Of a stretch of DNA of 64,000 bases, positions 1 through 64,000 are shown in pieces (positions within the stretch are counted from its first letter, which is position 1; each line of letters begins with the position of its first letter). Source of the stretch: CAVYHJ01 sp963768165 [NCBI: uncultured bacterium] (GTDB lineage Bacteria > UBP4 > UBA4092). The stretch lies in NCBI GenBank assembly GCA_963768165.1, contig CAVYHJ010000001.1:248001-312000 (forward strand), in the 5' to 3' direction. The position numbers were made by a program, and so were the translations under genes. The notes beneath the pieces are model-generated. The model saw only the letters and a list, made by a program, of their open reading frames with translations, was not told where the DNA came from and searched no databases.

Positions 1-1
1 T

Positions 2-3000
2 AAAACCTATTTATCCGTAGGAAAAATCAAAGAAGCATTGACGGAATATTCCTGCGTAGCGGACCATTATATAAAACATTCTTCCATAGACTCGGCAATA
101 ACCAATTTGCGGGAAATCCTTTCATTGGATTCCGACCAACTGGACGCGCGGGATAAACTGGCGCAAGCCTACTTAAAACAAGGGAATTATCGCAGTGCTA
201 CGACCGAACGGATGATACTGGCGAATAAATATATTGCTCTGAATCAAAAAGAACGCGCGATCACTCTATTTCGGGAAATCTTATCCGCCGATGAGAATAA
301 TGTGGATGTACGGAAACGGTTAATCGGCGTCGGACAAACGGTATTTGATCAATCCGCCCTCGCAAAAGAATATTTATCGCTGGGTGAATCGTATATCAAA
401 CGGCAGGCACCTGAGAAGGCAATAACAACGTTTCAAGGGTATAAGGAGCTTTATAAAGAGGATGCTGCCACGGAAGAAAAGTTTGCGGAGTTATTGGAGA
501 ATGGCGGATTTACGAAGGAGTCCATGGAAATCTATAAACAATGCGCGGAGACGTATTCCGCCCAAAAGAAATTCGACAAAGCCAAGCAGGTATTCGAAAA
601 ACTCCTTTCTCTTAATCCCGCAGACACCAAAATTCTAAAACGTATTGACACTCTAAAAGTACATCCTGTGCAGAGCCAGGATGGTATTGCGATACAACCG
701 AAACAAGAAACTTTGAAGTTTGAAGAAACTCCAAAGACGATATCGAAGCCGGAGAAACAAAACGCTTCTGTCTTGCAGAAATCTATTGATCAATCCATTT
801 CCATTGGCTCTTTGGATGACGCAAAGAAAGATCTTCTCGTACTGGCGGAGGAACACATCAAATCAAACCGTGTTGAGGACGCTATTACCAGTTTTAAAAA
901 AGCCGTAGAGATGGCTCCCAAGGATCCCAAGATTCACGAACGCTTGGTTTCATTTTTAAAGGAAAAATCAAAAACCGATGAATTGCGGGAAGAGAATATC
1001 CGCTTTGCAAACGAGATACTGCGAACCTTACCGACTGAAAAAGAAAAAAAATTGGCGGAAGAAGCCATTCTTGCCGCAATCCAGACAGATCCCGATCAAT
1101 TGGATACTTATGTAAAGTTGGTGGAATTCTACGACCGATCACGGAACCGGGAAAAATCCATTAAAATATCTCTGGAGTTGGCGGAGGTTGCCCTGCGTCA
1201 GAAGAAATATGATTTAGTCGAACAGACCTGCCAAAAAATCCTCGGTATGGATTCGGGCTACTTGCAAGCACGAGAAATTCTGGTGGAATTGTTCAAAGCC
1301 AAAAATATGATTCCACGTGCTATCGAAGAATTGTCACGATTGGCGGACCAGTTTTTATTAAAACAATTATTTGAAAAGGCCATTGATACGTATCAACGCG
1401 CATTGGAAATTGATCCTAAAAATTCGCCCATGTATAAAAATTTGATTGTCACTTATTTACAATCAGGAAATATTAATGAAGCTGTAAAACACTGTCTTTT
1501 ACTGGGCAAATTACACCAATCACTTAATGCCTTACCAGAAGCGGCGACAGTGTATCGCCGTGCACTAGAATTGGACCCGGTGAATTATGAAGCCCATGAA
1601 CGGTTAGCACAAATAGCAACAGCAACCGGTGCCAAAGATGAAGCGGCGCGAGAATATCATGAGATGTCGCGATTATCACTTTCTGCCGGAAACACGAAGC
1701 AGGCAATTGAAGGATTATCGAAGGCGATTTCAATTTCTCCACAAATGTATGAATATTATGAAGAGATTGCCGAAATCTGTTTATCCCAAAATCAAACTTC
1801 TCAATCCAACAAATACTTATTGCAATTGGCAGATTTAAAAGCCACGGATCATGGCACAAAAGAATCCATCCCGGTATTGCAGAAAATTCTTTCCACTGAA
1901 CCGGAAAATATTGAAGCGCTTGAGAAATTGGCATTTGCTTTTGAATCTTCCAAGAATATCAAACAAGCCGTGCAAGAATACACGAAAGCCGCAGAAATCC
2001 ATCAGAAAAAGAAAAATGCTCCACAAGCCATAACTGCGTGGAATAAAGCATTAAACTTGGACAAAGATTCCCCCACAATTCGGGAAAATCTGGTGACCCA
2101 ATACATTATTGTACGTCGCACGAATGAAGCGACAGAACAATTACTGTGGTTGTCAAATCATTATTTGGGTTCCAATACCCAAGACAAAGCCATCTCCTCT
2201 GCCCAACGTATTCTGGAAATCAACCCGCAGAATGTCGAAGCACATTTTGTATTAGCCGATATACATGCCAAGCAAGGTGATTTAGTAGCAGCAATTAGTT
2301 CCTTGGAACAAATCGCTGACCTGGCGAAAAAGACAAAACAATGGGATACGGCGCGATCCGCATACAATAAAGCTATTGAACTGGACTCGGAAAATCCGAA
2401 GTTACGCAACCAGCAAATTCAAATCGAATTATCTTCTGGGAATACTTCACATACCGCCGAACTATACGATTCATTAGGTCGGCTTTATGTTCAAAAAGGG
2501 ACTTTGAGTCAAGCCTGCACGGCGTTTGAAGAAGCACTGAAAACCGATCCGACAAATCTTGCTGTCCGTGCAAGATTAACAGATATTTATGTCCAACAAA
2601 AAAATCCGAAAGCGTTTGACACGCTTTTGAATCTTGCCGACGCCTATTGGGAGAGCGGTCAATTGGAAAAAACTATGGAAACTTTTAAACGGGCGTTGGA
2701 CTTGAATTCTAAAGATGAAAAATTATTGCGTTCAATAGCCAATTTGCATTTGCAAATGGACCAACAGAAAGAAGCAACGGATATTCTTTATCAATTAGCC
2801 GCATTAACCTTAAAAAAGAATCCCAAAGATGCAGCAGTGCTGGCCCAGGAGATATTACAAGTAGATTCCGGAAATATTGAAGGCCGGCAGTTATTGGCGG
2901 AAGCCTATTACAAATCAGATGCCAAATGGGATTCCGTGCGGGAATATTCAATTTTAGCAGAAACACTGGCTAAATCAGGAGTGTTACCCAAAGCCATTGA

Positions 3001-6000
3001 AATTTATAAGACTATCCTGGAAATAGACCCGCAAAATCTGGACGTTTTTAGTAAATTAGCAGCGGTTTATGAATCACAAAAACAGTCAAGCGAGTTGATC
3101 CAATTGTTAACCCAATATGCCCGTATTTTATTGGAAAAGAAAATTCCTGATCAAGCGACGGCAATACTTCAGAAAATCGCGACTCTGGATCCTTCCAATG
3201 TGGATACGCACAAACAATTGGTCAAACTTTTCCAAGAGACACACCAGACCGATAAAATCATGGAACAAAAAGTTATCTTGTCGGAAATTTACACAAAAAA
3301 CAAACAATACGATCTCGCCATCTCGGAACTTGAATCCACTAAAACCATTCAACCGGAAAATACCGAGATTCTTTGGAACCTAATTATTCTTTACGAACAA
3401 GTTCATAGAGTCTCCGATTTGTTAAAGTCTTATCTTTTTCTGGCAGAGATTCACGAAAAGAAAAATTCTCTATCTGAAGCACAAGATATTTATAAAAAAA
3501 TGCTGGAGATTGAACCCAAAGATACTATAATACTGACAAAATCGGCAGAATTATATTCACGCCAGAAAGCGACCAAGGAAGCTGTAAAACAATTCCGGGC
3601 TCTTGGTGAAGTATACCGTGAGACGCTCCAGTATGATCTAGCGATTGAATCTTTAAATCGCGCGATTAAAATAAACCCCGACGAAACTGAGGTTTATCAA
3701 ACATTAGTCGAACTTTATATTCAGCAGGGGAAAAAAGACAAAGCGATTCAAACATTATTCACTGTTGCAGATATTTATATCAACGAAGGTAATGCGACCA
3801 GTTGTGCGGAAGCGTATCAAATCGTTCTTTCGATTGATTCCGATCACATACCCGCCCGGATTAAATACGCGGAACTCTGCGGTAAAGGAAATCAACCGGA
3901 GATGGCCGCGGAACAATACCGCTTACTTGCGCAATCTTATATAAAAGCAAACCAATTAAATGAAGCGATTCCGGCTCTCAAAAAAGTTATTCAATATAAA
4001 CCGCAGGATACCGCGACACTCATCCAATTGGTGGAATTGCAGATTAAAACTAATGCTACTGCCAGTGCGTTGTCCACCTATATTGACCTCGCAAAACTTT
4101 TTATCGTCAAGGAAGAATTTGTCAAAGCGGAAGAATCATACAAAAAGGCCAGATCTCTGGATAGCACTTATATCCCCGCTCGCGAAGGGTTAATCGCCTT
4201 ATATAAGGACCAGGGAAAAAGAACGGAAGAAATTGAAGAAATATTCCAATTGGCGGATATTTTCCAACAAAAAAATCAAATCGAAAAAGCAATCAGTTAC
4301 TATCAGAAAATTACTTATCTTGAACCAAACAACCTAGCCTATCGCGAAAAGATAGCCGAAGGATACCTTCGATGGAATCGCCCCAAAGATGCCATAGCAC
4401 AATTATTGGAAGTCGCAGCAACCCATGAACAAGAAAACTCCTTTGATTCCGCGGTAAAAGGCTATCGTCGAATTTTAGATATCGATCCTTCACGCCTTGA
4501 TGTGGTCCAAAATATTGTCCAGATTCAATTAAGTCAAAAGAACGTACCCGCCGCTATTGATACTTTTATGAAACACGCGGAAAAACTTTCCAAGGCAGAC
4601 AAATACGACCTTGCAAAAGAATTACATCAAAAAGCCATTGATTTGAACCCACAAAACCCTATCCCGCGTCAGGCATTTATCGAAACATTGCGTAAAGCTT
4701 CCCGTATCACAGAAGCAGCAGCACAATATTTTGCGCTTATTGATCTATTCGAGAAGGCACGACAATTGGATAAAGCCATGCAAACATGCCGGGAAGCAAT
4801 TTCGTTTGATCCGAACAATGTCATTATCCGGGAACGGCTGGCGGATATGTCCATACGCTCCGGGCAACCCGCGCAAGCAACAGAACAATATCTCCAGCTA
4901 ATGAGTTTATATCAAAGTCAAAATAATACCAATGACATGATTAAAAGTTATGAACGTTATCTAGAAATTAATCCACGGGATGGTGAAATACGTGAACGGT
5001 TTTTGAAACTGTTGGAGCGATTGAACCGGAACGATGAGTTAATAAATCAACATGTCAAACATGCCCAGTTATTGGTGGGAGACGGTTATGCAGACAGAGC
5101 CATCAAATATCTTAAAAAACCGTCCCGTCAATTTCCAGAAGACACCTCCCTCCAAGTGATACTAGCGGATGCCTATGAAAAAACAGGATCACGTAAGTAT
5201 GCACTTTCCACGTATCAAGAGTTGTCAAAAAAACTCCTATCATTAAAACAATATCAACAGGCTATTTTGCCATTGGAACGATTATCGGTTTTAGATCCTG
5301 AGAACTTGGATATCCTTCAAAATTTATTTAAATCATCGTTGGAAATAAAAGATATTCCTCATGTCATTAGTTCTAGTGAACGATTGATTAAAATTTTTGT
5401 AAACAAAAGTGATTTCACTTCTGCAATATCCTGTTTGGAGTCGGTACGAAATCTCGATCCAAACCAAATTGCCTTGCGTGAAAAACTCATTGATCTGTAT
5501 AATCGTGCTGGAAACATAGATGCGGCCATCAAAGAACGTATCAAAATCGCTGATTTATATGAAACATCAGACCATATTCCTGAATCCATCAAAATGCTCA
5601 TTTCTTTGATTCAAGATCAGCCGACCAATCCAGATATTCATAATAAACTTCTCAAACTTTATCTAAAAACAGGACGCAAGAACGAAGCCTATAAACATTA
5701 TCTTGATTTATCGGAAATTTATAACCAACAAAAGAAGTTCGTGGAATCTGCGGATAGTTTGAAACAGGCTATCGCACTGGAACCGGAGAATGCCACCGCC
5801 CACCTGCATTTAATAACTCTCTATCGTACGTCTGCCCAACACAAGGAAGCTATTAATGAATATTGGAAATTGGGCGACCTCTATGAAAAAGCAAATCAAC
5901 TGAATGAAGCTGTGCGTTGCTATCAGCAAGCATTGGAATTGGAACCTTTCTCGACTGATTTGCACATTGCTCTGATTACAATTTTTCAACAACAGAAAAA

Positions 6001-7315
6001 GACTACGGAAGTTGTCAGTCAATATCAACTATTGGCAGAAACTTATACCCAGCAAAATAACTTTAAGGATGCCACTAGTGCTTATAAAAAAGCATTGGAA
6101 TTGGATCCCAAGAATATTCAAATCCGTCTTAAACTGATCGAGTCTCTTCTCGCGGAAAATGATACCGAATCCGCATCTCGGGAATATAAGTCTCTTGCAG
6201 AACAATATCTACAATCGGAAAAAATTGATTCTGCCATTGTCATTTACATTCGTTTAATTGAATTAAACGAAAAAGACAAGGAGCTTCGTAAAGATCTTGC
6301 CAAACTATATCAGAAAGTTGGCAAGATACACGAATACGTTACTGAATGTCTGAATCTGGCAAATTTATTGTTGGATGACAAACAGATAGATGAAGCCATT
6401 AATATCTTCAAAGACATTCTCGAACGAGAACCTAATAATCTTCATGCACGGAATGGACTGGCGAGGGCCTTTGTAGAAAAAGGCGATGAAAAATCTGCCT
6501 TAAAAGAATTTCTTTTTGTGAATCAGGTATTATCCAAGAGTGGAATGGGAGCCGCTGTGGATATCGAACGGGTGAAACATGCCGGGATTCAATTGTCACC
6601 CAAATTTACATTTGATAATTTTATTGTGGGCCAGCATAGTAATTTCGCATATGCTACCTCGCTGGCGGTGGGGAAAAGTCCTGGTCATGGTTACAATCCT
6701 CTTTTCTTATACAGCCAGCCTGGGATGGGGAAAACCCATTTACTCAACGCACTGGGAAACTATATTCGGAAAAATAGCCCGAATATGAAAGTAATGTATT
6801 CTACTTCCGAAACCTTCACTTCTGAATTGGTCAACGCCATCGAAACAAACACGGTCCCTGAATTCCAGGCACTGTATCGCAATGTAGATGTCTTACTTTT
6901 GGAAGACGTGCAATTCCTTGGAGGAAAGGAGCGAGCACAGGAAGAATTTTTTCATACCTTTAATATACTAATCCAATCGAATAAACAGGTTGTGCTTACT
7001 TCTGACCGGCCGCCAAAAGAATTGGCAACGCTGGAAAATCGAATTACTTCCCGGTTCCTGGGAGGAATCATTATTGACATCCAAAAACCGGATGTTGAAA
7101 CAAGATTGGCGATTCTTAAACAAAAAGTCAAACAAGCCAAAATTAAAATGGATGATGCCATCTTAGATAAAATTGCCAGCGGTGTGGATACCAATGTCCG
7201 TGAACTGGAAGGCGCTTTAAATAAACTGTTGGCTTATCATGAAAACGCCAAAATCGAAATTACCATGGACCTGGCAAATAATCTTCTACGGGATGTCCTC
7301 CCTTCAAGAAAATAA
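2..7315 (+). CDS. Giant TPR protein with C-terminal DnaA-type AAA+ domain (5' partial)
   Basis: The reading frame is open from base 2 with no stop, and the upstream codons already read as TPR sequence, so the TTG at 38 is not a credible start and the gene begins outside the window. Numbering from base 38, about residues 1-2180 are tandem TPR-like helical repeats (recurring AI..Y.KALELDP.N pattern). Residues 2188-2425 are a DnaA domain III: FTFDNFIVGQ entry motif, Walker A PGMGKT (2228-2233), initiator-type helices followed by YRNVDVLLLEDVQF (Walker B E2289-D2290, where DnaA normally has DD), sensor I VVLTSDRPPKEL, arginine-finger SRF (R2339) and sensor II NVRELEGAL (R2388). The protein stops 37 residues later, so the domain IV helix-turn-helix that binds DnaA boxes is absent. 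No signal peptide can be judged. Inference: an ATP-dependent scaffold or regulator built on a DnaA module, not a replication initiator. Domain calls are firm; the role is unknown. Confidence 0.93.
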   Translation, partial: KTYLSVGKIKEALTEYSCVADHYIKHSSIDSAITNLREILSLDSDQLDARDKLAQAYLKQGNYRSATTERMILANKYIALNQKERAITLFREILSADENNVDVRKRLIGVGQTVFDQSALAKEYLSLGESYIKRQAPEKAITTFQGYKELYKEDAATEEKFAELLENGGFTKESMEIYKQCAETYSAQKKFDKAKQVFEKLLSLNPADTKILKRIDTLKVHPVQSQDGIAIQPKQETLKFEETPKTISKPEKQNASVLQKSIDQSISIGSLDDAKKDLLVLAEEHIKSNRVEDAITSFKKAVEMAPKDPKIHERLVSFLKEKSKTDELREENIRFANEILRTLPTEKEKKLAEEAILAAIQTDPDQLDTYVKLVEFYDRSRNREKSIKISLELAEVALRQKKYDLVEQTCQKILGMDSGYLQAREILVELFKAKNMIPRAIEELSRLADQFLLKQLFEKAIDTYQRALEIDPKNSPMYKNLIVTYLQSGNINEAVKHCLLLGKLHQSLNALPEAATVYRRALELDPVNYEAHERLAQIATATGAKDEAAREYHEMSRLSLSAGNTKQAIEGLSKAISISPQMYEYYEEIAEICLSQNQTSQSNKYLLQLADLKATDHGTKESIPVLQKILSTEPENIEALEKLAFAFESSKNIKQAVQEYTKAAEIHQKKKNAPQAITAWNKALNLDKDSPTIRENLVTQYIIVRRTNEATEQLLWLSNHYLGSNTQDKAISSAQRILEINPQNVEAHFVLADIHAKQGDLVAAISSLEQIADLAKKTKQWDTARSAYNKAIELDSENPKLRNQQIQIELSSGNTSHTAELYDSLGRLYVQKGTLSQACTAFEEALKTDPTNLAVRARLTDIYVQQKNPKAFDTLLNLADAYWESGQLEKTMETFKRALDLNSKDEKLLRSIANLHLQMDQQKEATDILYQLAALTLKKNPKDAAVLAQEILQVDSGNIEGRQLLAEAYYKSDAKWDSVREYSILAETLAKSGVLPKAIEIYKTILEIDPQNLDVFSKLAAVYESQKQSSELIQLLTQYARILLEKKIPDQATAILQKIATLDPSNVDTHKQLVKLFQETHQTDKIMEQKVILSEIYTKNKQYDLAISELESTKTIQPENTEILWNLIILYEQVHRVSDLLKSYLFLAEIHEKKNSLSEAQDIYKKMLEIEPKDTIILTKSAELYSRQKATKEAVKQFRALGEVYRETLQYDLAIESLNRAIKINPDETEVYQTLVELYIQQGKKDKAIQTLFTVADIYINEGNATSCAEAYQIVLSIDSDHIPARIKYAELCGKGNQPEMAAEQYRLLAQSYIKANQLNEAIPALKKVIQYKPQDTATLIQLVELQIKTNATASALSTYIDLAKLFIVKEEFVKAEESYKKARSLDSTYIPAREGLIALYKDQGKRTEEIEEIFQLADIFQQKNQIEKAISYYQKITYLEPNNLAYREKIAEGYLRWNRPKDAIAQLLEVAATHEQENSFDSAVKGYRRILDIDPSRLDVVQNIVQIQLSQKNVPAAIDTFMKHAEKLSKADKYDLAKELHQKAIDLNPQNPIPRQAFIETLRKASRITEAAAQYFALIDLFEKARQLDKAMQTCREAISFDPNNVIIRERLADMSIRSGQPAQATEQYLQLMSLYQSQNNTNDMIKSYERYLEINPRDGEIRERFLKLLERLNRNDELINQHVKHAQLLVGDGYADRAIKYLKKPSRQFPEDTSLQVILADAYEKTGSRKYALSTYQELSKKLLSLKQYQQAILPLERLSVLDPENLDILQNLFKSSLEIKDIPHVISSSERLIKIFVNKSDFTSAISCLESVRNLDPNQIALREKLIDLYNRAGNIDAAIKERIKIADLYETSDHIPESIKMLISLIQDQPTNPDIHNKLLKLYLKTGRKNEAYKHYLDLSEIYNQQKKFVESADSLKQAIALEPENATAHLHLITLYRTSAQHKEAINEYWKLGDLYEKANQLNEAVRCYQQALELEPFSTDLHIALITIFQQQKKTTEVVSQYQLLAETYTQQNNFKDATSAYKKALELDPKNIQIRLKLIESLLAENDTESASREYKSLAEQYLQSEKIDSAIVIYIRLIELNEKDKELRKDLAKLYQKVGKIHEYVTECLNLANLLLDDKQIDEAINIFKDILEREPNNLHARNGLARAFVEKGDEKSALKEFLFVNQVLSKSGMGAAVDIERVKHAGIQLSPKFTFDNFIVGQHSNFAYATSLAVGKSPGHGYNPLFLYSQPGMGKTHLLNALGNYIRKNSPNMKVMYSTSETFTSELVNAIETNTVPEFQALYRNVDVLLLEDVQFLGGKERAQEEFFHTFNILIQSNKQVVLTSDRPPKELATLENRITSRFLGGIIIDIQKPDVETRLAILKQKVKQAKIKMDDAILDKIASGVDTNVRELEGALNKLLAYHENAKIEITMDLANNLLRDVLPSRK

Positions 7316-7394
7316 AATTCTCTTTACCTTTGACCGAATTTCATGTATATTCATAAACTGTTCTTAAATTACAAAAGGAGTATTAAAAACTGAA

Positions 7395-7949
7395 ATGCCG
7401 CTAGTACCTACACCCACAAAAATGTTTCTGACCAAAGGGGTCGGAAAACACCGCCAAAAATTATCTTCTTTCGAATTGGCATTACGCGATGCTGGTATCG
7501 AAAAATCAAATTTAGTCCGTGTCTCAAGCATTTTTCCACCGGGTTGCAAGATCATTTCTCGACGACAGGGGTTGACCTATCTGGAACCCGGTGAAATCAC
7601 TTTCGTCGTTTTAGCGGAAATCGCTACCAATGAACCGAATCGTCTAATCTCCGCTTCTGTGGGTATTGCCATTCCGGCTGATCCTTCCCAACACGGTTAT
7701 CTGAGCGAGCATCACTCCTATGGAATGACGGGTGATGATACCGCAGATTATACGGAAGATTTGGCGGCGGGGATGCTTGCGACGACTTTAGGAATTGAAT
7801 TCGACGAAGATGTTCATTGGGATGCACGTAAAGAACTCTGGAAGATGCATGAGAAAATCGTCCGCACCACCAATGTTACACAATCAGCCGAAGGCGATAA
7901 AGACGGACTTTGGACAACCGTTGTCGCCGCAGCGGTTCTTATCAAATAA
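7395..7949 (+). CDS. pdaD: Pyruvoyl-dependent arginine decarboxylase (PvlArgDC)
   Basis: A 184-residue protein matching the small archaeal/chlamydial PvlArgDC family. The proenzyme self-cleaves between two serines to make an N-terminal pyruvoyl group on the larger subunit; the site is visible as [10 protein letters not shown], with S44/S45 at the expected place. It converts arginine to agmatine plus CO2, the entry to polyamine synthesis or an acid-resistance antiport. An AAAGGAG sits about 14 bases before the ATG, rather far but the only candidate. The gene lies 79 bases after the TPR-DnaA gene and 77 before mutM on the same strand, with no visible functional link. A pyruvoyl aspartate or histidine decarboxylase is less likely from the length and motif. 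Confidence 0.9.
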
Positions 7950-7961
7950 AGGAGACAGGAG

Positions 7962-8019
7962 TAAGGAGTTAGGAGATAGGGAAAAACCTAACCCCTAAAT
8001 CCTAAATCCCAACTCCTAA
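7962..8019 (+). repeat. Imperfect inverted repeat between arginine decarboxylase and mutM
   Basis: The arm at 7962-7980 and the arm at 8001-8019 pair at about 15 of 19 positions, both built from (T)TAGGAGTT/AACTCCTAA-like units. A TTTTGTT follows, so it could act as a weak terminator for the upstream gene. It ends only 7 bases before the mutM ATG, which has no visible Shine-Dalgarno sequence. Confidence 0.45.
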
Positions 8020-8026
8020 TTTTGTT

Positions 8027-8851
8027 ATGCCTGAATTGCCAGAAGTTGAAACTATCCGTCGGGGACTCCTGCCTAAAATCAAAGGCAAAAAAATTGACTC
8101 CGCTATCCTTACCCTACCCCGTCTATTGGAATATCCGGCTCCCGCACAATTCCTTCATCGTTTAAAAAATACTTCGATTCGGGATATCGGACGTCACGGG
8201 AAATATCTATTATTTCATTTAGATAATAAAATGGATTTGATGATTCATCTTGGAATGACAGGCCGCTTGTTTGTCCATTCTTCAAATCAACCCCTGGATA
8301 AACATACCCATTTTCGTTTAAAACTGTATTCTTCAGAAGAATTGCGTTTTGTTGACGCCCGAACCTTTGGCAAACTTGCTCTCATATTCCACATCGATTA
8401 TTCTCCTGTGTTTGGCTTGGCGCATTTGGGAATTGACCCTCTATCTCCAAAATTTACTCTTCAAGAATTCACCAAAGTAACGGAATGTAATAGACAATTG
8501 AAAGCTGTCCTCATGGATCAATCCCGCATTGCCGGTCTTGGAAATATTTATGTGGATGAAGTATTACATCGTGCTTTCTTAAATCCAAAAAAATCCGCTT
8601 CTCGTTTAAAATTTACTCAAATTGAAATATTATTTAACTCTATCCGAGAAATTTTAAAGGAAGCTTTACATTACCGGGGAACAACTATTTTATCCTATGT
8701 AGATTCAGAAGTCCGATATGGTGAGTATCAGGATCATTTAAAAGTGTATGGAAGGGAAAATGAACCGTGCAGGAACTGCGGCAATTCCATTCGTCGTATC
8801 ATTCTCGTCAGTCGCAGCACATTCTACTGTCCCAAATGTCAACGGAAATAA
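8027..8851 (+). CDS. mutM: Formamidopyrimidine-DNA glycosylase (Fpg/MutM)
   Basis: A bifunctional base-excision enzyme removing 8-oxoguanine and formamidopyrimidines and nicking the abasic site. The N-terminus MPELPEVETIRRGL is the family signature: P2 is the catalytic nucleophile after Met removal and E3 the proton donor. The HGKYLLF segment holds the conserved lysine. The C-terminus is a complete zinc finger, CRNC about 16 residues CPKC, with the DNA-binding arginine region between. At 274 residues it has normal full length. It converges on the methyltransferase gene, the two stops being 8 bases apart. No clear ribosome binding site precedes the ATG, but the N-terminal signature fixes the start. 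Confidence 0.97.
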   Translation: MPELPEVETIRRGLLPKIKGKKIDSAILTLPRLLEYPAPAQFLHRLKNTSIRDIGRHGKYLLFHLDNKMDLMIHLGMTGRLFVHSSNQPLDKHTHFRLKLYSSEELRFVDARTFGKLALIFHIDYSPVFGLAHLGIDPLSPKFTLQEFTKVTECNRQLKAVLMDQSRIAGLGNIYVDEVLHRAFLNPKKSASRLKFTQIEILFNSIREILKEALHYRGTTILSYVDSEVRYGEYQDHLKVYGRENEPCRNCGNSIRRIILVSRSTFYCPKCQRK

Positions 8852-8858
8852 TATCCTT

Positions 8859-9755
8859 TTATCCCCGTCCTATTGATTTTGCCAATGCTTTAATATGTGC
8901 AGGTGTCGTTCCGCAGCACCCACCCACAATATTCGCTCCCGCTTTGACCAAACTGGGATAAAATTTCGCCATCTGTTCCGGGGTATCTTTGTAAACCGCT
9001 TCCGTACCTTCCAATGTCGGAATACCTGCATTCGGTTCCGCCATTAATAATGCATCCGGTTTCGCGACTTTCATCTGTTCAATAACTTTTATCATGTGCT
9101 CAATTGTGCAATCTCCACAATTTGTACCCACAACATCCGCCCCTGCAGCGCTCAATTCTTTCACGCATGTCTCCGGGTCAATCCCCATCATTGTTTTATA
9201 ACCAAAGTTGCCGGGAAAGAAAGTCATCGAAGCTACCACTGGCAAACGGGTATTCTCTTTTGCTGCACGGACTGCGCACACAATTTCATCCAATGCAATC
9301 ATCGTTTCAATGATAATGGCATCTACTCCACCATCTCGCAAAGCCATCACTTGTTCCTTAAATACTTTGTAAATATCATCATACGCTGCCAATCCGCCGG
9401 ATGCTTCCATAATCTCCGCCGATGGTCCGACATCTCCAAAAACATAATGCCGGTTATCTGGTAACACTGAACGCGCCAATTTCCCGCCGGATTTGTTTAT
9501 TTCATACATCTTATCTTGCAAATCATAATGCTGTAATCGCAAGGTCGTTGACCCAAATGTGTTAGTAATCACAATATCTGACCCTGCGTCTAGATACGCT
9601 TTGTGCACTGCTTTCACTTTGTCAGGTGCTTCCAAATTCCAACGGTCACCACACCCGCCTGCCTCGATCCCCAAATTTTGCAACTGGGTACCCATAGCCC
9701 CATCCAAAATGAGCGTCTCTCCCTCTTTTATCCTATCCAAAAACGATTCCGCCAT
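8859..9755 (-). CDS. Homocysteine S-methyltransferase-family protein
   Basis: A TIM-barrel methyltransferase of the MetH N-terminal/BHMT family (about 298 residues), which passes a methyl group to the zinc-bound thiol of homocysteine. Seen: ILDGAMGTQLQ near the start, VITNTFG, and the three zinc cysteines in GTNCGDC and GGCCGTTP. No cobalamin or folate domain is attached, so it is either a stand-alone enzyme using another methyl donor or part of a split methionine synthase. I place the start at the second ATG (9755), because AGGAG lies 8 bases before it but only 2 before the upstream ATG at 9761. It is divergent from the propeller gene at 9914. Confidence 0.9.
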   Translation of the reverse strand: MAESFLDRIKEGETLILDGAMGTQLQNLGIEAGGCGDRWNLEAPDKVKAVHKAYLDAGSDIVITNTFGSTTLRLQHYDLQDKMYEINKSGGKLARSVLPDNRHYVFGDVGPSAEIMEASGGLAAYDDIYKVFKEQVMALRDGGVDAIIIETMIALDEIVCAVRAAKENTRLPVVASMTFFPGNFGYKTMMGIDPETCVKELSAAGADVVGTNCGDCTIEHMIKVIEQMKVAKPDALLMAEPNAGIPTLEGTEAVYKDTPEQMAKFYPSLVKAGANIVGGCCGTTPAHIKALAKSIGRG

Positions 9756-9913
9756 GCACATTTCTCCTAAAATAAAATAAATTATATTAGTTCCACTATA
9801 TCATATCTATACCAAGTCTTGAATTAGTTAAAAGTTCATTAGCTTTTTTATGGAACTTTTTGCTTGAAAGTATCGTCAAATCATCTCAGTAATAGATTAC
9901 TGTTGGGGTATTA

Positions 9914-11062
9914 ATGGCTATACGTTTTTTAAGAAACGTTTTTTTATTAGTTCTCACGCTAATCACCTACGGGACGGTTTTCCCCTCGGAAATTCACTGG
10001 TTTCCACCGGAAACCGTAGATAATATCGGTGATGTCGGCACCTTTACGTCTATCAAACTGGATAACTTGGGAAACCCACATATCAGTTATTACGATAAGG
10101 GAAAAGGACATCTCAAATATGCTTGTAAACTCTACCATAAATGGGAAGTGTTTATCGTGGACACGACTGCTGACGTTGGTAAATATACTTCTCTTGTGGT
10201 GGATAAATTAAACCGGCCATGGATTGCCTATTATGACGTGACTCATCATTCCGTAAAATGCGCTCATTGGGACGGGCAAAAATGGGTAATTGAATTTGTT
10301 GAAAAAGGCGGTTGGCTGGGGATGTTAGGTGTCAGTTTAGCTTTAGATACTGATGGAAATCCACATGTAGTCTATTACGACAATCTTCACCATTTCCTAA
10401 AATATGCCAAAAAAGTAGATAATGTTTGGGAAATTTCAGTTTTGGATGCGACTGGGAATGTGGGCATTCTCCCTGCTATCGTAATTGACTCTAAAAATAA
10501 CCCCCATATTGCCTATTACGATATCGGAAAAGAAGATTTGAAATATGCTTCATGGTGGAAGGATCACTGGAAATTCGATGTCATTGATTCCAACCAGGAA
10601 GTGGGATTTTATGTTTCTATTGCTCTAGATAACAATGATCGTCCGATTGTTTCTTATGAGGACGACCTCCATTATTATTTGAAATATGCCTCTTGGAATG
10701 GTATCTCATGGGATATCCAAACCCTGGATACACACGGTATCGTGGGAAAACATACCTCCTTGGTACTGGATAAAGAAAATCGACCTTATATTAGTTATTT
10801 CGATTATACACTCGGTCATTTAAAATTTGCTTTTTGGAATGATTCCAAATGGTCTGTCAATGCCATTGATACCTCCAGCGGTGCGGGTCAATATTCCTCT
10901 CTGGCAATAGATCCCAATAACACATGTCATATCAGTTATTATAGTTGGGCAACCAAAAGTCTCCAATATATCCGTGGAACTTACAATAACAACAAGATTG
11001 CCAAAGAAACATCCCTAATCCACCCTATCTCCCAAAAAATCAATGTTTCACCTGCAAAATAA
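9914..11062 (+). CDS. Secreted seven-repeat beta-propeller-like protein
   Basis: I recognise no named family. Residues 1-25 form a signal peptide (MAIRFLRNVFLLVLTLITYG, then cleavage near FPSE). The rest is seven repeats of about 47 residues with the pattern VG.YTSLALD..NRPHISYYD...GHLKYA.W...W....ID, each starting with a loop glycine and centred on a SYYD strand. Seven such units suggest a closed seven-bladed propeller. Repeats 1-6 are well kept; the last replaces D by S (ISYYSW) and is followed by an unstructured tail. It stands alone, divergent from the methyltransferase, with an intrinsic terminator about 170 bases downstream. Likely periplasmic or extracellular; binding or carbohydrate recognition is a guess only. 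Confidence 0.8.
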   Translation: MAIRFLRNVFLLVLTLITYGTVFPSEIHWFPPETVDNIGDVGTFTSIKLDNLGNPHISYYDKGKGHLKYACKLYHKWEVFIVDTTADVGKYTSLVVDKLNRPWIAYYDVTHHSVKCAHWDGQKWVIEFVEKGGWLGMLGVSLALDTDGNPHVVYYDNLHHFLKYAKKVDNVWEISVLDATGNVGILPAIVIDSKNNPHIAYYDIGKEDLKYASWWKDHWKFDVIDSNQEVGFYVSIALDNNDRPIVSYEDDLHYYLKYASWNGISWDIQTLDTHGIVGKHTSLVLDKENRPYISYFDYTLGHLKFAFWNDSKWSVNAIDTSSGAGQYSSLAIDPNNTCHISYYSWATKSLQYIRGTYNNNKIAKETSLIHPISQKINVSPAK

Positions 11063-11081
11063 TCCCATCCCCTTTGCTTCT

Positions 11082-11231
11082 CACAAGCGGAATTGAAATT
11101 TTCAATTCCGCTTGAAAGAGCGAACAAAATTGAAGTTCCAGGACATTTTGACACGCTTGGCATTTCTTGGGGGTGATGGACAGCTTTCTGCATTTGCAGA
11201 AAGCCTATTTCTACTAAAATCAAATAAATAG
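11082..11231. repeat. Hairpin-bearing dispersed repeat, copy A
   Basis: Starts with a near-perfect palindrome at 11085-11113 (AAGCGGAATTGAAA with its complement) and has a second perfect hairpin at 11183-11204 (GCTTTCTGCA, loop TT, TGCAGAAAGC). The segments GAGCGAACA, ACGCYTGGCATTTCYTGGG and ATAGAAAACC recur in the same order in copy B near 61.1-61.4 kb, where the second hairpin has an unrelated but also perfect stem. No coding capacity is evident. Confidence 0.65.
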
Positions 11232-11263
11232 AAAACCTTTAAAATTTGTTAAAGGTTTTTTTT
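11232..11263 (+). terminator. Rho-independent terminator of the propeller gene
   Basis: Stem AAAACCTTTAA (11232-11242), loop AATTTG, complementary arm TTAAAGGTTTT (11249-11259) running into eight T (11256-11263). The T-run serves the plus-strand gene at 9914. Seven bases on is the stop of the minus-strand aldehyde dehydrogenase, for which the hairpin may also act more weakly. Confidence 0.8.
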
Positions 11264-11269
11264 GAATTC

Positions 11270-12700
11270 TTAGCTGACTTCAAGAACGTCCCGGAGAACC
11301 ATACGGCGTTTTCTAAGGAAATGGCGGGGATAAAGTTCGCCTTCACCGGTCGGTCCGGCAATGGAAAATGCGGTTGGTCCTTCGGCTTCATAACCCAAGA
11401 CAGATCCGCAATGAGAGTTGGCAACAAATAAATTACATGACATTTTTTTAGCAAAATGAGTAATACGACCAATATTCTTGGAATGGATCATGGCAGTATG
11501 CCGCAGACCATGTTCCGCTTGATACGCCAATTCAACAGCTTGTTCATAATCATTAGCCCTGACAATCGCTAGAATCGGCATCATAAGTTCGGTCTGGACA
11601 AAGGGATGATTCGAGTCCGTTTCACAAATCGCCAAAATTTTATCCTCCCCTATCCGAACCCCAATATCATTAAGAATAACACTGGCATTTTTGCCGACAT
11701 ATTCCTTTTTGATGGAACCGTCGGGATTAAGTACCGTATTTTTTAGCCTGTCCGTCTCTGTAGATGACAATAAATAAGCCCCATTGCGCTGCATAGCGTC
11801 TATTAGCCTGTCTGCGACACTCCGTACCACGAAACATTCTTTCTCGCAAATACAGGGCATATTGTTATCGAAAGCTGCCCCCCGGACAATAGATTGCGCA
11901 GCATTCTCGATATCGGCAGTTTCATCCACAACTACAGGTGGATTTCCGGGTCCAGCAACCATTGCCCGTTTTCCAGATTCCATTGCTGCGCGCACAACAC
12001 CGCCCCCTCCTGTCGCGACAATCAAATTAATCCGTTTATGTTTCATTAATTCAGCGGAACTTCTTAAAGAGGGTTCCGCAACAGAGGTCATCAGATTTTC
12101 CGGCCCACCCAGTTTGACAATGGTTCGGTTAAGGACTTTCATGGTTTCATTGGAGCATAAGGCGGCATTGGGATGGGGATTAAAGGTCACGGCATTCCCA
12201 GCGGAGAGAATAATAATACCATTATTAATTATCGTCGCTGTTGGATTGGTTGTTGGAGTAATTGAGCCGACCACCCCCACGGGGCTGTACACTGCCAAAG
12301 TTATTCCCCGGTCACCGATATACATCTCTTTGGGTAAATCTTCAACACCCGGAGTTTTAGTAGCCACCAGCCAATTCTTTGCTCTTTTATCCGCTACTCT
12401 ACCCATCTTGGTATCGGCAACCGCCAACTCCGCTAATCGTTGGGCATGTTCCAATGCCGTCTCCCGCATTCCTTGAATAATTTCACGTCGCTTTTCAAAA
12501 CCTAATGCAACAAATTGTTTTTGGGCTGTCGCTGCGGCATTTACCGCAGAATCCACATCCGTAAATACGCCATCTCCCAAAGAAGTTTTTGGTGAAGATG
12601 TAGCCGTAGAGACCGTTGAACTCACACTTCCTGATTCATTCTGCATGGACCGTAAGACTTGTTCTACTATTCGACTTATTTCTTGTTCGGAAAGCGACAT
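11270..12700 (-). CDS. CoA-acylating aldehyde dehydrogenase of a microcompartment (PduP/EutE-like)
   Basis: Oxidises a short aldehyde (here probably L-lactaldehyde) to acyl-CoA with NAD+. The 476-residue protein has the catalytic cysteine in DNNMPCICEKE (C283), the nucleotide-fold segment VVGSITPTTNP and the long glycine run VATGGGGVVRA. Residues 2-19, LSEQEISRIVEQVLRSMQ, form an amphipathic helix followed by a Ser/Thr-rich linker (to about 37): the usual form of an N-terminal encapsulation peptide that targets enzymes into BMC shells. It is the last gene of the operon, 47 bases after the flavoprotein-like gene. The aldolase upstream makes lactaldehyde and PduL would take the acyl-CoA on. The family is certain; substrate is inferred from context. 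Confidence 0.95.
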   Translation of the reverse strand: MSLSEQEISRIVEQVLRSMQNESGSVSSTVSTATSSPKTSLGDGVFTDVDSAVNAAATAQKQFVALGFEKRREIIQGMRETALEHAQRLAELAVADTKMGRVADKRAKNWLVATKTPGVEDLPKEMYIGDRGITLAVYSPVGVVGSITPTTNPTATIINNGIIILSAGNAVTFNPHPNAALCSNETMKVLNRTIVKLGGPENLMTSVAEPSLRSSAELMKHKRINLIVATGGGGVVRAAMESGKRAMVAGPGNPPVVVDETADIENAAQSIVRGAAFDNNMPCICEKECFVVRSVADRLIDAMQRNGAYLLSSTETDRLKNTVLNPDGSIKKEYVGKNASVILNDIGVRIGEDKILAICETDSNHPFVQTELMMPILAIVRANDYEQAVELAYQAEHGLRHTAMIHSKNIGRITHFAKKMSCNLFVANSHCGSVLGYEAEGPTAFSIAGPTGEGELYPRHFLRKRRMVLRDVLEVS

Positions 12701-12747
12701 ATTTAAAACCTCATTTTAATAAATTCAAATTTAATTTATTTACTGTT

Positions 12748-13572
12748 TTATTCAATTGTAATTTCCAATTGTTTGGCAGTATCCCGTGCCAATGGAGTAA
12801 CCAGCGAACCCGGTTTTAAAATAATCTTTTTAGCACCCGATTTGGCAGCTAACGTTACTTCTCGTTCTGTAATCAATTCCCTGTCCATTCCAAAAGGTGT
12901 CATTTCATCCACCTTTTCAATCGTACCGGTTGCCATTTTAATTGCCTTGTCCGTCTCCATTGCCAATTGTTTGACATCCACCAATCGCATTCCCCACCGT
13001 TCTAATTTTTGCAACTGGGTAATGATTGAAGCCATCAAATCGCTGGGTAAGGACGGTAATCCCCATTTAGCAAATTCACCTTCTGCTGGGTCTACTCCAT
13101 TTTTCGCAGCGACTACCGCTTTTTTCGAAACCAACGCAAGAAAAATTAGATAAAGAATAAATGAGTCCGTGATTCCGTATGATAATTTTAAAGCAGTATT
13201 CCTGGATAATGTACCCACCATAATACCCACATGACCATTTAACAATTTGATAATCCCCTCGCCATCTGTATCTGGAACAATAGAACTAATCCCTGTTAAT
13301 TCCACAAATTTATTGGTTCCCGGATTATTTTTACAATTCGGGCAAAGTACCAAATTAAATCCAAACCCTTTGGCGCGAAGTTGTTTGATTTGTTCTACAC
13401 TTTCATTCAAACCAATATCCGTACCGGTATATATTACTAAAATCGATTTACCAGATCCGGGAACTGGTGTGCTGGGTACACTTGAGGGAGTTACACTTCC
13501 ACCGGACAGGATTTTCTGTAATTCTTGTTCTACTAATTTGGCTATTTTGGATTCATCAATCATATAGGTCAT
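12748..13572 (-). CDS. Flavoprotein-fold protein with encapsulation peptide (microcompartment cargo)
   Basis: About 274 residues. The N-terminal helix IDESKIAKLVEQELQKILSG plus a Pro/Ser-rich linker is a typical encapsulation peptide. Then comes a Rossmann-like flavoprotein domain (PF02441-like: ILVIYTGTDIGLNESVEQIK, FNLVLCPNCKNN), and the C-terminus reads KKIILKPGSLVTPLARD, a tail seen in several BMC proteins. Such proteins occur in BMC loci, but their chemistry is not settled; flavin binding is inferred from the fold. I choose the ATG at 13572: it overlaps the pduL stop as ATGA, implying translational coupling, whereas the in-frame ATG at 13614 would lie inside pduL. Another in-frame ATG three codons on (13563) is also possible. 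Confidence 0.78.
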   Translation of the reverse strand: MTYMIDESKIAKLVEQELQKILSGGSVTPSSVPSTPVPGSGKSILVIYTGTDIGLNESVEQIKQLRAKGFGFNLVLCPNCKNNPGTNKFVELTGISSIVPDTDGEGIIKLLNGHVGIMVGTLSRNTALKLSYGITDSFILYLIFLALVSKKAVVAAKNGVDPAEGEFAKWGLPSLPSDLMASIITQLQKLERWGMRLVDVKQLAMETDKAIKMATGTIEKVDEMTPFGMDRELITEREVTLAAKSGAKKIILKPGSLVTPLARDTAKQLEITIE

Positions 13573-14261
13573 TTTATTAATGAAACAAACATTCCTGTTT
13601 TCACCAAAGCACAATTCCCATCATCCGTATCCAAATGCATTTCAAGCCGAAAATTCGGATGTACTCGGCAAAATACTTTTTCAAAGAGTGTCGGTTTGTC
13701 GGTATTCACAAAGATTTTCACGGTTTGTTCATTCTCCACGCCAAAATGTGCGGCATCATCGGGGCTCATGTGAATATGCCGGCTGGCGCAAATTCCACAA
13801 GGTCGTGTAATGGATCCCTTCGGTCCGACCAGGGTTAACTCCACTCCCCCTTTATGCCCTACCGAAACGGCTACTGGAGGTTCCACACCCAGGTAAATCG
13901 CATCCGTACGAGAAATTTCCACTTGAGTTTTTCCACGAGCAGGTCCAAGAACACGCACCTTCTCAAACTTTCGCTTATTGGGTCCAATTACAGTAAGTTG
14001 TTCATCATAGGCAAATTGATTTTTCTGATATAAGGCATTCCGCACAGTCATTTGATATCCTGCACCGAAAAGAATGTCCTGATCTTCCTGAGACAAATGT
14101 AAATGCCGCGCAGAAATAGCAAGAGGAATCAAACGTTTCCCATCCGGCCCGAATTGCGGTGGGCCATACATATGAGAGGCTTTCTCTTCCAGTTCTTGAA
14201 CTTTGAGCGAGTCCATGACGCGACGTGTAATAAGCGTCACCAATTCCTGTTGGTCCATCAA
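13569..14261 (-). CDS. pduL: PduL-type phosphate acyltransferase
   Basis: The BMC phosphotransacylase swaps CoA for phosphate on the acyl-CoA made by the aldehyde dehydrogenase, recycling CoA within the shell and yielding acyl-phosphate for ATP synthesis. At 230 residues it has both halves of the PduL fold, with zinc-site motifs SARHLHLS and ASRHIHMS and the C-terminal LEMHLDTDDGN. Residues 3-20, DQQELVTLITRRVMDSLK, look like an N-terminal encapsulation helix. Its stop overlaps the start of the flavoprotein-like gene. A 92-base gap with a hairpin separates it from the second BMC-H gene. Confidence 0.95.
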   Translation of the reverse strand: MMDQQELVTLITRRVMDSLKVQELEEKASHMYGPPQFGPDGKRLIPLAISARHLHLSQEDQDILFGAGYQMTVRNALYQKNQFAYDEQLTVIGPNKRKFEKVRVLGPARGKTQVEISRTDAIYLGVEPPVAVSVGHKGGVELTLVGPKGSITRPCGICASRHIHMSPDDAAHFGVENEQTVKIFVNTDKPTLFEKVFCRVHPNFRLEMHLDTDDGNCALVKTGMFVSLIK

Positions 14262-14289
14262 TCCCCCAATTTATAAATTGATGATTCTA

Positions 14290-14333
14290 GATTGCAGATT
14301 TCAGATTAACTAATAAAACTGAAATCTAAAATC
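14290..14333. repeat. Hairpin between the BMC-H gene and pduL
   Basis: Arms 14290-14304 (GATTGCAGATTTCAG) and 14319-14333 pair at 13 of 15 positions around a 14-base AT-rich loop. There is no T-run in the minus direction, so it is not a standard terminator. It sits inside the operon, between the two shell genes and the downstream cargo genes. A related sequence (GATTACAGATTTTAGATTTC) occurs near 40835-40860. Confidence 0.55.
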
Positions 14334-14352
14334 TGAAATTGGCAAATTCCAC

Positions 14353-14631
14353 TTATTTTCCGCTCGGTAATATTTTGTCAAGTTCTTGATGCGGACGCGG
14401 GATGACGTGAACGGATACCAATTCACCGACTCGTTTCGCCGCTGCTGCACCGGCATCTGTTGCCGCTTTCACGGCACCGACATCGCCACGTACCATGACG
14501 GTGACATACCCGCCGCCAATTTTTTCTTTTCCAATTAATGTCACGTTGGCAGCTTTGACCATGGCATCTGCGGCTTCAATTGAGGCCACATTACCTTTGG
14601 TTTCTATTAAACCTAATGCTTCTCCTACCAT
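14353..14631 (-). CDS. BMC-H hexameric shell protein (92 aa)
   Basis: A single BMC domain (PF00936) of canonical PduA/CcmK length. Visible are the N-terminal [10 protein letters not shown] strand, the helix with [12 protein letters not shown], the pore-region run [19 protein letters not shown], and SVHVIPRPH at the end. Hexamers tile the facets of the shell and pass small polar metabolites through the central pore. A strong AAGGAGG precedes the ATG by 9 bases. It lies 38 bases after the other BMC-H gene; the two are paralogues that probably mix in one shell. Confidence 0.97.
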
Positions 14632-14669
14632 TTCTTATTTCCTCCTTAAATTAATTATGTTGCTTTTGT

Positions 14670-15023
14670 TTATTTGGATTTCTTTCCACTTTTATCCGAA
14701 TCACCCGCTGGCTTTAAAACATCCGTGCGGCCATACGATTGCAGTTCCGGAACTGTATCAATTAATATATCCACTTGATCGTCCGGGCGGGGAATCACAT
14801 GCACGGCAGATAACTGGCTAATCCGTTTCGCTGCCGCAGCACCGGCATCCACTGCCGCTTTTACGGCACTCACTTCACCAATCAATTTTACTGTGGATAT
14901 ACCTGCATCGGCTTGGGCAATCTCAACCAACGACACCTCTGCCGCTTTCAATGCCGCATCCGCCGCCTCGATACTACCCACAAGCCCTATAGTCTCAATC
15001 ATTCCCAAGGCTTGTAGACCCAT
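14670..15023 (-). CDS. BMC-H hexameric shell protein with C-terminal extension
   Basis: A BMC domain (about residues 1-88: LQALGMIETIGLVGSIEAAD, then ISTVKLIGEVSAVKAAVDAG, ending SAVHVIPRPDD) followed by about 30 extra residues, hydrophilic and lysine-rich at the end. The usual BMC-H length is 90-100, so the tail is an extension. I choose the ATG at 15023 because GGGAGG stands 8 bases upstream; an in-frame GTG 9 bases earlier lies too close to it. First shell gene of the operon, 57 bases after the aldolase. Confidence 0.95.
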   Translation of the reverse strand: MGLQALGMIETIGLVGSIEAADAALKAAEVSLVEIAQADAGISTVKLIGEVSAVKAAVDAGAAAAKRISQLSAVHVIPRPDDQVDILIDTVPELQSYGRTDVLKPAGDSDKSGKKSK

Positions 15024-15079
15024 AAACCTCACCTCCCAATTTGATTTTTTTAATATTTATCATTGTGCGTTATTTTACG

Positions 15080-15886
15080 TCAAGACGATTGACTTTGCAA
15101 TCGGTTGACAATTTCCCTGGTAATTTTCATCACCAATTCGGTCTGTGCCATTTGTCCTTCCTCCTTCGCACAGGTAGCTACATAGTCAGAATCATTTTTT
15201 GAGCTATAAGGAGTTGGATTCGTGATACACGATTGAGCAACCTTGGCCATACCCGGATGTGTTTCTATTAATCGCTGAACTTGCTGCGCGTCCAAAACCC
15301 GTTCTCCACCGAGTATTTTTGCGGTAAGAAGAATTTTTGCAAACTGTTCCATACTTTCCATGTGATAATATGCCGAGTAAATATCTTTGCCTACCGTTAA
15401 TGCTCCGTGATTCGCGAGTAATAAAGTGTCTCGTCCCCGGATGATATTTCTAATTTTATCAGGAATTTCATTGGTAGACGAAGTAGCATAATCGGCGATA
15501 GGAATGGCACCAATAGTCACAATAATTTCCGGAAGAATACATTTGTCTAACGGGACTCCAGCCACCGCAAAGCCCGTGGCAGTCGGTGGATGGGCATGAA
15601 CTACAGCAACGACATCCGGCCTCTCTTCATAAACAGCCAAATGCATTTTGAGTTCACTGGAAGGTTCATAACGAGAATCGCCGGATAATTTCTTTCCCTT
15701 TAAGTCGGTTTTAATAATATGTTCGAAAGCAAGATATCCTTTACACAGATCGCGAGCAGTAACCAAAATCTCTTCCTCACTTATTCGGATGCTAAGGTTG
15801 CCTTCTCCGGCAACAATATATCCTCGTGCATAAAGCCTTTTCCCAATTTCAATAATGTCATTTATCGCTTGCTGTTCTTCAAACAT
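15080..15886 (-). CDS. Class II aldolase (L-fuculose/L-rhamnulose-1-phosphate aldolase type), microcompartment-targeted
   Basis: A zinc aldolase of the FucA/AraD family splitting a deoxyketose 1-phosphate to dihydroxyacetone phosphate and L-lactaldehyde. Seen: GEGNLSIR near residue 28, SSELKMH (E78, the catalytic acid position), metal ligands HAH (H97, H99), and LLLANHGALTVG. The family is usually about 215 residues; here 268, the excess being a linker and a C-terminal amphipathic helix (LVMKITREIVNRLQ) that reads as a C-terminal encapsulation peptide, as known for Planctomycetes-type BMC aldolases. First gene of the operon, so lactaldehyde would be made inside the shell. Fuculose versus rhamnulose specificity cannot be read here. 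Confidence 0.93.
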   Translation of the reverse strand: MFEEQQAINDIIEIGKRLYARGYIVAGEGNLSIRISEEEILVTARDLCKGYLAFEHIIKTDLKGKKLSGDSRYEPSSELKMHLAVYEERPDVVAVVHAHPPTATGFAVAGVPLDKCILPEIIVTIGAIPIADYATSSTNEIPDKIRNIIRGRDTLLLANHGALTVGKDIYSAYYHMESMEQFAKILLTAKILGGERVLDAQQVQRLIETHPGMAKVAQSCITNPTPYSSKNDSDYVATCAKEEGQMAQTELVMKITREIVNRLQSQSS

Positions 15887-16042
15887 GATTAGTAAACCTA
15901 TTTAAGTTTTATGATAATGATAATGGAATGAAACTCCCTGTCCTGTCAAGAAAAATTAAAGTGCTGCATAGATGTCAAGTTATATTGCTTAACAATTATG
16001 GAGTGTTGATTGATCTGACAAAGTAAGGAATAGTACAAGAAA

Positions 16043-16399
16043 TCAAATAGGTAAAAGTTCTTTTACACTTTTTTTAAGTTCCAGTAAATCCCCTGATTTT
16101 ACGATATAACGGTCTGCCGCCCAGCTTACTAAATCCTGTTTGTGTTGCCCGTAAGCCGTACATAATACTACTGGAATCTTGCGGTCACTTTTGCGTAAAT
16201 GTGTAAGAAAATCCAACCCATCCATAACCGGCATTTGAATATCCAATACAATAAGATGAATATCCTGTTCTTCCAACAGTTTCAAAGCAACCGACCCATT
16301 TTCTGCTTCAATAACTGAATATCCTTCTCTACTAAATTCATCTTTAAACAACAGCCGGATATTGGGCTCATCGTCAACAATTAAAATTGTTTTTTTCAT
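16043..16399 (-). CDS. Single-domain response regulator (CheY-like receiver)
   Basis: A 118-residue receiver with nothing attached. The acidic pocket D9-D10, phosphoacceptor D53 (IVLDIQMPVMDG), T81 (VVLCTAYG) and K101 (YIVKSGD) are all present, so it should be phosphorylatable. With no output domain it must act by protein contact or as a phosphorelay. It lies 15 bases after the histidine kinase gene, which is its natural partner. It is 157 bases upstream of the microcompartment operon on the same strand, so read-through is possible but unproven. Confidence 0.95.
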   Translation of the reverse strand: MKKTILIVDDEPNIRLLFKDEFSREGYSVIEAENGSVALKLLEEQDIHLIVLDIQMPVMDGLDFLTHLRKSDRKIPVVLCTAYGQHKQDLVSWAADRYIVKSGDLLELKKSVKELLPI

Positions 16400-16414
16400 A
16401 AGATATTCCTTTCT

Positions 16415-18226
16415 TTAATTTTTACCTTTATATACCGGAAACTCAATAATGAAAACTGTCCCATGATTTGGTTTACTTTCAACATTAATGGTTCCATTGT
16501 GCGCTGTAATTATTTTATGGGTAATCGGCAATCCAAGTCCAGATCCGGTAGGTTTGGAAGAAAAAAATGGATCGAAAATATGTGTCAATGTCTCCTGCGA
16601 AATTCCACAACCAGTATCTTTTATCGCCACGGTAACGCGTTCGGGTTTGCCTTTTTCCAAAGGAGACAAATAGGTATAAATCTTTAATTGTCCACCCTGC
16701 CCTTCCATCGCGTCCAGGCTATTCTTAAATAAGTTCAAAAAAGCCTGCTTTAATTGTTCGCGATCCACCTTGATAACGGATTGGCCGGCTTCATATTTCG
16801 TAACTATCTTGACATTCTTTTTCTTACTAATGTCATGGATCATAAAAATAGTTTCTTCTAAAATCTGGTGTAAATCCATGGCACGCATTTTTGGCAAAGT
16901 CGGCGAGGATAATTCCAAAATCTCATACAATATCCTTTCCAGCCGTTCCACTTCATCCAACACAATCCTAAGATATGGTTTTCCTACCACTCCTTCCGGA
17001 AAATTATCATAGACCTTCCGAGTAAACCCTCCGATAGAAACCAACGGATTGCGGATTTCATGAGCAACCCTGGCAGATAACTCACCCACGGCGGCTAGTC
17101 GTTCCACACGTACCAATTGTTCCCGAATTTCCCTGAGCTCACGTTCGTTCCGCTGTACGGTTTCAAACAATCGGGCATTCTCTATACAAATTGCCGCCTG
17201 ATTCGCGAGAATCGTCAATAATCTTTCATCATCTTGTGTAAATTTTTCATCTCCAGAAGTCTTGTCAAAAACACTTAGTGTTCCTATCACCGTTCCTTTA
17301 GCGATAATCGGAACGCAGACCAATGATTGAACATGTTTCTGAAATTTACTTTTTAATCGCCGATTCCTTTTAATATCAGAAATCAGAACACTCTTGCCGC
17401 TCATGGCAACTTCACCGGCGACGCTCCCCCCCAATTCTATTACCTTCGGTACCAGGTCCTCATCCGTAGTGCCAAACATTTCTTCAATTTGTAATCCTTC
17501 GCGATCTTCTGCTAACAATCTCAAAATACTTCCCCGTGCGCCTAAAATCTCCGCCCCCGCTTTGGTAATTTCTTTGAGTACCTTTTCCAGTTGCAAGGAA
17601 GAACTAATGGTTTTCCCTACTTCATATAATTGTGATACCTCATTCAGAGCCCGTTTTTCTTCTTCATACAATTGCGCGTTGCGGATTACCCCCGTGATTT
17701 GCGAAGCAATAGCCGAAAGAAAACTAATTTCGTCAGTTGTATAATGTCGTGGTTTAAACGTCTGAACATTGATCACTCCAATGGTCTTTTCATCTCTTTG
17801 CATGGGAACGGATAACATCGAATAACTTCCTTTTTCTTCCGCCTCCGCAAAATAGACGTATTGTGGATGCGTATCCGAACGAAAAACGGATGCAGGAATT
17901 CCCGTTTTTGCCGTATGTCCGGTAATCCCTTCTCCAATTTTTAATTTCACTTTTCCCACTGCTTCAGGACTTAATCCGCTCGTTGCCCGCAATACCAATA
18001 TACTTTCCTTATCAATTAAGTAAATCGAGCAAATATCCGCATTCATTTTCTTTTTAACCGTATCGACAATTTCTTTTAACATTAGGTCAAGGTCAAGATT
18101 TGAACTTGTTAGCTCTCCCATCTCTTTTAATGTGGTTAATTCAATAGTTTTACGGTCTAATTCAACTTGAATTAAATCCAATCGTTCGCTATTGGGGATA
18201 GGAATTTGTTCTTTATTTGTTTCCAC
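16415..18226 (-). CDS. Soluble sensor histidine kinase with two GAF domains
   Basis: 603 residues without membrane segments. A short coiled start leads to GAF domains at about 40-190 and 210-350, then a HisKA helix pair with the phosphorylated H389 (ARVAHEIRNPLVS) and an HATPase domain with N-box (LNLFKNSLDAM), G1 (DTGCGIS), F (FDPFFSSKP) and G2 (GSGLGLPI). It senses an unknown cytoplasmic ligand or redox cue and phosphorylates the adjacent receiver. Translation starts at a GTG (18226) 14 bases inside the end of proC, with AAGGAG 7 bases upstream, so it is coupled to proC. Confidence 0.94.
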   Translation of the reverse strand: METNKEQIPIPNSERLDLIQVELDRKTIELTTLKEMGELTSSNLDLDLMLKEIVDTVKKKMNADICSIYLIDKESILVLRATSGLSPEAVGKVKLKIGEGITGHTAKTGIPASVFRSDTHPQYVYFAEAEEKGSYSMLSVPMQRDEKTIGVINVQTFKPRHYTTDEISFLSAIASQITGVIRNAQLYEEEKRALNEVSQLYEVGKTISSSLQLEKVLKEITKAGAEILGARGSILRLLAEDREGLQIEEMFGTTDEDLVPKVIELGGSVAGEVAMSGKSVLISDIKRNRRLKSKFQKHVQSLVCVPIIAKGTVIGTLSVFDKTSGDEKFTQDDERLLTILANQAAICIENARLFETVQRNERELREIREQLVRVERLAAVGELSARVAHEIRNPLVSIGGFTRKVYDNFPEGVVGKPYLRIVLDEVERLERILYEILELSSPTLPKMRAMDLHQILEETIFMIHDISKKKNVKIVTKYEAGQSVIKVDREQLKQAFLNLFKNSLDAMEGQGGQLKIYTYLSPLEKGKPERVTVAIKDTGCGISQETLTHIFDPFFSSKPTGSGLGLPITHKIITAHNGTINVESKPNHGTVFIIEFPVYKGKN

Positions 18227-19034
18227 CGCTTAACTCCTTGGAACGATGAGTTGCTGCTGATACGGCATTCATAACCGTCGCGCGAAACTTTCCTGACTCC
18301 AAAGCGTGTAACCCTGCAATGGTTGTCCCGCCGGGAGAGGTTACCTTATCACGCAAGGAAGCCGGGTGCTCCTTGGTTCCCAATAACATTTTAGCGGAGC
18401 CATATACAGTTTGTGCAGCCAACAACAACGCAATTTCACGGGATAACCCTTCTTTCACACCGCCATCCGCCAACGATTCAATAAATTGAAACACATACGC
18501 TGGCCCGCTACCTGATAAACCTGTAACCGCATCCAACAATGATTCTGGAACCAGTACGACTTGACTCACCGCTGCCAATAATGTTCGGGCCAATTCAATA
18601 TGCTCCTTTTTCGCCGCCGTTCCCCCTGCTAAAGCAGATGCTCCCTCCAAAACCAAAGCCGGGGTATTCGGCATTACACGAATTACTGGAACATCGGACG
18701 ACAATTTCTTTCCGATTTTTGCCGTTGTTATTCCTGCTGCGATACTAATTATCAATTGTGAGGAATTAATAAATGTGCCTACTTCATCCAGTAATGGATC
18801 CACCACATTAGGTTTCACAGCAATAAAGATGACATCCGCATTTTTGACAACGTCTTGATTATTGTCAGTTGTTTTGATTTTTAATGTTGCAGAGATATAT
18901 TTTCTTCTGGCGGAGATAACATCGCTGGCGATGACATTGGAAGGGGTAACCAATTTCGCTTGAATTAAGCCCTTCATTAAAGCTTCCGCCATATTCCCCC
19001 CGCCGAGAAAACCTATTTTCATATTTTTTTTCAT
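18213..19034 (-). CDS. proC: Pyrroline-5-carboxylate reductase
   Basis: Last step of proline synthesis: NAD(P)H reduction of pyrroline-5-carboxylate. The N-terminus MKIGFLGGGNMAEALMKGL is the dinucleotide-binding turn; AVKPNVVDPLLDE, RVMPNTPALV and GLSGSGPAYVFQF are family motifs, and SPGGTT appears near the end. I take the ATG at 19034 (AAGGAG 7 bases upstream); another at 19040 is only 1 base from that site, and the extended frame to 19079 would read through a hairpin repeat. It follows yggS, a widely conserved pairing, and overlaps the kinase gene by 14 bases. Confidence 0.96.
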   Translation of the reverse strand: MKKNMKIGFLGGGNMAEALMKGLIQAKLVTPSNVIASDVISARRKYISATLKIKTTDNNQDVVKNADVIFIAVKPNVVDPLLDEVGTFINSSQLIISIAAGITTAKIGKKLSSDVPVIRVMPNTPALVLEGASALAGGTAAKKEHIELARTLLAAVSQVVLVPESLLDAVTGLSGSGPAYVFQFIESLADGGVKEGLSREIALLLAAQTVYGSAKMLLGTKEHPASLRDKVTSPGGTTIAGLHALESGKFRATVMNAVSAATHRSKELSGGNK

Positions 19035-19052
19035 TTTCATACTCCTTTTAGT

Positions 19053-19072
19053 GTCGAGTCGGGAGACTCGAC
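19053..19072. repeat. GGGA-tetraloop hairpin element, copy 1
   Basis: Perfect 8-bp stem GTCGAGTC / GACTCGAC with loop GGGA (GNRA class on this strand), flanked by CTATC. It sits exactly between the yggS stop (19076) and the proC ribosome binding site. Copies lie at 41043-41062 and, halved, near 44613. Confidence 0.75.
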
Positions 19073-19075
19073 CTA

Positions 19076-19771
19076 TCAATTCATTGATTTCCGTTCTCCA
19101 AAAATTGCTGTTCCAATTCGTATCATCGTACTACCTTCTTCAATTGCCATAAGGTAATCCTGGCTCATACCCATTGAAAGATGCCGCATATTGGTATTGG
19201 TAATTTCTTGTTTTAAAATATCATCGAATATTTTTTTTAACATCTGAAAACTGGCTCTGATCTTTTCTCTATCTTCTGTTAAAGGGCCAATCGTCATGAG
19301 TCCTTCCACTTGTAAATTGGGCAACAATGAACAACTTCTTACCAAATTTTCAGTCTCTTCCGGTTGGCAACCGGATTTGGTTCCTTCTGCGGATGTGTTC
19401 ACCTGAATTAAAACTCGTTGTTTTTTATTGATACCACTTGCCCGTTTCTGAATTTCCTGAGCAACTTCCATCCGGTCAACGGATTGAATCAAATCAAATA
19501 TATCCACAGCATATTTCACCTTGTTGGTTTGTAAATGCCCAATGAGATTCCACTGAACTTGTTGATTTAATTCACCAAATTTTATCTTAGCTTCCTGCAC
19601 CCGATTCTCCCCAATCTCCTGAATCCCGGCATCTATCGCTTGCCGAATCAAGTCCACGCCCACAGTTTTGGTCACTGCTACCAAAGTAATTTCTTCGGGT
19701 CGGCGGCCACAATGGCCTGCAATATCAGAAATTTTCTCCCGAATTACTTGAATATTTTCAGAAATTCTCAT
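19076..19771 (-). CDS. YggS/PLPBP family pyridoxal-phosphate homeostasis protein
   Basis: 231 residues, a single alanine-racemase-like TIM barrel. PLP-binding K35 lies in LVAVTKTV, and EIGENRVQEA, WNLIGHLQTNK and MGMSQDYLMAI are diagnostic motifs. The family binds PLP without clear catalysis and balances PLP and amino-acid pools. Paired with proC in the order typical of many bacteria, the two genes being separated only by a hairpin repeat. The ATG at 19771 agrees with the usual N-terminus. Confidence 0.95.
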   Translation of the reverse strand: MRISENIQVIREKISDIAGHCGRRPEEITLVAVTKTVGVDLIRQAIDAGIQEIGENRVQEAKIKFGELNQQVQWNLIGHLQTNKVKYAVDIFDLIQSVDRMEVAQEIQKRASGINKKQRVLIQVNTSAEGTKSGCQPEETENLVRSCSLLPNLQVEGLMTIGPLTEDREKIRASFQMLKKIFDDILKQEITNTNMRHLSMGMSQDYLMAIEEGSTMIRIGTAIFGERKSMN

Positions 19772-19867
19772 CCTAAACTCATCATTAATAACTCTTTCCT
19801 ATCATTGTATCATAATGACTTAAGAGAAACAGATGGCAGGATTATTTTTTGAAGGAACAATATCTTT

Positions 19868-20803
19868 TTAGTGAGGAATAGAATCGGGCGCACCGTAAGA
19901 ATGTAACCCTTGTGGACTGAAAAATGAAAAGATAACATTGACCCCATAATAACAAAGGATTACCGCAATAAACCCGATAATGGCAAACCAGGCTGTTTTC
20001 TGGCCACGCCAACCGGCAATCAGCCGCGCATGCAGGTAAACTATATAAATCAGAAAAACGATTAGCGACCACGTTTCTTTGGGATCCCAACCCCAATAGG
20101 TTCCCCAAGCTTCATGCCCCCACAAAGAACCCAGAATAATGCCAATACCCAATAAAACCGTTCCGATAGAAATTAACCAATAGGTTTGTTTATCAAGGGT
20201 TTCTGTATCATCCAACTTCGACAAAGATCCGTTGGAAAGTCCACGAGTTTGGTTACGAGATTGCACCATATAAAGAATCCCTGTACCAAACGCTAATGCA
20301 AACGCCGCATAACTAAAAAAAACCGTCGGGACATGAATCTTAATCCAATAACTCTGCAACGCCGGCATCAAGTTTTCCACCGCTTGCGGAGGAGTTGGAA
20401 AAAATACTCTCGAACCCAATGCGTGAAACGTCCAATTACATCCATAAATAAATTGTTTTACCGGAGGGACATTCAAGGCATATCCCATAATGAACCAGAC
20501 GATCGGAATGATTACCACGCCCAAACTGCGGGTCGGATAGAGAAATTCAACCACCACGAATTCCAACGCAATCACAAAAGAAAGTAACAACAAGGATTCG
20601 TAGAAATTAGCCCAAGGCACATGGGACGCTTCCATCCAACGAAATCCCATACCTACAGTATGCGCGATAACACCCGCCAGTGCGATGCATAAGGGAATTT
20701 TAGAGGATTTATTTTCCACCTTAATCAGGTCCCAGATATATAGTAATCCTGCCAGTGTGTAACCCACATAAGCAATAATGAAAAACACATAACTTGTCGC
20801 CAT
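19868..20803 (-). CDS. ccsB: Cytochrome c biogenesis protein CcsB/CcsA type (System II, WWD protein)
   Basis: An integral membrane protein of 311 residues with about eight hydrophobic helices, carrying the WWD haem-handling motif WGTYWGWDPKETWSL near residue 245 and conserved histidines (e.g. KIHVPTVFFSYAAF). With ResB it exports haem and attaches it to apocytochrome c in the periplasm. A good AGGAG stands 5 bases before the ATG. The partner resB lies 55 bases upstream, making a complete System II pair. Substrates could include the CxxCH protein at 31-33 kb. Naming (CcsA/CcsB/ResC) varies between organisms. Confidence 0.94.
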   Translation of the reverse strand: MATSYVFFIIAYVGYTLAGLLYIWDLIKVENKSSKIPLCIALAGVIAHTVGMGFRWMEASHVPWANFYESLLLLSFVIALEFVVVEFLYPTRSLGVVIIPIVWFIMGYALNVPPVKQFIYGCNWTFHALGSRVFFPTPPQAVENLMPALQSYWIKIHVPTVFFSYAAFALAFGTGILYMVQSRNQTRGLSNGSLSKLDDTETLDKQTYWLISIGTVLLGIGIILGSLWGHEAWGTYWGWDPKETWSLIVFLIYIVYLHARLIAGWRGQKTAWFAIIGFIAVILCYYGVNVIFSFFSPQGLHSYGAPDSIPH

Positions 20804-20858
20804 AAATTCTCCTATGTAGCGGAAAAACCGCTCTGCTCAGATTCTTCTATTATAATGA

Positions 20859-22310
20859 TTATTCCAAGGATTTAGCAAATCCTATAATATTGACCAACTC
20901 TTTTTTAATATCGGTTGCCCGGCGGTTGGATGCGGCAAAAGATTGAACCAACACCTTGTTTTTCTGCGGGATGATTCTAATCCAAATTCTTTTATATTCC
21001 AGCCATAATGTGGTAATCAATCCAAATATGATTAATACAAATCCAACATAAACAACCGGTAAGCCCGGATCTTTCACCACTTGAAAAACTGAAATCCACG
21101 CCTGGTCAAGGGAAGTGATGGCGTAATCAAAACTGATATTTTGTTTCATCGGTAAATCCTTAAGACTGATATTGGCAAATACCCATCCATGTCCTGTAGT
21201 TTGCCCGTTGGTCGTTTCATATATCTCAATGGCAGGATTATTGGGATCGTTCGAGCGGGATGTCGGCTGCATATTTTCATCCATTCCAAAATCCGGAATA
21301 AACCGTGTCACGGTAATTTGTTTTCCGGTTCCGGGTACGGAATAAGTATCCCCAACCTTTCCTTCCCAGGTCGTAATCGGTTCAAATGTCTTCCCATCAT
21401 TGATAGCCAATTTAAACCCATTAATTGTCCCGCTTTTCTGCCGGGAATTTTGATAGAATAAATATCCCTGATGATTCATCGGATGATTCACTTGAATCAA
21501 TTCCCTGCGGATTTCCTTGCCGTCCTGGATGACAGTAACGTTACTGCGGAAATCTGAAGGGTCTTGCGTTCCGGGATAATATCTTTCTTCAAATTTATCG
21601 AGTCGTAATTGAAAATTGGAATGAGGAATCGAAATCGTTTGTCCTTCAACAACTGGAAGAGTATCATCATATGACCACGGCCAGACTGTTTTCCCTATCA
21701 ATCCTCCGACAAATATCGTAACCACAGCTATATGGGCGATTAAATTTCCCCACCGGTTCAATACTCCTTTTTGTCCATACAGATAAATAGTCCCGCTGGA
21801 CTCATCCTTCTCTTGCCTAACAGTATTGAAATGAAATTTTTGCAGCGATTTTTTGAATTGTTCCAACGTTTCTTGTGCACCTACCTTGAACCGTTCCTCT
21901 GCCCGATACTCTGACTGGTTATAAAATTCGTCTTTCATAATCACAATGGGTTTACCCAAAGACCGGCGTAACATTCGATAGCGATGTACCGTACACACTG
22001 TCGTACTGATGCATAACATGGTAAGAATAAAAGTAAACCAATTGGCTTTATAAATGTCATAAAATCCCAATTGCCGGAATAGCTCTGCCATGGCAGGTCC
22101 ATATTGATTGATATAAACGAGCATATCTTCATTTTGTGGAATTAAGGTTCCGATGGTAGCAGCTATAATAACAATTACCAAAAGCGTAATCGTCAATTTC
22201 AAAGATTCCCAGAACTCCCAAAATTTTCTAATAAAGCCGCGTCCGGGAGGCGGAATATAAGGTGTTTCAATCGCCGGGCCGACATGCTCGTAGGTTTCAT
22301 TGCCATTCAT
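20859..22310 (-). CDS. resB: ResB-like cytochrome c biogenesis protein (System II)
   Basis: 483 residues. Two N-terminal membrane helices (about 45-65 and 90-115), a third near 185, a large periplasmic domain (about 215-410) and a last helix near 425-445 (VVYVGFVLIIFGLITTL) give the Ccs1/ResB topology. NHPMNHQGYLFYQNS is typical of the family. It forms the haem-handling complex with the downstream CcsB. The ATG start lacks a strong ribosome binding site, and MNGNE is simply the longest plausible start. Confidence 0.92.
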   Translation of the reverse strand: MNGNETYEHVGPAIETPYIPPPGRGFIRKFWEFWESLKLTITLLVIVIIAATIGTLIPQNEDMLVYINQYGPAMAELFRQLGFYDIYKANWFTFILTMLCISTTVCTVHRYRMLRRSLGKPIVIMKDEFYNQSEYRAEERFKVGAQETLEQFKKSLQKFHFNTVRQEKDESSGTIYLYGQKGVLNRWGNLIAHIAVVTIFVGGLIGKTVWPWSYDDTLPVVEGQTISIPHSNFQLRLDKFEERYYPGTQDPSDFRSNVTVIQDGKEIRRELIQVNHPMNHQGYLFYQNSRQKSGTINGFKLAINDGKTFEPITTWEGKVGDTYSVPGTGKQITVTRFIPDFGMDENMQPTSRSNDPNNPAIEIYETTNGQTTGHGWVFANISLKDLPMKQNISFDYAITSLDQAWISVFQVVKDPGLPVVYVGFVLIIFGLITTLWLEYKRIWIRIIPQKNKVLVQSFAASNRRATDIKKELVNIIGFAKSLE

Positions 22311-22383
22311 TTGGATAACTCGCTCAGTTAACTATGAAAAGATGGTATTGGGGTTGACGACACGGCGGGTAAAAATATGCCCA

Positions 22384-23391
22384 TTAATACGCCCGGTCAA
22401 TAACATAATCACCAAGCGCGTATAATGCTTCCTTGTATTCAGAGGCGGGAAAAATATCCAATTCCCGTTTCACCCGGTCCACTAATTCGCGTGCATATTT
22501 TTTTACATAGACGACCGACCCCTGTTCCTGCAAGGAATCGGCCACCCATTTCAAATCTGCTTGTGAGGGCGTGTTCATCATGATATGTTCCAACCGTTTT
22601 CTATCCGATGCGGGTAAACGGTCACGCAGATGAATCAAGGGCAATGTTATTTTCCCGTCCTGCACATCCTGATTGGTAGGTTTTCCAAAATCAATTAGGT
22701 TCGATGTATAATCCAGCGCATCGTCAATAATCTGAAAAGCAAGTCCGACACCCAATCCATATTCTGCCGCCGCTTGGATTTCTTTTACATTGGAAGAATT
22801 GACCATAACTCCAAATTGGCAGCTCATGGAAATTAGTTCTGCGGTTTTCCGCCGTATCATTTCCAGGTATTCTTGTTCTGTGGTATAGAATTCGTACCCG
22901 CGTTCCAGTTCCAGGATTTCTCCCTGCACCATTACTGCCACGGAATCAGCCATTAATCGTGTAAACGGTGAACCCCCATGATAGGCCACCAGTGAACTGG
23001 CGGTCGCGTAGAGATAATCGCCGGACAATACCGCCACTTGATTTCCCCAACGCGCATTAACAGATTCCAATCCCCGACGGATATCGGCATTGTCAACAAT
23101 ATCGTCATGAATCAAGGTGGCTGTATGGCAGAGTTCAACGCTGCACGCCAGATCAATTGTTTTTTGTTGAATACCTCCGGTAATTCCTGAAAAAAGCAAC
23201 ACAAACATCGGTCGGAACCGTTTTCCACCGGCGTGTATCAAATATTGCGCGGCTTGAGTGACCAAGGGACGGTCTGATTTCACCGCTTCTAATAATCTCT
23301 GCTCTACATGGTCCAAATGGGACTGCAATAGAGTTTCTATCGAAGCGTATTGATTTACAACCTGCGTGACCGTAATTGGCTGAACGCTCAC
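22384..23391 (-). CDS. Polyprenyl diphosphate synthase (trans-isoprenyl type)
   Basis: Chain-elongating prenyltransferase, 335 residues. The first aspartate-rich motif is LIHDDIVDNADIRRG and the second FQIIDDALDYTS; GGKRFRPMFVLL near residue 53 binds the allylic diphosphate. Product length (quinone side chain or carrier lipid) cannot be fixed from sequence, but an octa/heptaprenyl-type enzyme for quinones fits beside the cytochrome genes. Starts with GTG (AAGGA 5 bases upstream). It lies 73 bases before resB in transcription order. Confidence 0.94.
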   Translation of the reverse strand: MSVQPITVTQVVNQYASIETLLQSHLDHVEQRLLEAVKSDRPLVTQAAQYLIHAGGKRFRPMFVLLFSGITGGIQQKTIDLACSVELCHTATLIHDDIVDNADIRRGLESVNARWGNQVAVLSGDYLYATASSLVAYHGGSPFTRLMADSVAVMVQGEILELERGYEFYTTEQEYLEMIRRKTAELISMSCQFGVMVNSSNVKEIQAAAEYGLGVGLAFQIIDDALDYTSNLIDFGKPTNQDVQDGKITLPLIHLRDRLPASDRKRLEHIMMNTPSQADLKWVADSLQEQGSVVYVKKYARELVDRVKRELDIFPASEYKEALYALGDYVIDRAY

Positions 23392-23557
23392 AAAAATCCT
23401 TGCCCTTCCGCAACCTTATTTAATGTTTTGAAAAAATGAAACCCGATTTCCGCTTAAAATATTATATTACAAGCATTAAATAGTCTCAAGTTTCAATCCT
23501 CAGGTTGCAAGTTTAAGTTTTTGAACTTTAGACCTTAAGCTTTGGCTTTAAACTTTT
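23392..23557. other. Intergenic stretch with degenerate CAAGTTT/AACTTTA-type repeats
   Basis: Between apgM and the prenyl synthase lies AT-rich sequence with repeated short words (CAAGTTTCAA, CAAGTTTAAG, TTGAACTTTA, CTTTAAAC at 23488-23553) and partial inverted complementarity. Nothing codes. Similar words (AAGTTTCAAGTCCAAAGT) recur near 40790. Confidence 0.4.
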
Positions 23558-24763
23558 TTATTCCCACTCGCCATGTAAAAAGTAGTCCATGAGGGTATAA
23601 CCTTTGTCGAAAATAAGCTGGGATTGCGTGGCATTGGCTTCACTGAAAGTACGACCACGAAATTTGGGTGCGCCTTTTTCAGGATATTGATGCAATACCA
23701 CGGGCACGGGTTCATTGACATGAGTCTTATGAGCACAAGGTGTCGGGTGATCGGGTAATACCATGACCCGGCAAGGTTGATTCATTTGGGCAAAGGTCAA
23801 CATGGGACCGACGATTTTCTTATCAAAATCTTCGATTGCCTGTACTTTCAAATCCGGTCTACCCTGATGCCCGCATTCGTCCGGTGCTTCAATATGTATC
23901 AAAACAAAATCATTCCGTTGGAGGGCGTTCACTCCCGCTTCCACTTTTCCAGCATAATTCGTATCCAGATAGCCGGTAGCACCGGGAATATCCGGGACGT
24001 CAAATCCTGCGGATTTACCGATTCCCTTGACTAAATCCACTGCTGAAATAATTGTCCCGCCTTCTATTTTATGTTTGGTTTGGAAATCCGGCAGAGTGGG
24101 CATTTTCCCTTGACCCCAGAGCCAGACCTGTGTAGCGGGAAGATGATTTTCTTTGATACGTTTCTGATTGACGGGATGAGTCTTGAAAATTTCTTTGGAA
24201 CATTCCATGAAACTGCGGATTAAAGATTGGTGTTCCCCGTTGGGTAAATAGCTCTCCACAGGTTTATCAGTAATGTCATGGGGTGGAACGCATTTTAAAT
24301 TTCTATAATCTCCCTCTAACACCGCGAGATGACGATAACTGACACCGGGATAAAAAACAATCCCTTCTTTCAAAAGTTTGTCACGCAAGGTCAAAATTAA
24401 TTCTTTGGATTCTTCCGTTGTAATATGTCCGGCGGAATAATCCATCATCTTTCCGTCTTGCACGGTTACGGTGTTACACCGAAATATCGTCGCGGAAGGA
24501 GAGACCTTAATTCCCATACTGGCGGCTTCCAGCGGTGCCCTACCCGTGTAAAATTCTTCAGGGTTATAACTCATAATGGACAACGTCGCGACATCCGACC
24601 CGGGACTCATCCCCTGGGGTACGGTCTTGACCTGCGCCAAATTCCCATATTCCGCCAAATGCTCCAGATTAGGTGTTTTAGCATATTGTAAGGGCGTTAA
24701 TCCCCCCAACGAATCAATCGGCCAATCCGCCATTCCATCTCCTATCATCACAATATATTTCAT
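23558..24763 (-). CDS. apgM: 2,3-bisphosphoglycerate-independent phosphoglycerate mutase, archaeal type (ApgM family)
   Basis: 401 residues of the alkaline-phosphatase superfamily: metal-binding MIGDGMADW at the start, phosphoacceptor region GMSPGSDVATL, and HIEAPDECGHQG and VLPDHPTPCAHKTH toward the end. It interconverts 3- and 2-phosphoglycerate. A closely related bacterial subgroup was proposed as a homoserine kinase substitute when next to threonine genes; no such neighbours are here, so the mutase reading is preferred. GAGAGGA precedes the ATG. Confidence 0.92.
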   Translation of the reverse strand: MKYIVMIGDGMADWPIDSLGGLTPLQYAKTPNLEHLAEYGNLAQVKTVPQGMSPGSDVATLSIMSYNPEEFYTGRAPLEAASMGIKVSPSATIFRCNTVTVQDGKMMDYSAGHITTEESKELILTLRDKLLKEGIVFYPGVSYRHLAVLEGDYRNLKCVPPHDITDKPVESYLPNGEHQSLIRSFMECSKEIFKTHPVNQKRIKENHLPATQVWLWGQGKMPTLPDFQTKHKIEGGTIISAVDLVKGIGKSAGFDVPDIPGATGYLDTNYAGKVEAGVNALQRNDFVLIHIEAPDECGHQGRPDLKVQAIEDFDKKIVGPMLTFAQMNQPCRVMVLPDHPTPCAHKTHVNEPVPVVLHQYPEKGAPKFRGRTFSEANATQSQLIFDKGYTLMDYFLHGEWE

Positions 24764-24845
24764 AGAACAATTCCTCTCAATAATTAAGATTTAATCATCA
24801 TACTGGGATATGGAGATAAAGACAAGAGGCAATTAAAAAAACGAA

Positions 24846-24950
24846 CCGGCGAAACATTCAAATACCTTTTTTGCGGAACGCGGGTCCCCTGATTCTACTC
24901 CACCTATCCACTATGTGGCAGGCACTTTTCTGCCGGCGAAAAATACTCCT
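24846..24950 (+). pseudogene. Decayed fragment of a zinc-ribbon protein gene
   Basis: About 100 bases align with the 3' half of the intact zinc-ribbon gene at 27715-28074 (its bases about 27925-28022): ACATTYAAAT, GCGCGGGTnCCC/ACGCGGGTCCCC, CCACCTRTCC, CRCYTTTCYGCCGG and GAAAAATAC recur in order, while scattered changes have destroyed cysteine codons (ATGCGGCAG became ATGTGGCAG). No start or open frame remains. It is therefore a dead duplicate lying about 3 kb from the living gene, on the same strand. Confidence 0.75.
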
Positions 24951-24980
24951 AGAATCCCATAATGTCATCCAATAATTTAT

Positions 24981-25009
24981 TTGACAGCTATTATATGATT
25001 AGATAAACT
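24981..25009 (+). promoter_or_regulatory. Predicted sigma-70-type promoter of the methyltransferase gene
   Basis: TTGACA (24981-24986), 17-base spacer, TAAACT (25004-25009; 4 of 6 consensus). It is about 70 bases before the ATG at 25081. TATATG within the spacer offers an alternative -10 with poorer spacing. Confidence 0.45.
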
Positions 25010-25080
25010 ATGGCAAATCTAGCATCTAAAAGTTTTCTAGAGAAACAATATATAACTTTGTTAGGCACGAAGCAGGAAGC

Positions 25081-25884
25081 ATGAATATAGAATACGTACA
25101 CGGCTACAATCATCGAGAAAACATACGTTTACAGGACCAAGCCTCTACCCTGGTCGAGTTATTGCATTCTGACACTTCCTATCCGGTGGAAAGCCATGTT
25201 CTGGAAGCTGGGTGCGGCGTTGGCGCACAAACGGTCACCCTTGCGAAAAACAGCCCGAATGCCTTGATTACTTCCGTTGATATATCCGCGGCTTCTGTCA
25301 CTGAAGCCAAGAGAAAAGTAGTAGCGGCGGGTTTGACCAATGTTCAATTTGTCCAAGCGGATATTTTCAATTTGCCTTATGGGCCGGATTCCTTCGACCA
25401 TATTTTCGTCTGTTTCGTTCTGGAACATCTCTCGCGGCCTGTCGAGACATTGCAAACGCTGAAAAACTATTTGAGGCAAGACGGTACAATCACGGTCATC
25501 GAAGGAGACCATGGCTCGGTCTATTTTCATCCCGACAGCGAAGCAGCACACAAAGCTATTCAGTGTCAGGTTGAACTGCAACGGCAGGTGGGCGGTAATG
25601 CCATGGTAGGGAGAGAACTTTATCCGCTACTGTGCCGAGCAGGCTATCACTCCATTCATGTATCTCCTCGAATGGTCTATGTCGATTCCAGTAAACCGGA
25701 ACTGGTCGAAGGGTTCACGAAAAAGACATTCACGGCCATGATTGAAGGTGTCCGTGAATCGGCTATCAAGACAGGAATAATTGAACCACATGTTTTTGAT
25801 AAAGGAATTCGGGATTTATACCGAACAACGGAGTCGGATGGAGTATTCTGTTATACTTTTTTTAAGGCTGTTGGAAATAAATGA
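25081..25884 (+). CDS. Class I SAM-dependent methyltransferase
   Basis: 267 residues. Motif I is VLEAGCGVGAQTVTLAK, the acidic residue after strand 2 lies in SVDISAAS, motif II/III region VQADIFNLPYGPDSFDHIF and FVLEHLSRP. This is the UbiE/Coq5-like small-molecule layout, with an extra C-terminal helical part (about 185-265) that may hold the substrate. The substrate is not readable. It stands alone, with its own promoter, and converges on the CE15 esterase gene, 48 bases away. Confidence 0.88.
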   Translation: MNIEYVHGYNHRENIRLQDQASTLVELLHSDTSYPVESHVLEAGCGVGAQTVTLAKNSPNALITSVDISAASVTEAKRKVVAAGLTNVQFVQADIFNLPYGPDSFDHIFVCFVLEHLSRPVETLQTLKNYLRQDGTITVIEGDHGSVYFHPDSEAAHKAIQCQVELQRQVGGNAMVGRELYPLLCRAGYHSIHVSPRMVYVDSSKPELVEGFTKKTFTAMIEGVRESAIKTGIIEPHVFDKGIRDLYRTTESDGVFCYTFFKAVGNK

Positions 25885-25932
25885 TTGCCAACCAACCGGT
25901 AACATCTGAATGGACTTTACTGTGATTAATCT

Positions 25933-27282
25933 CTATTTAATATACTTCTCGGCATATTTTAAAAAAGTCGGCCAATTAGGTCCTGTGGTATGTCCTCCTT
26001 TATGTTGGCGGAACGCAATTTCACCGTCTATCAAAGGAGTTTCGATGGGCGGTAAATTATATGTTCCCAAACCTTTCTTTCCTAACAGTTCATAAACGGG
26101 ACTGGCATAGGCGCCGCCTAAAAACATACCTTTGTCATCGACCCATCCGCCTTCCACATTGGGAGAACCGCAGCTAATAAATACCGGACGCGGAGCACAG
26201 AGTGCCACAAGTTCATGGGCATCCACGGGTAACTCGTTCGCGGTTAAAGGTCCGGCATATTTCAGAAAGTTGCCTGCAAACCAATGGTATTCTCCGGACG
26301 ATGCAAGGTTTTCCACCTGCTCTCCGAAAACACGGCGCAGGATTTTTGTGCCGCCGGCTCCGGAGGATCCGACAAACGCCAATGCAAACCGCGAATCATA
26401 CGCCATCGTTACTATAGCGGCTTTTCCGTATCGCGATAAACCTTCTATCATGACTTGCTTCGCATTCACTGATTTATCGGTTTCAAAGTAATCCAGTGCA
26501 CGGCTAGCGCCCCAAGCCCAGGCTCTTAACGCACCCCAGTCGTCTGGTTTTCTGTGTTGTCCTTTATTTACCAGTCCAATAATGCCTTTCGTTAATCCCG
26601 CACCCGCGTCTGCCTGATAACTGGTGGGAATAATAATCGCATAACCCCAACCTTTGGATAGAACCTGCTGCTGCCAGCTGGGTTCTTTGGGTGTGCCCGC
26701 AGGGGGTTCGGGAAATTTGAATCCCGGAGGAAAATTAAATCCAAATTCCATAACCACCGGGACCGGGCGATTCGCCTTGGCGGGGGTTATGAGGGTTAAT
26801 TGGATATTGACAGTGATGGATGAATATAAGGAGTTGTCTACATGCCCTGATAATGTTTTTATGACCACGGGAAAACCATCTACCGTGTCATGCGAAGTAC
26901 TTAGTATTTCCCAGGAAACACCGGGTATTTTTTTAGGAGCTCGTCCGTAGATTTCTCTATCGAAATACTCCACGATTTCCGGACGGCGTTTTTTCCACCA
27001 TGTTTTGGCATCTTGTACTTTCTCGCCATTATTTAAGATTAACGGATCGGGAAGAGATTTATACGGCGAAGCTTTGGATTCGTCAGTATTGGCAGGATTT
27101 GGCTGATTCGGATAACCGGAAGGGCCGGGCCGTAATGAATGAATCCCAAGTTGAGTTAACATCCCTTGATAATCTTCGTTTGTAGCGCTTTGAATTCTAT
27201 CCATATCCTGTTGGTTAAATTGGGCATTGGTTGAAACGGAAGCAGTTAAAATAAACATAAGCAGCCACGATAATCTTTTCAT
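25933..27282 (-). CDS. Secreted glucuronoyl esterase-like protein (CE15 type)
   Basis: An alpha/beta-hydrolase, 449 residues, with a signal peptide ending STNAQ (about residue 20). The nucleophile S283 lies in EGLSRYGKAA (the GxSRxGK motif of 4-O-methyl-glucuronoyl methylesterases); SSGAGGTK follows, then HWFAGNFLKYA, the VDAHELVALCAPRPVFIS segment and the final catalytic histidine in HKGGHTTGPNW. CE15 enzymes cut ester bonds between lignin and glucuronoxylan, so a role in plant-wall breakdown outside the cytoplasm is likely. It is a single-gene unit. Confidence 0.9.
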   Translation of the reverse strand: MKRLSWLLMFILTASVSTNAQFNQQDMDRIQSATNEDYQGMLTQLGIHSLRPGPSGYPNQPNPANTDESKASPYKSLPDPLILNNGEKVQDAKTWWKKRRPEIVEYFDREIYGRAPKKIPGVSWEILSTSHDTVDGFPVVIKTLSGHVDNSLYSSITVNIQLTLITPAKANRPVPVVMEFGFNFPPGFKFPEPPAGTPKEPSWQQQVLSKGWGYAIIIPTSYQADAGAGLTKGIIGLVNKGQHRKPDDWGALRAWAWGASRALDYFETDKSVNAKQVMIEGLSRYGKAAIVTMAYDSRFALAFVGSSGAGGTKILRRVFGEQVENLASSGEYHWFAGNFLKYAGPLTANELPVDAHELVALCAPRPVFISCGSPNVEGGWVDDKGMFLGGAYASPVYELLGKKGLGTYNLPPIETPLIDGEIAFRQHKGGHTTGPNWPTFLKYAEKYIK

Positions 27283-27456
27283 TGGGTACCCTTTATATTC
27301 TGAGATACTTTCATACCTAAAACGTTTTTTTCGGTTTCCTTGATTAAGTGAATTAATATATTTATTACCACTATTTTACTAAATATCCTACTTTTGTTCT
27401 ATCTATTCCCAATGTTTCCACGGATTCTCTTGTATTCTCTCCATGCCCCCAAATAC

Positions 27457-27505
27457 TGTCATTCTGAACCCTGCTCTTTAGGGTGAAGAATCTCTGTGTT
27501 CTACC
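27457..27505. repeat. Half copy of the 89-bp TGTCATTCTGA element
   Basis: TGTCATTCTGA, then a divergent middle that itself pairs (ACCCT / AGGGT), then GAAGAATCTCTGTGTTCTAC. The outer words equal the left arm of the full elements at 42073 and 56624; the right arm is missing. Confidence 0.7.
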
Positions 27506-27539
27506 GGATAAATAGACAATTCCATATTTTTCCAAAGAT

Positions 27540-27574
27540 GCGTCGGGAATGGAGCGAAGGGGATTTCCCGACGC
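27540..27574. repeat. GCGTCGGGAA hairpin
   Basis: Perfect 10-bp arms GCGTCGGGAA (27540-27549) and TTCCCGACGC (27565-27574) with a 15-base loop. A related longer hairpin with GCATCGGGAAT arms is at 40978-41032. Confidence 0.65.
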
Positions 27575-27714
27575 CCTCTTTATCTTTACTATTTTGCACT
27601 TTAATTCACAATTCAACATTCATAATTCAAAATTATGCTCTTTAAAACTTGAAACCTGCATTAAAAGTCATTATAGTACCCGTAGGACACCCTTTAGGGT
27701 GGAAAGTTTGAACC

Positions 27715-28074
27715 ATGGGAAAGAAACATCTCGGCTATATATATTGTCCTGATTGCCAATATCGCGGGAAACCGGAAACCAATACATCCGGGGGAAGGAT
27801 AATTCTTGAATTTATTTTGTTCTTACTCTTGATTCTCCCTTGGATAATTTTTAAAGTAATCGCATCCCCACAATTACGTTGTCCCAAATGCGGGAATACC
27901 AAAGTAAAACATCTGGCAGGCGGGGATACATTTAAATGCCCGTTTTGCGAAGCGCGGGTTCCCAATTTCGACCCCACCTGTCCCCAATGCGGCAGACGCC
28001 TTTCCGCCGGTGAAAAATACCAGAAAACTAGAGTGGAATATCACAAAGAGTCCAAGTGGAAGAACAGGGATTAG
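27715..28074 (+). CDS. Zinc-ribbon membrane protein
   Basis: 119 residues with a CPDC pair (residues 11-14), one membrane helix (about 29-50, ILEFILFLLLILPWIIF), then CPKC, CPFC and CPQC pairs making one or two complete zinc ribbons. The CxxC pairs before and after the helix may come from a ribbon split by an inserted helix. No enzyme domain is present; the function is unknown, and a structural or protein-contact role is most plausible. A decayed copy of its 3' half lies at about 24850. Confidence 0.75.
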   Translation: MGKKHLGYIYCPDCQYRGKPETNTSGGRIILEFILFLLLILPWIIFKVIASPQLRCPKCGNTKVKHLAGGDTFKCPFCEARVPNFDPTCPQCGRRLSAGEKYQKTRVEYHKESKWKNRD

Positions 28075-28209
28075 GGTATGGTGAATGATGTTAATCTGCG
28101 TCAGGAATCGAATTTTCTGTTGGAAAAATTGGAGACTTAGAATCCCAACATTCTACCTAATAAAATTGACAGTACCCTTATGAGAATATAAAATGTTACT
28201 AAATATAGA

Positions 28210-28734
28210 ATGGTTAAATATATGTTCGGTAACCAAAATACACAAGAGAACCTAAAAAGGTTATCATCGTCAATGACCATCATCCAAAAGTTTATTTTCC
28301 CCACGTTATGGATTGGAGGATTCGGATTTGGAACTTTGACCCTTTGGCTTGGAGCCATGACCGGAAAAAACGGTAATCTTCCTCCGTATGATGCAAAATG
28401 GGGATTTCTCTTGATGTGGATAGCGGGTAGTATTTTCATTCTATGGGGATGTGCCGGTTTAAAGAAGGTTATTCTGACATCCGATTCCCTTATCGTTTCT
28501 AACTATTTTCGTGAGATTACTATTCCGGTGGAAATGATTGAAAGGGTTACGGAAAATCGCTGGATTAATATTCGCCCTGTTACCGTCCATTTCCGTTGCA
28601 CTACCGATTTCGGAGAAAGAATCACCTTCATGCCCAAGATAAAGTTGTTTCTCCTTTTTTGGAAATCACATCCGGTCATTGAGGAATTGAGGCAGGCAAC
28701 CGCATCAAAGAATAGAAAAAATGTCATACCATAG
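28210..28734 (+). CDS. Small membrane protein, PH-like (bPH2-type) domain
   Basis: 174 residues, not firmly recognised. Two hydrophobic helices (about 30-52 and 66-84) are followed by a beta-rich part beginning LKKVILTSDSLIVSNYFREI, which resembles the bacterial membrane PH domain layout (helix pair then strand pair with a conserved switch). The start is uncertain: no ribosome binding site precedes the ATG at 28210, and the ATG at 28273 (MTIIQKF) is a fair alternative. No operon partner. Confidence 0.6.
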   Translation: MVKYMFGNQNTQENLKRLSSSMTIIQKFIFPTLWIGGFGFGTLTLWLGAMTGKNGNLPPYDAKWGFLLMWIAGSIFILWGCAGLKKVILTSDSLIVSNYFREITIPVEMIERVTENRWINIRPVTVHFRCTTDFGERITFMPKIKLFLLFWKSHPVIEELRQATASKNRKNVIP

Positions 28735-29190
28735 GAAAGCGAATTTCCCGACACTTTCCCTAAAATTCTTCAACTCTAACCCCACTCCCTCAAAAATAAC
28801 AACCCCTTATTTTTTGGAAAACCTTGAGTTAGGGGAAAAAACTTGTGCGAACGTACAAAGTTTTATCCTCAATAAAATCAATCAACCAATAATTCTTGTG
28901 CAATTGCGCAAGAATTCCAGCTGGCTGAAATCCACCAGCTTTATACGTTCGTCAAAAGCTCGATAGTTCTCTCTCCGCTTTAATCTGGAAGGGGTGACAT
29001 CTAAAAACTGTCATTGACTTTCCCGTCTCGCCTCGTTAAGATTTCATTACAAAAGAAAAAAAATCTTCTCTCTTCAAAAAGGTTTTAACGAATAGCTATA
29101 ACTCAAATAACGATTAAATCTAAATTTGAGTGTTTGCATCTCTATTCGCAATGTAGTTTGCATTGAAATTATTGAAAGTGGTAAAATTAG
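28735..29190. other. Gene-free 456-bp stretch with nested hairpins
   Basis: No credible gene. At 28846-28952 outer arms (GCGAACGTA and TACGTTCG) enclose a hairpin TTCTTGTGC / GCGCAAGAA and another AGCTGG / CCAGCT. AATAAAATCAATCAA inside it recurs in repeat copy B near 61.36 kb. Bases 28990-29190 should hold the promoter of the toxin-antitoxin-like pair, but I could not define it. Confidence 0.55.
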
Positions 29191-29499
29191 ATGATTAACG
29201 ATATTCGATTGAAGTTTGAACAGCAAGACTACGAATACAGTTTACACGCGGTTAACCAAAGTATTTTAAAACATATATCGCGGAAAGAGGTCGAGGAAGC
29301 AATTGGCAAGGGTGAAATAATTGAAGATTATCCGACGGATAAATACGGACCCAGTTGTCTTATTTTGGGGAAAACAATGTCCGGTAGACCATTGCATATC
29401 CAATGTACCCATCCGTCGAGACCCAAAATTAAAATTATTACTGTTTATGAGCCTGACCCACAAGAATGGATAAACTTTAAAACAAGGAGAACAATATGA
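29191..29499 (+). CDS. DUF4258-family protein, probable toxin component
   Basis: 102 residues with the DUF4258 look: an N-terminal helix with SLHAVNQSILKHISRKEVEEAI, the strand with a conserved glycine (YGPSCLILGKT), GRPLHIQC and a final IITVYEPDP strand. The family is RelE/MqsR-like in size and often sits before a YgiT-type zinc-finger antitoxin, as here: its stop overlaps the next start (ATGA at 29496). Toxicity is inferred from this arrangement, not shown. It is a two-gene unit. Confidence 0.8.
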   Translation: MINDIRLKFEQQDYEYSLHAVNQSILKHISRKEVEEAIGKGEIIEDYPTDKYGPSCLILGKTMSGRPLHIQCTHPSRPKIKIITVYEPDPQEWINFKTRRTI

Positions 29500-29723
29500 A
29501 ATGCGATGTTTGCGGAATCGGTAAATTGGAAAAAAAGCTAATTCGATATAGTTTGCAAGTAGGTAAAAAACTTGTGGTAATTGAACATGTACCCGCCTTG
29601 GTTTGCGGGAATTGCGGAGAGACGACTTTTTCACCCGATACAGTAGAAAAATTACAAAAAACAATTTGGAAATCTCATAAACCCATGAAAGTATTGGAAA
29701 CTCCGGTTTATGAGTTTGCTTAA
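29496..29723 (+). CDS. YgiT-type zinc-finger protein, probable antitoxin
   Basis: 75 residues. Two CxxC pairs, KCDVCGIG and LVCGNCGE, form the YgiT/MqsA N-terminal zinc finger. The usual DNA-binding Xre half of MqsA is missing, so this is the short form (YgiT-type, as found beside DUF4258). Start ATG overlaps the toxin stop and has AAGGAG six bases upstream, inside the toxin gene, which would favour high antitoxin translation. Confidence 0.82.
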   Translation: MKCDVCGIGKLEKKLIRYSLQVGKKLVVIEHVPALVCGNCGETTFSPDTVEKLQKTIWKSHKPMKVLETPVYEFA

Positions 29724-29842
29724 TACCACGCACCACCCACTACAAAACCACTGATTTCCTCTGACTAAAATTTTCTTCTTCTTACTAAGTAGAAGATTGA
29801 TTTTAAATAAGTTACAATAAAACTCTAAAGCGATACATAACT

Positions 29843-29860
29843 TTTGTACATTTGTACAAA
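29843..29860. repeat. Short TTTGTACA hairpin
   Basis: Perfect 8-bp arms TTTGTACA / TGTACAAA with loop TT, between the antitoxin-like and DUF1501 genes (converging), where it could slow both transcripts. No T-run follows. Confidence 0.5.
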
Positions 29861-29904
29861 GCTATCCGTGATTCCCAAGCAATGGTTATATGAATCTAGA
29901 AAAT

Positions 29905-31233
29905 TTAGGTAAATAATTCTTTGATGGGAACGCCGTCATCCACCAGTTTAATAGGTCTGCCCATCGGGGTATAATTGGTTTCGGAACCGTCAATTCCCAA
30001 ACATTGCGCGAATGACGCGAATAAATTGGGAACAGAAATAGGGTTACTCGTGAGTTCAAATCCATCTTCATCCGTCCCGCCAATGACCCGGCCGCCTTGA
30101 ATACCGCCGCCTGCTACCACGATAGACCAGGCTTTGGGATAATGATCCCGACCGGCATTTTGATTAATTTTCGGAGTCCGTCCGAATTCACCCATCCAGA
30201 TGACCAGTGTTTCATCGAGCATCCCGCGCTGTTTTAAATCCGCCAGCAACGTGGAAAATCCCGGGTCTAATTCCGCTTGAAGTTTTTCCCCACGGTTAAA
30301 ATTGTCCTGATGAGTATCCCAACCCGGTAATGTCACTTCCACAAATTTCACGCCGGATTCCACCAATCGCCGCGCGAGTAAACATCCCTGCCCAAACGGT
30401 GTCCGACCATACGCATCGCGCAACGCATCCGGCTCCGCGTCTAGATTAAACGCCTTTAAATCTGGTGAGTGCATGAATTTGACGGTCTTGGAATAAATGG
30501 TTTCATGGGCGGCGACTTCTTTTCCGCCATGCGTGATTTCAAAATTGGACGCTAATTTTTCTTGTAAAGAAAGCCGTTCGCGGAATCGTTTTTCATCCAC
30601 ATCCTTGGGTGGATTAATATTGTCAATTGGTTTGGTTGGGTCGGCAACATAAAATGGAGAATTTTCCATTCCCAAATAACCCGCGCCAAAGGACGGATTT
30701 CGTAGAGCCACAAAATTAGGCAAATCAAAATTTGGGTCGCCCATCTTGGCAGAAACTATCGAACCAATACTGGGATGTTTAACCGTCGCTTGCGGTTTAA
30801 ATCCGGTATGAAGATAATAGCGGGCGCGTTCGTGATTCCCTTCCCCCGTGGACATGGAACGGATAATGGCGATTTTGTCCGTGTGCTTTGCCACACCCGA
30901 TAAATGTTCGCTAATTTGAATTCCCGGGACTATTGTAGAAATGGCTTTGAAAGAACCTCCCGTGTCCCTGCCCGGTTTGGGGTCCCAGGTATCCAACTGG
31001 CTGGGGCCGCCGTCCATCCATAATAAAATGCACGCTTTCGCTTTGGCGGCATTGGGTTCCGCCGCGCGCGCGGTTTCCGTGAACAGGGTATAGAGAGAAC
31101 TGCCAAATAAAAAACTGCTGAAAGTTAATGCACTCCCTTTGATAAACCCGCGCCGCGATACACCATTGTGCAGGAGTTCCATTTCGTTAATAACCTTGAT
31201 AGGGTCAAATTCGCAATCTTTACATTTATGCAT
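29905..31233 (-). CDS. DUF1501 secreted protein (sulfatase-like fold, Tat signal)
   Basis: 442 residues. A twin-arginine signal NGVSRRGFIKGSALTF begins at about residue 23 and cleavage probably falls after ARAAEP, so it is exported folded. Then ACILLWMDGGPSQLDTWDPK, ISTVVPG-type segments, GEFGRTP and NQNAGRDHYP are DUF1501 hallmarks; the fold belongs to the alkaline phosphatase/sulfatase group. Planctomycetes encode many such genes directly after DUF1549/DUF1553 cytochrome-like genes, exactly as here (100 bases downstream). Function unknown. Confidence 0.93.
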   Translation of the reverse strand: MHKCKDCEFDPIKVINEMELLHNGVSRRGFIKGSALTFSSFLFGSSLYTLFTETARAAEPNAAKAKACILLWMDGGPSQLDTWDPKPGRDTGGSFKAISTIVPGIQISEHLSGVAKHTDKIAIIRSMSTGEGNHERARYYLHTGFKPQATVKHPSIGSIVSAKMGDPNFDLPNFVALRNPSFGAGYLGMENSPFYVADPTKPIDNINPPKDVDEKRFRERLSLQEKLASNFEITHGGKEVAAHETIYSKTVKFMHSPDLKAFNLDAEPDALRDAYGRTPFGQGCLLARRLVESGVKFVEVTLPGWDTHQDNFNRGEKLQAELDPGFSTLLADLKQRGMLDETLVIWMGEFGRTPKINQNAGRDHYPKAWSIVVAGGGIQGGRVIGGTDEDGFELTSNPISVPNLFASFAQCLGIDGSETNYTPMGRPIKLVDDGVPIKELFT

Positions 31234-31275
31234 TTGTTACTCCTTTACCTCGTCCCTTCTCCTTCCTTAACAACT

Positions 31276-31303
31276 GTAGAGACGTAACATGTTACGTCTC
31301 TAC
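31276..31303. repeat. 28-bp perfect palindrome
   Basis: GTAGAGACGTAACA followed directly by its exact complement, with no loop. It lies in the 100-base gap between the DUF1549/1553 and DUF1501 genes. I recall palindromes of this GTAGAGACGT type from other genomes, but cannot check it here. Confidence 0.7.
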
Positions 31304-31332
31304 CGGGTGATAGAGAGTTGAGGGGGTGGTCA

Positions 31333-32484
31333 TTAATGATTCAAAATAAATTCCGGGGAATTTAGCAATGCCCAGAAAATATCTTCCATTGCCGGATTAC
31401 TAAATCCGGAAAATTGCCGTTGGTTGAAATTTCCTAATAGACCGTTATTCTTTTTATCAGATTGTGCCACGGGTCCCGGAACGGCACTGGCATATAACGA
31501 TACACCGGTTCCCTGGGCTGTAGGGGTTGAACTTAATTTGTCTATATAATCGAAACAGTATTTCTTTTCTTCCGGCAACGGATAACGGGATAAGGTCGCC
31601 AGGTACAGCCAATCAATCCGCTCGGAATTGGATTTGGCGTTCTTCAGGATCGTTCCCAGAGTTCCCCCGCCGGGACGGGCTTTAATTCCTTGATTGACCA
31701 AATTCCCGTTCAACAGCATCAATGCCTGCGGAATGGTTCCCTGGAAACTTTCATCCTCTTCCATTTCGTCATTATCAAAAATAAACACAAACTTGCGCAG
31801 GTAACCGTCTTTTAGTTTTTCCATTTGATCCGGATTGATATTTCGGCGGGTTTCTTCAATCCCTGTGGATTCCATCAGGGAATAAAATAATTCTTCCGCG
31901 CTCATGGGACGCAGATAAGCGTGAGAATAATACTCATGGTCTTTCTCATTGTCTCCCGTTTTCCGTGAACTCAACTGGTAGGTCTTGGAATTGGTAATGA
32001 CCCGTACCAGGTATTTTAAGTCATAGTGATGGCGCATGAAATCATCCGCCAGAAAATTCAATAACTCCGGATGCGTAGGTGTTTTCGAAAGGTCATCAAT
32101 CGGGTCCACCAGCCCTCTACCCATGAAATGATCCCACATCCGGTTTACAATCGCTTTGGCAAAATACGGGTCGCTGGGAGAAGTCACCAGGCGGGCGAGT
32201 TCCACCCGGCGATTGGTGCGAAAACTATTATCAATGGTTTCTCCCGTAATAAATTTGGGTTGAACGGCGCCCTGGTCTTCTTTATTGGGAATATAAACAT
32301 CTCCGCGAGGACGGTCGTAAATTTCTACGCCGATAACTTTTTTATCTTCCCGCACGGGTTGCAATTTCGTGCGCGCGAAAAACGCTGCCATCGCCCAGAA
32401 ATCCGTTTGTTTGATTTCCTTTTCATAGGGGTGATTGTGACATTGGGCGCATTGGATTTGTTTTGCCATAAAAAGCTGGGACAT
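31333..32484 (-). pseudogene. DUF1549/DUF1553 protein, downstream part of a frameshifted gene
   Basis: Reads on from the fragment at 32513-33103 after a single-base shift: in the second frame the sequence continues FYIARYEAKPEDLAGNMSQL before the first ATG of this piece. It holds a haem-type CxxCH (QIQCAQCHNHP), the end of DUF1549 and all of DUF1553 (RRVELARLVTSPSDPYFAKA, NRMWDHFMGRGLVDPIDDL, ending in PEFILNH). This is the planctomycete cytochrome c-like family, likely periplasmic and paired with the following DUF1501 gene. As read, this piece has no signal peptide of its own. Confidence 0.88.
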
Positions 32485-32512
32485 ATTTCCCGCGAGGTCT
32501 TCCGGTTTGGCT

Positions 32513-33103
32513 TCATAACGCGCAATATAAAATCCCGCCGGGATTATCCATCGTCCCGCCTTCGGCGGTCAGCAGTGCGGTCACAAATTGGTCGTAAGGC
32601 ATATCCTTATTAAACGTGTCCGCCAGCCAATCTTTAAGTTCGCGCGGTTTCACTAATTGCTGCCGGTACTGGCGTCCTACCAGCCATTTCGTCCAGATAT
32701 TTGCCCAGTTATCGCCATAAAGTTTGCTATTTAAAAGTTCTTGAATTTTTTCCTGTCGTTTGGTAGGGCTGGTGCTTTTCAGAAATTCAGACACTTCGGT
32801 TGCGGTGGGAATTTCACCGACTATATCAATGGAAACCCGCCGTAAGAATTCCTCATCGGTGGAAAGCGGGGACGGTTTTAACCCTTGATTCTTCCATTCC
32901 GCCGAAATGTATTGATCTACTTGCTTGGTAGCGGAAGAAGTATCACCGGCTGATTTCGCTGGAAAATTAAAAGTATCTTGTACAGTGGCGGCAATCGAAA
33001 GTAACGAACCGACCATAATTACGCAGAGCAGGAAGAAGAGAGAATAAGTCGTATTATTAACAGTTTTTCTTGGTATAGAAGTAGCCTGTTTATTTTTTCG
33101 CAT
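32513..33103 (-). pseudogene. DUF1549 protein, N-terminal part of a frameshifted gene
   Basis: 196 residues: a membrane-anchoring or signal helix (about 20-41, SLFFLLCVIMVGSLLSIAA) and the first half of DUF1549 (STDEEFLRRVSIDIVGEIPT, NIWTKWLVGRQ). It ends ILYCAL at a stop just past DNPGG. Deleting one base near 32528-32536 restores DNPGG-FYIARYEAKPEDL, the expected continuation, so one extra base separates two halves of a normal gene. A sequencing error, a real mutation or a programmed shift cannot be told apart; no typical slippery heptamer is obvious. Confidence 0.88.
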
Positions 33104-33339
33104 TTACGCTCACGACCTTCTTAGTTTATTGTATAGCAATTACTTCACAAAATCAATGCCAGTTTACAGAATATGGATAACGTAAGGAAATACAAGGCTG
33201 TATTCAATTTTGCAGGATTGGATTGTCACCCGGTTGTACCATTAGGAACAATTTTGTTGACCTTATAGAGCAAGCTAAACAAAAAACCTAATCTGAAGGT
33301 CTCTGACCGAGGAAGGTTGCAAAAAATCTTCCCGGCAAT

Positions 33340-36300
33340 TTATTTCTTTAACAATGTCTGTAAATCTGTAAAAGGCGCATTATTCCCGACAAAAGAAACC
33401 CTATATGGAATTTTGATTGGCGAAGTCGTATCTTTTGGGTTATAGGTATACATCATCCAATCGTTCACGGGAACTGGTTCAGAGACGGTTGTGAAATTCC
33501 ATTGAGCGGACGTACCAGACCCGAAGGCATTTTTCGCCACCACATACCAATCGTACTGGGTATTAGATTGTAAAGTACTCGGTGTCCAATAGGTAACTAA
33601 TAAATTGGATACCGAAGGTGACGTGGGTTGAGAATATCCATCTTTCCAGAGATAGACGTCATATTGGGTAGCCCGGTCAGCAACATTCCAACTCAATAAT
33701 TGGTTCAACGACACATTATTAGTACTGCTATTGGGTTGCGGGAATGCCGGAGCATCCGGCGGAAGGTTGGCAATGGTATTAAACCAGGTATTCGTACTGA
33801 TTGCGGCATTGGTATCGAATATTACATTACCGGCATTGTTAATAATCGTGCCTGCCGTATCCGTGGACTTGGGATACACTGTAAATGAAACAAACCCTGT
33901 ACCTCGTCCTGAACCATCTTCTGGCGGCAGGAAACCTGCCAAGGCGTCATCCGGTATTTGACCCGTTTTGGGGTCAATGATGGTCAATGTCCAGGTAGCT
34001 TGTCCGGTGCCGGAGTTGAAATTACAGGTCACGGTTACCCACCATTGGTTGGTGGTACCCGGACGCCAGTCGGGTATCGTAACCCGTGTAAAATATTGCT
34101 GGGTATCCTGGGAAATTGCAATATTGTTACTTCCAAAAGAAATTCCATTCAAAGCAAAAGTTGAATTATTCAGATATGTAACGAGGTTATCCGTTACGAT
34201 GACCTGTTGTGCCGGGGCTAAAGCCGTAGATTCATTCTCAAAATAAATCATATAATTTAGAGGGTCGGTAACTCCAATATATCGCACACTATCCCCCCCA
34301 TATCCAGCCGGACCGATTTTCTCATTCGGGTCAACCGAACTGACCGCTTGGCATGAGCCACCACTCTTTGTATTAGACAAGGATGATGGTGACGGTGTGG
34401 TAGGGGGTGTTGATGGATGATTTTTAAATTCATCATAAAGATAATTACCAAATCTACCAATTCCATAACCTATTCCAATCCAGGTCTTTGGAATTCTCGA
34501 ACTATAAGACAAATCTTCGATGATTTGTGTGAAGAGGAGTGGTATCTTATCGCCATTCATATATACAAACAAATTCGCATTATTATAAGTTGGAACAGCA
34601 ACATTTTTAATCATATAAACAGCAGCATCACCAGCAGCATCCAAAGCAAAAAAAGCAACATCAACTGCTGCGCCTATTACTACTTCTGGTGCTAAAAGGG
34701 TTACAATTACAGCGCCAAGAATAAGACCTTTAGTGGTTCCAGATAATAATCCATTCGGGTCAATTAAATTCACCGGATTATTAACACAATAAGTATAAAG
34801 ATTAACTCCACCAACGATATTGATGGGGTCTTCTGTTACAAAGCGTCCGATATTAGTTGCATAATATCTATTTCTCATAAAATTTATTGAATTGCCGTCA
34901 GCTATGACCCCAAACCGTCCGACATACTGGAAAATGTTACTAATAGATTCCTGTTGGGTTAATAAAATCCCAAAAGGTGTGTAATCATAACTGTTAAGTA
35001 TGTTGCCGGTTGTACCTGTCAATTCCCTTGTATTTCCAATCGCATCAAAATCATAATACGCTTGAGTACCCGTACCCGCATCCTGCCGTGCAATCAGTCC
35101 GAGTCCGTAGGTATACTGGGCAATAGGAGTATTGGAATTATCGTATTCGCCAGCCAGTGCGCCGCCACTGATGGGGTCATAAATATAATGTCGGGTAACA
35201 CCGTTAATAGTGACCGTAGCCCGGTTTCCCAAGGCATCGTAGGTATAGTTCCATGTAGTAGCCAGGGATACCACACTGATTAATCTATTTTCAAAATCAT
35301 AGGTATAAAAAGTAGTTTTCCCGCTGACTACCATCGTTAGCATGTTCCCGTCGGTATCGTAAGAAAAAGTAGTTCCACCTGCTTGAGAATATTGGTTCAT
35401 AATATTGGTGGAATAGTTGGAGAGAGTATTATTGTTCTTGACTGAAATCCGGTTTCCCGCGGAGTCGTAGGTGTATGTTTCCACACTTCCCGTCGAATAG
35501 AACACTGCCGTCAATTGACTGAGGGCATCATATTTATACCGGGTGGTTCCCTGTAGGGTAGTCATGGAAGTCCGGTTGCCCAAAGAATCGTAGGTATAAA
35601 TAAACTGAGAAAGGGTGGAAGAACCACTGGGAGCATAATTCATCATGCTTAAAATTTGTCCGGCAGAATCATAGGTATATTGGGTATAAACCCCGTTTCC
35701 CTTGGTTTCTTGAGTGACTTTCCCGGCACTGTCATAGGTGTATTGTATGAGTGTGGTTGACCCGCTGGTAAGTTGGAGCAAACGTCCAGCGGTATCATAG
35801 GAATAATTTAAAATTGTACTGCTTTGGTCAATCCGTTGGGTCAGTTTACCGCCGGAATCGTAAGAATAGGAAAAGAATTGTCCCGTGGGATAAGTAATTT
35901 GGGTAAGGAAATCCCGTGAGTCATATTGCATAGAGATAGTACCTGTAGAATCCGTGGCGGAGGTTAGACGATTAAACGAGTCATAGGTATACGTCACGAA
36001 ACTACCATCAGGATAATTCTTTCGGGTGGGCTGACCGTTCGTATTGTATAGATAGGTAATTTTCTGTCCTTTACGATTGGTGGCGCTGGTTGCATTTCCA
36101 AAGGTATCATAGATAAAAGATTTGGAAGATGAATCAGGGGATACAATGGTTAATAAATTTCCCTTGGTGTCATAACTGAAAGTCGTGAGGTGTTGCTTGG
36201 CATCCTGCAAAGACGAAAGCTTATTGAAATTTGAAGAATAAGATAAATTGATTATATGACCCGCCGCATCAAGAATGCCATTGGTAAGACCTTGGAGATT

Positions 36301-38556
36301 ACTTCCCAATAATGAAATATTATTGGCAGGGTCAATCACGGATGCGAGATTAAGATTTTGGTCATAATTGTATTGAATGATTTGATTTAAAGGGTTTTGG
36401 ATTTGCAGAATCTGTCCTTGGGGACCCAAGCGAACCAATGTATTATTCCCCAGATTATCCGACACTGTAATAGTCCCCTGGGAATCATAAGCATATTGAA
36501 TCAAACCAACTCCCCCGTCTTGATATTGTTGAGAAAGTCTACCCAAATTATCGTATTGGAAATATAAATGGGTATTGTCCGGGAAGGTAATGGAACTCAA
36601 ACTATGGTCATAGGGAGTTCCCGGTAATTGATTATTACTATATTGAGTGATAATACCACCCGATCCGGTAACTTGTGTCAAGTATTGTCCGCTACCATCA
36701 TATTGATAATTGGTGGTTCGATTGGCATAATCAATGACTTGCGAAATGCGATTATTTCCATTGTAGTTCATCTGAATCGCCTGACCATTGGAATGAGTTA
36801 CGGAGACCAGGTTTCCACTGTTATATCCCATCGTGAGGGTATTCCCATTAGGTTCAGAGATTGAAGTTAGAACACCGGTGGTGCTGAAATGATAGGTCAG
36901 TCCATTGAGTTCAATCAAGGCAAAGGAATGGTCGGACAAGGTGGTTAAGTTCCCATAGTCTCCGGTGAGGGGTTGATAAGTTCCATTGGAATTGCGATTA
37001 AATTGTCTACCTCTCCCGCCCGCGTCATTCACCAATATGGAACTATCGTTATTAAAACTCAATGAGTATTCATACTCATGATACCATCCATAGCCCAACG
37101 CGCCTAGATGAAACCGGCGGTCAATCATTTGTGGTGCCACCCGAGCAAAAGATAATCCCAGTTCTGGCCCTGGCAATGAAACATCCACGGCACTTGCCAG
37201 CAGGGACTGGACGCTCTGTCCCTCGGCTTTTAGAATTTCAAAATTATATAAATCATTGATACTATAAATCGCCTTATTCTGTGGAACCGGTTGAAGCGCG
37301 AGAGTTGTATTTACTCCACCGGTATAGACATGATAATACTGGTAGAGATAATTGGCATCGTTAATTAAGGCATTTTGATAATCCGCCCAAGTTGAGCCCA
37401 TTTGTGTACTCAAGTTGGATAAGACCGCCTGCCAGGCTGAACTATCCATATTCGTAGGTTGAGTAAAGGTGGATTGCTGCGACCAATTAATAGGTGTGGT
37501 ATCTGTTACAGTCTGTGTAAGATTAAATTGGAGTTGTGTGTAGGCAGGAACCGTATTGGAAACATAATAATAAATGGGTATACTGTAGGCTTGTCCCGGA
37601 TGGAGTATACCGGGAGTGGTATCTATGGCAATTCCTAAAAGCGAAACCGTCCCAATGGAATAGGGGTCTTGGTCGGATAGACGCAGGGGCAGATTTTGTG
37701 GACCGATAACATTAAGTAGGGGAGCAGGAATATCTTGATTCCCTTCATTTTCATATTCTACGATTGCCGTGTATTCCCGACCTCTGCGAACAGAGGAGGG
37801 AACATTGATTCCTGTTTGAAGGAGGGAGAGTACGATATTATTCATATCTTGCACCCACACATCATTCAGAAAACTTCCATCATCCCCCCCAAAGATCGTC
37901 ATCCGATTATTAACAGCATCGTAAACCGCAGTATGGGAGCATCGCGTCGCTGGGTAACCATATAGAGGGTCAAGAATAGAAGAAAGCTTTGTCCAAGTAG
38001 AGGTTGTAGTATCCCTTCCATTGGCATTTCTGAGTACCCAGACATCATTGAAGTAATTACTAATATTAAATCCTCCAAAGATGGTCATCTGATTGTTGGT
38101 ATTATCATAAACTGCCGTATGCCCGTATCGTACTGCCGGTGTGCTACCAACGGTAGTAATTTTTGTCCAAGTGGGCGTTCCCCCCAGCCCATTGGCATTA
38201 CTGAGTACCCATACGTCATTGAAAGAAACCCCTCCATCATTATACCCCCCAAAGATCGTCATCCGATTATTTGTTGCATCGTAGACCGCAGTTTGCCAGT
38301 ATCGCGTGGTCGGAGCACTCCCGGTCGGAAAGAGTTGTGTCCAAGCAGGGGTTCCTCCCAGTCCATTAGCATTGCTGAGCACCCAAACATCATTATTTAC
38401 ATGAGGGAAAGGACCTAAACCTCCAAAGATTGTCATCCGATTATTGGCAGCGTCGTAGACGGCTGTATGCCCTTCTCGCGTCGTCGGAGTACTTCCGGTA
38501 GTAATAATTTGAGTCCAAGAGGGGGTTCCTCCTAATCCATTGGCATTGCTGAGCAC
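33340..38556 (-). CDS. Kelch-RHS giant secreted protein, main part
   Basis: 1738 residues, the continuation of 38568-38987 after a frameshift. Order: four kelch repeats (about 1-215), a beta-sandwich stretch (about 235-365), a long RHS/YD-repeat region (about 480-1190, many YDSAG-type units), the RHS core motif (NRYYATNIGRFVTEDP, NLYTYCVNNPVNLIDPNG, ending about 1272), two hydrophobic segments, a conserved VDPNEKIGPAGYG / YMIYFENESTALAPAQQV domain (about 1400-1560), and a fibronectin III-like domain (about 1580-1690). RHS proteins normally end in a short variable toxin after the core; here about 465 structured residues follow and no toxin is recognised. Likely surface-exposed or secreted via the signal in the upstream fragment. 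Confidence 0.87.
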   Translation of the reverse strand: MLSNANGLGGTPSWTQIITTGSTPTTREGHTAVYDAANNRMTIFGGLGPFPHVNNDVWVLSNANGLGGTPAWTQLFPTGSAPTTRYWQTAVYDATNNRMTIFGGYNDGGVSFNDVWVLSNANGLGGTPTWTKITTVGSTPAVRYGHTAVYDNTNNQMTIFGGFNISNYFNDVWVLRNANGRDTTTSTWTKLSSILDPLYGYPATRCSHTAVYDAVNNRMTIFGGDDGSFLNDVWVQDMNNIVLSLLQTGINVPSSVRRGREYTAIVEYENEGNQDIPAPLLNVIGPQNLPLRLSDQDPYSIGTVSLLGIAIDTTPGILHPGQAYSIPIYYYVSNTVPAYTQLQFNLTQTVTDTTPINWSQQSTFTQPTNMDSSAWQAVLSNLSTQMGSTWADYQNALINDANYLYQYYHVYTGGVNTTLALQPVPQNKAIYSINDLYNFEILKAEGQSVQSLLASAVDVSLPGPELGLSFARVAPQMIDRRFHLGALGYGWYHEYEYSLSFNNDSSILVNDAGGRGRQFNRNSNGTYQPLTGDYGNLTTLSDHSFALIELNGLTYHFSTTGVLTSISEPNGNTLTMGYNSGNLVSVTHSNGQAIQMNYNGNNRISQVIDYANRTTNYQYDGSGQYLTQVTGSGGIITQYSNNQLPGTPYDHSLSSITFPDNTHLYFQYDNLGRLSQQYQDGGVGLIQYAYDSQGTITVSDNLGNNTLVRLGPQGQILQIQNPLNQIIQYNYDQNLNLASVIDPANNISLLGSNLQGLTNGILDAAGHIINLSYSSNFNKLSSLQDAKQHLTTFSYDTKGNLLTIVSPDSSSKSFIYDTFGNATSATNRKGQKITYLYNTNGQPTRKNYPDGSFVTYTYDSFNRLTSATDSTGTISMQYDSRDFLTQITYPTGQFFSYSYDSGGKLTQRIDQSSTILNYSYDTAGRLLQLTSGSTTLIQYTYDSAGKVTQETKGNGVYTQYTYDSAGQILSMMNYAPSGSSTLSQFIYTYDSLGNRTSMTTLQGTTRYKYDALSQLTAVFYSTGSVETYTYDSAGNRISVKNNNTLSNYSTNIMNQYSQAGGTTFSYDTDGNMLTMVVSGKTTFYTYDFENRLISVVSLATTWNYTYDALGNRATVTINGVTRHYIYDPISGGALAGEYDNSNTPIAQYTYGLGLIARQDAGTGTQAYYDFDAIGNTRELTGTTGNILNSYDYTPFGILLTQQESISNIFQYVGRFGVIADGNSINFMRNRYYATNIGRFVTEDPINIVGGVNLYTYCVNNPVNLIDPNGLLSGTTKGLILGAVIVTLLAPEVVIGAAVDVAFFALDAAGDAAVYMIKNVAVPTYNNANLFVYMNGDKIPLLFTQIIEDLSYSSRIPKTWIGIGYGIGRFGNYLYDEFKNHPSTPPTTPSPSSLSNTKSGGSCQAVSSVDPNEKIGPAGYGGDSVRYIGVTDPLNYMIYFENESTALAPAQQVIVTDNLVTYLNNSTFALNGISFGSNNIAISQDTQQYFTRVTIPDWRPGTTNQWWVTVTCNFNSGTGQATWTLTIIDPKTGQIPDDALAGFLPPEDGSGRGTGFVSFTVYPKSTDTAGTIINNAGNVIFDTNAAISTNTWFNTIANLPPDAPAFPQPNSSTNNVSLNQLLSWNVADRATQYDVYLWKDGYSQPTSPSVSNLLVTYWTPSTLQSNTQYDWYVVAKNAFGSGTSAQWNFTTVSEPVPVNDWMMYTYNPKDTTSPIKIPYRVSFVGNNAPFTDLQTLLKK

Positions 38557-38567
38557 CCAAACATCAT

Positions 38568-38987
38568 TTAGATCACCACTACCGCTACTATTCCCCCCCC
38601 AAAGATCGTCATCCGATTATTAGCAGCATCATAGATGGCAGTATGATCGGCTCGTATTACCGGTAGTCCATTATACCCGTTGGTAGTTTGAGTTGGATCA
38701 GGATTCGGAGAAAGCTTTACCCAAGTGGGTGTTCCCCCAAGTCCATTGGCATTGCTGAGTACCCATACATCATTGAGATAACTATAATTCATATATCCCC
38801 CGAAGGTAATCATCCGATTATTGGCAGGATCATATACCGCTTTAGGAGAGTATCGCATTGTCGGAGAGCTCAGTGTATTTCCATTTGCAATAAGCTGCGT
38901 CCAAGTCTGTGCCTGCATACGAATAACGACCATACATAACATAAGAGACATGGATATTATGCCTAGCTTTTTGGTAATACTTTTCAT
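38568..38987 (-). CDS. Kelch-RHS protein, N-terminal fragment (signal peptide and first kelch repeats)
   Basis: 139 residues: a signal peptide (MKSITKKLGIISMSLMLCMV, then cleavage near MQAQ) and about two kelch repeats ending NRMTIFGG, then out-of-frame residues. At 38593-38600 the plus strand has eight C (eight G in the mRNA, in the codons for IFGG). Nine G would give GGGNSSGSGDLNDVWVL and run straight into the main ORF. So one base is missing in a homopolymer: either a phase-off state of a slippery tract or a base-calling error. Confidence 0.85.
   Translation of the reverse strand: MKSITKKLGIISMSLMLCMVVIRMQAQTWTQLIANGNTLSSPTMRYSPKAVYDPANNRMITFGGYMNYSYLNDVWVLSNANGLGGTPTWVKLSPNPDPTQTTNGYNGLPVIRADHTAIYDAANNRMTIFGGGIVAVVVI
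38593..38600 (-). repeat. Poly-G tract at the kelch-RHS frameshift
   Basis: Eight G on the coding strand in an ATC-TTT-G(n) context. Nine would keep the frame open. The same IFGG coding context carries 5-7 G in other kelch repeats of this gene (7 at about 37884) and of the two genes after 61.5 kb. Confidence 0.75.
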
Positions 38988-39175
38988 ACTATTTTCCTTC
39001 TTTTAGGAAATTGGGAATGGGTGGATGATGAAAGACTATTGAAAAAATGAGACGAGAATAAGATACACTGAGAAAAAGTGTTGCCAGAACAAAACTCAAT
39101 CTTTTGGAAATATTCAATTTATTACGCTCCTTATTCTATTAAGTATAAAATTGATGTTCGCCGTAGCCAAATTGT

Positions 39176-40495
39176 TTATACCTGACTATCCAGCAGCGGG
39201 ATTAACTTATTATTCATTTGCTGTTCCACTCGGTGCACGCGGTTTTTCAAAACCATGTGAAGAACGATTAAATATGGGATTAATAACAGAACACCAATGC
39301 ACGAAAGAAATGATGTGATAATCACCAGAGTTTTCCACCAAGGGGTTACCATTCCTTTTAACGATGCATCATTATAAATGGTTTGACCTGTAGAATGATT
39401 TCTAAACATAAAATAATTACCGGATTCTTTTCCTTTGCGAATCATCCAAACGGCGGATAATTTATGCCCTTCCCTGACGGCGGTGTCAGCCAGACCCGAA
39501 GTGACATGGATAGGTCTTTCCTCTCCGTTTGCCTTTTGCAAGAAGAACTCCAGATGCGTTATTGTGGTAGTGGTACTGGTAACGGGTGTACTGGTAACAG
39601 GACTGTTGTATCCTCCACTTACTTGTCCCCCATGCACATGGGTTCTGACTTCGCGATCCTTACTCGGACTAACCACAGTACCCGTGTCGGAATAAAGTGT
39701 GTAAAAGGTTCCACCCAAATACAACTTCCGTGGATTGGTAGGGTCCAGTTCGAAACGACCGCCAAAACTGAATATAACTGCGACAATCCATAGAACAAAA
39801 AATAGGGCAAAAAATATGGCAGTATTAATAACTACTTTTTTTTGAAATTCAGTATCAGAACCATTATGATTTTGCCGCCACCATTGCTCTGCGTGACGTT
39901 GTAGTTGTTGCTGTTGTTGCTTCTCTTGTTGTGCCAGTTGTTGTTGGCGTTGCTGTTGTTGCTGTAATTGCTCATTATTAAATTGCTGTCTTTTCTCTTT
40001 ATTCATTTTTAGAAGGTCGAGATAATGTGTCTGCCATTCCGGGGAGAAATAAAGTTTGAGTAGTTCATTACGTAATGATGCATCTAATTCGTAATCTATA
40101 CTCAACTTACCCCAATTCTTACCAAGTCGCTTGTACTCCTCCGGGTCAAACTTCGGTTGCACCATGGCTTGCTGGTAGTTCTTCCGAATCTGTACCTCTT
40201 CCTTTGTCAACTGGTTTCTAAACACTCGACCCTCCGACATCACATCGAGCATGTCTCGTAACTGATAAAACGCTCCCCACTGTCGTGCGGCAGTGTCAAT
40301 TTTATCCGAACCTTTAATATCATTGATCACTCGAGTGGTGTCCGGCATTTCTTTGAGGTAGCTCAGGTCTACGGATTGCTGTGCTGTTGACAATGATACT
40401 ATGGATAGGAGAAAAAAAATGAAGATACTATTATACCGGGAATGATTATTAACGGAAATAAGACCCAAGATATTTTTCACAACACTGCAAAACAT
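39176..40495 (-). CDS. Membrane protein with Q-rich coiled region
   Basis: No family recognised. From the ATG at 40495 the protein has about 439 residues: a signal-like helix (IFIFFLLSIVSLSTAQQ), a charged helical part, a glutamine-rich segment (runs of five Q within about 35 residues, probably coiled coil), a membrane helix (TAIFFALFFVLWIVAVIFSF), a soluble beta-type domain with EGHKLSAVWMIRKGKESGN, and two close hydrophobic segments near the end. The frame is open to 40612, but I prefer 40495 because the extension looks like read-through; no good ribosome binding site supports either. It stands alone after the kelch-RHS gene. Confidence 0.65.
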   Translation of the reverse strand: MFCSVVKNILGLISVNNHSRYNSIFIFFLLSIVSLSTAQQSVDLSYLKEMPDTTRVINDIKGSDKIDTAARQWGAFYQLRDMLDVMSEGRVFRNQLTKEEVQIRKNYQQAMVQPKFDPEEYKRLGKNWGKLSIDYELDASLRNELLKLYFSPEWQTHYLDLLKMNKEKRQQFNNEQLQQQQQRQQQLAQQEKQQQQQLQRHAEQWWRQNHNGSDTEFQKKVVINTAIFFALFFVLWIVAVIFSFGGRFELDPTNPRKLYLGGTFYTLYSDTGTVVSPSKDREVRTHVHGGQVSGGYNSPVTSTPVTSTTTTITHLEFFLQKANGEERPIHVTSGLADTAVREGHKLSAVWMIRKGKESGNYFMFRNHSTGQTIYNDASLKGMVTPWWKTLVIITSFLSCIGVLLLIPYLIVLHMVLKNRVHRVEQQMNNKLIPLLDSQV

Positions 40496-40654
40496 GAAAA
40501 TATGCTTACTCTCTTTTCCTGTTACAATGTCGCGAGCGGGACAAAGAACCCCAACGACTCTAAATGAAGGCAGAGTAACAAAAACCGACCGCAAGTATGC
40601 TAACAATACCAAGTGAACTTGTCAAGTTTTTTAAAGAGTAATTTGTGAAATATA

Positions 40655-40771
40655 GGTTGGTAGACAAAGACTACATTGGGATAGGTTGTCTCCCAATTTG
40701 CTCCGTATCTGCTCCCAATCCGCTCCGTTGGACAAACGCTAACTTAACAGGGGAGTTTTGTCTACCAAACC
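40655..40771. repeat. MITE-like 117-bp element with terminal inverted repeats
   Basis: Left end 40655-40672 (GGTTGGTAGACAAAGACT) and right end 40754-40771 are inverted copies with two or three differences (core TTGGTAGACAAA perfect). An inner hairpin TTGGGA / TCCCAA lies at 40676-40696. It does not code. Size and ends resemble a non-autonomous transposable element; no matching transposase is in the window. Confidence 0.6.
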
Positions 40772-40866
40772 GGTCTACGAAAATAGTCTAAAGTTTCAAG
40801 TCCAAAGTCTAAAGTTAAAAACGAAAGATAGTTAAAGATTACAGATTTTAGATTTCAGATGGTAGA

Positions 40867-40943
40867 TTTAAAAATTCCCTTGGGAATTCGCGGGGAATAA
40901 TTTATCCAACTCTTGCAACTCTTTTTCGGAGAACTTGACTCCC
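40867..40943 (-). pseudogene. 3' remnant of a second aldo/keto reductase gene
   Basis: On the minus strand it reads MGVKFSEKELQELDKLFPAN, then SQGNF and a stop: nearly the same as the last 24 residues of the intact reductase at 41082 (GVKFSEKELQDLDKLFPQNSQ). The nucleotide match ends where the upstream part is replaced by hairpin repeats, so this is what is left of a tandem copy. Confidence 0.85.
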
Positions 40944-40977
40944 ATGGAAAAAAAGGGCAAGAAAAATAAGGAGGCAG

Positions 40978-41032
40978 GCATCGGGAATAGATGGATACTC
41001 GATAAGGACATTCGAGTACAAATTCCCGATGC
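40978..41032. repeat. Long imperfect hairpin with GCATCGGGAAT arms
   Basis: Outer arms GCATCGGGAAT / ATTCCCGATGC and inner arms TACTCGA / TCGAGTA form one nested hairpin of 55 bases. The outer arms resemble the hairpin at 27540-27574. It sits between the reductase remnant and the GGGA-tetraloop element. Confidence 0.65.
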
Positions 41033-41042
41033 ATCTTTAAAT

Positions 41043-41062
41043 GTCGAGTCGGGAGACTCGAC
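41043..41062. repeat. GGGA-tetraloop hairpin element, copy 2
   Basis: The same GTCGAGTC-GGGA-GACTCGAC sequence and CTATC flank as at 19053, same orientation, just before the 3' end of the aldo/keto reductase gene. Confidence 0.75.
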
Positions 41063-41081
41063 CTATCCTGCGACTGAAGAT

Positions 41082-42041
41082 TTAAAAATCCCCTTGAGAA
41101 TTTTGAGGAAACAATTTATCTAAATCTTGTAATTCTTTTTCGGAGAACTTAACTCCTGACCCTTTGGCATTCTCTTCGATTTGTTTGACAGTGCGCGCGC
41201 CCACGATGCAGGAGGTGATTTCTTTTTTGCTCAATATCCAACCGAGTGCCAGTTGAGCCATGGTCTTCCTTTTTTTCTTCGCGAGTTTTTCTAATGCACG
41301 CAGGCTTTTGATTTTTTGCGGAGTGAGTTTTCCTTTGAAATAGTTGGTATCGGTCTTCCGCGCGGTATCCGCGTCTTTCTTTCCAGAAAGATATTTGCCA
41401 GTGAGAATCCCCTGCGCCAAGGGGCAATAGACAATGATTCCAAGCCCTTTTTGACCGCATCGCGGAATTAACTCTTTCTCGATATCCCGGCCTAAGAGAT
41501 TGAAATGGGGTTGGAGGGAATCAAACCGTGCCCAGCTTTTTTTCTCGGAAATTCCTATCGCGTCTTGCAACTGGTCTGCCGAGAAATTGGAACACCCAAC
41601 GTATAAAACCTTGCCCTGCCGTACCAAATCATTCAACGCTTCCAGCGTTTCTTCCAAGGGAGTTTCCGTATCGTATGAATGCACCTGATATAAATCTATA
41701 TACTCGGTTCCCAACCGGCGCAAACTGGCATGGCAAGCTTCCATGATATGTTTACGGGATAACCCCTCCCCGTTCACACCATCAAAAATCCGCCATCGCA
41801 CTTTGGTGGCAATAACCACTTCCTCGCGTTTGAAATCGCGTAGTGCCTTCCCCATCACCTCTTCGGAACGGCCCGCCGCATACACATCCGCGGAATCAAA
41901 TAGATTGATCCCCAATTCAAACGCGCGATGGATAATAGGAATAGATTGTTCTTCATCAATTTGGTTCCCATAGGTCAACCATCCCCCTAAAGAAATCTCG
42001 GAAACCTTAAGACCTGTCCTGCCTAATCTGCGGTAATTCAT
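41082..42041 (-). CDS. Aldo/keto reductase
   Basis: NADPH-dependent TIM-barrel oxidoreductase, 319 residues. Catalytic tetrad positions are visible in NLFDSADVYAAG (Asp and Tyr), VVIATKVRW (Lys) and YQVHSYD (His); the cofactor-binding end has IVGARTVKQIEENAK. It resembles the potassium-channel-beta/YghZ-like AKR group acting on small aldehydes or ketones. A link to lactaldehyde handling is possible but unsupported. Next to it is the remnant of a duplicate. Start ATG at 42041. Confidence 0.93.
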   Translation of the reverse strand: MNYRRLGRTGLKVSEISLGGWLTYGNQIDEEQSIPIIHRAFELGINLFDSADVYAAGRSEEVMGKALRDFKREEVVIATKVRWRIFDGVNGEGLSRKHIMEACHASLRRLGTEYIDLYQVHSYDTETPLEETLEALNDLVRQGKVLYVGCSNFSADQLQDAIGISEKKSWARFDSLQPHFNLLGRDIEKELIPRCGQKGLGIIVYCPLAQGILTGKYLSGKKDADTARKTDTNYFKGKLTPQKIKSLRALEKLAKKKRKTMAQLALGWILSKKEITSCIVGARTVKQIEENAKGSGVKFSEKELQDLDKLFPQNSQGDF

Positions 42042-42072
42042 AAGAAAGTTTATAGTGAATATCGCCCTAATT

Positions 42073-42161
42073 TGTCATTCTGAGTGTAGCGAAGAATCTC
42101 TGTGTTCTACTTTCGTTTTAGCGACTTTGGGCAGGGATTCTTCGCTACACTCAGAATGACA
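42073..42161. repeat. 89-bp long-hairpin element, copy 1
   Basis: Two perfectly complementary 26-bp arms (42073-42098 and 42136-42161) of form TGTCATTCTGAG-TGTAGC-GAAGAATC, separated by a 37-base middle that begins TCTGTGTTCTAC. It lies between efp and the aldo/keto reductase. The copy at 56624 has the same length with arm changes on both sides. Confidence 0.85.
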
Positions 42162-42176
42162 GGGATTGTTGAAAAT

Positions 42177-42749
42177 TTATTTACTAACTCTTTCCAGGTA
42201 CTTGCCTTCAGAAGGATTAATCCGTATGACGTCGCCCTCATTGATAAACGCCGGGACTTGAATCTCTACTCCGGTTTCCAATTTAGCGGGTTTGGTCACA
42301 TTACTGACCGTGGCGCTCTTAATCCCCGGTTCAGTTTGAACCACTTTCATTTCCACCGTGCTGGGCAATTCCACCGAAATCGGATTTCCATCGAGAAACA
42401 TCACTTCCAGTTTTAACTGGGGAATCATGTAATTCACGGCATCTCCCAAAATTTCCGCTTCGAGATTCACCTGTTCATAGGTTTCAATATTCATGAACAC
42501 ATATCCCTGGGATTCATGATATAGAAATTCCATTTCATGCTCTTCCAAATCGGCTTTTTCAATGGTTTCAGTGGATGAGAACCGGGTATCTTTGGTTAAC
42601 CCGGAACGAAGATTCCGTAATTTCACCTGCACAAAAGCCCGTAAATTACCGGGTGTGCGATGTTGAAAATCCATGACCCTGTGCGGGTTGCCTTCATACA
42701 TAATCACAAGTCCCTTGCGTATTGATGATGCCTGTACTGAATTTGACAC
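42177..42749 (-). CDS. efp: Translation elongation factor P
   Basis: 190 residues, three beta-barrel domains (KOW-like N-terminal, two OB), which helps ribosomes through polyproline stretches. Family motifs: IRKGLVIMYEGNPHRVMDF, ETYEQVNL, and GVEIQVPAFINEGDVIRINP near the end. The domain I loop that normally presents a modified Lys or Arg reads HRTPGNLRAF, putting Asn (N35) at the tip. Starts with GTG 8 bases after GAGGAG. No modification gene (epmA, earP) is nearby. Confidence 0.96.
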   Translation of the reverse strand: MSNSVQASSIRKGLVIMYEGNPHRVMDFQHRTPGNLRAFVQVKLRNLRSGLTKDTRFSSTETIEKADLEEHEMEFLYHESQGYVFMNIETYEQVNLEAEILGDAVNYMIPQLKLEVMFLDGNPISVELPSTVEMKVVQTEPGIKSATVSNVTKPAKLETGVEIQVPAFINEGDVIRINPSEGKYLERVSK

Positions 42750-42885
42750 GAGTTATACTCCTCTTACTTTCTATATAATGGGAATAACTATTTTACTACA
42801 TCCCGCCCCTTCTGGCAATAAAAATCGCTCCCAAAACCTATTTATTGCACACTTGGTTTTATTCATGTGTTATTATTAAATAGGT

Positions 42886-43107
42886 ATGCATGTATTGACG
42901 GAATATGGTCCGGGGGTAGAATCCCAAAAACGGTATGCCTCCATGAAAGTAAGACTGGACCGGCGTCGTAAAAATTATCGTAGAAAGAAACCGAAACCCA
43001 TACCAACGGACCATCGGTCGGGGATAGACCGCAGAATGAATCTCGAACGTCGGGCAATCATACGCAAACCTACCGCAATAGTTAAAGTCCAAACTCTTCT
43101 AAAATAA
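42886..43107 (+). CDS. Possible small basic protein with RSGIDRR motif
   Basis: 73 residues, very rich in Arg and Lys, with DHRSGIDRRMNLERR, a short motif seen next to PilZ or receiver domains in other bacteria. No clear ribosome binding site precedes the ATG at 42886; the ATG at 42943 is an alternative. It could also be a remnant. Low confidence. Confidence 0.35.
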   Translation: MHVLTEYGPGVESQKRYASMKVRLDRRRKNYRRKKPKPIPTDHRSGIDRRMNLERRAIIRKPTAIVKVQTLLK

Positions 43108-43179
43108 CCACTTAATCCAAATTTAATCCCCATCACAAAGCACCCCAAACTCAATAAATACCGAATCAATAGCGGAGTT

Positions 43180-43210
43180 GAAGTGGAATTGAAATTTTCA
43201 ATTCCACTTC
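43180..43210. repeat. Palindrome sharing its core with the 11.1 kb and 61.1 kb copies
   Basis: Arms of 15 bases (GAAGTGGAATTGAAA, 43180-43194; 43196-43210) with a single-base loop. The GGAATTGAAA core equals that at 11085, but the outer pairs are GAAGT/ACTTC instead of AAGC/GCTT. Confidence 0.75.
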
Positions 43211-43346
43211 AAGTCCACTACTCCATCGGTATATCTTTAAAAAAAAGCGTGTTTATTCCTGATACGGAGCTAATTGATTTAGGTAGGATTTGTGTAGTAG
43301 GATTAATTAGATTCAAGAATTGAGCGAAAGATTGGAGGATATAATT

Positions 43347-43799
43347 ATGGCAGTAAAACCTATTCCGGAAGGGAATCACATGATAACCCCTCATTTAACC
43401 GTTCAAAATGTAGCCAAGTTGATTGATTTTCTGGAGAAAGCCTTTGGCGCAAAAAAACGTTATCCTCCCATGACCCGCCCGGACGGCGGTATCATACATG
43501 CCGAGATGGTAATTGGGGACTCCATTATCATGTTGGGAGAACCCATGGGAAATTCCCAGCCCATTCCCGGTAATCTTTATCTGTATGTCCCAGATGTAGA
43601 TGCCATCTACCAGCGCGCGCTCCAAGAAGGCGCAACTTCAATCATGCCAGTCGCAGACCAGTTTTATGGAGATCGCACGGGAGCGGTTTTGGATATGTGC
43701 GGTAACCACTGGGTGATTGCAACCCATATCGAAGATGTCTCTCCCGAAGAAATCCAAAAACGGGTAAATGCGTTTATGAAACCTCAAGGAAAGAAATAA
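43347..43799 (+). CDS. VOC-superfamily (glyoxalase/PhnB-like) protein
   Basis: About 150 residues with paired beta-alpha-beta-beta-beta modules: MITPHLTVQNVAKLIDFLEK, GIIHAEMVIGDSIIMLGEP, then YLYVPDVDAIYQRALQEGA, DQFYGDRTGAVLDMCGNHW. This is the PhnB/YdcE-type layout of VOC proteins, some of which are metal-dependent isomerases or resistance proteins; the substrate is not readable. I take the ATG at 43347 (GGAGG eight bases upstream), not the TTG at 43320. Single gene. Confidence 0.88.
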   Translation: MAVKPIPEGNHMITPHLTVQNVAKLIDFLEKAFGAKKRYPPMTRPDGGIIHAEMVIGDSIIMLGEPMGNSQPIPGNLYLYVPDVDAIYQRALQEGATSIMPVADQFYGDRTGAVLDMCGNHWVIATHIEDVSPEEIQKRVNAFMKPQGKK

Positions 43800-43947
43800 T
43801 CAAGAGATACACGGCGTCGAGAAAGAGAAAGCTGTTAATTCCTGATACAGAGAAAAACGTTCGACGATAGTTCAACAAAAATACTCAAATAAAGTTTGAC
43901 TTATAAACTATAAAGTATTAGAATTCAGGCATAATAGGAAATATGAT

Positions 43948-44451
43948 ATGCCTTTAAAAAAACACTGGACAGAATGGGTCTTTATCGTATTGGGGGTTCT
44001 TAACATCCTGTTTGCCGCCTTTGGCTTCTTGTATAATTCCCTATCCTTCTATGGATTCATCAAAATACATGAAATAGATAAAGATACTCCTTATTTTAAT
44101 CAGGCGTTCATTATTATGAGTACTATTTGTATTTTCTATTACATTATGCTTTTAATCACAGGAATACAATTAATAAGAAGAAAAGTATTCTGGATAAAGA
44201 TATTTATAATGGTCTTGATTCTAGAAGTACTGTTTCCTTTGACTATAGGGATATCATGGCTTCCAATGGGGCCTATTAGTGAGGATATTTCTACAAGTGT
44301 TGCGGCAGCCACAGGTATTTCCATGGGTGGATTAGCACCTCAATTAATTATATGGTATCCACTTTGGGGAATTATACTGGCTATCATTGCTAAAAAGAAA
44401 TATGATAAGTTCCAGAAAATAAATATCTTGCACCCTCAAACTGTAAACTAA
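43948..44451 (+). CDS. Small four-helix membrane protein
   Basis: 167 residues, mostly four hydrophobic helices (about 9-30, 47-75, 82-104, 125-150) and short polar ends. No family motif was recognised. Start ATG at 43948 with a weak GGAAA upstream. It stands alone between the VOC gene and the nucleotidyltransferase. Confidence 0.65.
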   Translation: MPLKKHWTEWVFIVLGVLNILFAAFGFLYNSLSFYGFIKIHEIDKDTPYFNQAFIIMSTICIFYYIMLLITGIQLIRRKVFWIKIFIMVLILEVLFPLTIGISWLPMGPISEDISTSVAAATGISMGGLAPQLIIWYPLWGIILAIIAKKKYDKFQKINILHPQTVN

Positions 44452-44557
44452 CCCAACCTGAAATTCTACAGAATTAAATTTATATCCTTTTTAAAAAGTG
44501 TTTTCTGCAATCAAAGAATCCCCTTTAAAAGTTATCTTGTTTCCGGTAAAACACCGG

Positions 44558-44583
44558 GATTCTTCGCTCCGCTCAGAATGACA
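44558..44583. repeat. Right half of the 89-bp element
   Basis: GATTCTTCG-CTCCGC-TCAGAATGACA matches the right arm of the elements at 42073 and 56624. The left arm is not present, so it is a truncated copy. Confidence 0.75.
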
Positions 44584-44612
44584 ATGGGGATGGAAAAAGA
44601 CATTGTCTAATC

Positions 44613-44629
44613 GTGAGACTCGACCTATC
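44613..44629. repeat. Half copy of the GGGA-tetraloop element
   Basis: GTGAGACTCGACCTATC equals the 3' half and flank of the elements at 19053 and 41043; the 5' arm is degraded. Confidence 0.55.
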
Positions 44630-44635
44630 GGGTAT

Positions 44636-44998
44636 TTAAATAGAAAGTAAAATCCCCTCGTTTCGTATAGTTTCAAACAAGGAATAATCGGCTTTGTCCG
44701 CCCATAAAGAATGAGAGACCACAATATTGACAAGTAAAACGCCATAGTACAGTGAAACTTGATTGGCGACATCCCGAATGATTGTTTTGGTATCCGAAAG
44801 AGTCAATTTATCCGATAACACAATCAGCAAATCAATATCCGATTCTTTATCAAAATCTCCACGGGCTTTTGATCCAAACAAAGAAATACGGAGATTTTCT
44901 TTTCCTAGACGAGTTTCCAACTGAGAAATAAATTGCGCCAATGCTTGTTTCTCAATAGGATTTAAAGTATTTATATGATCCATTGTAATGGTTGCCAT
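44636..44998 (-). CDS. MNT-type nucleotidyltransferase domain protein
   Basis: About 120 residues with the polymerase-beta signature ISLFGSKARGDFDKESDIDL (GSxARG and the two metal aspartates). Such minimal nucleotidyltransferases are often MntA antitoxins that AMPylate a HEPN toxin, but no HEPN gene adjoins. The ATG at 44998 follows AAAGGGTG by 6 bases and gives the usual N-terminus; the frame to 45052 adds residues without support. Confidence 0.85.
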   Translation of the reverse strand: MATITMDHINTLNPIEKQALAQFISQLETRLGKENLRISLFGSKARGDFDKESDIDLLIVLSDKLTLSDTKTIIRDVANQVSLYYGVLLVNIVVSHSLWADKADYSLFETIRNEGILLSI

Positions 44999-45190
44999 AA
45001 TATCACCCTTTATTCTATCTAAAGAATACCAATAAACAATAGTTTTCGTCAAAAATTATTTTCTTCTCCGGATATCTATGGGCTAAAGACTGGAAAAGAG
45101 TGGATTTCCGCTTTTGCGGGAACACACTAAAGTGTCGTAGAAGACGAACCCTATGAGAGATTCACGAAATATTATATAATTCTACGAAAC

Positions 45191-46537
45191 ATGAAAGTAA
45201 AATATATTATATGGTTTGGGTTACTCTCCGTTATCTTGTTTTCCTGCACCGGTTGTTCTTCCAGTTCAAACGATGACAAAATCAATGGCCGAACGCATGT
45301 GGTTTATTGGGAAAAATGGACAGGATTTGAAGGGGAGGCCATGCAAGCGGTAGTGGACGATTTTAATGCCTCCCAGAACAAAATCTTTGTTGATAAAGTC
45401 ATCATCAATCAAATCGACCAAAAAACGCTGGTATCGATTGCCGGAGGAGACCCACCCGATATCGCCGGTCTCTGGGAATCCAATATCTCCTCGTTTGCGG
45501 ATAAATATGCATTAATTTGCCTGGATGATTATGCCGCCAAAGCCGGAATCAAACGGGAGAATTACATCCCTATTTTTTGGGACATTTGTCTGCATCGCAA
45601 GCATCTATACGGATTGCCATCGACACCTGCGTCCTTAGCACTCCATTGGAATAGGGACATGTTTCGTAAAGCGGGGTTAGATCCCAATCGCCCCCCCCAA
45701 TCCATTCAAGAATTAACAGAATTTGCCAGGAAATTAACCAAACGAGATAAGAACGGTAAAATTATTCAAATGGGATTTCTCCCTTCCGAACCGGGCTGGT
45801 GGAACTGGTCCTGGGGTTACTATTTTGGCGGTAAAATCTGGAATGGAAAAGACACCATTACCTGTAACTCACCGGAGAATATCAAAGCCTATGAATGGGT
45901 ACAAAGCTTTACCAAAGAGAACGGTGTAAAAGACGTACAAGCCTTTTTTAGCGGCTTTGGCAATTTTGCCTCTCCCCAAAATGCCTTTTTATCCGGCAAA
46001 GTTGCTATGGAATTACAAGGTGTATGGATGTATAACTTTATCAAGAATTACGCACCCAACTTAAATTGGGATTGTGCGCCCTTTCCCTCAGCAATACCCG
46101 GAACCATCCCCGCCTCCTATGTGGAAGCGGATGTTTTGTCCATACCCATCGGTGCCAAACACCCTAATGAAGCTTTTGAGTTTATTAAATATGTTGAATC
46201 CCAAAAAGGAATGGAAAAACTCTGTATAGGACAGAGGAAATTCTCTCCTTTAATTAAGGTAAGTGACGAATTTATTAAAAACCACCCCAATCCTTATATA
46301 AAGAAATTCATTGAACTGGCAAAAGAACCCACTGTATTTTCACCCCTGGATATGAGTATCTGGAATGAATATTCTGATGAAATGGGAGTTGCGTATGATA
46401 AAATCTGGTTGCAACAAGCGACCCCCAAAGATGCCTTGGATTTAGTCCAAAAGAAAATACAGAAGAAATGGGACAAAGAATTGACCCGATTCCGACGATT
46501 AGGCTGGCCGATAGAGCAAGTGCCACCGGGAAGATAA
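45191..46537 (+). CDS. Sugar ABC transporter substrate-binding lipoprotein
   Basis: 448 residues, the periplasmic binding protein of a CUT1-type (UgpB/MalE) system. The signal ends in a lipobox region (LFSCTGC), so it is lipid-anchored. HVVYWEKWTGFEGEAMQAVV opens the mature part, and VAMELQGVWMYNF and KHPNEAFEFIKYVESQKGME are typical. The substrate is likely an oligosaccharide or glycosyl compound, not decidable. It starts an operon with two permeases (gap 1 base, then 7). Confidence 0.93.
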   Translation: MKVKYIIWFGLLSVILFSCTGCSSSSNDDKINGRTHVVYWEKWTGFEGEAMQAVVDDFNASQNKIFVDKVIINQIDQKTLVSIAGGDPPDIAGLWESNISSFADKYALICLDDYAAKAGIKRENYIPIFWDICLHRKHLYGLPSTPASLALHWNRDMFRKAGLDPNRPPQSIQELTEFARKLTKRDKNGKIIQMGFLPSEPGWWNWSWGYYFGGKIWNGKDTITCNSPENIKAYEWVQSFTKENGVKDVQAFFSGFGNFASPQNAFLSGKVAMELQGVWMYNFIKNYAPNLNWDCAPFPSAIPGTIPASYVEADVLSIPIGAKHPNEAFEFIKYVESQKGMEKLCIGQRKFSPLIKVSDEFIKNHPNPYIKKFIELAKEPTVFSPLDMSIWNEYSDEMGVAYDKIWLQQATPKDALDLVQKKIQKKWDKELTRFRRLGWPIEQVPPGR

Positions 46538-46538
46538 G

Positions 46539-47444
46539 ATGACTCGAAGAGAAAAAATAAATTTACGCAACGGATTGTTATTCGTCAGTCCCTGGATAAT
46601 CGGATTTTGTTCATTTATCGTGTATCCGGTTATTGCCTCTTTGTATTACAGTCTTTGCGAATATTCGGTATTAATGCCTGCTCATTTTATCGGGTTGGGG
46701 AATTATACGGATTTAATGACAGATGACGTGTTCTGGCAAACATTGGGCAACACCGTATACTATTCCATGATTGCCGTACCCTTAGGGACTATCCTAGCCA
46801 TTATATTGGCACTATTACTGAATGTAGATACCAAAGGACGTGCCATCTACCGAACAATTTTCTTTTTACCGACCCTTGTCCCGATGGTTGCTCTCGCCAT
46901 TTTATGGATGTGGATTCTCAACGGGAATTTTGGGATACTCAATTATTTATTGTCTCTAGTAGGTATTGACGGACCTGGCTGGCTGGTAGACCCCCATTGG
47001 TCGAAACCCGGATTAATCATAACCAGTTTATGGGGCGTAGGTCAGGCGATGATTATCTATCTTGCCGGATTGCAGGACGTTCCGCAAGAATTATATGAAG
47101 CCTCGGAATTAGACGGTGCACGGTATTGGAAGAAAACCTGGCATGTAACCCTGCCCATGATATCACCGGTAATCTATTTTAATGTAATTATCGGAATCAT
47201 AAACGCATTCCAGCTCTTTGCCGTACCCTATGTATTAAGTTCGACGGGCAACGGTACTGCCGGTACCGGTTATCCAGCCAGGTCGTTATTATTTTATACC
47301 ATGTATTTGTACGACAACGCGTTTCGGTATTTACGCATGGGGTACGCGAGCGCGATGGCATGGATTATGTTAATCATCATTCTCATTCTGACGTTTATTA
47401 CGACAAAATATTCGCAAAAATATATTTATTACGCAGGGAAATAG
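46539..47444 (+). CDS. Sugar ABC transporter permease (MalF/UgpA type)
   Basis: 301 residues with six membrane helices. The EAA loop that docks the ATPase reads LYEASELDGARYWKKTWHVT (with LPMISP after it). It forms the heteromeric channel with the next gene. Its ATG lies one base after the stop of the binding-protein gene. Confidence 0.94.
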   Translation: MTRREKINLRNGLLFVSPWIIGFCSFIVYPVIASLYYSLCEYSVLMPAHFIGLGNYTDLMTDDVFWQTLGNTVYYSMIAVPLGTILAIILALLLNVDTKGRAIYRTIFFLPTLVPMVALAILWMWILNGNFGILNYLLSLVGIDGPGWLVDPHWSKPGLIITSLWGVGQAMIIYLAGLQDVPQELYEASELDGARYWKKTWHVTLPMISPVIYFNVIIGIINAFQLFAVPYVLSSTGNGTAGTGYPARSLLFYTMYLYDNAFRYLRMGYASAMAWIMLIIILILTFITTKYSQKYIYYAGK

Positions 47445-47451
47445 TATCGCT

Positions 47452-48291
47452 ATGAAAATGAACAAATTAATAACTCGCTTTTTTATCTACCTGATGTTAA
47501 TCACCGGTTCCGTCATGTTTATTTTCCCATTATTATGGATGATTTCGACATCCCTTAAACCTATTGAAGAAACCATGAAAATGCCGCCGGTGTGGATACC
47601 GAGCACGATTCAATGGAAAAATTATCTAACCGTATTGACAGACCCCAATATTCCCCTATTACTATTTGCAAAAAACACGCTGATCATTTGTGTTTTAGGG
47701 GTTTGTGGAGTGCTCATTTCCAATGCCTTAATCGCCTATGGATTTTCCCGGATAGAATGGCCGGGAAGAAACATATTTTTCGGAGTCACATTAGCGACCA
47801 TGATGATTCCCTTTCCCGTGACCATGGTTCCCATGTACAGCGTATTCCGGTCGTTACATTGGATTGGAACCTTCAAACCCTTATGGGTTCCGGTTTGGTT
47901 CGGGAGCGCGTTTAATATATTTTTACTGCGTCAATTTTTCCTAACGATTCCGCATGACCTATCGGAAGCCGCCCGCATTGACGGCTGTTCCGAGTTCCGC
48001 ATCTTTCGCCAAATCATTCTGCCTTTGTGCCGGCCTGCGCTGATGGTGGTTGGTTTGTTCCATTTCATGTACGCGTGGAATGATTTTCTAGGCCCGTTGA
48101 TTTACCTAACCAAACAGAGTACCTTTACCCTTGCTTTAGGGTTACAGTTTTATCAAAGCCAGTCTGGCGGTACCCAATGGCATTATTTAATGGCGGCTTC
48201 CACTCTGGTCGTTCTTCCGGTCATTGTTCTTTTCTTTTTCACCCAAAAGACATTTATCCAGGGAATCGCCATGACGGGGTTAAAAGGGTAA
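47452..48291 (+). CDS. Sugar ABC transporter permease (MalG/UgpE type)
   Basis: 279 residues, six helices, EAA loop LSEAARIDGCSEFRIFRQII. The C-terminus ends IQGIAMTGLKG, the classic MalG-type ending. No ATPase gene follows, so a shared MsmK/UgpC-like ATPase coded elsewhere must power the system. A second ATG two codons on (MNKL) may be the real start. Confidence 0.94.
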   Translation: MKMNKLITRFFIYLMLITGSVMFIFPLLWMISTSLKPIEETMKMPPVWIPSTIQWKNYLTVLTDPNIPLLLFAKNTLIICVLGVCGVLISNALIAYGFSRIEWPGRNIFFGVTLATMMIPFPVTMVPMYSVFRSLHWIGTFKPLWVPVWFGSAFNIFLLRQFFLTIPHDLSEAARIDGCSEFRIFRQIILPLCRPALMVVGLFHFMYAWNDFLGPLIYLTKQSTFTLALGLQFYQSQSGGTQWHYLMAASTLVVLPVIVLFFFTQKTFIQGIAMTGLKG

Positions 48292-48486
48292 GTGGTGGGT
48301 ATGGCAGGACGATTTTCTAACCTTTGATTGGAAGATAGCCAACCTGGTTACTGATTTCGAGTCTCAAAAGATTGTTGCTATAGGTCATATCATCGTGTAA
48401 TAATCCTTTTACATAAGAAAACGTAAGTTATCAAAATAACCGCTTCAACAATATAGTAATATAATGTTTTATCAGGAGAATTAGTC

Positions 48487-49371
48487 GTGCGAATCATAGG
48501 GATGTTCCGAAATAAAAATCAGGCGCAGGTATTTGGGGACTATCTGTATGCCCTTGGGATTGATAATAAGGTCGAACCCGAAGATCCCCAAGTGTGGAAT
48601 GTCTGGGTTGTTTCAGATGATCACCTGGATAGGGCAAAGGAATTACTCACTGAATTTATTTCCAACCCGGAGAATCCCAAATACTTGGAAGCCATAAAAC
48701 TGGCGTCTCAAAAACGGCAGGAGGAACACCAAAACAATGTAGACTACCAAAAGAAGGTCTATGGCCGGGAGCAATTATTCAAATCAAGGATAGGTATACT
48801 CACCGTTATACTAATTGGAATCAGCGTGGTGGTAACCATACTCACTTTTTTTGGCGATAATCACAAACTGTTAAATTATTTTACCATCACTTCCTTTATA
48901 TTATCAGACAATTATATCCATTGGAAACCAGGACTCCCGGAAATCTTCCAAGGACAAATCTGGCGTTTAATTACCCCCATCTTTATTCATTATGGAATCC
49001 TGCATATTATATTCAACATGCTATGGTTACAAGATTTGGGCAGTATGATTGAACAAAAACAAAAGTCTTGGTTTCTCGCCCTCCTCGTATTGATTATAGG
49101 AATCGCATCCAATCTGGGCCAATATTATGTTAGTGGTCCGATGTTTGGAGGAATGTCTGGCGTGGTCTATGGATTATTTGGATATGTATGGCTTCGAGGA
49201 AAGTATGATTTCTCTTCCGGTTATTTCATGCATCCCCAGACGGTGGTGATGATGATTATATGGTTTTTCTTGTGTTTCTTTGGAATCATCCCGAATGTCG
49301 CCAATACAGCCCATGCAATTGGATTTGGGATAGGATGTGCCTGGGGTTTTATCTCTGCTAAAATGGTTTAA
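48487..49371 (+). CDS. Rhomboid-family intramembrane serine protease
   Basis: 294 residues. Residues 1-60 form a small soluble domain (MRIIGMFRNKNQAQVFGDYL) like the cytoplasmic cap of GlpG, then a linker and six helices. The catalytic serine is in GGMSGVVYGLFG and the histidine in ANTAHAIGFGIG; FIHYGILHIIFNMLWLQDLG is the L1/HxxxN helix. It would cleave membrane proteins near their helices. GTG start, AGGAG 8 bases upstream. It separates the ABC genes from the dehydrogenase-kinase pair. Confidence 0.93.
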   Translation: MRIIGMFRNKNQAQVFGDYLYALGIDNKVEPEDPQVWNVWVVSDDHLDRAKELLTEFISNPENPKYLEAIKLASQKRQEEHQNNVDYQKKVYGREQLFKSRIGILTVILIGISVVVTILTFFGDNHKLLNYFTITSFILSDNYIHWKPGLPEIFQGQIWRLITPIFIHYGILHIIFNMLWLQDLGSMIEQKQKSWFLALLVLIIGIASNLGQYYVSGPMFGGMSGVVYGLFGYVWLRGKYDFSSGYFMHPQTVVMMIIWFFLCFFGIIPNVANTAHAIGFGIGCAWGFISAKMV

Positions 49372-49465
49372 GTTTAACTCTTAAAACGTCCGTGAAATCA
49401 ACGCTCGGAAAGATATGGATTCCACAACAAAGCCGTTAAACGTAATTACTTAAAAGGAGAAAAAA

Positions 49466-50482
49466 ATGAGACAAGCTGTTATGACATCTCCGGGTAAGAT
49501 TGAATTTTTCGACATCGAACCACCTAAACCCGGGGTAGGAGAAGTATTGATACAGATACATCGTATTGGGATATGCGGATCGGATGTTCATGTAAACCAC
49601 GGGAAACACCCCTTTACCACTTATCCGGTGGTCCAGGGACATGAATTTTCCGCCCAAGTGGTAGAAGTGGGAAAGGGAGTTCAAGGAATTCCGGTAGGGA
49701 GCAAAATTACCGCACTCCCCCAAGAGGTATGCGGGAAATGCGCCCCCTGCCAACGGGGAGATTATCATATTTGCGACACGTTGAAAGTGCGAGGATTTCA
49801 GGCTCCTGGAGTAGCCCAGGATTTATTTGTTACCGAGGCAGAAAAGGTGGTTCTTTTACCCGATACATTTACCTTTGAGGAAGGTGCCTTGGTGGAACCC
49901 GTCTCCGTGGCTGTACATGCCACAGGCCGGATTCCAATATTAAAAAATAAAAATGTCGTTATTACCGGAGCGGGTCCAATCGGAAATCTCATGGCGCAAG
50001 TTTCTAGGGCAAAAGGTGCCAATGTGTTAATCGTAGATATCAGCGATTATCGTTTAGAGAAAGCAAAAGCTTGTAATATTATTCATGTATCTAATGCCCG
50101 CCAGGAAAATTTACAAGATGCTGCCAAGCGAGTTTTTGGAAAAGCCGGATTTACAGTTGCTTTTGAATGTGCCGGTGTTGAATCTTCACTCAGCGCCCTG
50201 GTGGAATCAATTGAAAAAGGCGGAGAAATCGTAGTGGTCGCTGTCTATGAAGAAAAGGTTCCAATCAATATGTCATTGATACAGGATAGAGAATTGAAGA
50301 TGTTGGGCACATTAATGTACCAAAAGAAAGATTATGAGAAAGCGGTGGATTTGATAGCCAGGGGCGAAGTGGTTACAGAACCCTTGGTAACGAATCATTT
50401 TGCTTTCGAACAATTTCAGAAAGCGTATGAATTTATCGATGAGCAAGCGGATAAGTCTCTTAAAGTGATGATTGATCTGTGA
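49466..50482 (+). CDS. Zinc-dependent sugar/polyol dehydrogenase (MDR family)
   Basis: 338 residues. Catalytic zinc ligands in IGICGSDVHV and the GHEF segment, structural zinc cysteines CGKCAPCQRGDYHIC, and the NAD-binding turn GAGPIGNLMAQ. It groups by look with L-idonate/sorbitol/galactitol dehydrogenases, oxidising a polyol or sugar acid. Strong AAAAGGAG before the ATG. The following kinase gene overlaps its stop by 4 bases, suggesting polyol to ketose to ketose phosphate. Confidence 0.92.
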   Translation: MRQAVMTSPGKIEFFDIEPPKPGVGEVLIQIHRIGICGSDVHVNHGKHPFTTYPVVQGHEFSAQVVEVGKGVQGIPVGSKITALPQEVCGKCAPCQRGDYHICDTLKVRGFQAPGVAQDLFVTEAEKVVLLPDTFTFEEGALVEPVSVAVHATGRIPILKNKNVVITGAGPIGNLMAQVSRAKGANVLIVDISDYRLEKAKACNIIHVSNARQENLQDAAKRVFGKAGFTVAFECAGVESSLSALVESIEKGGEIVVVAVYEEKVPINMSLIQDRELKMLGTLMYQKKDYEKAVDLIARGEVVTEPLVTNHFAFEQFQKAYEFIDEQADKSLKVMIDL

Positions 50483-51381
50483 AATCATCCGGTACAAGCA
50501 GACGATTTAAAGTAACGGGATTGGGAGAATTGCTGTGGGATCTGCTACCGAACGGACCGCGATTGGGCGGTGCACCTGCCAATTTTGCCTATCATGTCCA
50601 TCAATTGGGTGCCGCGACAACACTGGTCAGTTGTGTAGGGAAAGACAAACTTGGAGAAGAATTACTATCCCAGTTGGAGTCGATAGGGTTAGATATTCGT
50701 CATATCATTACCTGTTCCAAATATCCCACCGGAACGGTGTCTGTTCTATTGAATTCACAGGGAAAACCTACCTACCAAATTCATGAAAATGTGGCATGGG
50801 ATAACATCTCATGGAAAAACGCTATGAAATCCGTGGCGATTAAAACCGATGCCGTTTGTTTCGGAACTCTGGCACAACGGTCAGCATTGTCACGGAAAAC
50901 CATCCAACGATTTTTAACCAGCACTCGGAAAGAATGTCTGCGAGTTTATGATATAAATTTACGACAAACCTATTACACCCGAGAGATTATCGAAACGAGC
51001 CTGCGTCTCGCGAATATTCTGAAATTGAATGATGAGGAATTATCGATTATCTGCGAACTTCTTTCCATAAACGGAAAAGAAAACGAGCGGTTATCAATTC
51101 TCTTGAAGAAATATGAATTACAGTATATCGCTTTAACAAAAGGAGCTCGGGGCAGTGTACTTATGACACCGGAACGAATTTATGTTCATAAGGGAGTTCG
51201 GTTAAAAAAGATTGTGGACACAGTCGGCGCGGGAGACAGTTTTACAGCCGCTTTGGTGATGGGTATTCTCAGACATAACTCATTGGAGGATATTTCCGAA
51301 GCTGCAAATGCGTTGGCATCTTCTGTCTGCCGCCATTCCGGTGCCATGGGTGATGATGCGGTGATGTCACAATTCTTATAA
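50479..51381 (+). CDS. PfkB-family carbohydrate kinase (fructokinase-like)
   Basis: 300 residues, ribokinase fold. GLGELLWDLLPNGPRLGGAP at the N-terminus is the fructokinase-type start (a substrate-binding GGAPAN follows), and the ATP/anion-hole motif is DTVGAGDSFTAAL. Probably phosphorylates a ketohexose made by the dehydrogenase upstream, with which it is translationally coupled (GTG start inside the stop region). It converges on purU; the stop codons are one base apart. Confidence 0.92.
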   Translation: MKSSGTSRRFKVTGLGELLWDLLPNGPRLGGAPANFAYHVHQLGAATTLVSCVGKDKLGEELLSQLESIGLDIRHIITCSKYPTGTVSVLLNSQGKPTYQIHENVAWDNISWKNAMKSVAIKTDAVCFGTLAQRSALSRKTIQRFLTSTRKECLRVYDINLRQTYYTREIIETSLRLANILKLNDEELSIICELLSINGKENERLSILLKKYELQYIALTKGARGSVLMTPERIYVHKGVRLKKIVDTVGAGDSFTAALVMGILRHNSLEDISEAANALASSVCRHSGAMGDDAVMSQFL

Positions 51382-51382
51382 T

Positions 51383-52246
51383 CTAGTTAAAAACAATGGT
51401 CTTATTTCCGTGAATGAGTATGCGGTTGTTTAAGTGCGCCAGAACCGCACGCGCCAACACCACTTTCTCTAAATCTCTTCCTTTGCGGATTAAATCAGGG
51501 ATGGAATCCCGATGGCTCACCCGGATGACATCCTGCTCAATGATAGGACCTTCATCCAAATCCGTGGTCACATAATGACTGGTCGCACCGATGATTTTGA
51601 CTCCCCGCGCGTACGCCTGCTGATAGGGTTTTCCGCCAATAAATGCCGGTAAAAAGGAATGATGGATATTGATTATTTTATTGGGATAACAGCTAATAAT
51701 ATTTTCACTCAAGACCTGCATATACCGTGCTAAAACCACCAGGTCTATTTTGTATTCCTTTAATAATTCCATTTGTTTTTTTTCCTGTTCCACCTTGTTC
51801 TCTTTGGTGATGAAGAATATATGATAATCAATGCCAAAACTTTTAGCGGCATGTTCCATGTCCGGATGATTGCTGATAATCAATGGGATCTCCGCTTGAA
51901 ATTCTTTATCCTGGTAACGGGATAATAAGTCGTATAAACAATGCCCCTGTTTGGATACCAATATCGCGACACGGGGAAGTGTATCGTTATAATGGAGACT
52001 CCATGCCATATTAAATCGCAAAGCTAATGGATTAAACACGGCGGTAAAATTATCCCGGGAGATTTTAAACCCTTCCACCTCCCACTCAATCCTCATAAAA
52101 AACCGTTTGCTTTCCGGGTCAGTATATTGGTCGGCATGCATGACATTTCCGTTATTTTTATAGATAAATTCTGAGACCGCAGCGACCAGACCCTTCTGAT
52201 CGGGACAGGTGATGAGTACTGCAGCAGTAATATTATTCTCTGACAT
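51383..52246 (-). CDS. purU: Formyltetrahydrofolate deformylase
   Basis: 287 residues: an N-terminal ACT domain (about 8-85, ITCPDQKGLVAAVSEFIYKN) and a formyltransferase-fold hydrolase domain with KIINIHHSFLPAFIGGKPY, GATSHYVTTDLDEGPIIEQD. It releases formate from 10-formyl-THF and so balances one-carbon units. It follows the UROD-like gene by 17 bases on the same strand, as an operon. Confidence 0.95.
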   Translation of the reverse strand: MSENNITAAVLITCPDQKGLVAAVSEFIYKNNGNVMHADQYTDPESKRFFMRIEWEVEGFKISRDNFTAVFNPLALRFNMAWSLHYNDTLPRVAILVSKQGHCLYDLLSRYQDKEFQAEIPLIISNHPDMEHAAKSFGIDYHIFFITKENKVEQEKKQMELLKEYKIDLVVLARYMQVLSENIISCYPNKIINIHHSFLPAFIGGKPYQQAYARGVKIIGATSHYVTTDLDEGPIIEQDVIRVSHRDSIPDLIRKGRDLEKVVLARAVLAHLNNRILIHGNKTIVFN

Positions 52247-52263
52247 TGTATCGGGTTTCCTTG

Positions 52264-53445
52264 TTATTTGGTTTGATTATATTTGCGGACGACTTCTACC
52301 ATCGCTTGCAGGTTCTCCTTGGGAACTGCCGGTGCCACCGAACATGCCGTGCTCATGATATAGCCAGATGCTTTAGAACCTTCCGCTAATATCTGTTCGA
52401 TATCCTGAATGACTCCGTCCCGTGATTTTAACAAAAGTGTATTCACGGAGTCCACATTCCCTTTGATAAAAATCTTATCCTGCCAGGCATCAATCGCATC
52501 TTTTAATTCTACGTTACCTAGTGGAGGCGGGTCGAGACATTCAATCCCGCTGACCCCGGATTCCACTATCAGATCCAGTCGGTCTCCGATGGAACCGCAG
52601 GTATGGGTATAAATATAACCTCCAGCAGCTTTGACAGCATCCGCCAACCGTTTTTCATACGGGAAAATAAACTCTTTATAATGTTCCCGTGAGATAAAAC
52701 TCCCCCCCGCATAGGGGGAGGATATTTTGATGGCATCACACCCCCGTTTGATTTGCGCCACCGACCAGGCGATACAATTCTCCGTAAAATAATCCAGTAT
52801 CTCTTTACATTTATCCGGTGATTCAATTAAGGATATCAAAGAGTTCTGCAACCCCAGGTAATTAAATAGATAATCGGAAGGGGCTTTGGTTTCTCCATGC
52901 ACGGAGTAGGTGTCTCCTACCCGCGCCAATACCCTGTCAATCGTGGCGTAATAATAGTCCGGGAAATCTTCCACTTTTTTCCAAGGGTGAAGACCTTTGT
53001 GAATGCACCAATGATAAAAAGACTCCGGCATCCAATCAAAAGGCCGGTTCATATTGACATCATTTATATTCGGAAATCCCTCAAACGCGCCCGAAGTGTC
53101 TGTCGAAGGATAGTACTTTGGATCATCATTATAGGTGTTAATAATAACCCCGCCATCCTTAAATACCATCATTTTCCCTTCATCACAATCCTCGATGTGA
53201 TCTACGAAATCCATGATGGATTCTTCCCTGCCCGGCTTATGAAGGAGAATCCCGTCGAAATCATATAATTCCCTGGCTTTTATTGCACCTTCGGCATACC
53301 CGTCATTGGTAAAATTAAAATCTATCGGCACTACCCCGGTGTTTAATAATATATTCCCGATGGTTAATTGACACATGACCGGGATATGCCGGGGCTTTTG
53401 CCTTGCCATGGCTTGTCGAACATAATCTTTTGATACGAAACTCAT
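52264..53445 (-). CDS. Uroporphyrinogen decarboxylase-like protein (URO-D/MtaA methyltransferase superfamily)
   Basis: About 393 residues. The TIM barrel carries HTCGSIGDRLDLIVESGV, GIECLDPPPLGNVELKD and FIKGNVDSV, as in the methylcobamide-type branch of the family, not in true HemE. Such proteins move methyl groups between corrinoid proteins and thiols, or demethylate substrates; no corrinoid protein gene is near. Start uncertain: I take the ATG at 53445 (GAGG 8 bases upstream); the TTG at 53472 is possible. It is cotranscribed with purU, hinting at one-carbon metabolism. Confidence 0.88.
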   Translation of the reverse strand: MSFVSKDYVRQAMARQKPRHIPVMCQLTIGNILLNTGVVPIDFNFTNDGYAEGAIKARELYDFDGILLHKPGREESIMDFVDHIEDCDEGKMMVFKDGGVIINTYNDDPKYYPSTDTSGAFEGFPNINDVNMNRPFDWMPESFYHWCIHKGLHPWKKVEDFPDYYYATIDRVLARVGDTYSVHGETKAPSDYLFNYLGLQNSLISLIESPDKCKEILDYFTENCIAWSVAQIKRGCDAIKISSPYAGGSFISREHYKEFIFPYEKRLADAVKAAGGYIYTHTCGSIGDRLDLIVESGVSGIECLDPPPLGNVELKDAIDAWQDKIFIKGNVDSVNTLLLKSRDGVIQDIEQILAEGSKASGYIMSTACSVAPAVPKENLQAMVEVVRKYNQTK

Positions 53446-53472
53446 TGACGATTCCTCATTAATCATCGACAA

Positions 53473-53864
53473 ACAAAAGATCTCCTTCTCAACGCGTATT
53501 ATTATATCAAATTCTATTCATAGGTTCCGGTAAACAAGGAGGAATTTTACATCCAGTCTGGTAATTTAATTTAGCAAAAGGGTCTCTTGTAAGAAAAGTG
53601 TTCTTCTTGATGGATACAAATTGTAATGAATTACCTTTGATAGCAATTGGGTTTAGAATCATTCTCGTTACACCGAAAGATTCTTCAGTCCTTTCACTCC
53701 GTTCAAGAGTATACTTCAACCTTCCTCTCTTAAAAATAATAAAAAAGACACCCGTATGGCACTAGAACATATTCTAATTTAACCAGTTAATTTTTCACCC
53801 AACTGCGTTGACAAAATCATCCAATTCGTATAATCTTCAATAGTTAAAGAATTAATATAACTTT
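53473..53864. other. Divergent intergenic region with a decayed repeat
   Basis: 392 bases without a gene. About 53660-53715 the minus strand reads GAACGGAGTGAAAGGACTGA then AGAATCTTTC, a degenerate relative of the 89-bp element arm. The rest is AT-rich and carries the promoter of the phosphoesterase gene at the right end. Confidence 0.5.
53808..53834 (+). promoter_or_regulatory. Predicted sigma-70-type promoter for the phosphoesterase-ligA operon
   Basis: Perfect TTGACA (53808-53813) and perfect TATAAT (53829-53834), but with a short 15-base spacer. It is 30 bases before the ATG at 53865. Consensus boxes with sub-optimal spacing often give moderate strength. Confidence 0.6.
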
Positions 53865-56614
<2,750 letters not shown>

Positions 56615-56623
56615 ATATTAATC

Positions 56624-56712
56624 TGTCATTCTGAGCGCAGCGAAGAATCTCTGTGTTCTACCTGAAGTAACACGACTTTAGACCGGGATTCTTCGCTGCG
56701 CTCAGAATGACA
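56624..56712. repeat. 89-bp long-hairpin element, copy 2
   Basis: Perfect 26-bp arms 56624-56649 and 56687-56712 of form TGTCATTCTGAG-CGCAGC-GAAGAATC, with a 37-base middle starting TCTGTGTTCTAC. Same length and plan as 42073-42161. It sits between ligA and the MBL hydrolase gene, ending just before that gene's GTGGAG ribosome site. Confidence 0.85.
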
Positions 56713-56726
56713 AGAGTGGAGAATGA

Positions 56727-57353
56727 ATGTTTTTTCGTTGCATACCCATTGGAGTATTACAAGCAAATTGTTATATTGTGGCATGTCCCAAGACAAAACA
56801 TGCTTTTGTCATTGATCCCGGAGCTGAACCTGATTTGATTTTATCCGTTATTGAACAGAATGCTCTGGAAGTTAAATACATTTTAAATACGCATGGCCAT
56901 CCCGACCATATCGGTGCAAATACCGCTATCAAACAATGGAGTGGCGCTCCTTTATTAATTCATAAAGAGGATGCGGATTTATTGATTCATCCCCTACCCT
57001 TACCTTTTGAAAATGAACCACCGGTGGATTCCCCGCCAGCCGACCAATTTCTAAACGACGGAGATAAATTTCAAGTGGGGAATGTATCTCTGCAAGTCCT
57101 CTACACTCCCGGTCATTCTCCCGGCAGTGTCAGTTTCTTATTCTCAGATCGTGTGATTACCGGGGATGCGTTATTCGCCGGAACCATTGGCAGAACCGAT
57201 TTGCCGGGCGGTTCCATGCCCGTTCTCATTCAGGCGATTCAAGAAAAATTATTAGTGCTGGATGACGAAACCGAAGTTTACCCCGGACATGGCCCCTCCA
57301 CCACTATCGGTCAGGAAAAACAATTCAATCCTTTTTTCTCAGATTTACAATAA
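56727..57353 (+). CDS. MBL-fold hydrolase (glyoxalase II-like)
   Basis: 208 residues: the metal motif NTHGHPDHIGAN, then YTPGHSPGSVSFLF, ITGDALFAGTIGRTDLPGGS and YPGHGPSTTIG. This is the compact YcbL-type hydroxyacylglutathione hydrolase branch without the C-terminal helical domain; thioester hydrolysis is likely but the substrate is open. Probably the third gene of the phosphoesterase-ligA unit, after a hairpin element. It converges on lon (13 bases between stops). Confidence 0.92.
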   Translation: MFFRCIPIGVLQANCYIVACPKTKHAFVIDPGAEPDLILSVIEQNALEVKYILNTHGHPDHIGANTAIKQWSGAPLLIHKEDADLLIHPLPLPFENEPPVDSPPADQFLNDGDKFQVGNVSLQVLYTPGHSPGSVSFLFSDRVITGDALFAGTIGRTDLPGGSMPVLIQAIQEKLLVLDDETEVYPGHGPSTTIGQEKQFNPFFSDLQ

Positions 57354-57366
57354 AGAATATTTGAGA

Positions 57367-59844
57367 TTACTCGTCGTCGGAGAGCGTCGCGACAGCCGGT
57401 ACGGCAGGTGATATTGATTGTATTTCATGATGAGACGGCTGTACAACTTCTTTTGCAAATGCCGATTCTAAAACTTTATCTAACGTTTCTACAAAGATAA
57501 ACTTCATTTCTTTCCGGATATTTTCAGGAATATCTTCCAAATCCTTCTCGTTCTTTTTGGGCATAATGACCGTCGTAATCCCCGCTCTGCGCGCCGCCAA
57601 AATCTTTTCTTTGACCCCGCCAATCGGTAACACTTTCCCGCGCAACGTGATTTCTCCAGTCATCGCAATATCATGCCGAACCTTTCGTCCGCTCAATAAC
57701 GATGCAATCGCTGTCGCCATTGTAATTCCGGCAGACGGTCCGTCTTTGGGAATAGCTCCCGCAGGAACATGAATATGCAAATCGGTTTTTTCAAAAAAAT
57801 CATCAGGGATATGCAACGATTTCGCTTGAGACCGAACGTAGGACAATGCTGCCTGCGCCGATTCTTTCATCACATCGCCTAACTGTCCCGTTAACGTCAA
57901 TCCCTTTTTCCCGCGCATTTGAGTGGCTTCAATCGTCAAAATTTCGCCCCCAGCCTGCGTCCACGCCAGGCCGGTGGCCACGCCGACTTCATCCTGCTTT
58001 TCCGCCACATCCGCAAAATATCGAGGGGCTTTCAGATACTCATGAAGATTTTCTGAAGTGATAATTGCGGGTTCGGTATTCCCCTCCGCTACTTTCCGCG
58101 CCACTTTTCGGCAGATATTTCCGATTTCCCGTTCCAGGTTCCGCACACCAGCTTCCCGCGTATAATCCGCAACAATCGCACTGAGAGTCTTCTCACCCAT
58201 CCGCAGCATTTGGTCCGTCAGCCCATGTTCTTTTAATTGCCGGGGGATTAAATACTTAACGGCAATATGGACTTTTTCTTCCTCCGTATATCCCGGCAAA
58301 TGCAGCACTTCCATCCGGTCAAGTAAGGGTCCGGGAATAGTATCCAAAATATTCGCGGTCGTGATAAACATGACTTTGGATAAATCGAACGGCACATCCA
58401 AATAATGATCACTAAAACTCGAATTCTGTTCCGGGTCTAACACTTCCAATAATGCTGACGATGGGTCTCCACGAAAGTCCGTTCCCAGCTTGTCTACTTC
58501 ATCCAACATAAATACAGGATTGTTTGATTCCGCCCGACGAATCCCTTGAATAATTCTCCCGGGAAGAGAACCGATATAGGTTCTCCGATGCCCGCGAATT
58601 TCCGCTTCATCACGAATTCCGCCCAAGGAAATCCGCACGAATTTCCGACTCATCGCCCGCGCGATGGATTTTCCAAGAGACGTTTTTCCTACTCCCGGCG
58701 GACCTACAAAACATAAAATCGGCCCTTTCATATCACTCTTCAATTTTCTAACGGAGAGATATTCCAAAATCCGTTCTTTGATTTTTTCCAAATCATAATG
58801 GTCTTCATCCAGTATCTGCGCTGCTTTTTTGATATCTAAATTATCGATTGTCGAAATAGACCACGGTAATGCGATTAGGTAATCCAAATAGGTCCGCGAA
58901 ACCGTATATTCTGCTGCCTGGGGAGGCATCTTCGACAGCCGGTTTAATTCTTTCAGGGATTCTTTTTCCACGGCTTCCGGCATTTTTGCATCTTTGATTT
59001 TCTTCTCCAGTTCGGCAATTTCAATCGTTCGGTCGTCCGATTCTCCCAATTCCTTTTGAATCGCTTTCATCTGCTCGCGCAACACGTATTCCCGCTGGTT
59101 TTTATCGATTTCCGTTTTAACCTGCGACTGGATTTTACTACCCAGTTCCAACACTTCCAGTTCCCGGTTCAACAGAACCATCAGTTTTTTCATTCGGTCC
59201 CGTACGCTCAACGTTTCTAAAATCATCTGTTTATCGGCAACCGATAAATTCAAATTGGCCGCGATTAAATCCGCCATCTTGCTGGAGTCTTGCAAATTCA
59301 TTGCTGCTACATGCAGTTCATCCGGCAAATGTGGAGCGAGCGCCACAATCTTATTAAATGTATCCAACAGATTGCGTGATAACGCATCAATTTCCACGGA
59401 TTTTTCGGATTTTTCTTTAATGATTTCAATACTTGTTACAAAATAAGGCTCGTCCACCAGCATGGTTTTTATTTTGATTCTCGAAAGACCTTGAATCAGC
59501 AACCGAATACTCCCGTCCGGAAATTTCAACATTTTCAAAATCGTTGCCGCCACGCCATACTCGTACAAATCCTTGATGGTCGGAGAATCAATTTCAGCTT
59601 TGCGCTGCGCCACTACTCCGATAATCCGTTTACCGTTTAATGCATCGTCTATTAATTTGACTGATTTTCCCCGCGCAATCACCAGCGGTGCTACCATATA
59701 GGGGTAAATCACCGTATCCCGCAAGGGCAAGATAGCCAACTTTTCGGGTATATGGGTTTGGTCATCTTTGGAGGCAGCAATACTGGATTTCTTGGAAGTT
59801 GGAAATTGAATTTCCTTTTTCAAATTTTTTGGTTTTATCCGCAT
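57367..59844 (-). CDS. lon: ATP-dependent protease Lon
   Basis: 825 residues with the usual three parts: N-terminal substrate domain (about 35-230, [20 protein letters not shown]), AAA+ module with Walker [14 protein letters not shown] and [17 protein letters not shown], and the protease domain with S704 in [11 protein letters not shown] and K747 in [10 protein letters not shown]. It degrades misfolded and regulatory proteins in the cytoplasm as a hexamer. A basic N-terminal stretch of about 30 residues precedes the domain. Divergent from the glycosyltransferase gene; no heat-shock promoter could be assigned. Confidence 0.97.
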
Positions 59845-59958
59845 TACTTCAATATATCATAAAATTTGTCTGATAGGATATAGGGTAATTAAGTTTCCAG
59901 TTGAAACGTACGATTTCATTTTTTAAATATATCCCATCCTCTGCTATACTTTTCACTC

Positions 59959-60663
59959 ATGTCCTTGTTTTTGGAAAAGCCCAATCTATCAGTCATCCTG
60001 CCGGCGTATAATGAAGCAGGAAATATTGAAACCGTTATCTCCAAAGCGATACCGGTACTCCATAATTTCGCGGAAGAATACGAAATCATTGTGGTCAATG
60101 ACGGAAGCACAGATAGCACTCAAGAGTTGCTTAACCGGCTTGTGAAAAACAATCCGCATCTCCGGGCAATTCATCATCCACAAAATCAAGGCTACGGTTC
60201 CGCCATCCGTTCCGGGTTGAAAGAATCCCGTCTGGATTATATTTTTATTACCGACTCCGACGGGCAATTTGATTTCAACGAATTACCTGAAATTTATTCC
60301 AATCTAGCCAAGGCAGATTTTCTCATCGGGTATCGTCTTCAACGGCAGGACTCTTTGATGAGAAAAGTAAACACTTATTGTTGGAATACTCTGTGTCAGA
60401 CTCTTTTTAAAACCGGAGTGCGGGATGTAGATTGTGCGTTTAAACTTTTCAAACGACCGGTTCTCGATTCTCTCCAACTTAAAGCCAGTGGTGCCATGAT
60501 AAGCACGGAATTAGTTATCAAATCCCGCAAAGCGGGGTTTAAAATCCTGGAAATTGGCGTTCATCACTATCCCCGGCTTTCCGGCAAATCCTCCGGTGCC
60601 CATCTCCGCGTCATTCTCCGCGCCTTCCAAGAAATAATTCGACTCTATCCCGAATTACACTAA
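59959..60663 (+). CDS. Family 2 glycosyltransferase (dolichyl-phosphate mannosyltransferase-like)
   Basis: 234 residues, GT-A fold: LSVILPAYNEAGNIETVI, VVNDGSTDSTQELL, and the metal motif ITDSDGQFDFNEL (DxD-like). RDVDCAFKLFKRPVLD is typical of DPM1-like enzymes that pass a sugar from a nucleotide to polyprenyl phosphate. No membrane helix is fused. The ATG at 59959 lacks a clear ribosome binding site. It converges on the pseudopilin gene (4 bases between stops). Confidence 0.92.
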   Translation: MSLFLEKPNLSVILPAYNEAGNIETVISKAIPVLHNFAEEYEIIVVNDGSTDSTQELLNRLVKNNPHLRAIHHPQNQGYGSAIRSGLKESRLDYIFITDSDGQFDFNELPEIYSNLAKADFLIGYRLQRQDSLMRKVNTYCWNTLCQTLFKTGVRDVDCAFKLFKRPVLDSLQLKASGAMISTELVIKSRKAGFKILEIGVHHYPRLSGKSSGAHLRVILRAFQEIIRLYPELH

Positions 60664-60667
60664 AATG

Positions 60668-61027
60668 TTAATGATTGGAGGGCATACTTAGTCCACTGGA
60701 ATTGGGTGCTAAAATATCCCCTCGGCTAACCGTCCCATTGGATGGATCATAAATAATCAAACCACCGTCATCTATCAAATCGGGTCCCCAGGAATAGGGA
60801 TAAAAACCCGTTGTGGAAGAGTAACTATAGGGACTCCCCCAGGGGTCATATTGAGGAAATTGTTTTCCAGTAGCACGTAATGTTAGATATTGGCTTAGTT
60901 CCGCTTGGGTTCGAGATACTTTTGTCCGGGTAATCGCGGCAGACATATTATAAATCCCTAGCACCGCCAGTAATAAAATCACCGCAACTACAACCAATAA
61001 TTCCACCAATGTAAATCCATTTTTCAT
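60668..61027 (-). CDS. Type II secretion pseudopilin / type IV pilin-like protein (GspG-like)
   Basis: 119 residues with a class III signal MKNG|FTLVELLVVVAVIL: glycine before the cut, Phe first and Glu fifth in the mature form, then a hydrophobic helix. The C-terminal part has YDPWGSPYSYSS and a Asp/Gly-rich SWGPDLIDDGG loop, as in calcium-binding GspG-type major pseudopilins. The other secretion genes are not nearby. It could carry secreted proteins such as the kelch or CE15 proteins, but this is only inference. Confidence 0.9.
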   Translation of the reverse strand: MKNGFTLVELLVVVAVILLLAVLGIYNMSAAITRTKVSRTQAELSQYLTLRATGKQFPQYDPWGSPYSYSSTTGFYPYSWGPDLIDDGGLIIYDPSNGTVSRGDILAPNSSGLSMPSNH

Positions 61028-61546
61028 AGTTTTAAGTATATCAAAATCTTACAGATTACCTAACCTCAATAATTTGTCCGTCAAACCACAACGATCCATT
61101 TACGTATCACAAGCGGAATTGAGAATTTCAATTCCGCTTACAAGAGCGAACATGATCGAATTTCTTCGCTACTTGTACAGTTTTGATACGCCTGGCATTT
61201 CCTGGGAATGGTGGAATAAGTGTCGCCAGTGGCGACACTTTATCTTCAATGAAATCAAAGGTCTTATTTTTCGACATTTGGCGAAAAATTATGTACAGTT
61301 GTATCTAATTCTTTCTTTCAAAAAACCGCAATATTTGTTGCAGATTATTTATCTCCAATAAAATCAATCAAATAGAAAACCATAACCAATTGGACATGGT
61401 ATTGGGAGTGTCAAAAGACGATTTCTATAAAACACTGATTTATATAGTGTTAGGAAAAAAGTGTAGTAAATTTCGTTTGAGATGACACTGCTATAGTAGT
61501 GAATAACAATTAGGAGTACAATACAAACATCATAGGAGGATGTAAA
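61028..61546. other. Gene-free 519-bp stretch with repeat copy B and the kelch-gene leader
   Basis: The first 350 bases are mostly a dispersed repeat. The rest is AT-rich and ends in AGGAGGATGTAAA, the ribosome binding site of the first kelch gene. A possible -10 (TATAGT, 61492-61497) has no well-placed -35. Confidence 0.5.
61108..61380. repeat. Hairpin-bearing dispersed repeat, copy B
   Basis: Palindrome 61111-61139 (AAGCGGAATTGAGA with near-complement) and perfect hairpin 61218-61240 (AAGTGTCGCCA, loop G, TGGCGACACTT). Segments GAGCGAACA, GCCTGGCATTTCCTGGG and AAATAGAAAACC match copy A at 11.1 kb in order. It contains a 95-codon open frame that I regard as non-coding. Confidence 0.65.
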
Positions 61547-62698
61547 ATGTTCTACAAACGCATAAGTACAATTTCAATAATATCAATACTTTTTCTTTCA
61601 TTAACCAGTTTCATACAAGCACAGGGTTGGATACGATTAATCTCCAATGAAACCACGTTGAGTGCGCCAACAGCACGATCTCAACATAGTGCTGTTTATG
61701 ATTCTGTGAATAGCCGGATGATTATCTTTGGTGGGATACCAGGAGTTAATGATTTGAATGATGTATGGGTACTGAGTAATGCCAATGGGCTAGGCGGAAC
61801 TCCATCGTGGACACAACTTACAACGACAATACGTACCCCGGAGGCACGAAACAGTCATACAGCAGTCTACGATGCTATCAATAATCGGATGACAATCTAT
61901 GGTGGTAGTAATGACCAGGGAAGCCTTTTTAGTGATGTATGGGTGTTGAGCAATGCCAATGGACTGGATACTACAATTCCAACTTGGACAGAAGTTTATC
62001 CTCCTTCAGACAGCTCTCCAGGATTGCGAGCTGGTCATACAGCAGTCTATGACACTACGCATAATCAAATGATTATTTTTGGAGGTGGAGCAATAAATAA
62101 CTATAACGATGTATGGGTGTTGAGCAATACCAATGGACTGGATAGTACAACTCCTGTTTGGACACAACTTACTACTACGGGTAGTACTCCGACGACGCGA
62201 AGCAGCCATACAGCAGTCTATGATGCTAATAATAATCGAATGACTATTTTTGGAGGATATAATGCCGGGACTTTTCTAAATGATGTCTGGGTACTCAGCA
62301 ATGCCAACGGACTGAGTGGAACTCCCACTTGGACACAACTTTTTCCAACCGGGAGTATCCCAACAACGCGATATGGCCATACAGCGGTCTACGATGCTAC
62401 AAATAATCGAATGACGATCTTTGGGGGATATATTGCCGGGACTTTTCTGAATGATACATGGGTGTTGAGCAATGCCAATGGGCAAGGTGGAATGCCTGTT
62501 TGGACACAACTCTTACCACCCGGGGGTACCCCGACAGTACGAGATGGGCATTCCGCTATCTACGATTCTGCCAGTAATCGCATGACCATCTTTGGAGGCG
62601 GCAATAGTACTAATTATTTGAATGATGCGTGGATATTGATAAATTCAGATTATATTACTTCCGTCCCTAAAGAAATATGGGAGTTGTTGGATGAGTAA
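61547..62698 (+). CDS. Secreted kelch-repeat protein 1
   Basis: 383 residues: a signal peptide ending SFIQAQ (about residue 26), then six kelch repeats of 55-60 residues with the pattern TPTTRYGHTAVYDATNNRMT, IFGG, LNDVWVLSNANGLGGTPTWT. Six blades suggest one propeller. The C-terminus ends ITSVPKEIWELLDE, nearly the same as in the next gene. AGGAGG lies 8 bases before the ATG. It is paralogous to the kelch part of the RHS protein at 33-39 kb. A surface or extracellular binding role is likely; the ligand is unknown. Confidence 0.88.
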   Translation: MFYKRISTISIISILFLSLTSFIQAQGWIRLISNETTLSAPTARSQHSAVYDSVNSRMIIFGGIPGVNDLNDVWVLSNANGLGGTPSWTQLTTTIRTPEARNSHTAVYDAINNRMTIYGGSNDQGSLFSDVWVLSNANGLDTTIPTWTEVYPPSDSSPGLRAGHTAVYDTTHNQMIIFGGGAINNYNDVWVLSNTNGLDSTTPVWTQLTTTGSTPTTRSSHTAVYDANNNRMTIFGGYNAGTFLNDVWVLSNANGLSGTPTWTQLFPTGSIPTTRYGHTAVYDATNNRMTIFGGYIAGTFLNDTWVLSNANGQGGMPVWTQLLPPGGTPTVRDGHSAIYDSASNRMTIFGGGNSTNYLNDAWILINSDYITSVPKEIWELLDE

Positions 62699-62743
62699 GG
62701 TGCATGTTTTTATTATAAAAATCTAAAATAAGGAGGATGTAAA

Positions 62744-63922
62744 ATGTGTTACAAGCGCATAAGTACAGTTTCAACAATATCAATACTTTTTCTTTCATTA
62801 ATTCATTTCACACAGGCACAGACGTGGACACAACTTACCTGGAGTGGGACTACACCGTCTGCGCGATACGGTCATACGGCGGTCTATGATAATACAAATA
62901 ATCTAATGACTATCTTCGGAGGGTTTGATACTACCAATGATGCTCGGAATGATGTCTGGGTGTTCAGCCATGCCAATGGACTTGATAGTACAATTTCTGC
63001 TTGGATACAGTTCTCACCAACACCCGATCCAACCCAAACTACTAACGGATTTGGGGGATTTCCTGCACCGCGAACGTTGCATACTGCGGTCTATGATAAT
63101 GCAAATAATCTAATGACTATCTTCGGAGGGGTTGATACTACCGTTGATGCTCGGAATGATGTCTGGGTGCTCAGCCATGCCAATGGCCTGGGGGAAACAC
63201 CCGTTTGGACAAAACTCACTCCTACCGGAAGCGCCCCGCCAGTGCGATTTTGGCACACTGCAGTCTATGATACGACCAACAATCGGATGACTATTTTTGG
63301 GGGATTGGCTGGGAGTGATTCAAATGATATCTGGGTGCTCAGCCATGCCAATGGCCTGGGAGGAACATCTGCTTGGACACAGCTCACTCCTACCGGAAGT
63401 GCCCCAACAACACGCGACTCTCATTCGGCAGTCTACGATTCAATTAATAATCGGATGATAATCTTTGGGGGTTGGAATGATAGTGAAGAAAATAGTCTGA
63501 ATGATGTGTGGGTGCTTAGCAATGCCAATGGACTGGGAGGAACACCTGCTTGGACACAGCTCACTCCTACCGGAAGTACTCCGCCAACGCGATGTAATCA
63601 TACGGCAGTCTACAATAATACCAATAATCAGATGACGATTTTTGGGGGGTGGACTGTTTCGAGTGCCCTGAATGATACCTGGGTGCTCAGCCATGCCAAT
63701 GGACTGGGGGGAACACCAGCTTGGACACATATTTCTCCTACCGGAAGTGCTCCGACAACACGATACTCTCATACGGCGATCTACGATAATACCAATAATC
63801 GGATGACGATCTTTGGGGGAGATGGTTCTACGGGTTGTCTAAATGATGTGTGGGTGCTTAACAATATAAATATAAAGATCACCTCCGTACCCAAAGGAAT
63901 ATGGGAGTTGTTGGATAAGTAA
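62744..63922 (+). CDS. Secreted kelch-repeat protein 2
   Basis: 392 residues, a tandem duplicate of the gene 45 bases upstream: same leader (AGGAGGATGTAAAATG), nearly the same signal peptide (MCYKRISTVSTISILFLSL, ending FTQAQ) and the same ending (ITSVPKGIWELLDK). It has six kelch repeats, one with a DPTQTTNG insertion also found in the first repeats of the RHS protein. Neighbouring repeats match so closely in DNA that recent unit exchange is likely. All poly-G stretches (5-6 G) are in frame here. Confidence 0.88.
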   Translation: MCYKRISTVSTISILFLSLIHFTQAQTWTQLTWSGTTPSARYGHTAVYDNTNNLMTIFGGFDTTNDARNDVWVFSHANGLDSTISAWIQFSPTPDPTQTTNGFGGFPAPRTLHTAVYDNANNLMTIFGGVDTTVDARNDVWVLSHANGLGETPVWTKLTPTGSAPPVRFWHTAVYDTTNNRMTIFGGLAGSDSNDIWVLSHANGLGGTSAWTQLTPTGSAPTTRDSHSAVYDSINNRMIIFGGWNDSEENSLNDVWVLSNANGLGGTPAWTQLTPTGSTPPTRCNHTAVYNNTNNQMTIFGGWTVSSALNDTWVLSHANGLGGTPAWTHISPTGSAPTTRYSHTAIYDNTNNRMTIFGGDGSTGCLNDVWVLNNINIKITSVPKGIWELLDK

Positions 63923-64000
63923 GGATAGAACTTAATTCCTGACTCCTATTTTCTCAACTCTTGTTTTTACTCGTCTTTATCTTTGGAAGTGACGATTTGA

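What the first reader, a model, noticed from the sequence alone, without database searches (positions are those of the whole stretch)
2..7315. Giant TPR protein ending in a DnaA domain III that lacks the DNA-binding domain
More than 2100 residues of TPR-like repeats are joined without a break to a near-perfect DnaA AAA+ module: Walker A and B, initiator-type helices, sensor I, arginine finger SRF and sensor II are all present. Domain IV, which reads DnaA boxes, is missing, and domains I and II are replaced by the repeat array. The module could still bind ATP and assemble with itself or with the cell's true DnaA, so it may be a DnaA sequestering or regulating scaffold (Hda-like in logic), or a new ATPase machine. 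I know of no described system with this build.
Basis: partly seen in the sequence, partly recalled or inferred. Interest (0 to 1): 0.78.

Follow-up and report, generated by a model that had tools for sequence, protein, structure and literature searches.

The report
Giant repeat protein with truncated DnaA
An uncultured bacterium encodes a very long repeat protein that ends in the ATP-binding engine of the chromosome-replication initiator DnaA but without its DNA-reading part, so it may hold or control the initiator rather than start replication itself.

Summary
Window 2-7315(+) is one frame of 2437 residues, open at its 5' end: 36 scored units of a 54-residue, three-helix TPR-type repeat, a flexible linker, and a DnaA domain III that stops at the III/IV border. 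No domain IV was found in the window. The module is DnaA-type, not Hda-type. It keeps 72 of 84 columns conserved in 123 ordinary DnaAs (E. coli DnaA keeps 77). Four of five residues reported as needed for DnaA-DnaA contact are identical, the fifth is Ile for Leu, and ssDNA residues V211 and R245 are kept. The one active-site change absent from all 122 comparable rows is Walker B Asp to Glu; Walker A Gly to Ser occurs in 3 of 122. The N-terminus lies outside the window, so absence of domain I is unproven. No TPR-DnaA fusion was seen among the rows listed for about 964 genomes of nine groups, judged by frame length, but the lineage is unidentified and probably unsampled. Best reading: a TPR scaffold that joins a DnaA-type AAA+ assembly without reading DnaA boxes. 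Whether its partner is the cell's DnaA or itself is unknown: no whole genome is held.

The parts
2..7315 (+). whole open frame, 5' end outside the window; 2437 residues plus stop
38..6499 (+). TPR-type array, residues 13-2166: 36 scored 54-residue units plus 106 residues (873-978) that would fit two more; interruptions at residues 229-274 and 329-386
   Evidence: three helices per unit in the model of the last four units
6542..6586 (+). flexible linker, residues 2181-2195 (pLDDT under 50); holds an in-frame ATG at 6545
6593..7312 (+). DnaA domain III (AAA+), residues 2198-2437, ending at the domain III/IV border
6713..6736 (+). Walker A SQPGMGKT, residues 2238-2245; first position Ser (Gly in 119, Ser in 3 of 122 DnaA rows)
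6830..6832 (+). Val2277 = E. coli V211 (H motif, ssDNA contact)
6893..6907 (+). Walker B LLLED, residues 2298-2302; Glu2301 stands where 122 of 122 DnaA rows have Asp
6926..6934 (+). K2309-E-R2311 = E. coli K243 and R245 (contact and ssDNA residues)
6998..7006 (+). TSD, residues 2333-2335 (sensor I region)
7040..7054 (+). R2347 (box VII, E. coli R281) to R2351 (arginine finger, E. coli R285)
7199..7201 (+). R2400 = sensor II, E. coli R334
7313..7315 (+). stop codon where domain IV would begin

Best explanation
A DnaA-derived AAA+ module has lost its DNA-box-reading domain and become the tip of a very long TPR solenoid. Shown: one continuous frame, a regular 54-residue TPR-type array, a predicted flexible tether, and a domain III of DnaA type that keeps the arginine finger, box VII, R227, K243, sensor II and the ssDNA H/B motif residues, with one change (Walker B Asp to Glu) that no compared DnaA has. 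Inferred: through its head-to-tail faces the module joins or caps a DnaA-type filament, most likely the cell's own DnaA, without binding DnaA boxes. The Walker B change may slow ATP turnover, so that it acts as a binding and tethering partner more than a cycling initiator. The TPR solenoid would carry the partner or signal that decides where or when this happens.
For: Domain III identity and fold. Of the five residues that PMC5742627 (passages read) names as required for domain III-domain III interaction (R285, R227, L290, R281, K243), four are identical and L290 is Ile; V211 and R245 are kept. The same five in other proteins without domain IV: E. coli Hda keeps 1 (R285), L139 keeps 1 (K243), L140 keeps 4 but loses R281. 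72 of 84 columns conserved in at least 90% of 123 distinct DnaA rows are kept, against 77 in E. coli DnaA. A flexible linker is predicted between the two parts. L140 shows that another genome, which also has an ordinary DnaA, carries a paralogue cut at the same border.
Against: No genome, so no proof that a partner DnaA exists or that the contact forms; no multimer prediction could be run. Glu for Asp in Walker B may impair nucleotide use, on which head-to-tail contact depends. L290 is Ile, and W288 is Gly (W in 108, G in 4 of 122 rows). L140, without any TPR part, keeps nearly as many contact residues, so their retention is not special to a scaffold role. No relative was found, so conservation of the design cannot be tested. 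The next gene, an arginine decarboxylase, gives no replication context. 0 exact DnaA boxes TTATNCACA in the window, 2.95 expected.
Confidence: 0.36

Rival explanations
1. Self-contained AAA+ hub: the module assembles only with copies of itself, gathering many TPR arms around an ATP-dependent core, in a process unrelated to replication. TPR plus NTPase hubs of the MalT/STAND kind work like this (recalled, not tested).
For: Both head-to-tail faces kept, which would suffice for self-assembly; long TPR array on a flexible linker; no initiation gene recognised among the window genes scanned.
Against: ssDNA residues V211, K243 and R245 are kept as well, which a pure oligomer hub would not need; but the neighbouring S246 position (T in 109 of 123 rows) is Ala.
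Confidence: 0.28
2. ssDNA- or helicase-binding adaptor: domain III binds single-stranded DNA or the replicative helicase at forks or origins, and the TPR array brings other factors.
For: H/B motif residues kept; after DnaA and Hda the next fold neighbours are the helicase loaders DnaC and DnaI and the transposition helper IstB; PHROGs best match is a DnaC-like helicase loader, E 1.3e-17.
Against: Position S246 (T in 109 of 123 rows) is Ala; the DnaA match is far stronger than any loader match.
Confidence: 0.12
3. Passive relic: a partial dnaA copy was captured at the 3' end of a large TPR gene and is kept without a role of its own, now decaying.
For: Walker B Asp to Glu, not seen in 122 rows; long tree branch of 1.35; a single occurrence found.
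Against: 72 of 84 conserved columns kept, near E. coli DnaA's 77; no stop or frameshift over 240 residues; confident model, mean pLDDT 93.8.
Confidence: 0.1
4. Assembly chimera of a TPR gene and a dnaA gene.
For: No reads and no second genome to confirm the join.
Against: The join is in frame and lies in a linker; the frame ends at a domain border with an ordinary intergenic gap; synonymous codon use of the two sides correlates at r 0.85, within the 0.61-0.87 that the module shows with nine other window genes; a chimera with a real dnaA would be expected to run on into domain IV, which is absent.
Confidence: 0.04

Closest known systems
DnaA domain III (B. subtilis 8bv3/8btg, T. maritima 2z4r, A. 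aeolicus 1l8q/3r8f/2hcb)
   Same: Z 28.3-32.8, rmsd 1.2-2.2 A, 40-51% identity over 214-239 residues; contact and ssDNA residues kept
   Different: no domain IV, a giant TPR array upstream, Walker B Asp to Glu
Hda, the DnaA inactivator
   Same: DnaA-family AAA+ without domain IV; Walker A first Gly replaced (Ala in E. coli Hda)
   Different: only 86.3 bits to the Hda model (cut-off 194.8); 16-20% identity to the three Hda entries listed; E. coli Hda lacks R281, K243 and R245, which are kept here; no Q-L-x-L-type clamp-binding motif in the part seen (regular-expression scan)
   Same: stops at the same III/IV border
   Different: N-terminal region like DnaA domain I (by eye), no TPR array, Walker residues intact, R281 and D269 lost
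TPR solenoids (consensus TPR 8chy, O-GlcNAc transferase 1w3b)
   Same: TPR-type helices
   Different: 54-residue three-helix period in place of 34 residues and two helices (the latter recalled)

Membership tests
DnaA initiator | AAA+ domain III of DnaA type | tested here: met
   TIGR00362 336.2 bits (cut-off 343.9 for the whole protein, just missed), Pfam Bac_DnaA full length, DnaA best fold match
DnaA initiator | domain IV that binds DnaA boxes | tested here: not met
   frame ends at the III/IV border; no domain IV found in the window, control found
DnaA initiator | Walker A and Walker B residues | tested here: inconclusive
   GKT kept; Gly1 is Ser, as in 3 of 122 DnaA rows; Walker B Asp1 is Glu, seen in 0 of 122
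DnaA initiator | arginine finger, box VII, sensor II | tested here: met
   R2351, R2347, R2400
DnaA initiator | N-terminal domain I | not testable with these tools
   N-terminus lies outside the window
Hda | score above the Hda family cut-off | tested here: not met
   TIGR03420 86.3 bits, cut-off 194.8
Hda | N-terminal clamp-binding site (feature stated in PMC5742627, passages read) | tested here: inconclusive
   no Q-L-x-L-type motif in the 2437 residues seen; N-terminus not seen
Hda | stimulates ATP hydrolysis by DnaA | not testable with these tools
   biochemistry needed
TPR protein | TPR profile matches over their cut-offs | tested here: met
   TPR_19 464.9 bits (cut-off 25) and others

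The most novel reading that the evidence does not exclude
A TPR scaffold that inserts a box-blind DnaA domain III into the cell's DnaA filament and so ties replication initiation to a large protein platform: a kind of initiator control in which the regulator is itself a DnaA module on a solenoid arm.
Probability: 0.22. Interest if true: 0.8.

Novelty: new variant of a known kind. Interest (0 to 1): 0.5.

Why it matters
Known DnaA controllers act by promoting hydrolysis of its ATP, by titrating it on DNA, or by binding its domains (recalled in part; RIDA and DDAH in passages of PMC5742627). A DnaA module stripped of its DNA reader and mounted on a giant scaffold would be a different way to tether or cap the initiator, and a testable case of how domain III behaves without domain IV. 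L140 and L139 suggest that domain-IV-less DnaA copies arise more than once.

Tried and rejected
Corrected on checking: searches compared the module with 102 DnaA rows that had been picked by a motif requiring the first Walker A Gly and RELEG, and that included some genes fetched twice; their '102 of 102 Gly' and 'R334 in 102 of 102' are circular. One search repeated the comparison without any motif (127 loci, 127 with a hit, 4 identical rows dropped, 123 distinct). Walker A Ser is then found in 3 of 122 rows and is no longer called unique; Walker B Glu remains in 0 of 122. The counts 73 of 88 (window), 30 of 88 (Hda), 72 of 88 (L140) and 52 of 88 (L139) belong to the picked set; the positions compared one by one in that call do not depend on it. 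For this reason the odds of the relic reading were lowered from 0.12 to 0.10.

Searches for relatives. Whole-genome searches with the module or the module plus last repeats: 972 genome slots, about 964 distinct, 911 slots with a match at limits from 1e-10 to 1e-30; no fusion seen, judged by open-frame length, so a gene split by a frameshift or a contig end could be missed, and the row lists are cut. Five frames over 700 aa were read and are ordinary DnaAs with chance open frames upstream; a 668-aa frame likewise. Plasmids: 57 records matched, all listed, upstream regions not read. Phage records: 40 matched, 15 listed, not read. Viral contigs: single protein, 0 relatives; alignment, 16 loci, frames of 295-602 aa. 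Viral structure library: the 50 rows shown are AAA+ proteins of many kinds, several named DnaC or replicative helicase. PF00308 search of one genome: 1 match, with matches in 13 of 14 control genomes.

Taxon: LigA against 22 genomes, 19 matched, best identity 53%, not decisive. Tree of domain III (101 rows, 97 different, also picked by motif; bootstrap not settled): no supported set holds the window row. Internal start at 6545: weak Shine-Dalgarno-like stretch at best; not pursued. PADLOC: no match for the module; E 7.9e-4 to NsnC for residues 1-499, read as a TPR match.

Literature: searches (42 papers, 20 listed; 2; 5; 8,519, 10 listed; 76, 12 listed; 6; 1) showed no TPR-DnaA fusion in titles or starts of abstracts. 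Passages of PMC1800911 and PMC2635572 annotate DnaA-like and TPR genes of a Rickettsia plasmid as separate genes. The library holds open-licence papers only, and the Pfam name may have failed on spelling.

Full report
The observation. The frame 2-7315(+) is 2437 residues long, starts before the window and ends with TAA at 7313-7315. A pyruvoyl-dependent arginine decarboxylase gene follows at 7395. Pfam gives TPR families and one complete Bac_DnaA match at residues 2198-2359.

The repeat array. The sequence matches itself best at lags of 54 and 108 residues, with lesser peaks such as 34 and 74. A position-specific score placed 36 units of 54 residues; 32 of the 35 intervals are exactly 54, and residues 873-978 would fit two more. 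Mean identity between units is 0.21, highest 0.37, and no lag from 1 to 7 units stands out, so the array looks old and not recently expanded. The model of the last four units shows three helices per unit. The linker 2181-2195 has pLDDT under 50.

The DnaA module. NCBIfam scores it 336.2 bits to DnaA (cut-off 343.9) and 86.3 to Hda (cut-off 194.8). A model of the module alone has mean pLDDT 93.8. Its best solved matches are DnaA domain III, Z 28.3-32.8; Hda follows at 20.9 and DnaC at 19.7. It ends at the III/IV border: 197 residues after the P-loop glycine against 292-301 in 80 of 80 loci of the first scan. tblastn of 95 DnaA C-terminal pieces found no domain IV: best E 0.004 in the window, far from the gene, and nothing better than E 1.6 within 7000-8200, while the control L141 was found at E 1e-21. 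tblastn of the module and of E. coli Hda showed no second copy in the window.

What is kept and what is changed. The final comparison uses 123 distinct DnaA rows found by similarity alone; earlier comparisons had picked rows by motif and are superseded for the picked positions. 84 module columns are conserved in at least 90% of rows; the window keeps 72 and E. coli DnaA keeps 77. The kept set includes R227, K243, R281, R285 and R334 in E. coli numbering and the ssDNA residues V211 and R245; L290 is Ile (3 of 122 rows). Roles come from passages of PMC5742627. Of the changes, Walker B Asp to Glu is seen in 0 of 122 rows; the first Walker A Gly is Ser, as in 3 of 122. So the module is DnaA-like on its contact faces with one unusual active-site residue.

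Comparison with other domain-IV-less proteins. Three were aligned. E. coli Hda keeps one of the five contact residues. L139 (248 aa, in genome G205, which also has an ordinary DnaA) keeps one and has Arg for the P-loop Lys. L140 (345 aa, in G614, which also has an ordinary DnaA) keeps four but loses R281. No domain IV was found in loci L139 and L140 (best E 0.010 and 0.10). The window module keeps four identical plus Ile for Leu. This is a small set, noticed because the searches happened to show it, and L140 comes close to the window module without any scaffold.

Distribution. Ten whole-genome searches covered 972 genome slots, about 964 distinct genomes: one mixed set of 17 and nine groups centred on genomes whose loci are titled Omnitrophica, Saganbacteria, Calditrichia, Cloacimonadota, Blastocatellia, Bacillota, Nitrospira, Chloroflexi and one unnamed bacterium. 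911 slots had a match. No listed row was a TPR fusion by frame length; the five frames over 700 aa were read and are ordinary. The lists are cut. No whole genome is held for the window, and its lineage was not identified; a DUF1501 gene hints at groups that could not be reached (recalled). The absence is therefore weak evidence.

Is the join real? Synonymous codon use of the two sides correlates at 0.85; the module against nine other window genes gives 0.61-0.87. GC3 is 0.38 and 0.41. This makes a chimera unlikely but does not exclude it.

Mechanism. DnaA protomers stack head to tail, the arginine finger of one meeting the ATP of the next (passages of PMC5742627). A module with both faces but no box reader could join, cap or extend such a stack, or stack with itself. 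The Walker B change may slow hydrolysis (inference). The TPR arm would bind something else (inference). Whether the partner is the cell's DnaA, the protein itself, ssDNA or a helicase is not decided by any result here; the first is favoured because the kept residues include both the DnaA-DnaA contacts and the ssDNA motif.

Novelty. The library searches showed no TPR-DnaA fusion in the listings; passages were read in PMC5742627, PMC1800911 and PMC2635572. The parts are known kinds; their combination is what is new, so it is filed as a new variant.

Noticed in passing
L140:1686-2723: A 345-aa DnaA paralogue with a domain-I-like N-terminus (by eye) and domain III but no domain IV found in the locus, in a genome that also has an ordinary 465-aa DnaA frame; sensor I and box VII residues are changed.
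   Followed up: partly
L139:2992-3738 (minus strand): A 248-aa domain-III-only DnaA relative with Arg for the P-loop Lys and Val for the arginine finger, near genes that look by eye like a ClpX-type and a RecA-type ATPase; the genome also has an ordinary 469-aa DnaA frame.
   Followed up: partly
window 11270-15886: Minus-strand genes of bacterial-microcompartment type (by recall): PduL-type phosphate propanoyltransferase (13569-14261) and class II aldolase (15080-15886); the 476-aa gene at 11270-12700 was not scanned and looks by eye like a CoA-acylating aldehyde dehydrogenase.
   Followed up: no
window 33340-38556: 1738-aa RHS/YD-repeat protein.
   Followed up: no
window 29905-31233: DUF1501 protein, a possible hint to the lineage (recalled).
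   Followed up: no
window 6545: In-frame ATG in the flexible linker that could in principle start a module-only product of 256 residues; only a weak Shine-Dalgarno-like stretch upstream.
   Followed up: partly
window 1-64000: No exact TTATNCACA DnaA box in the window; mean 2.95 (sd 1.81) in shuffles.
   Followed up: no
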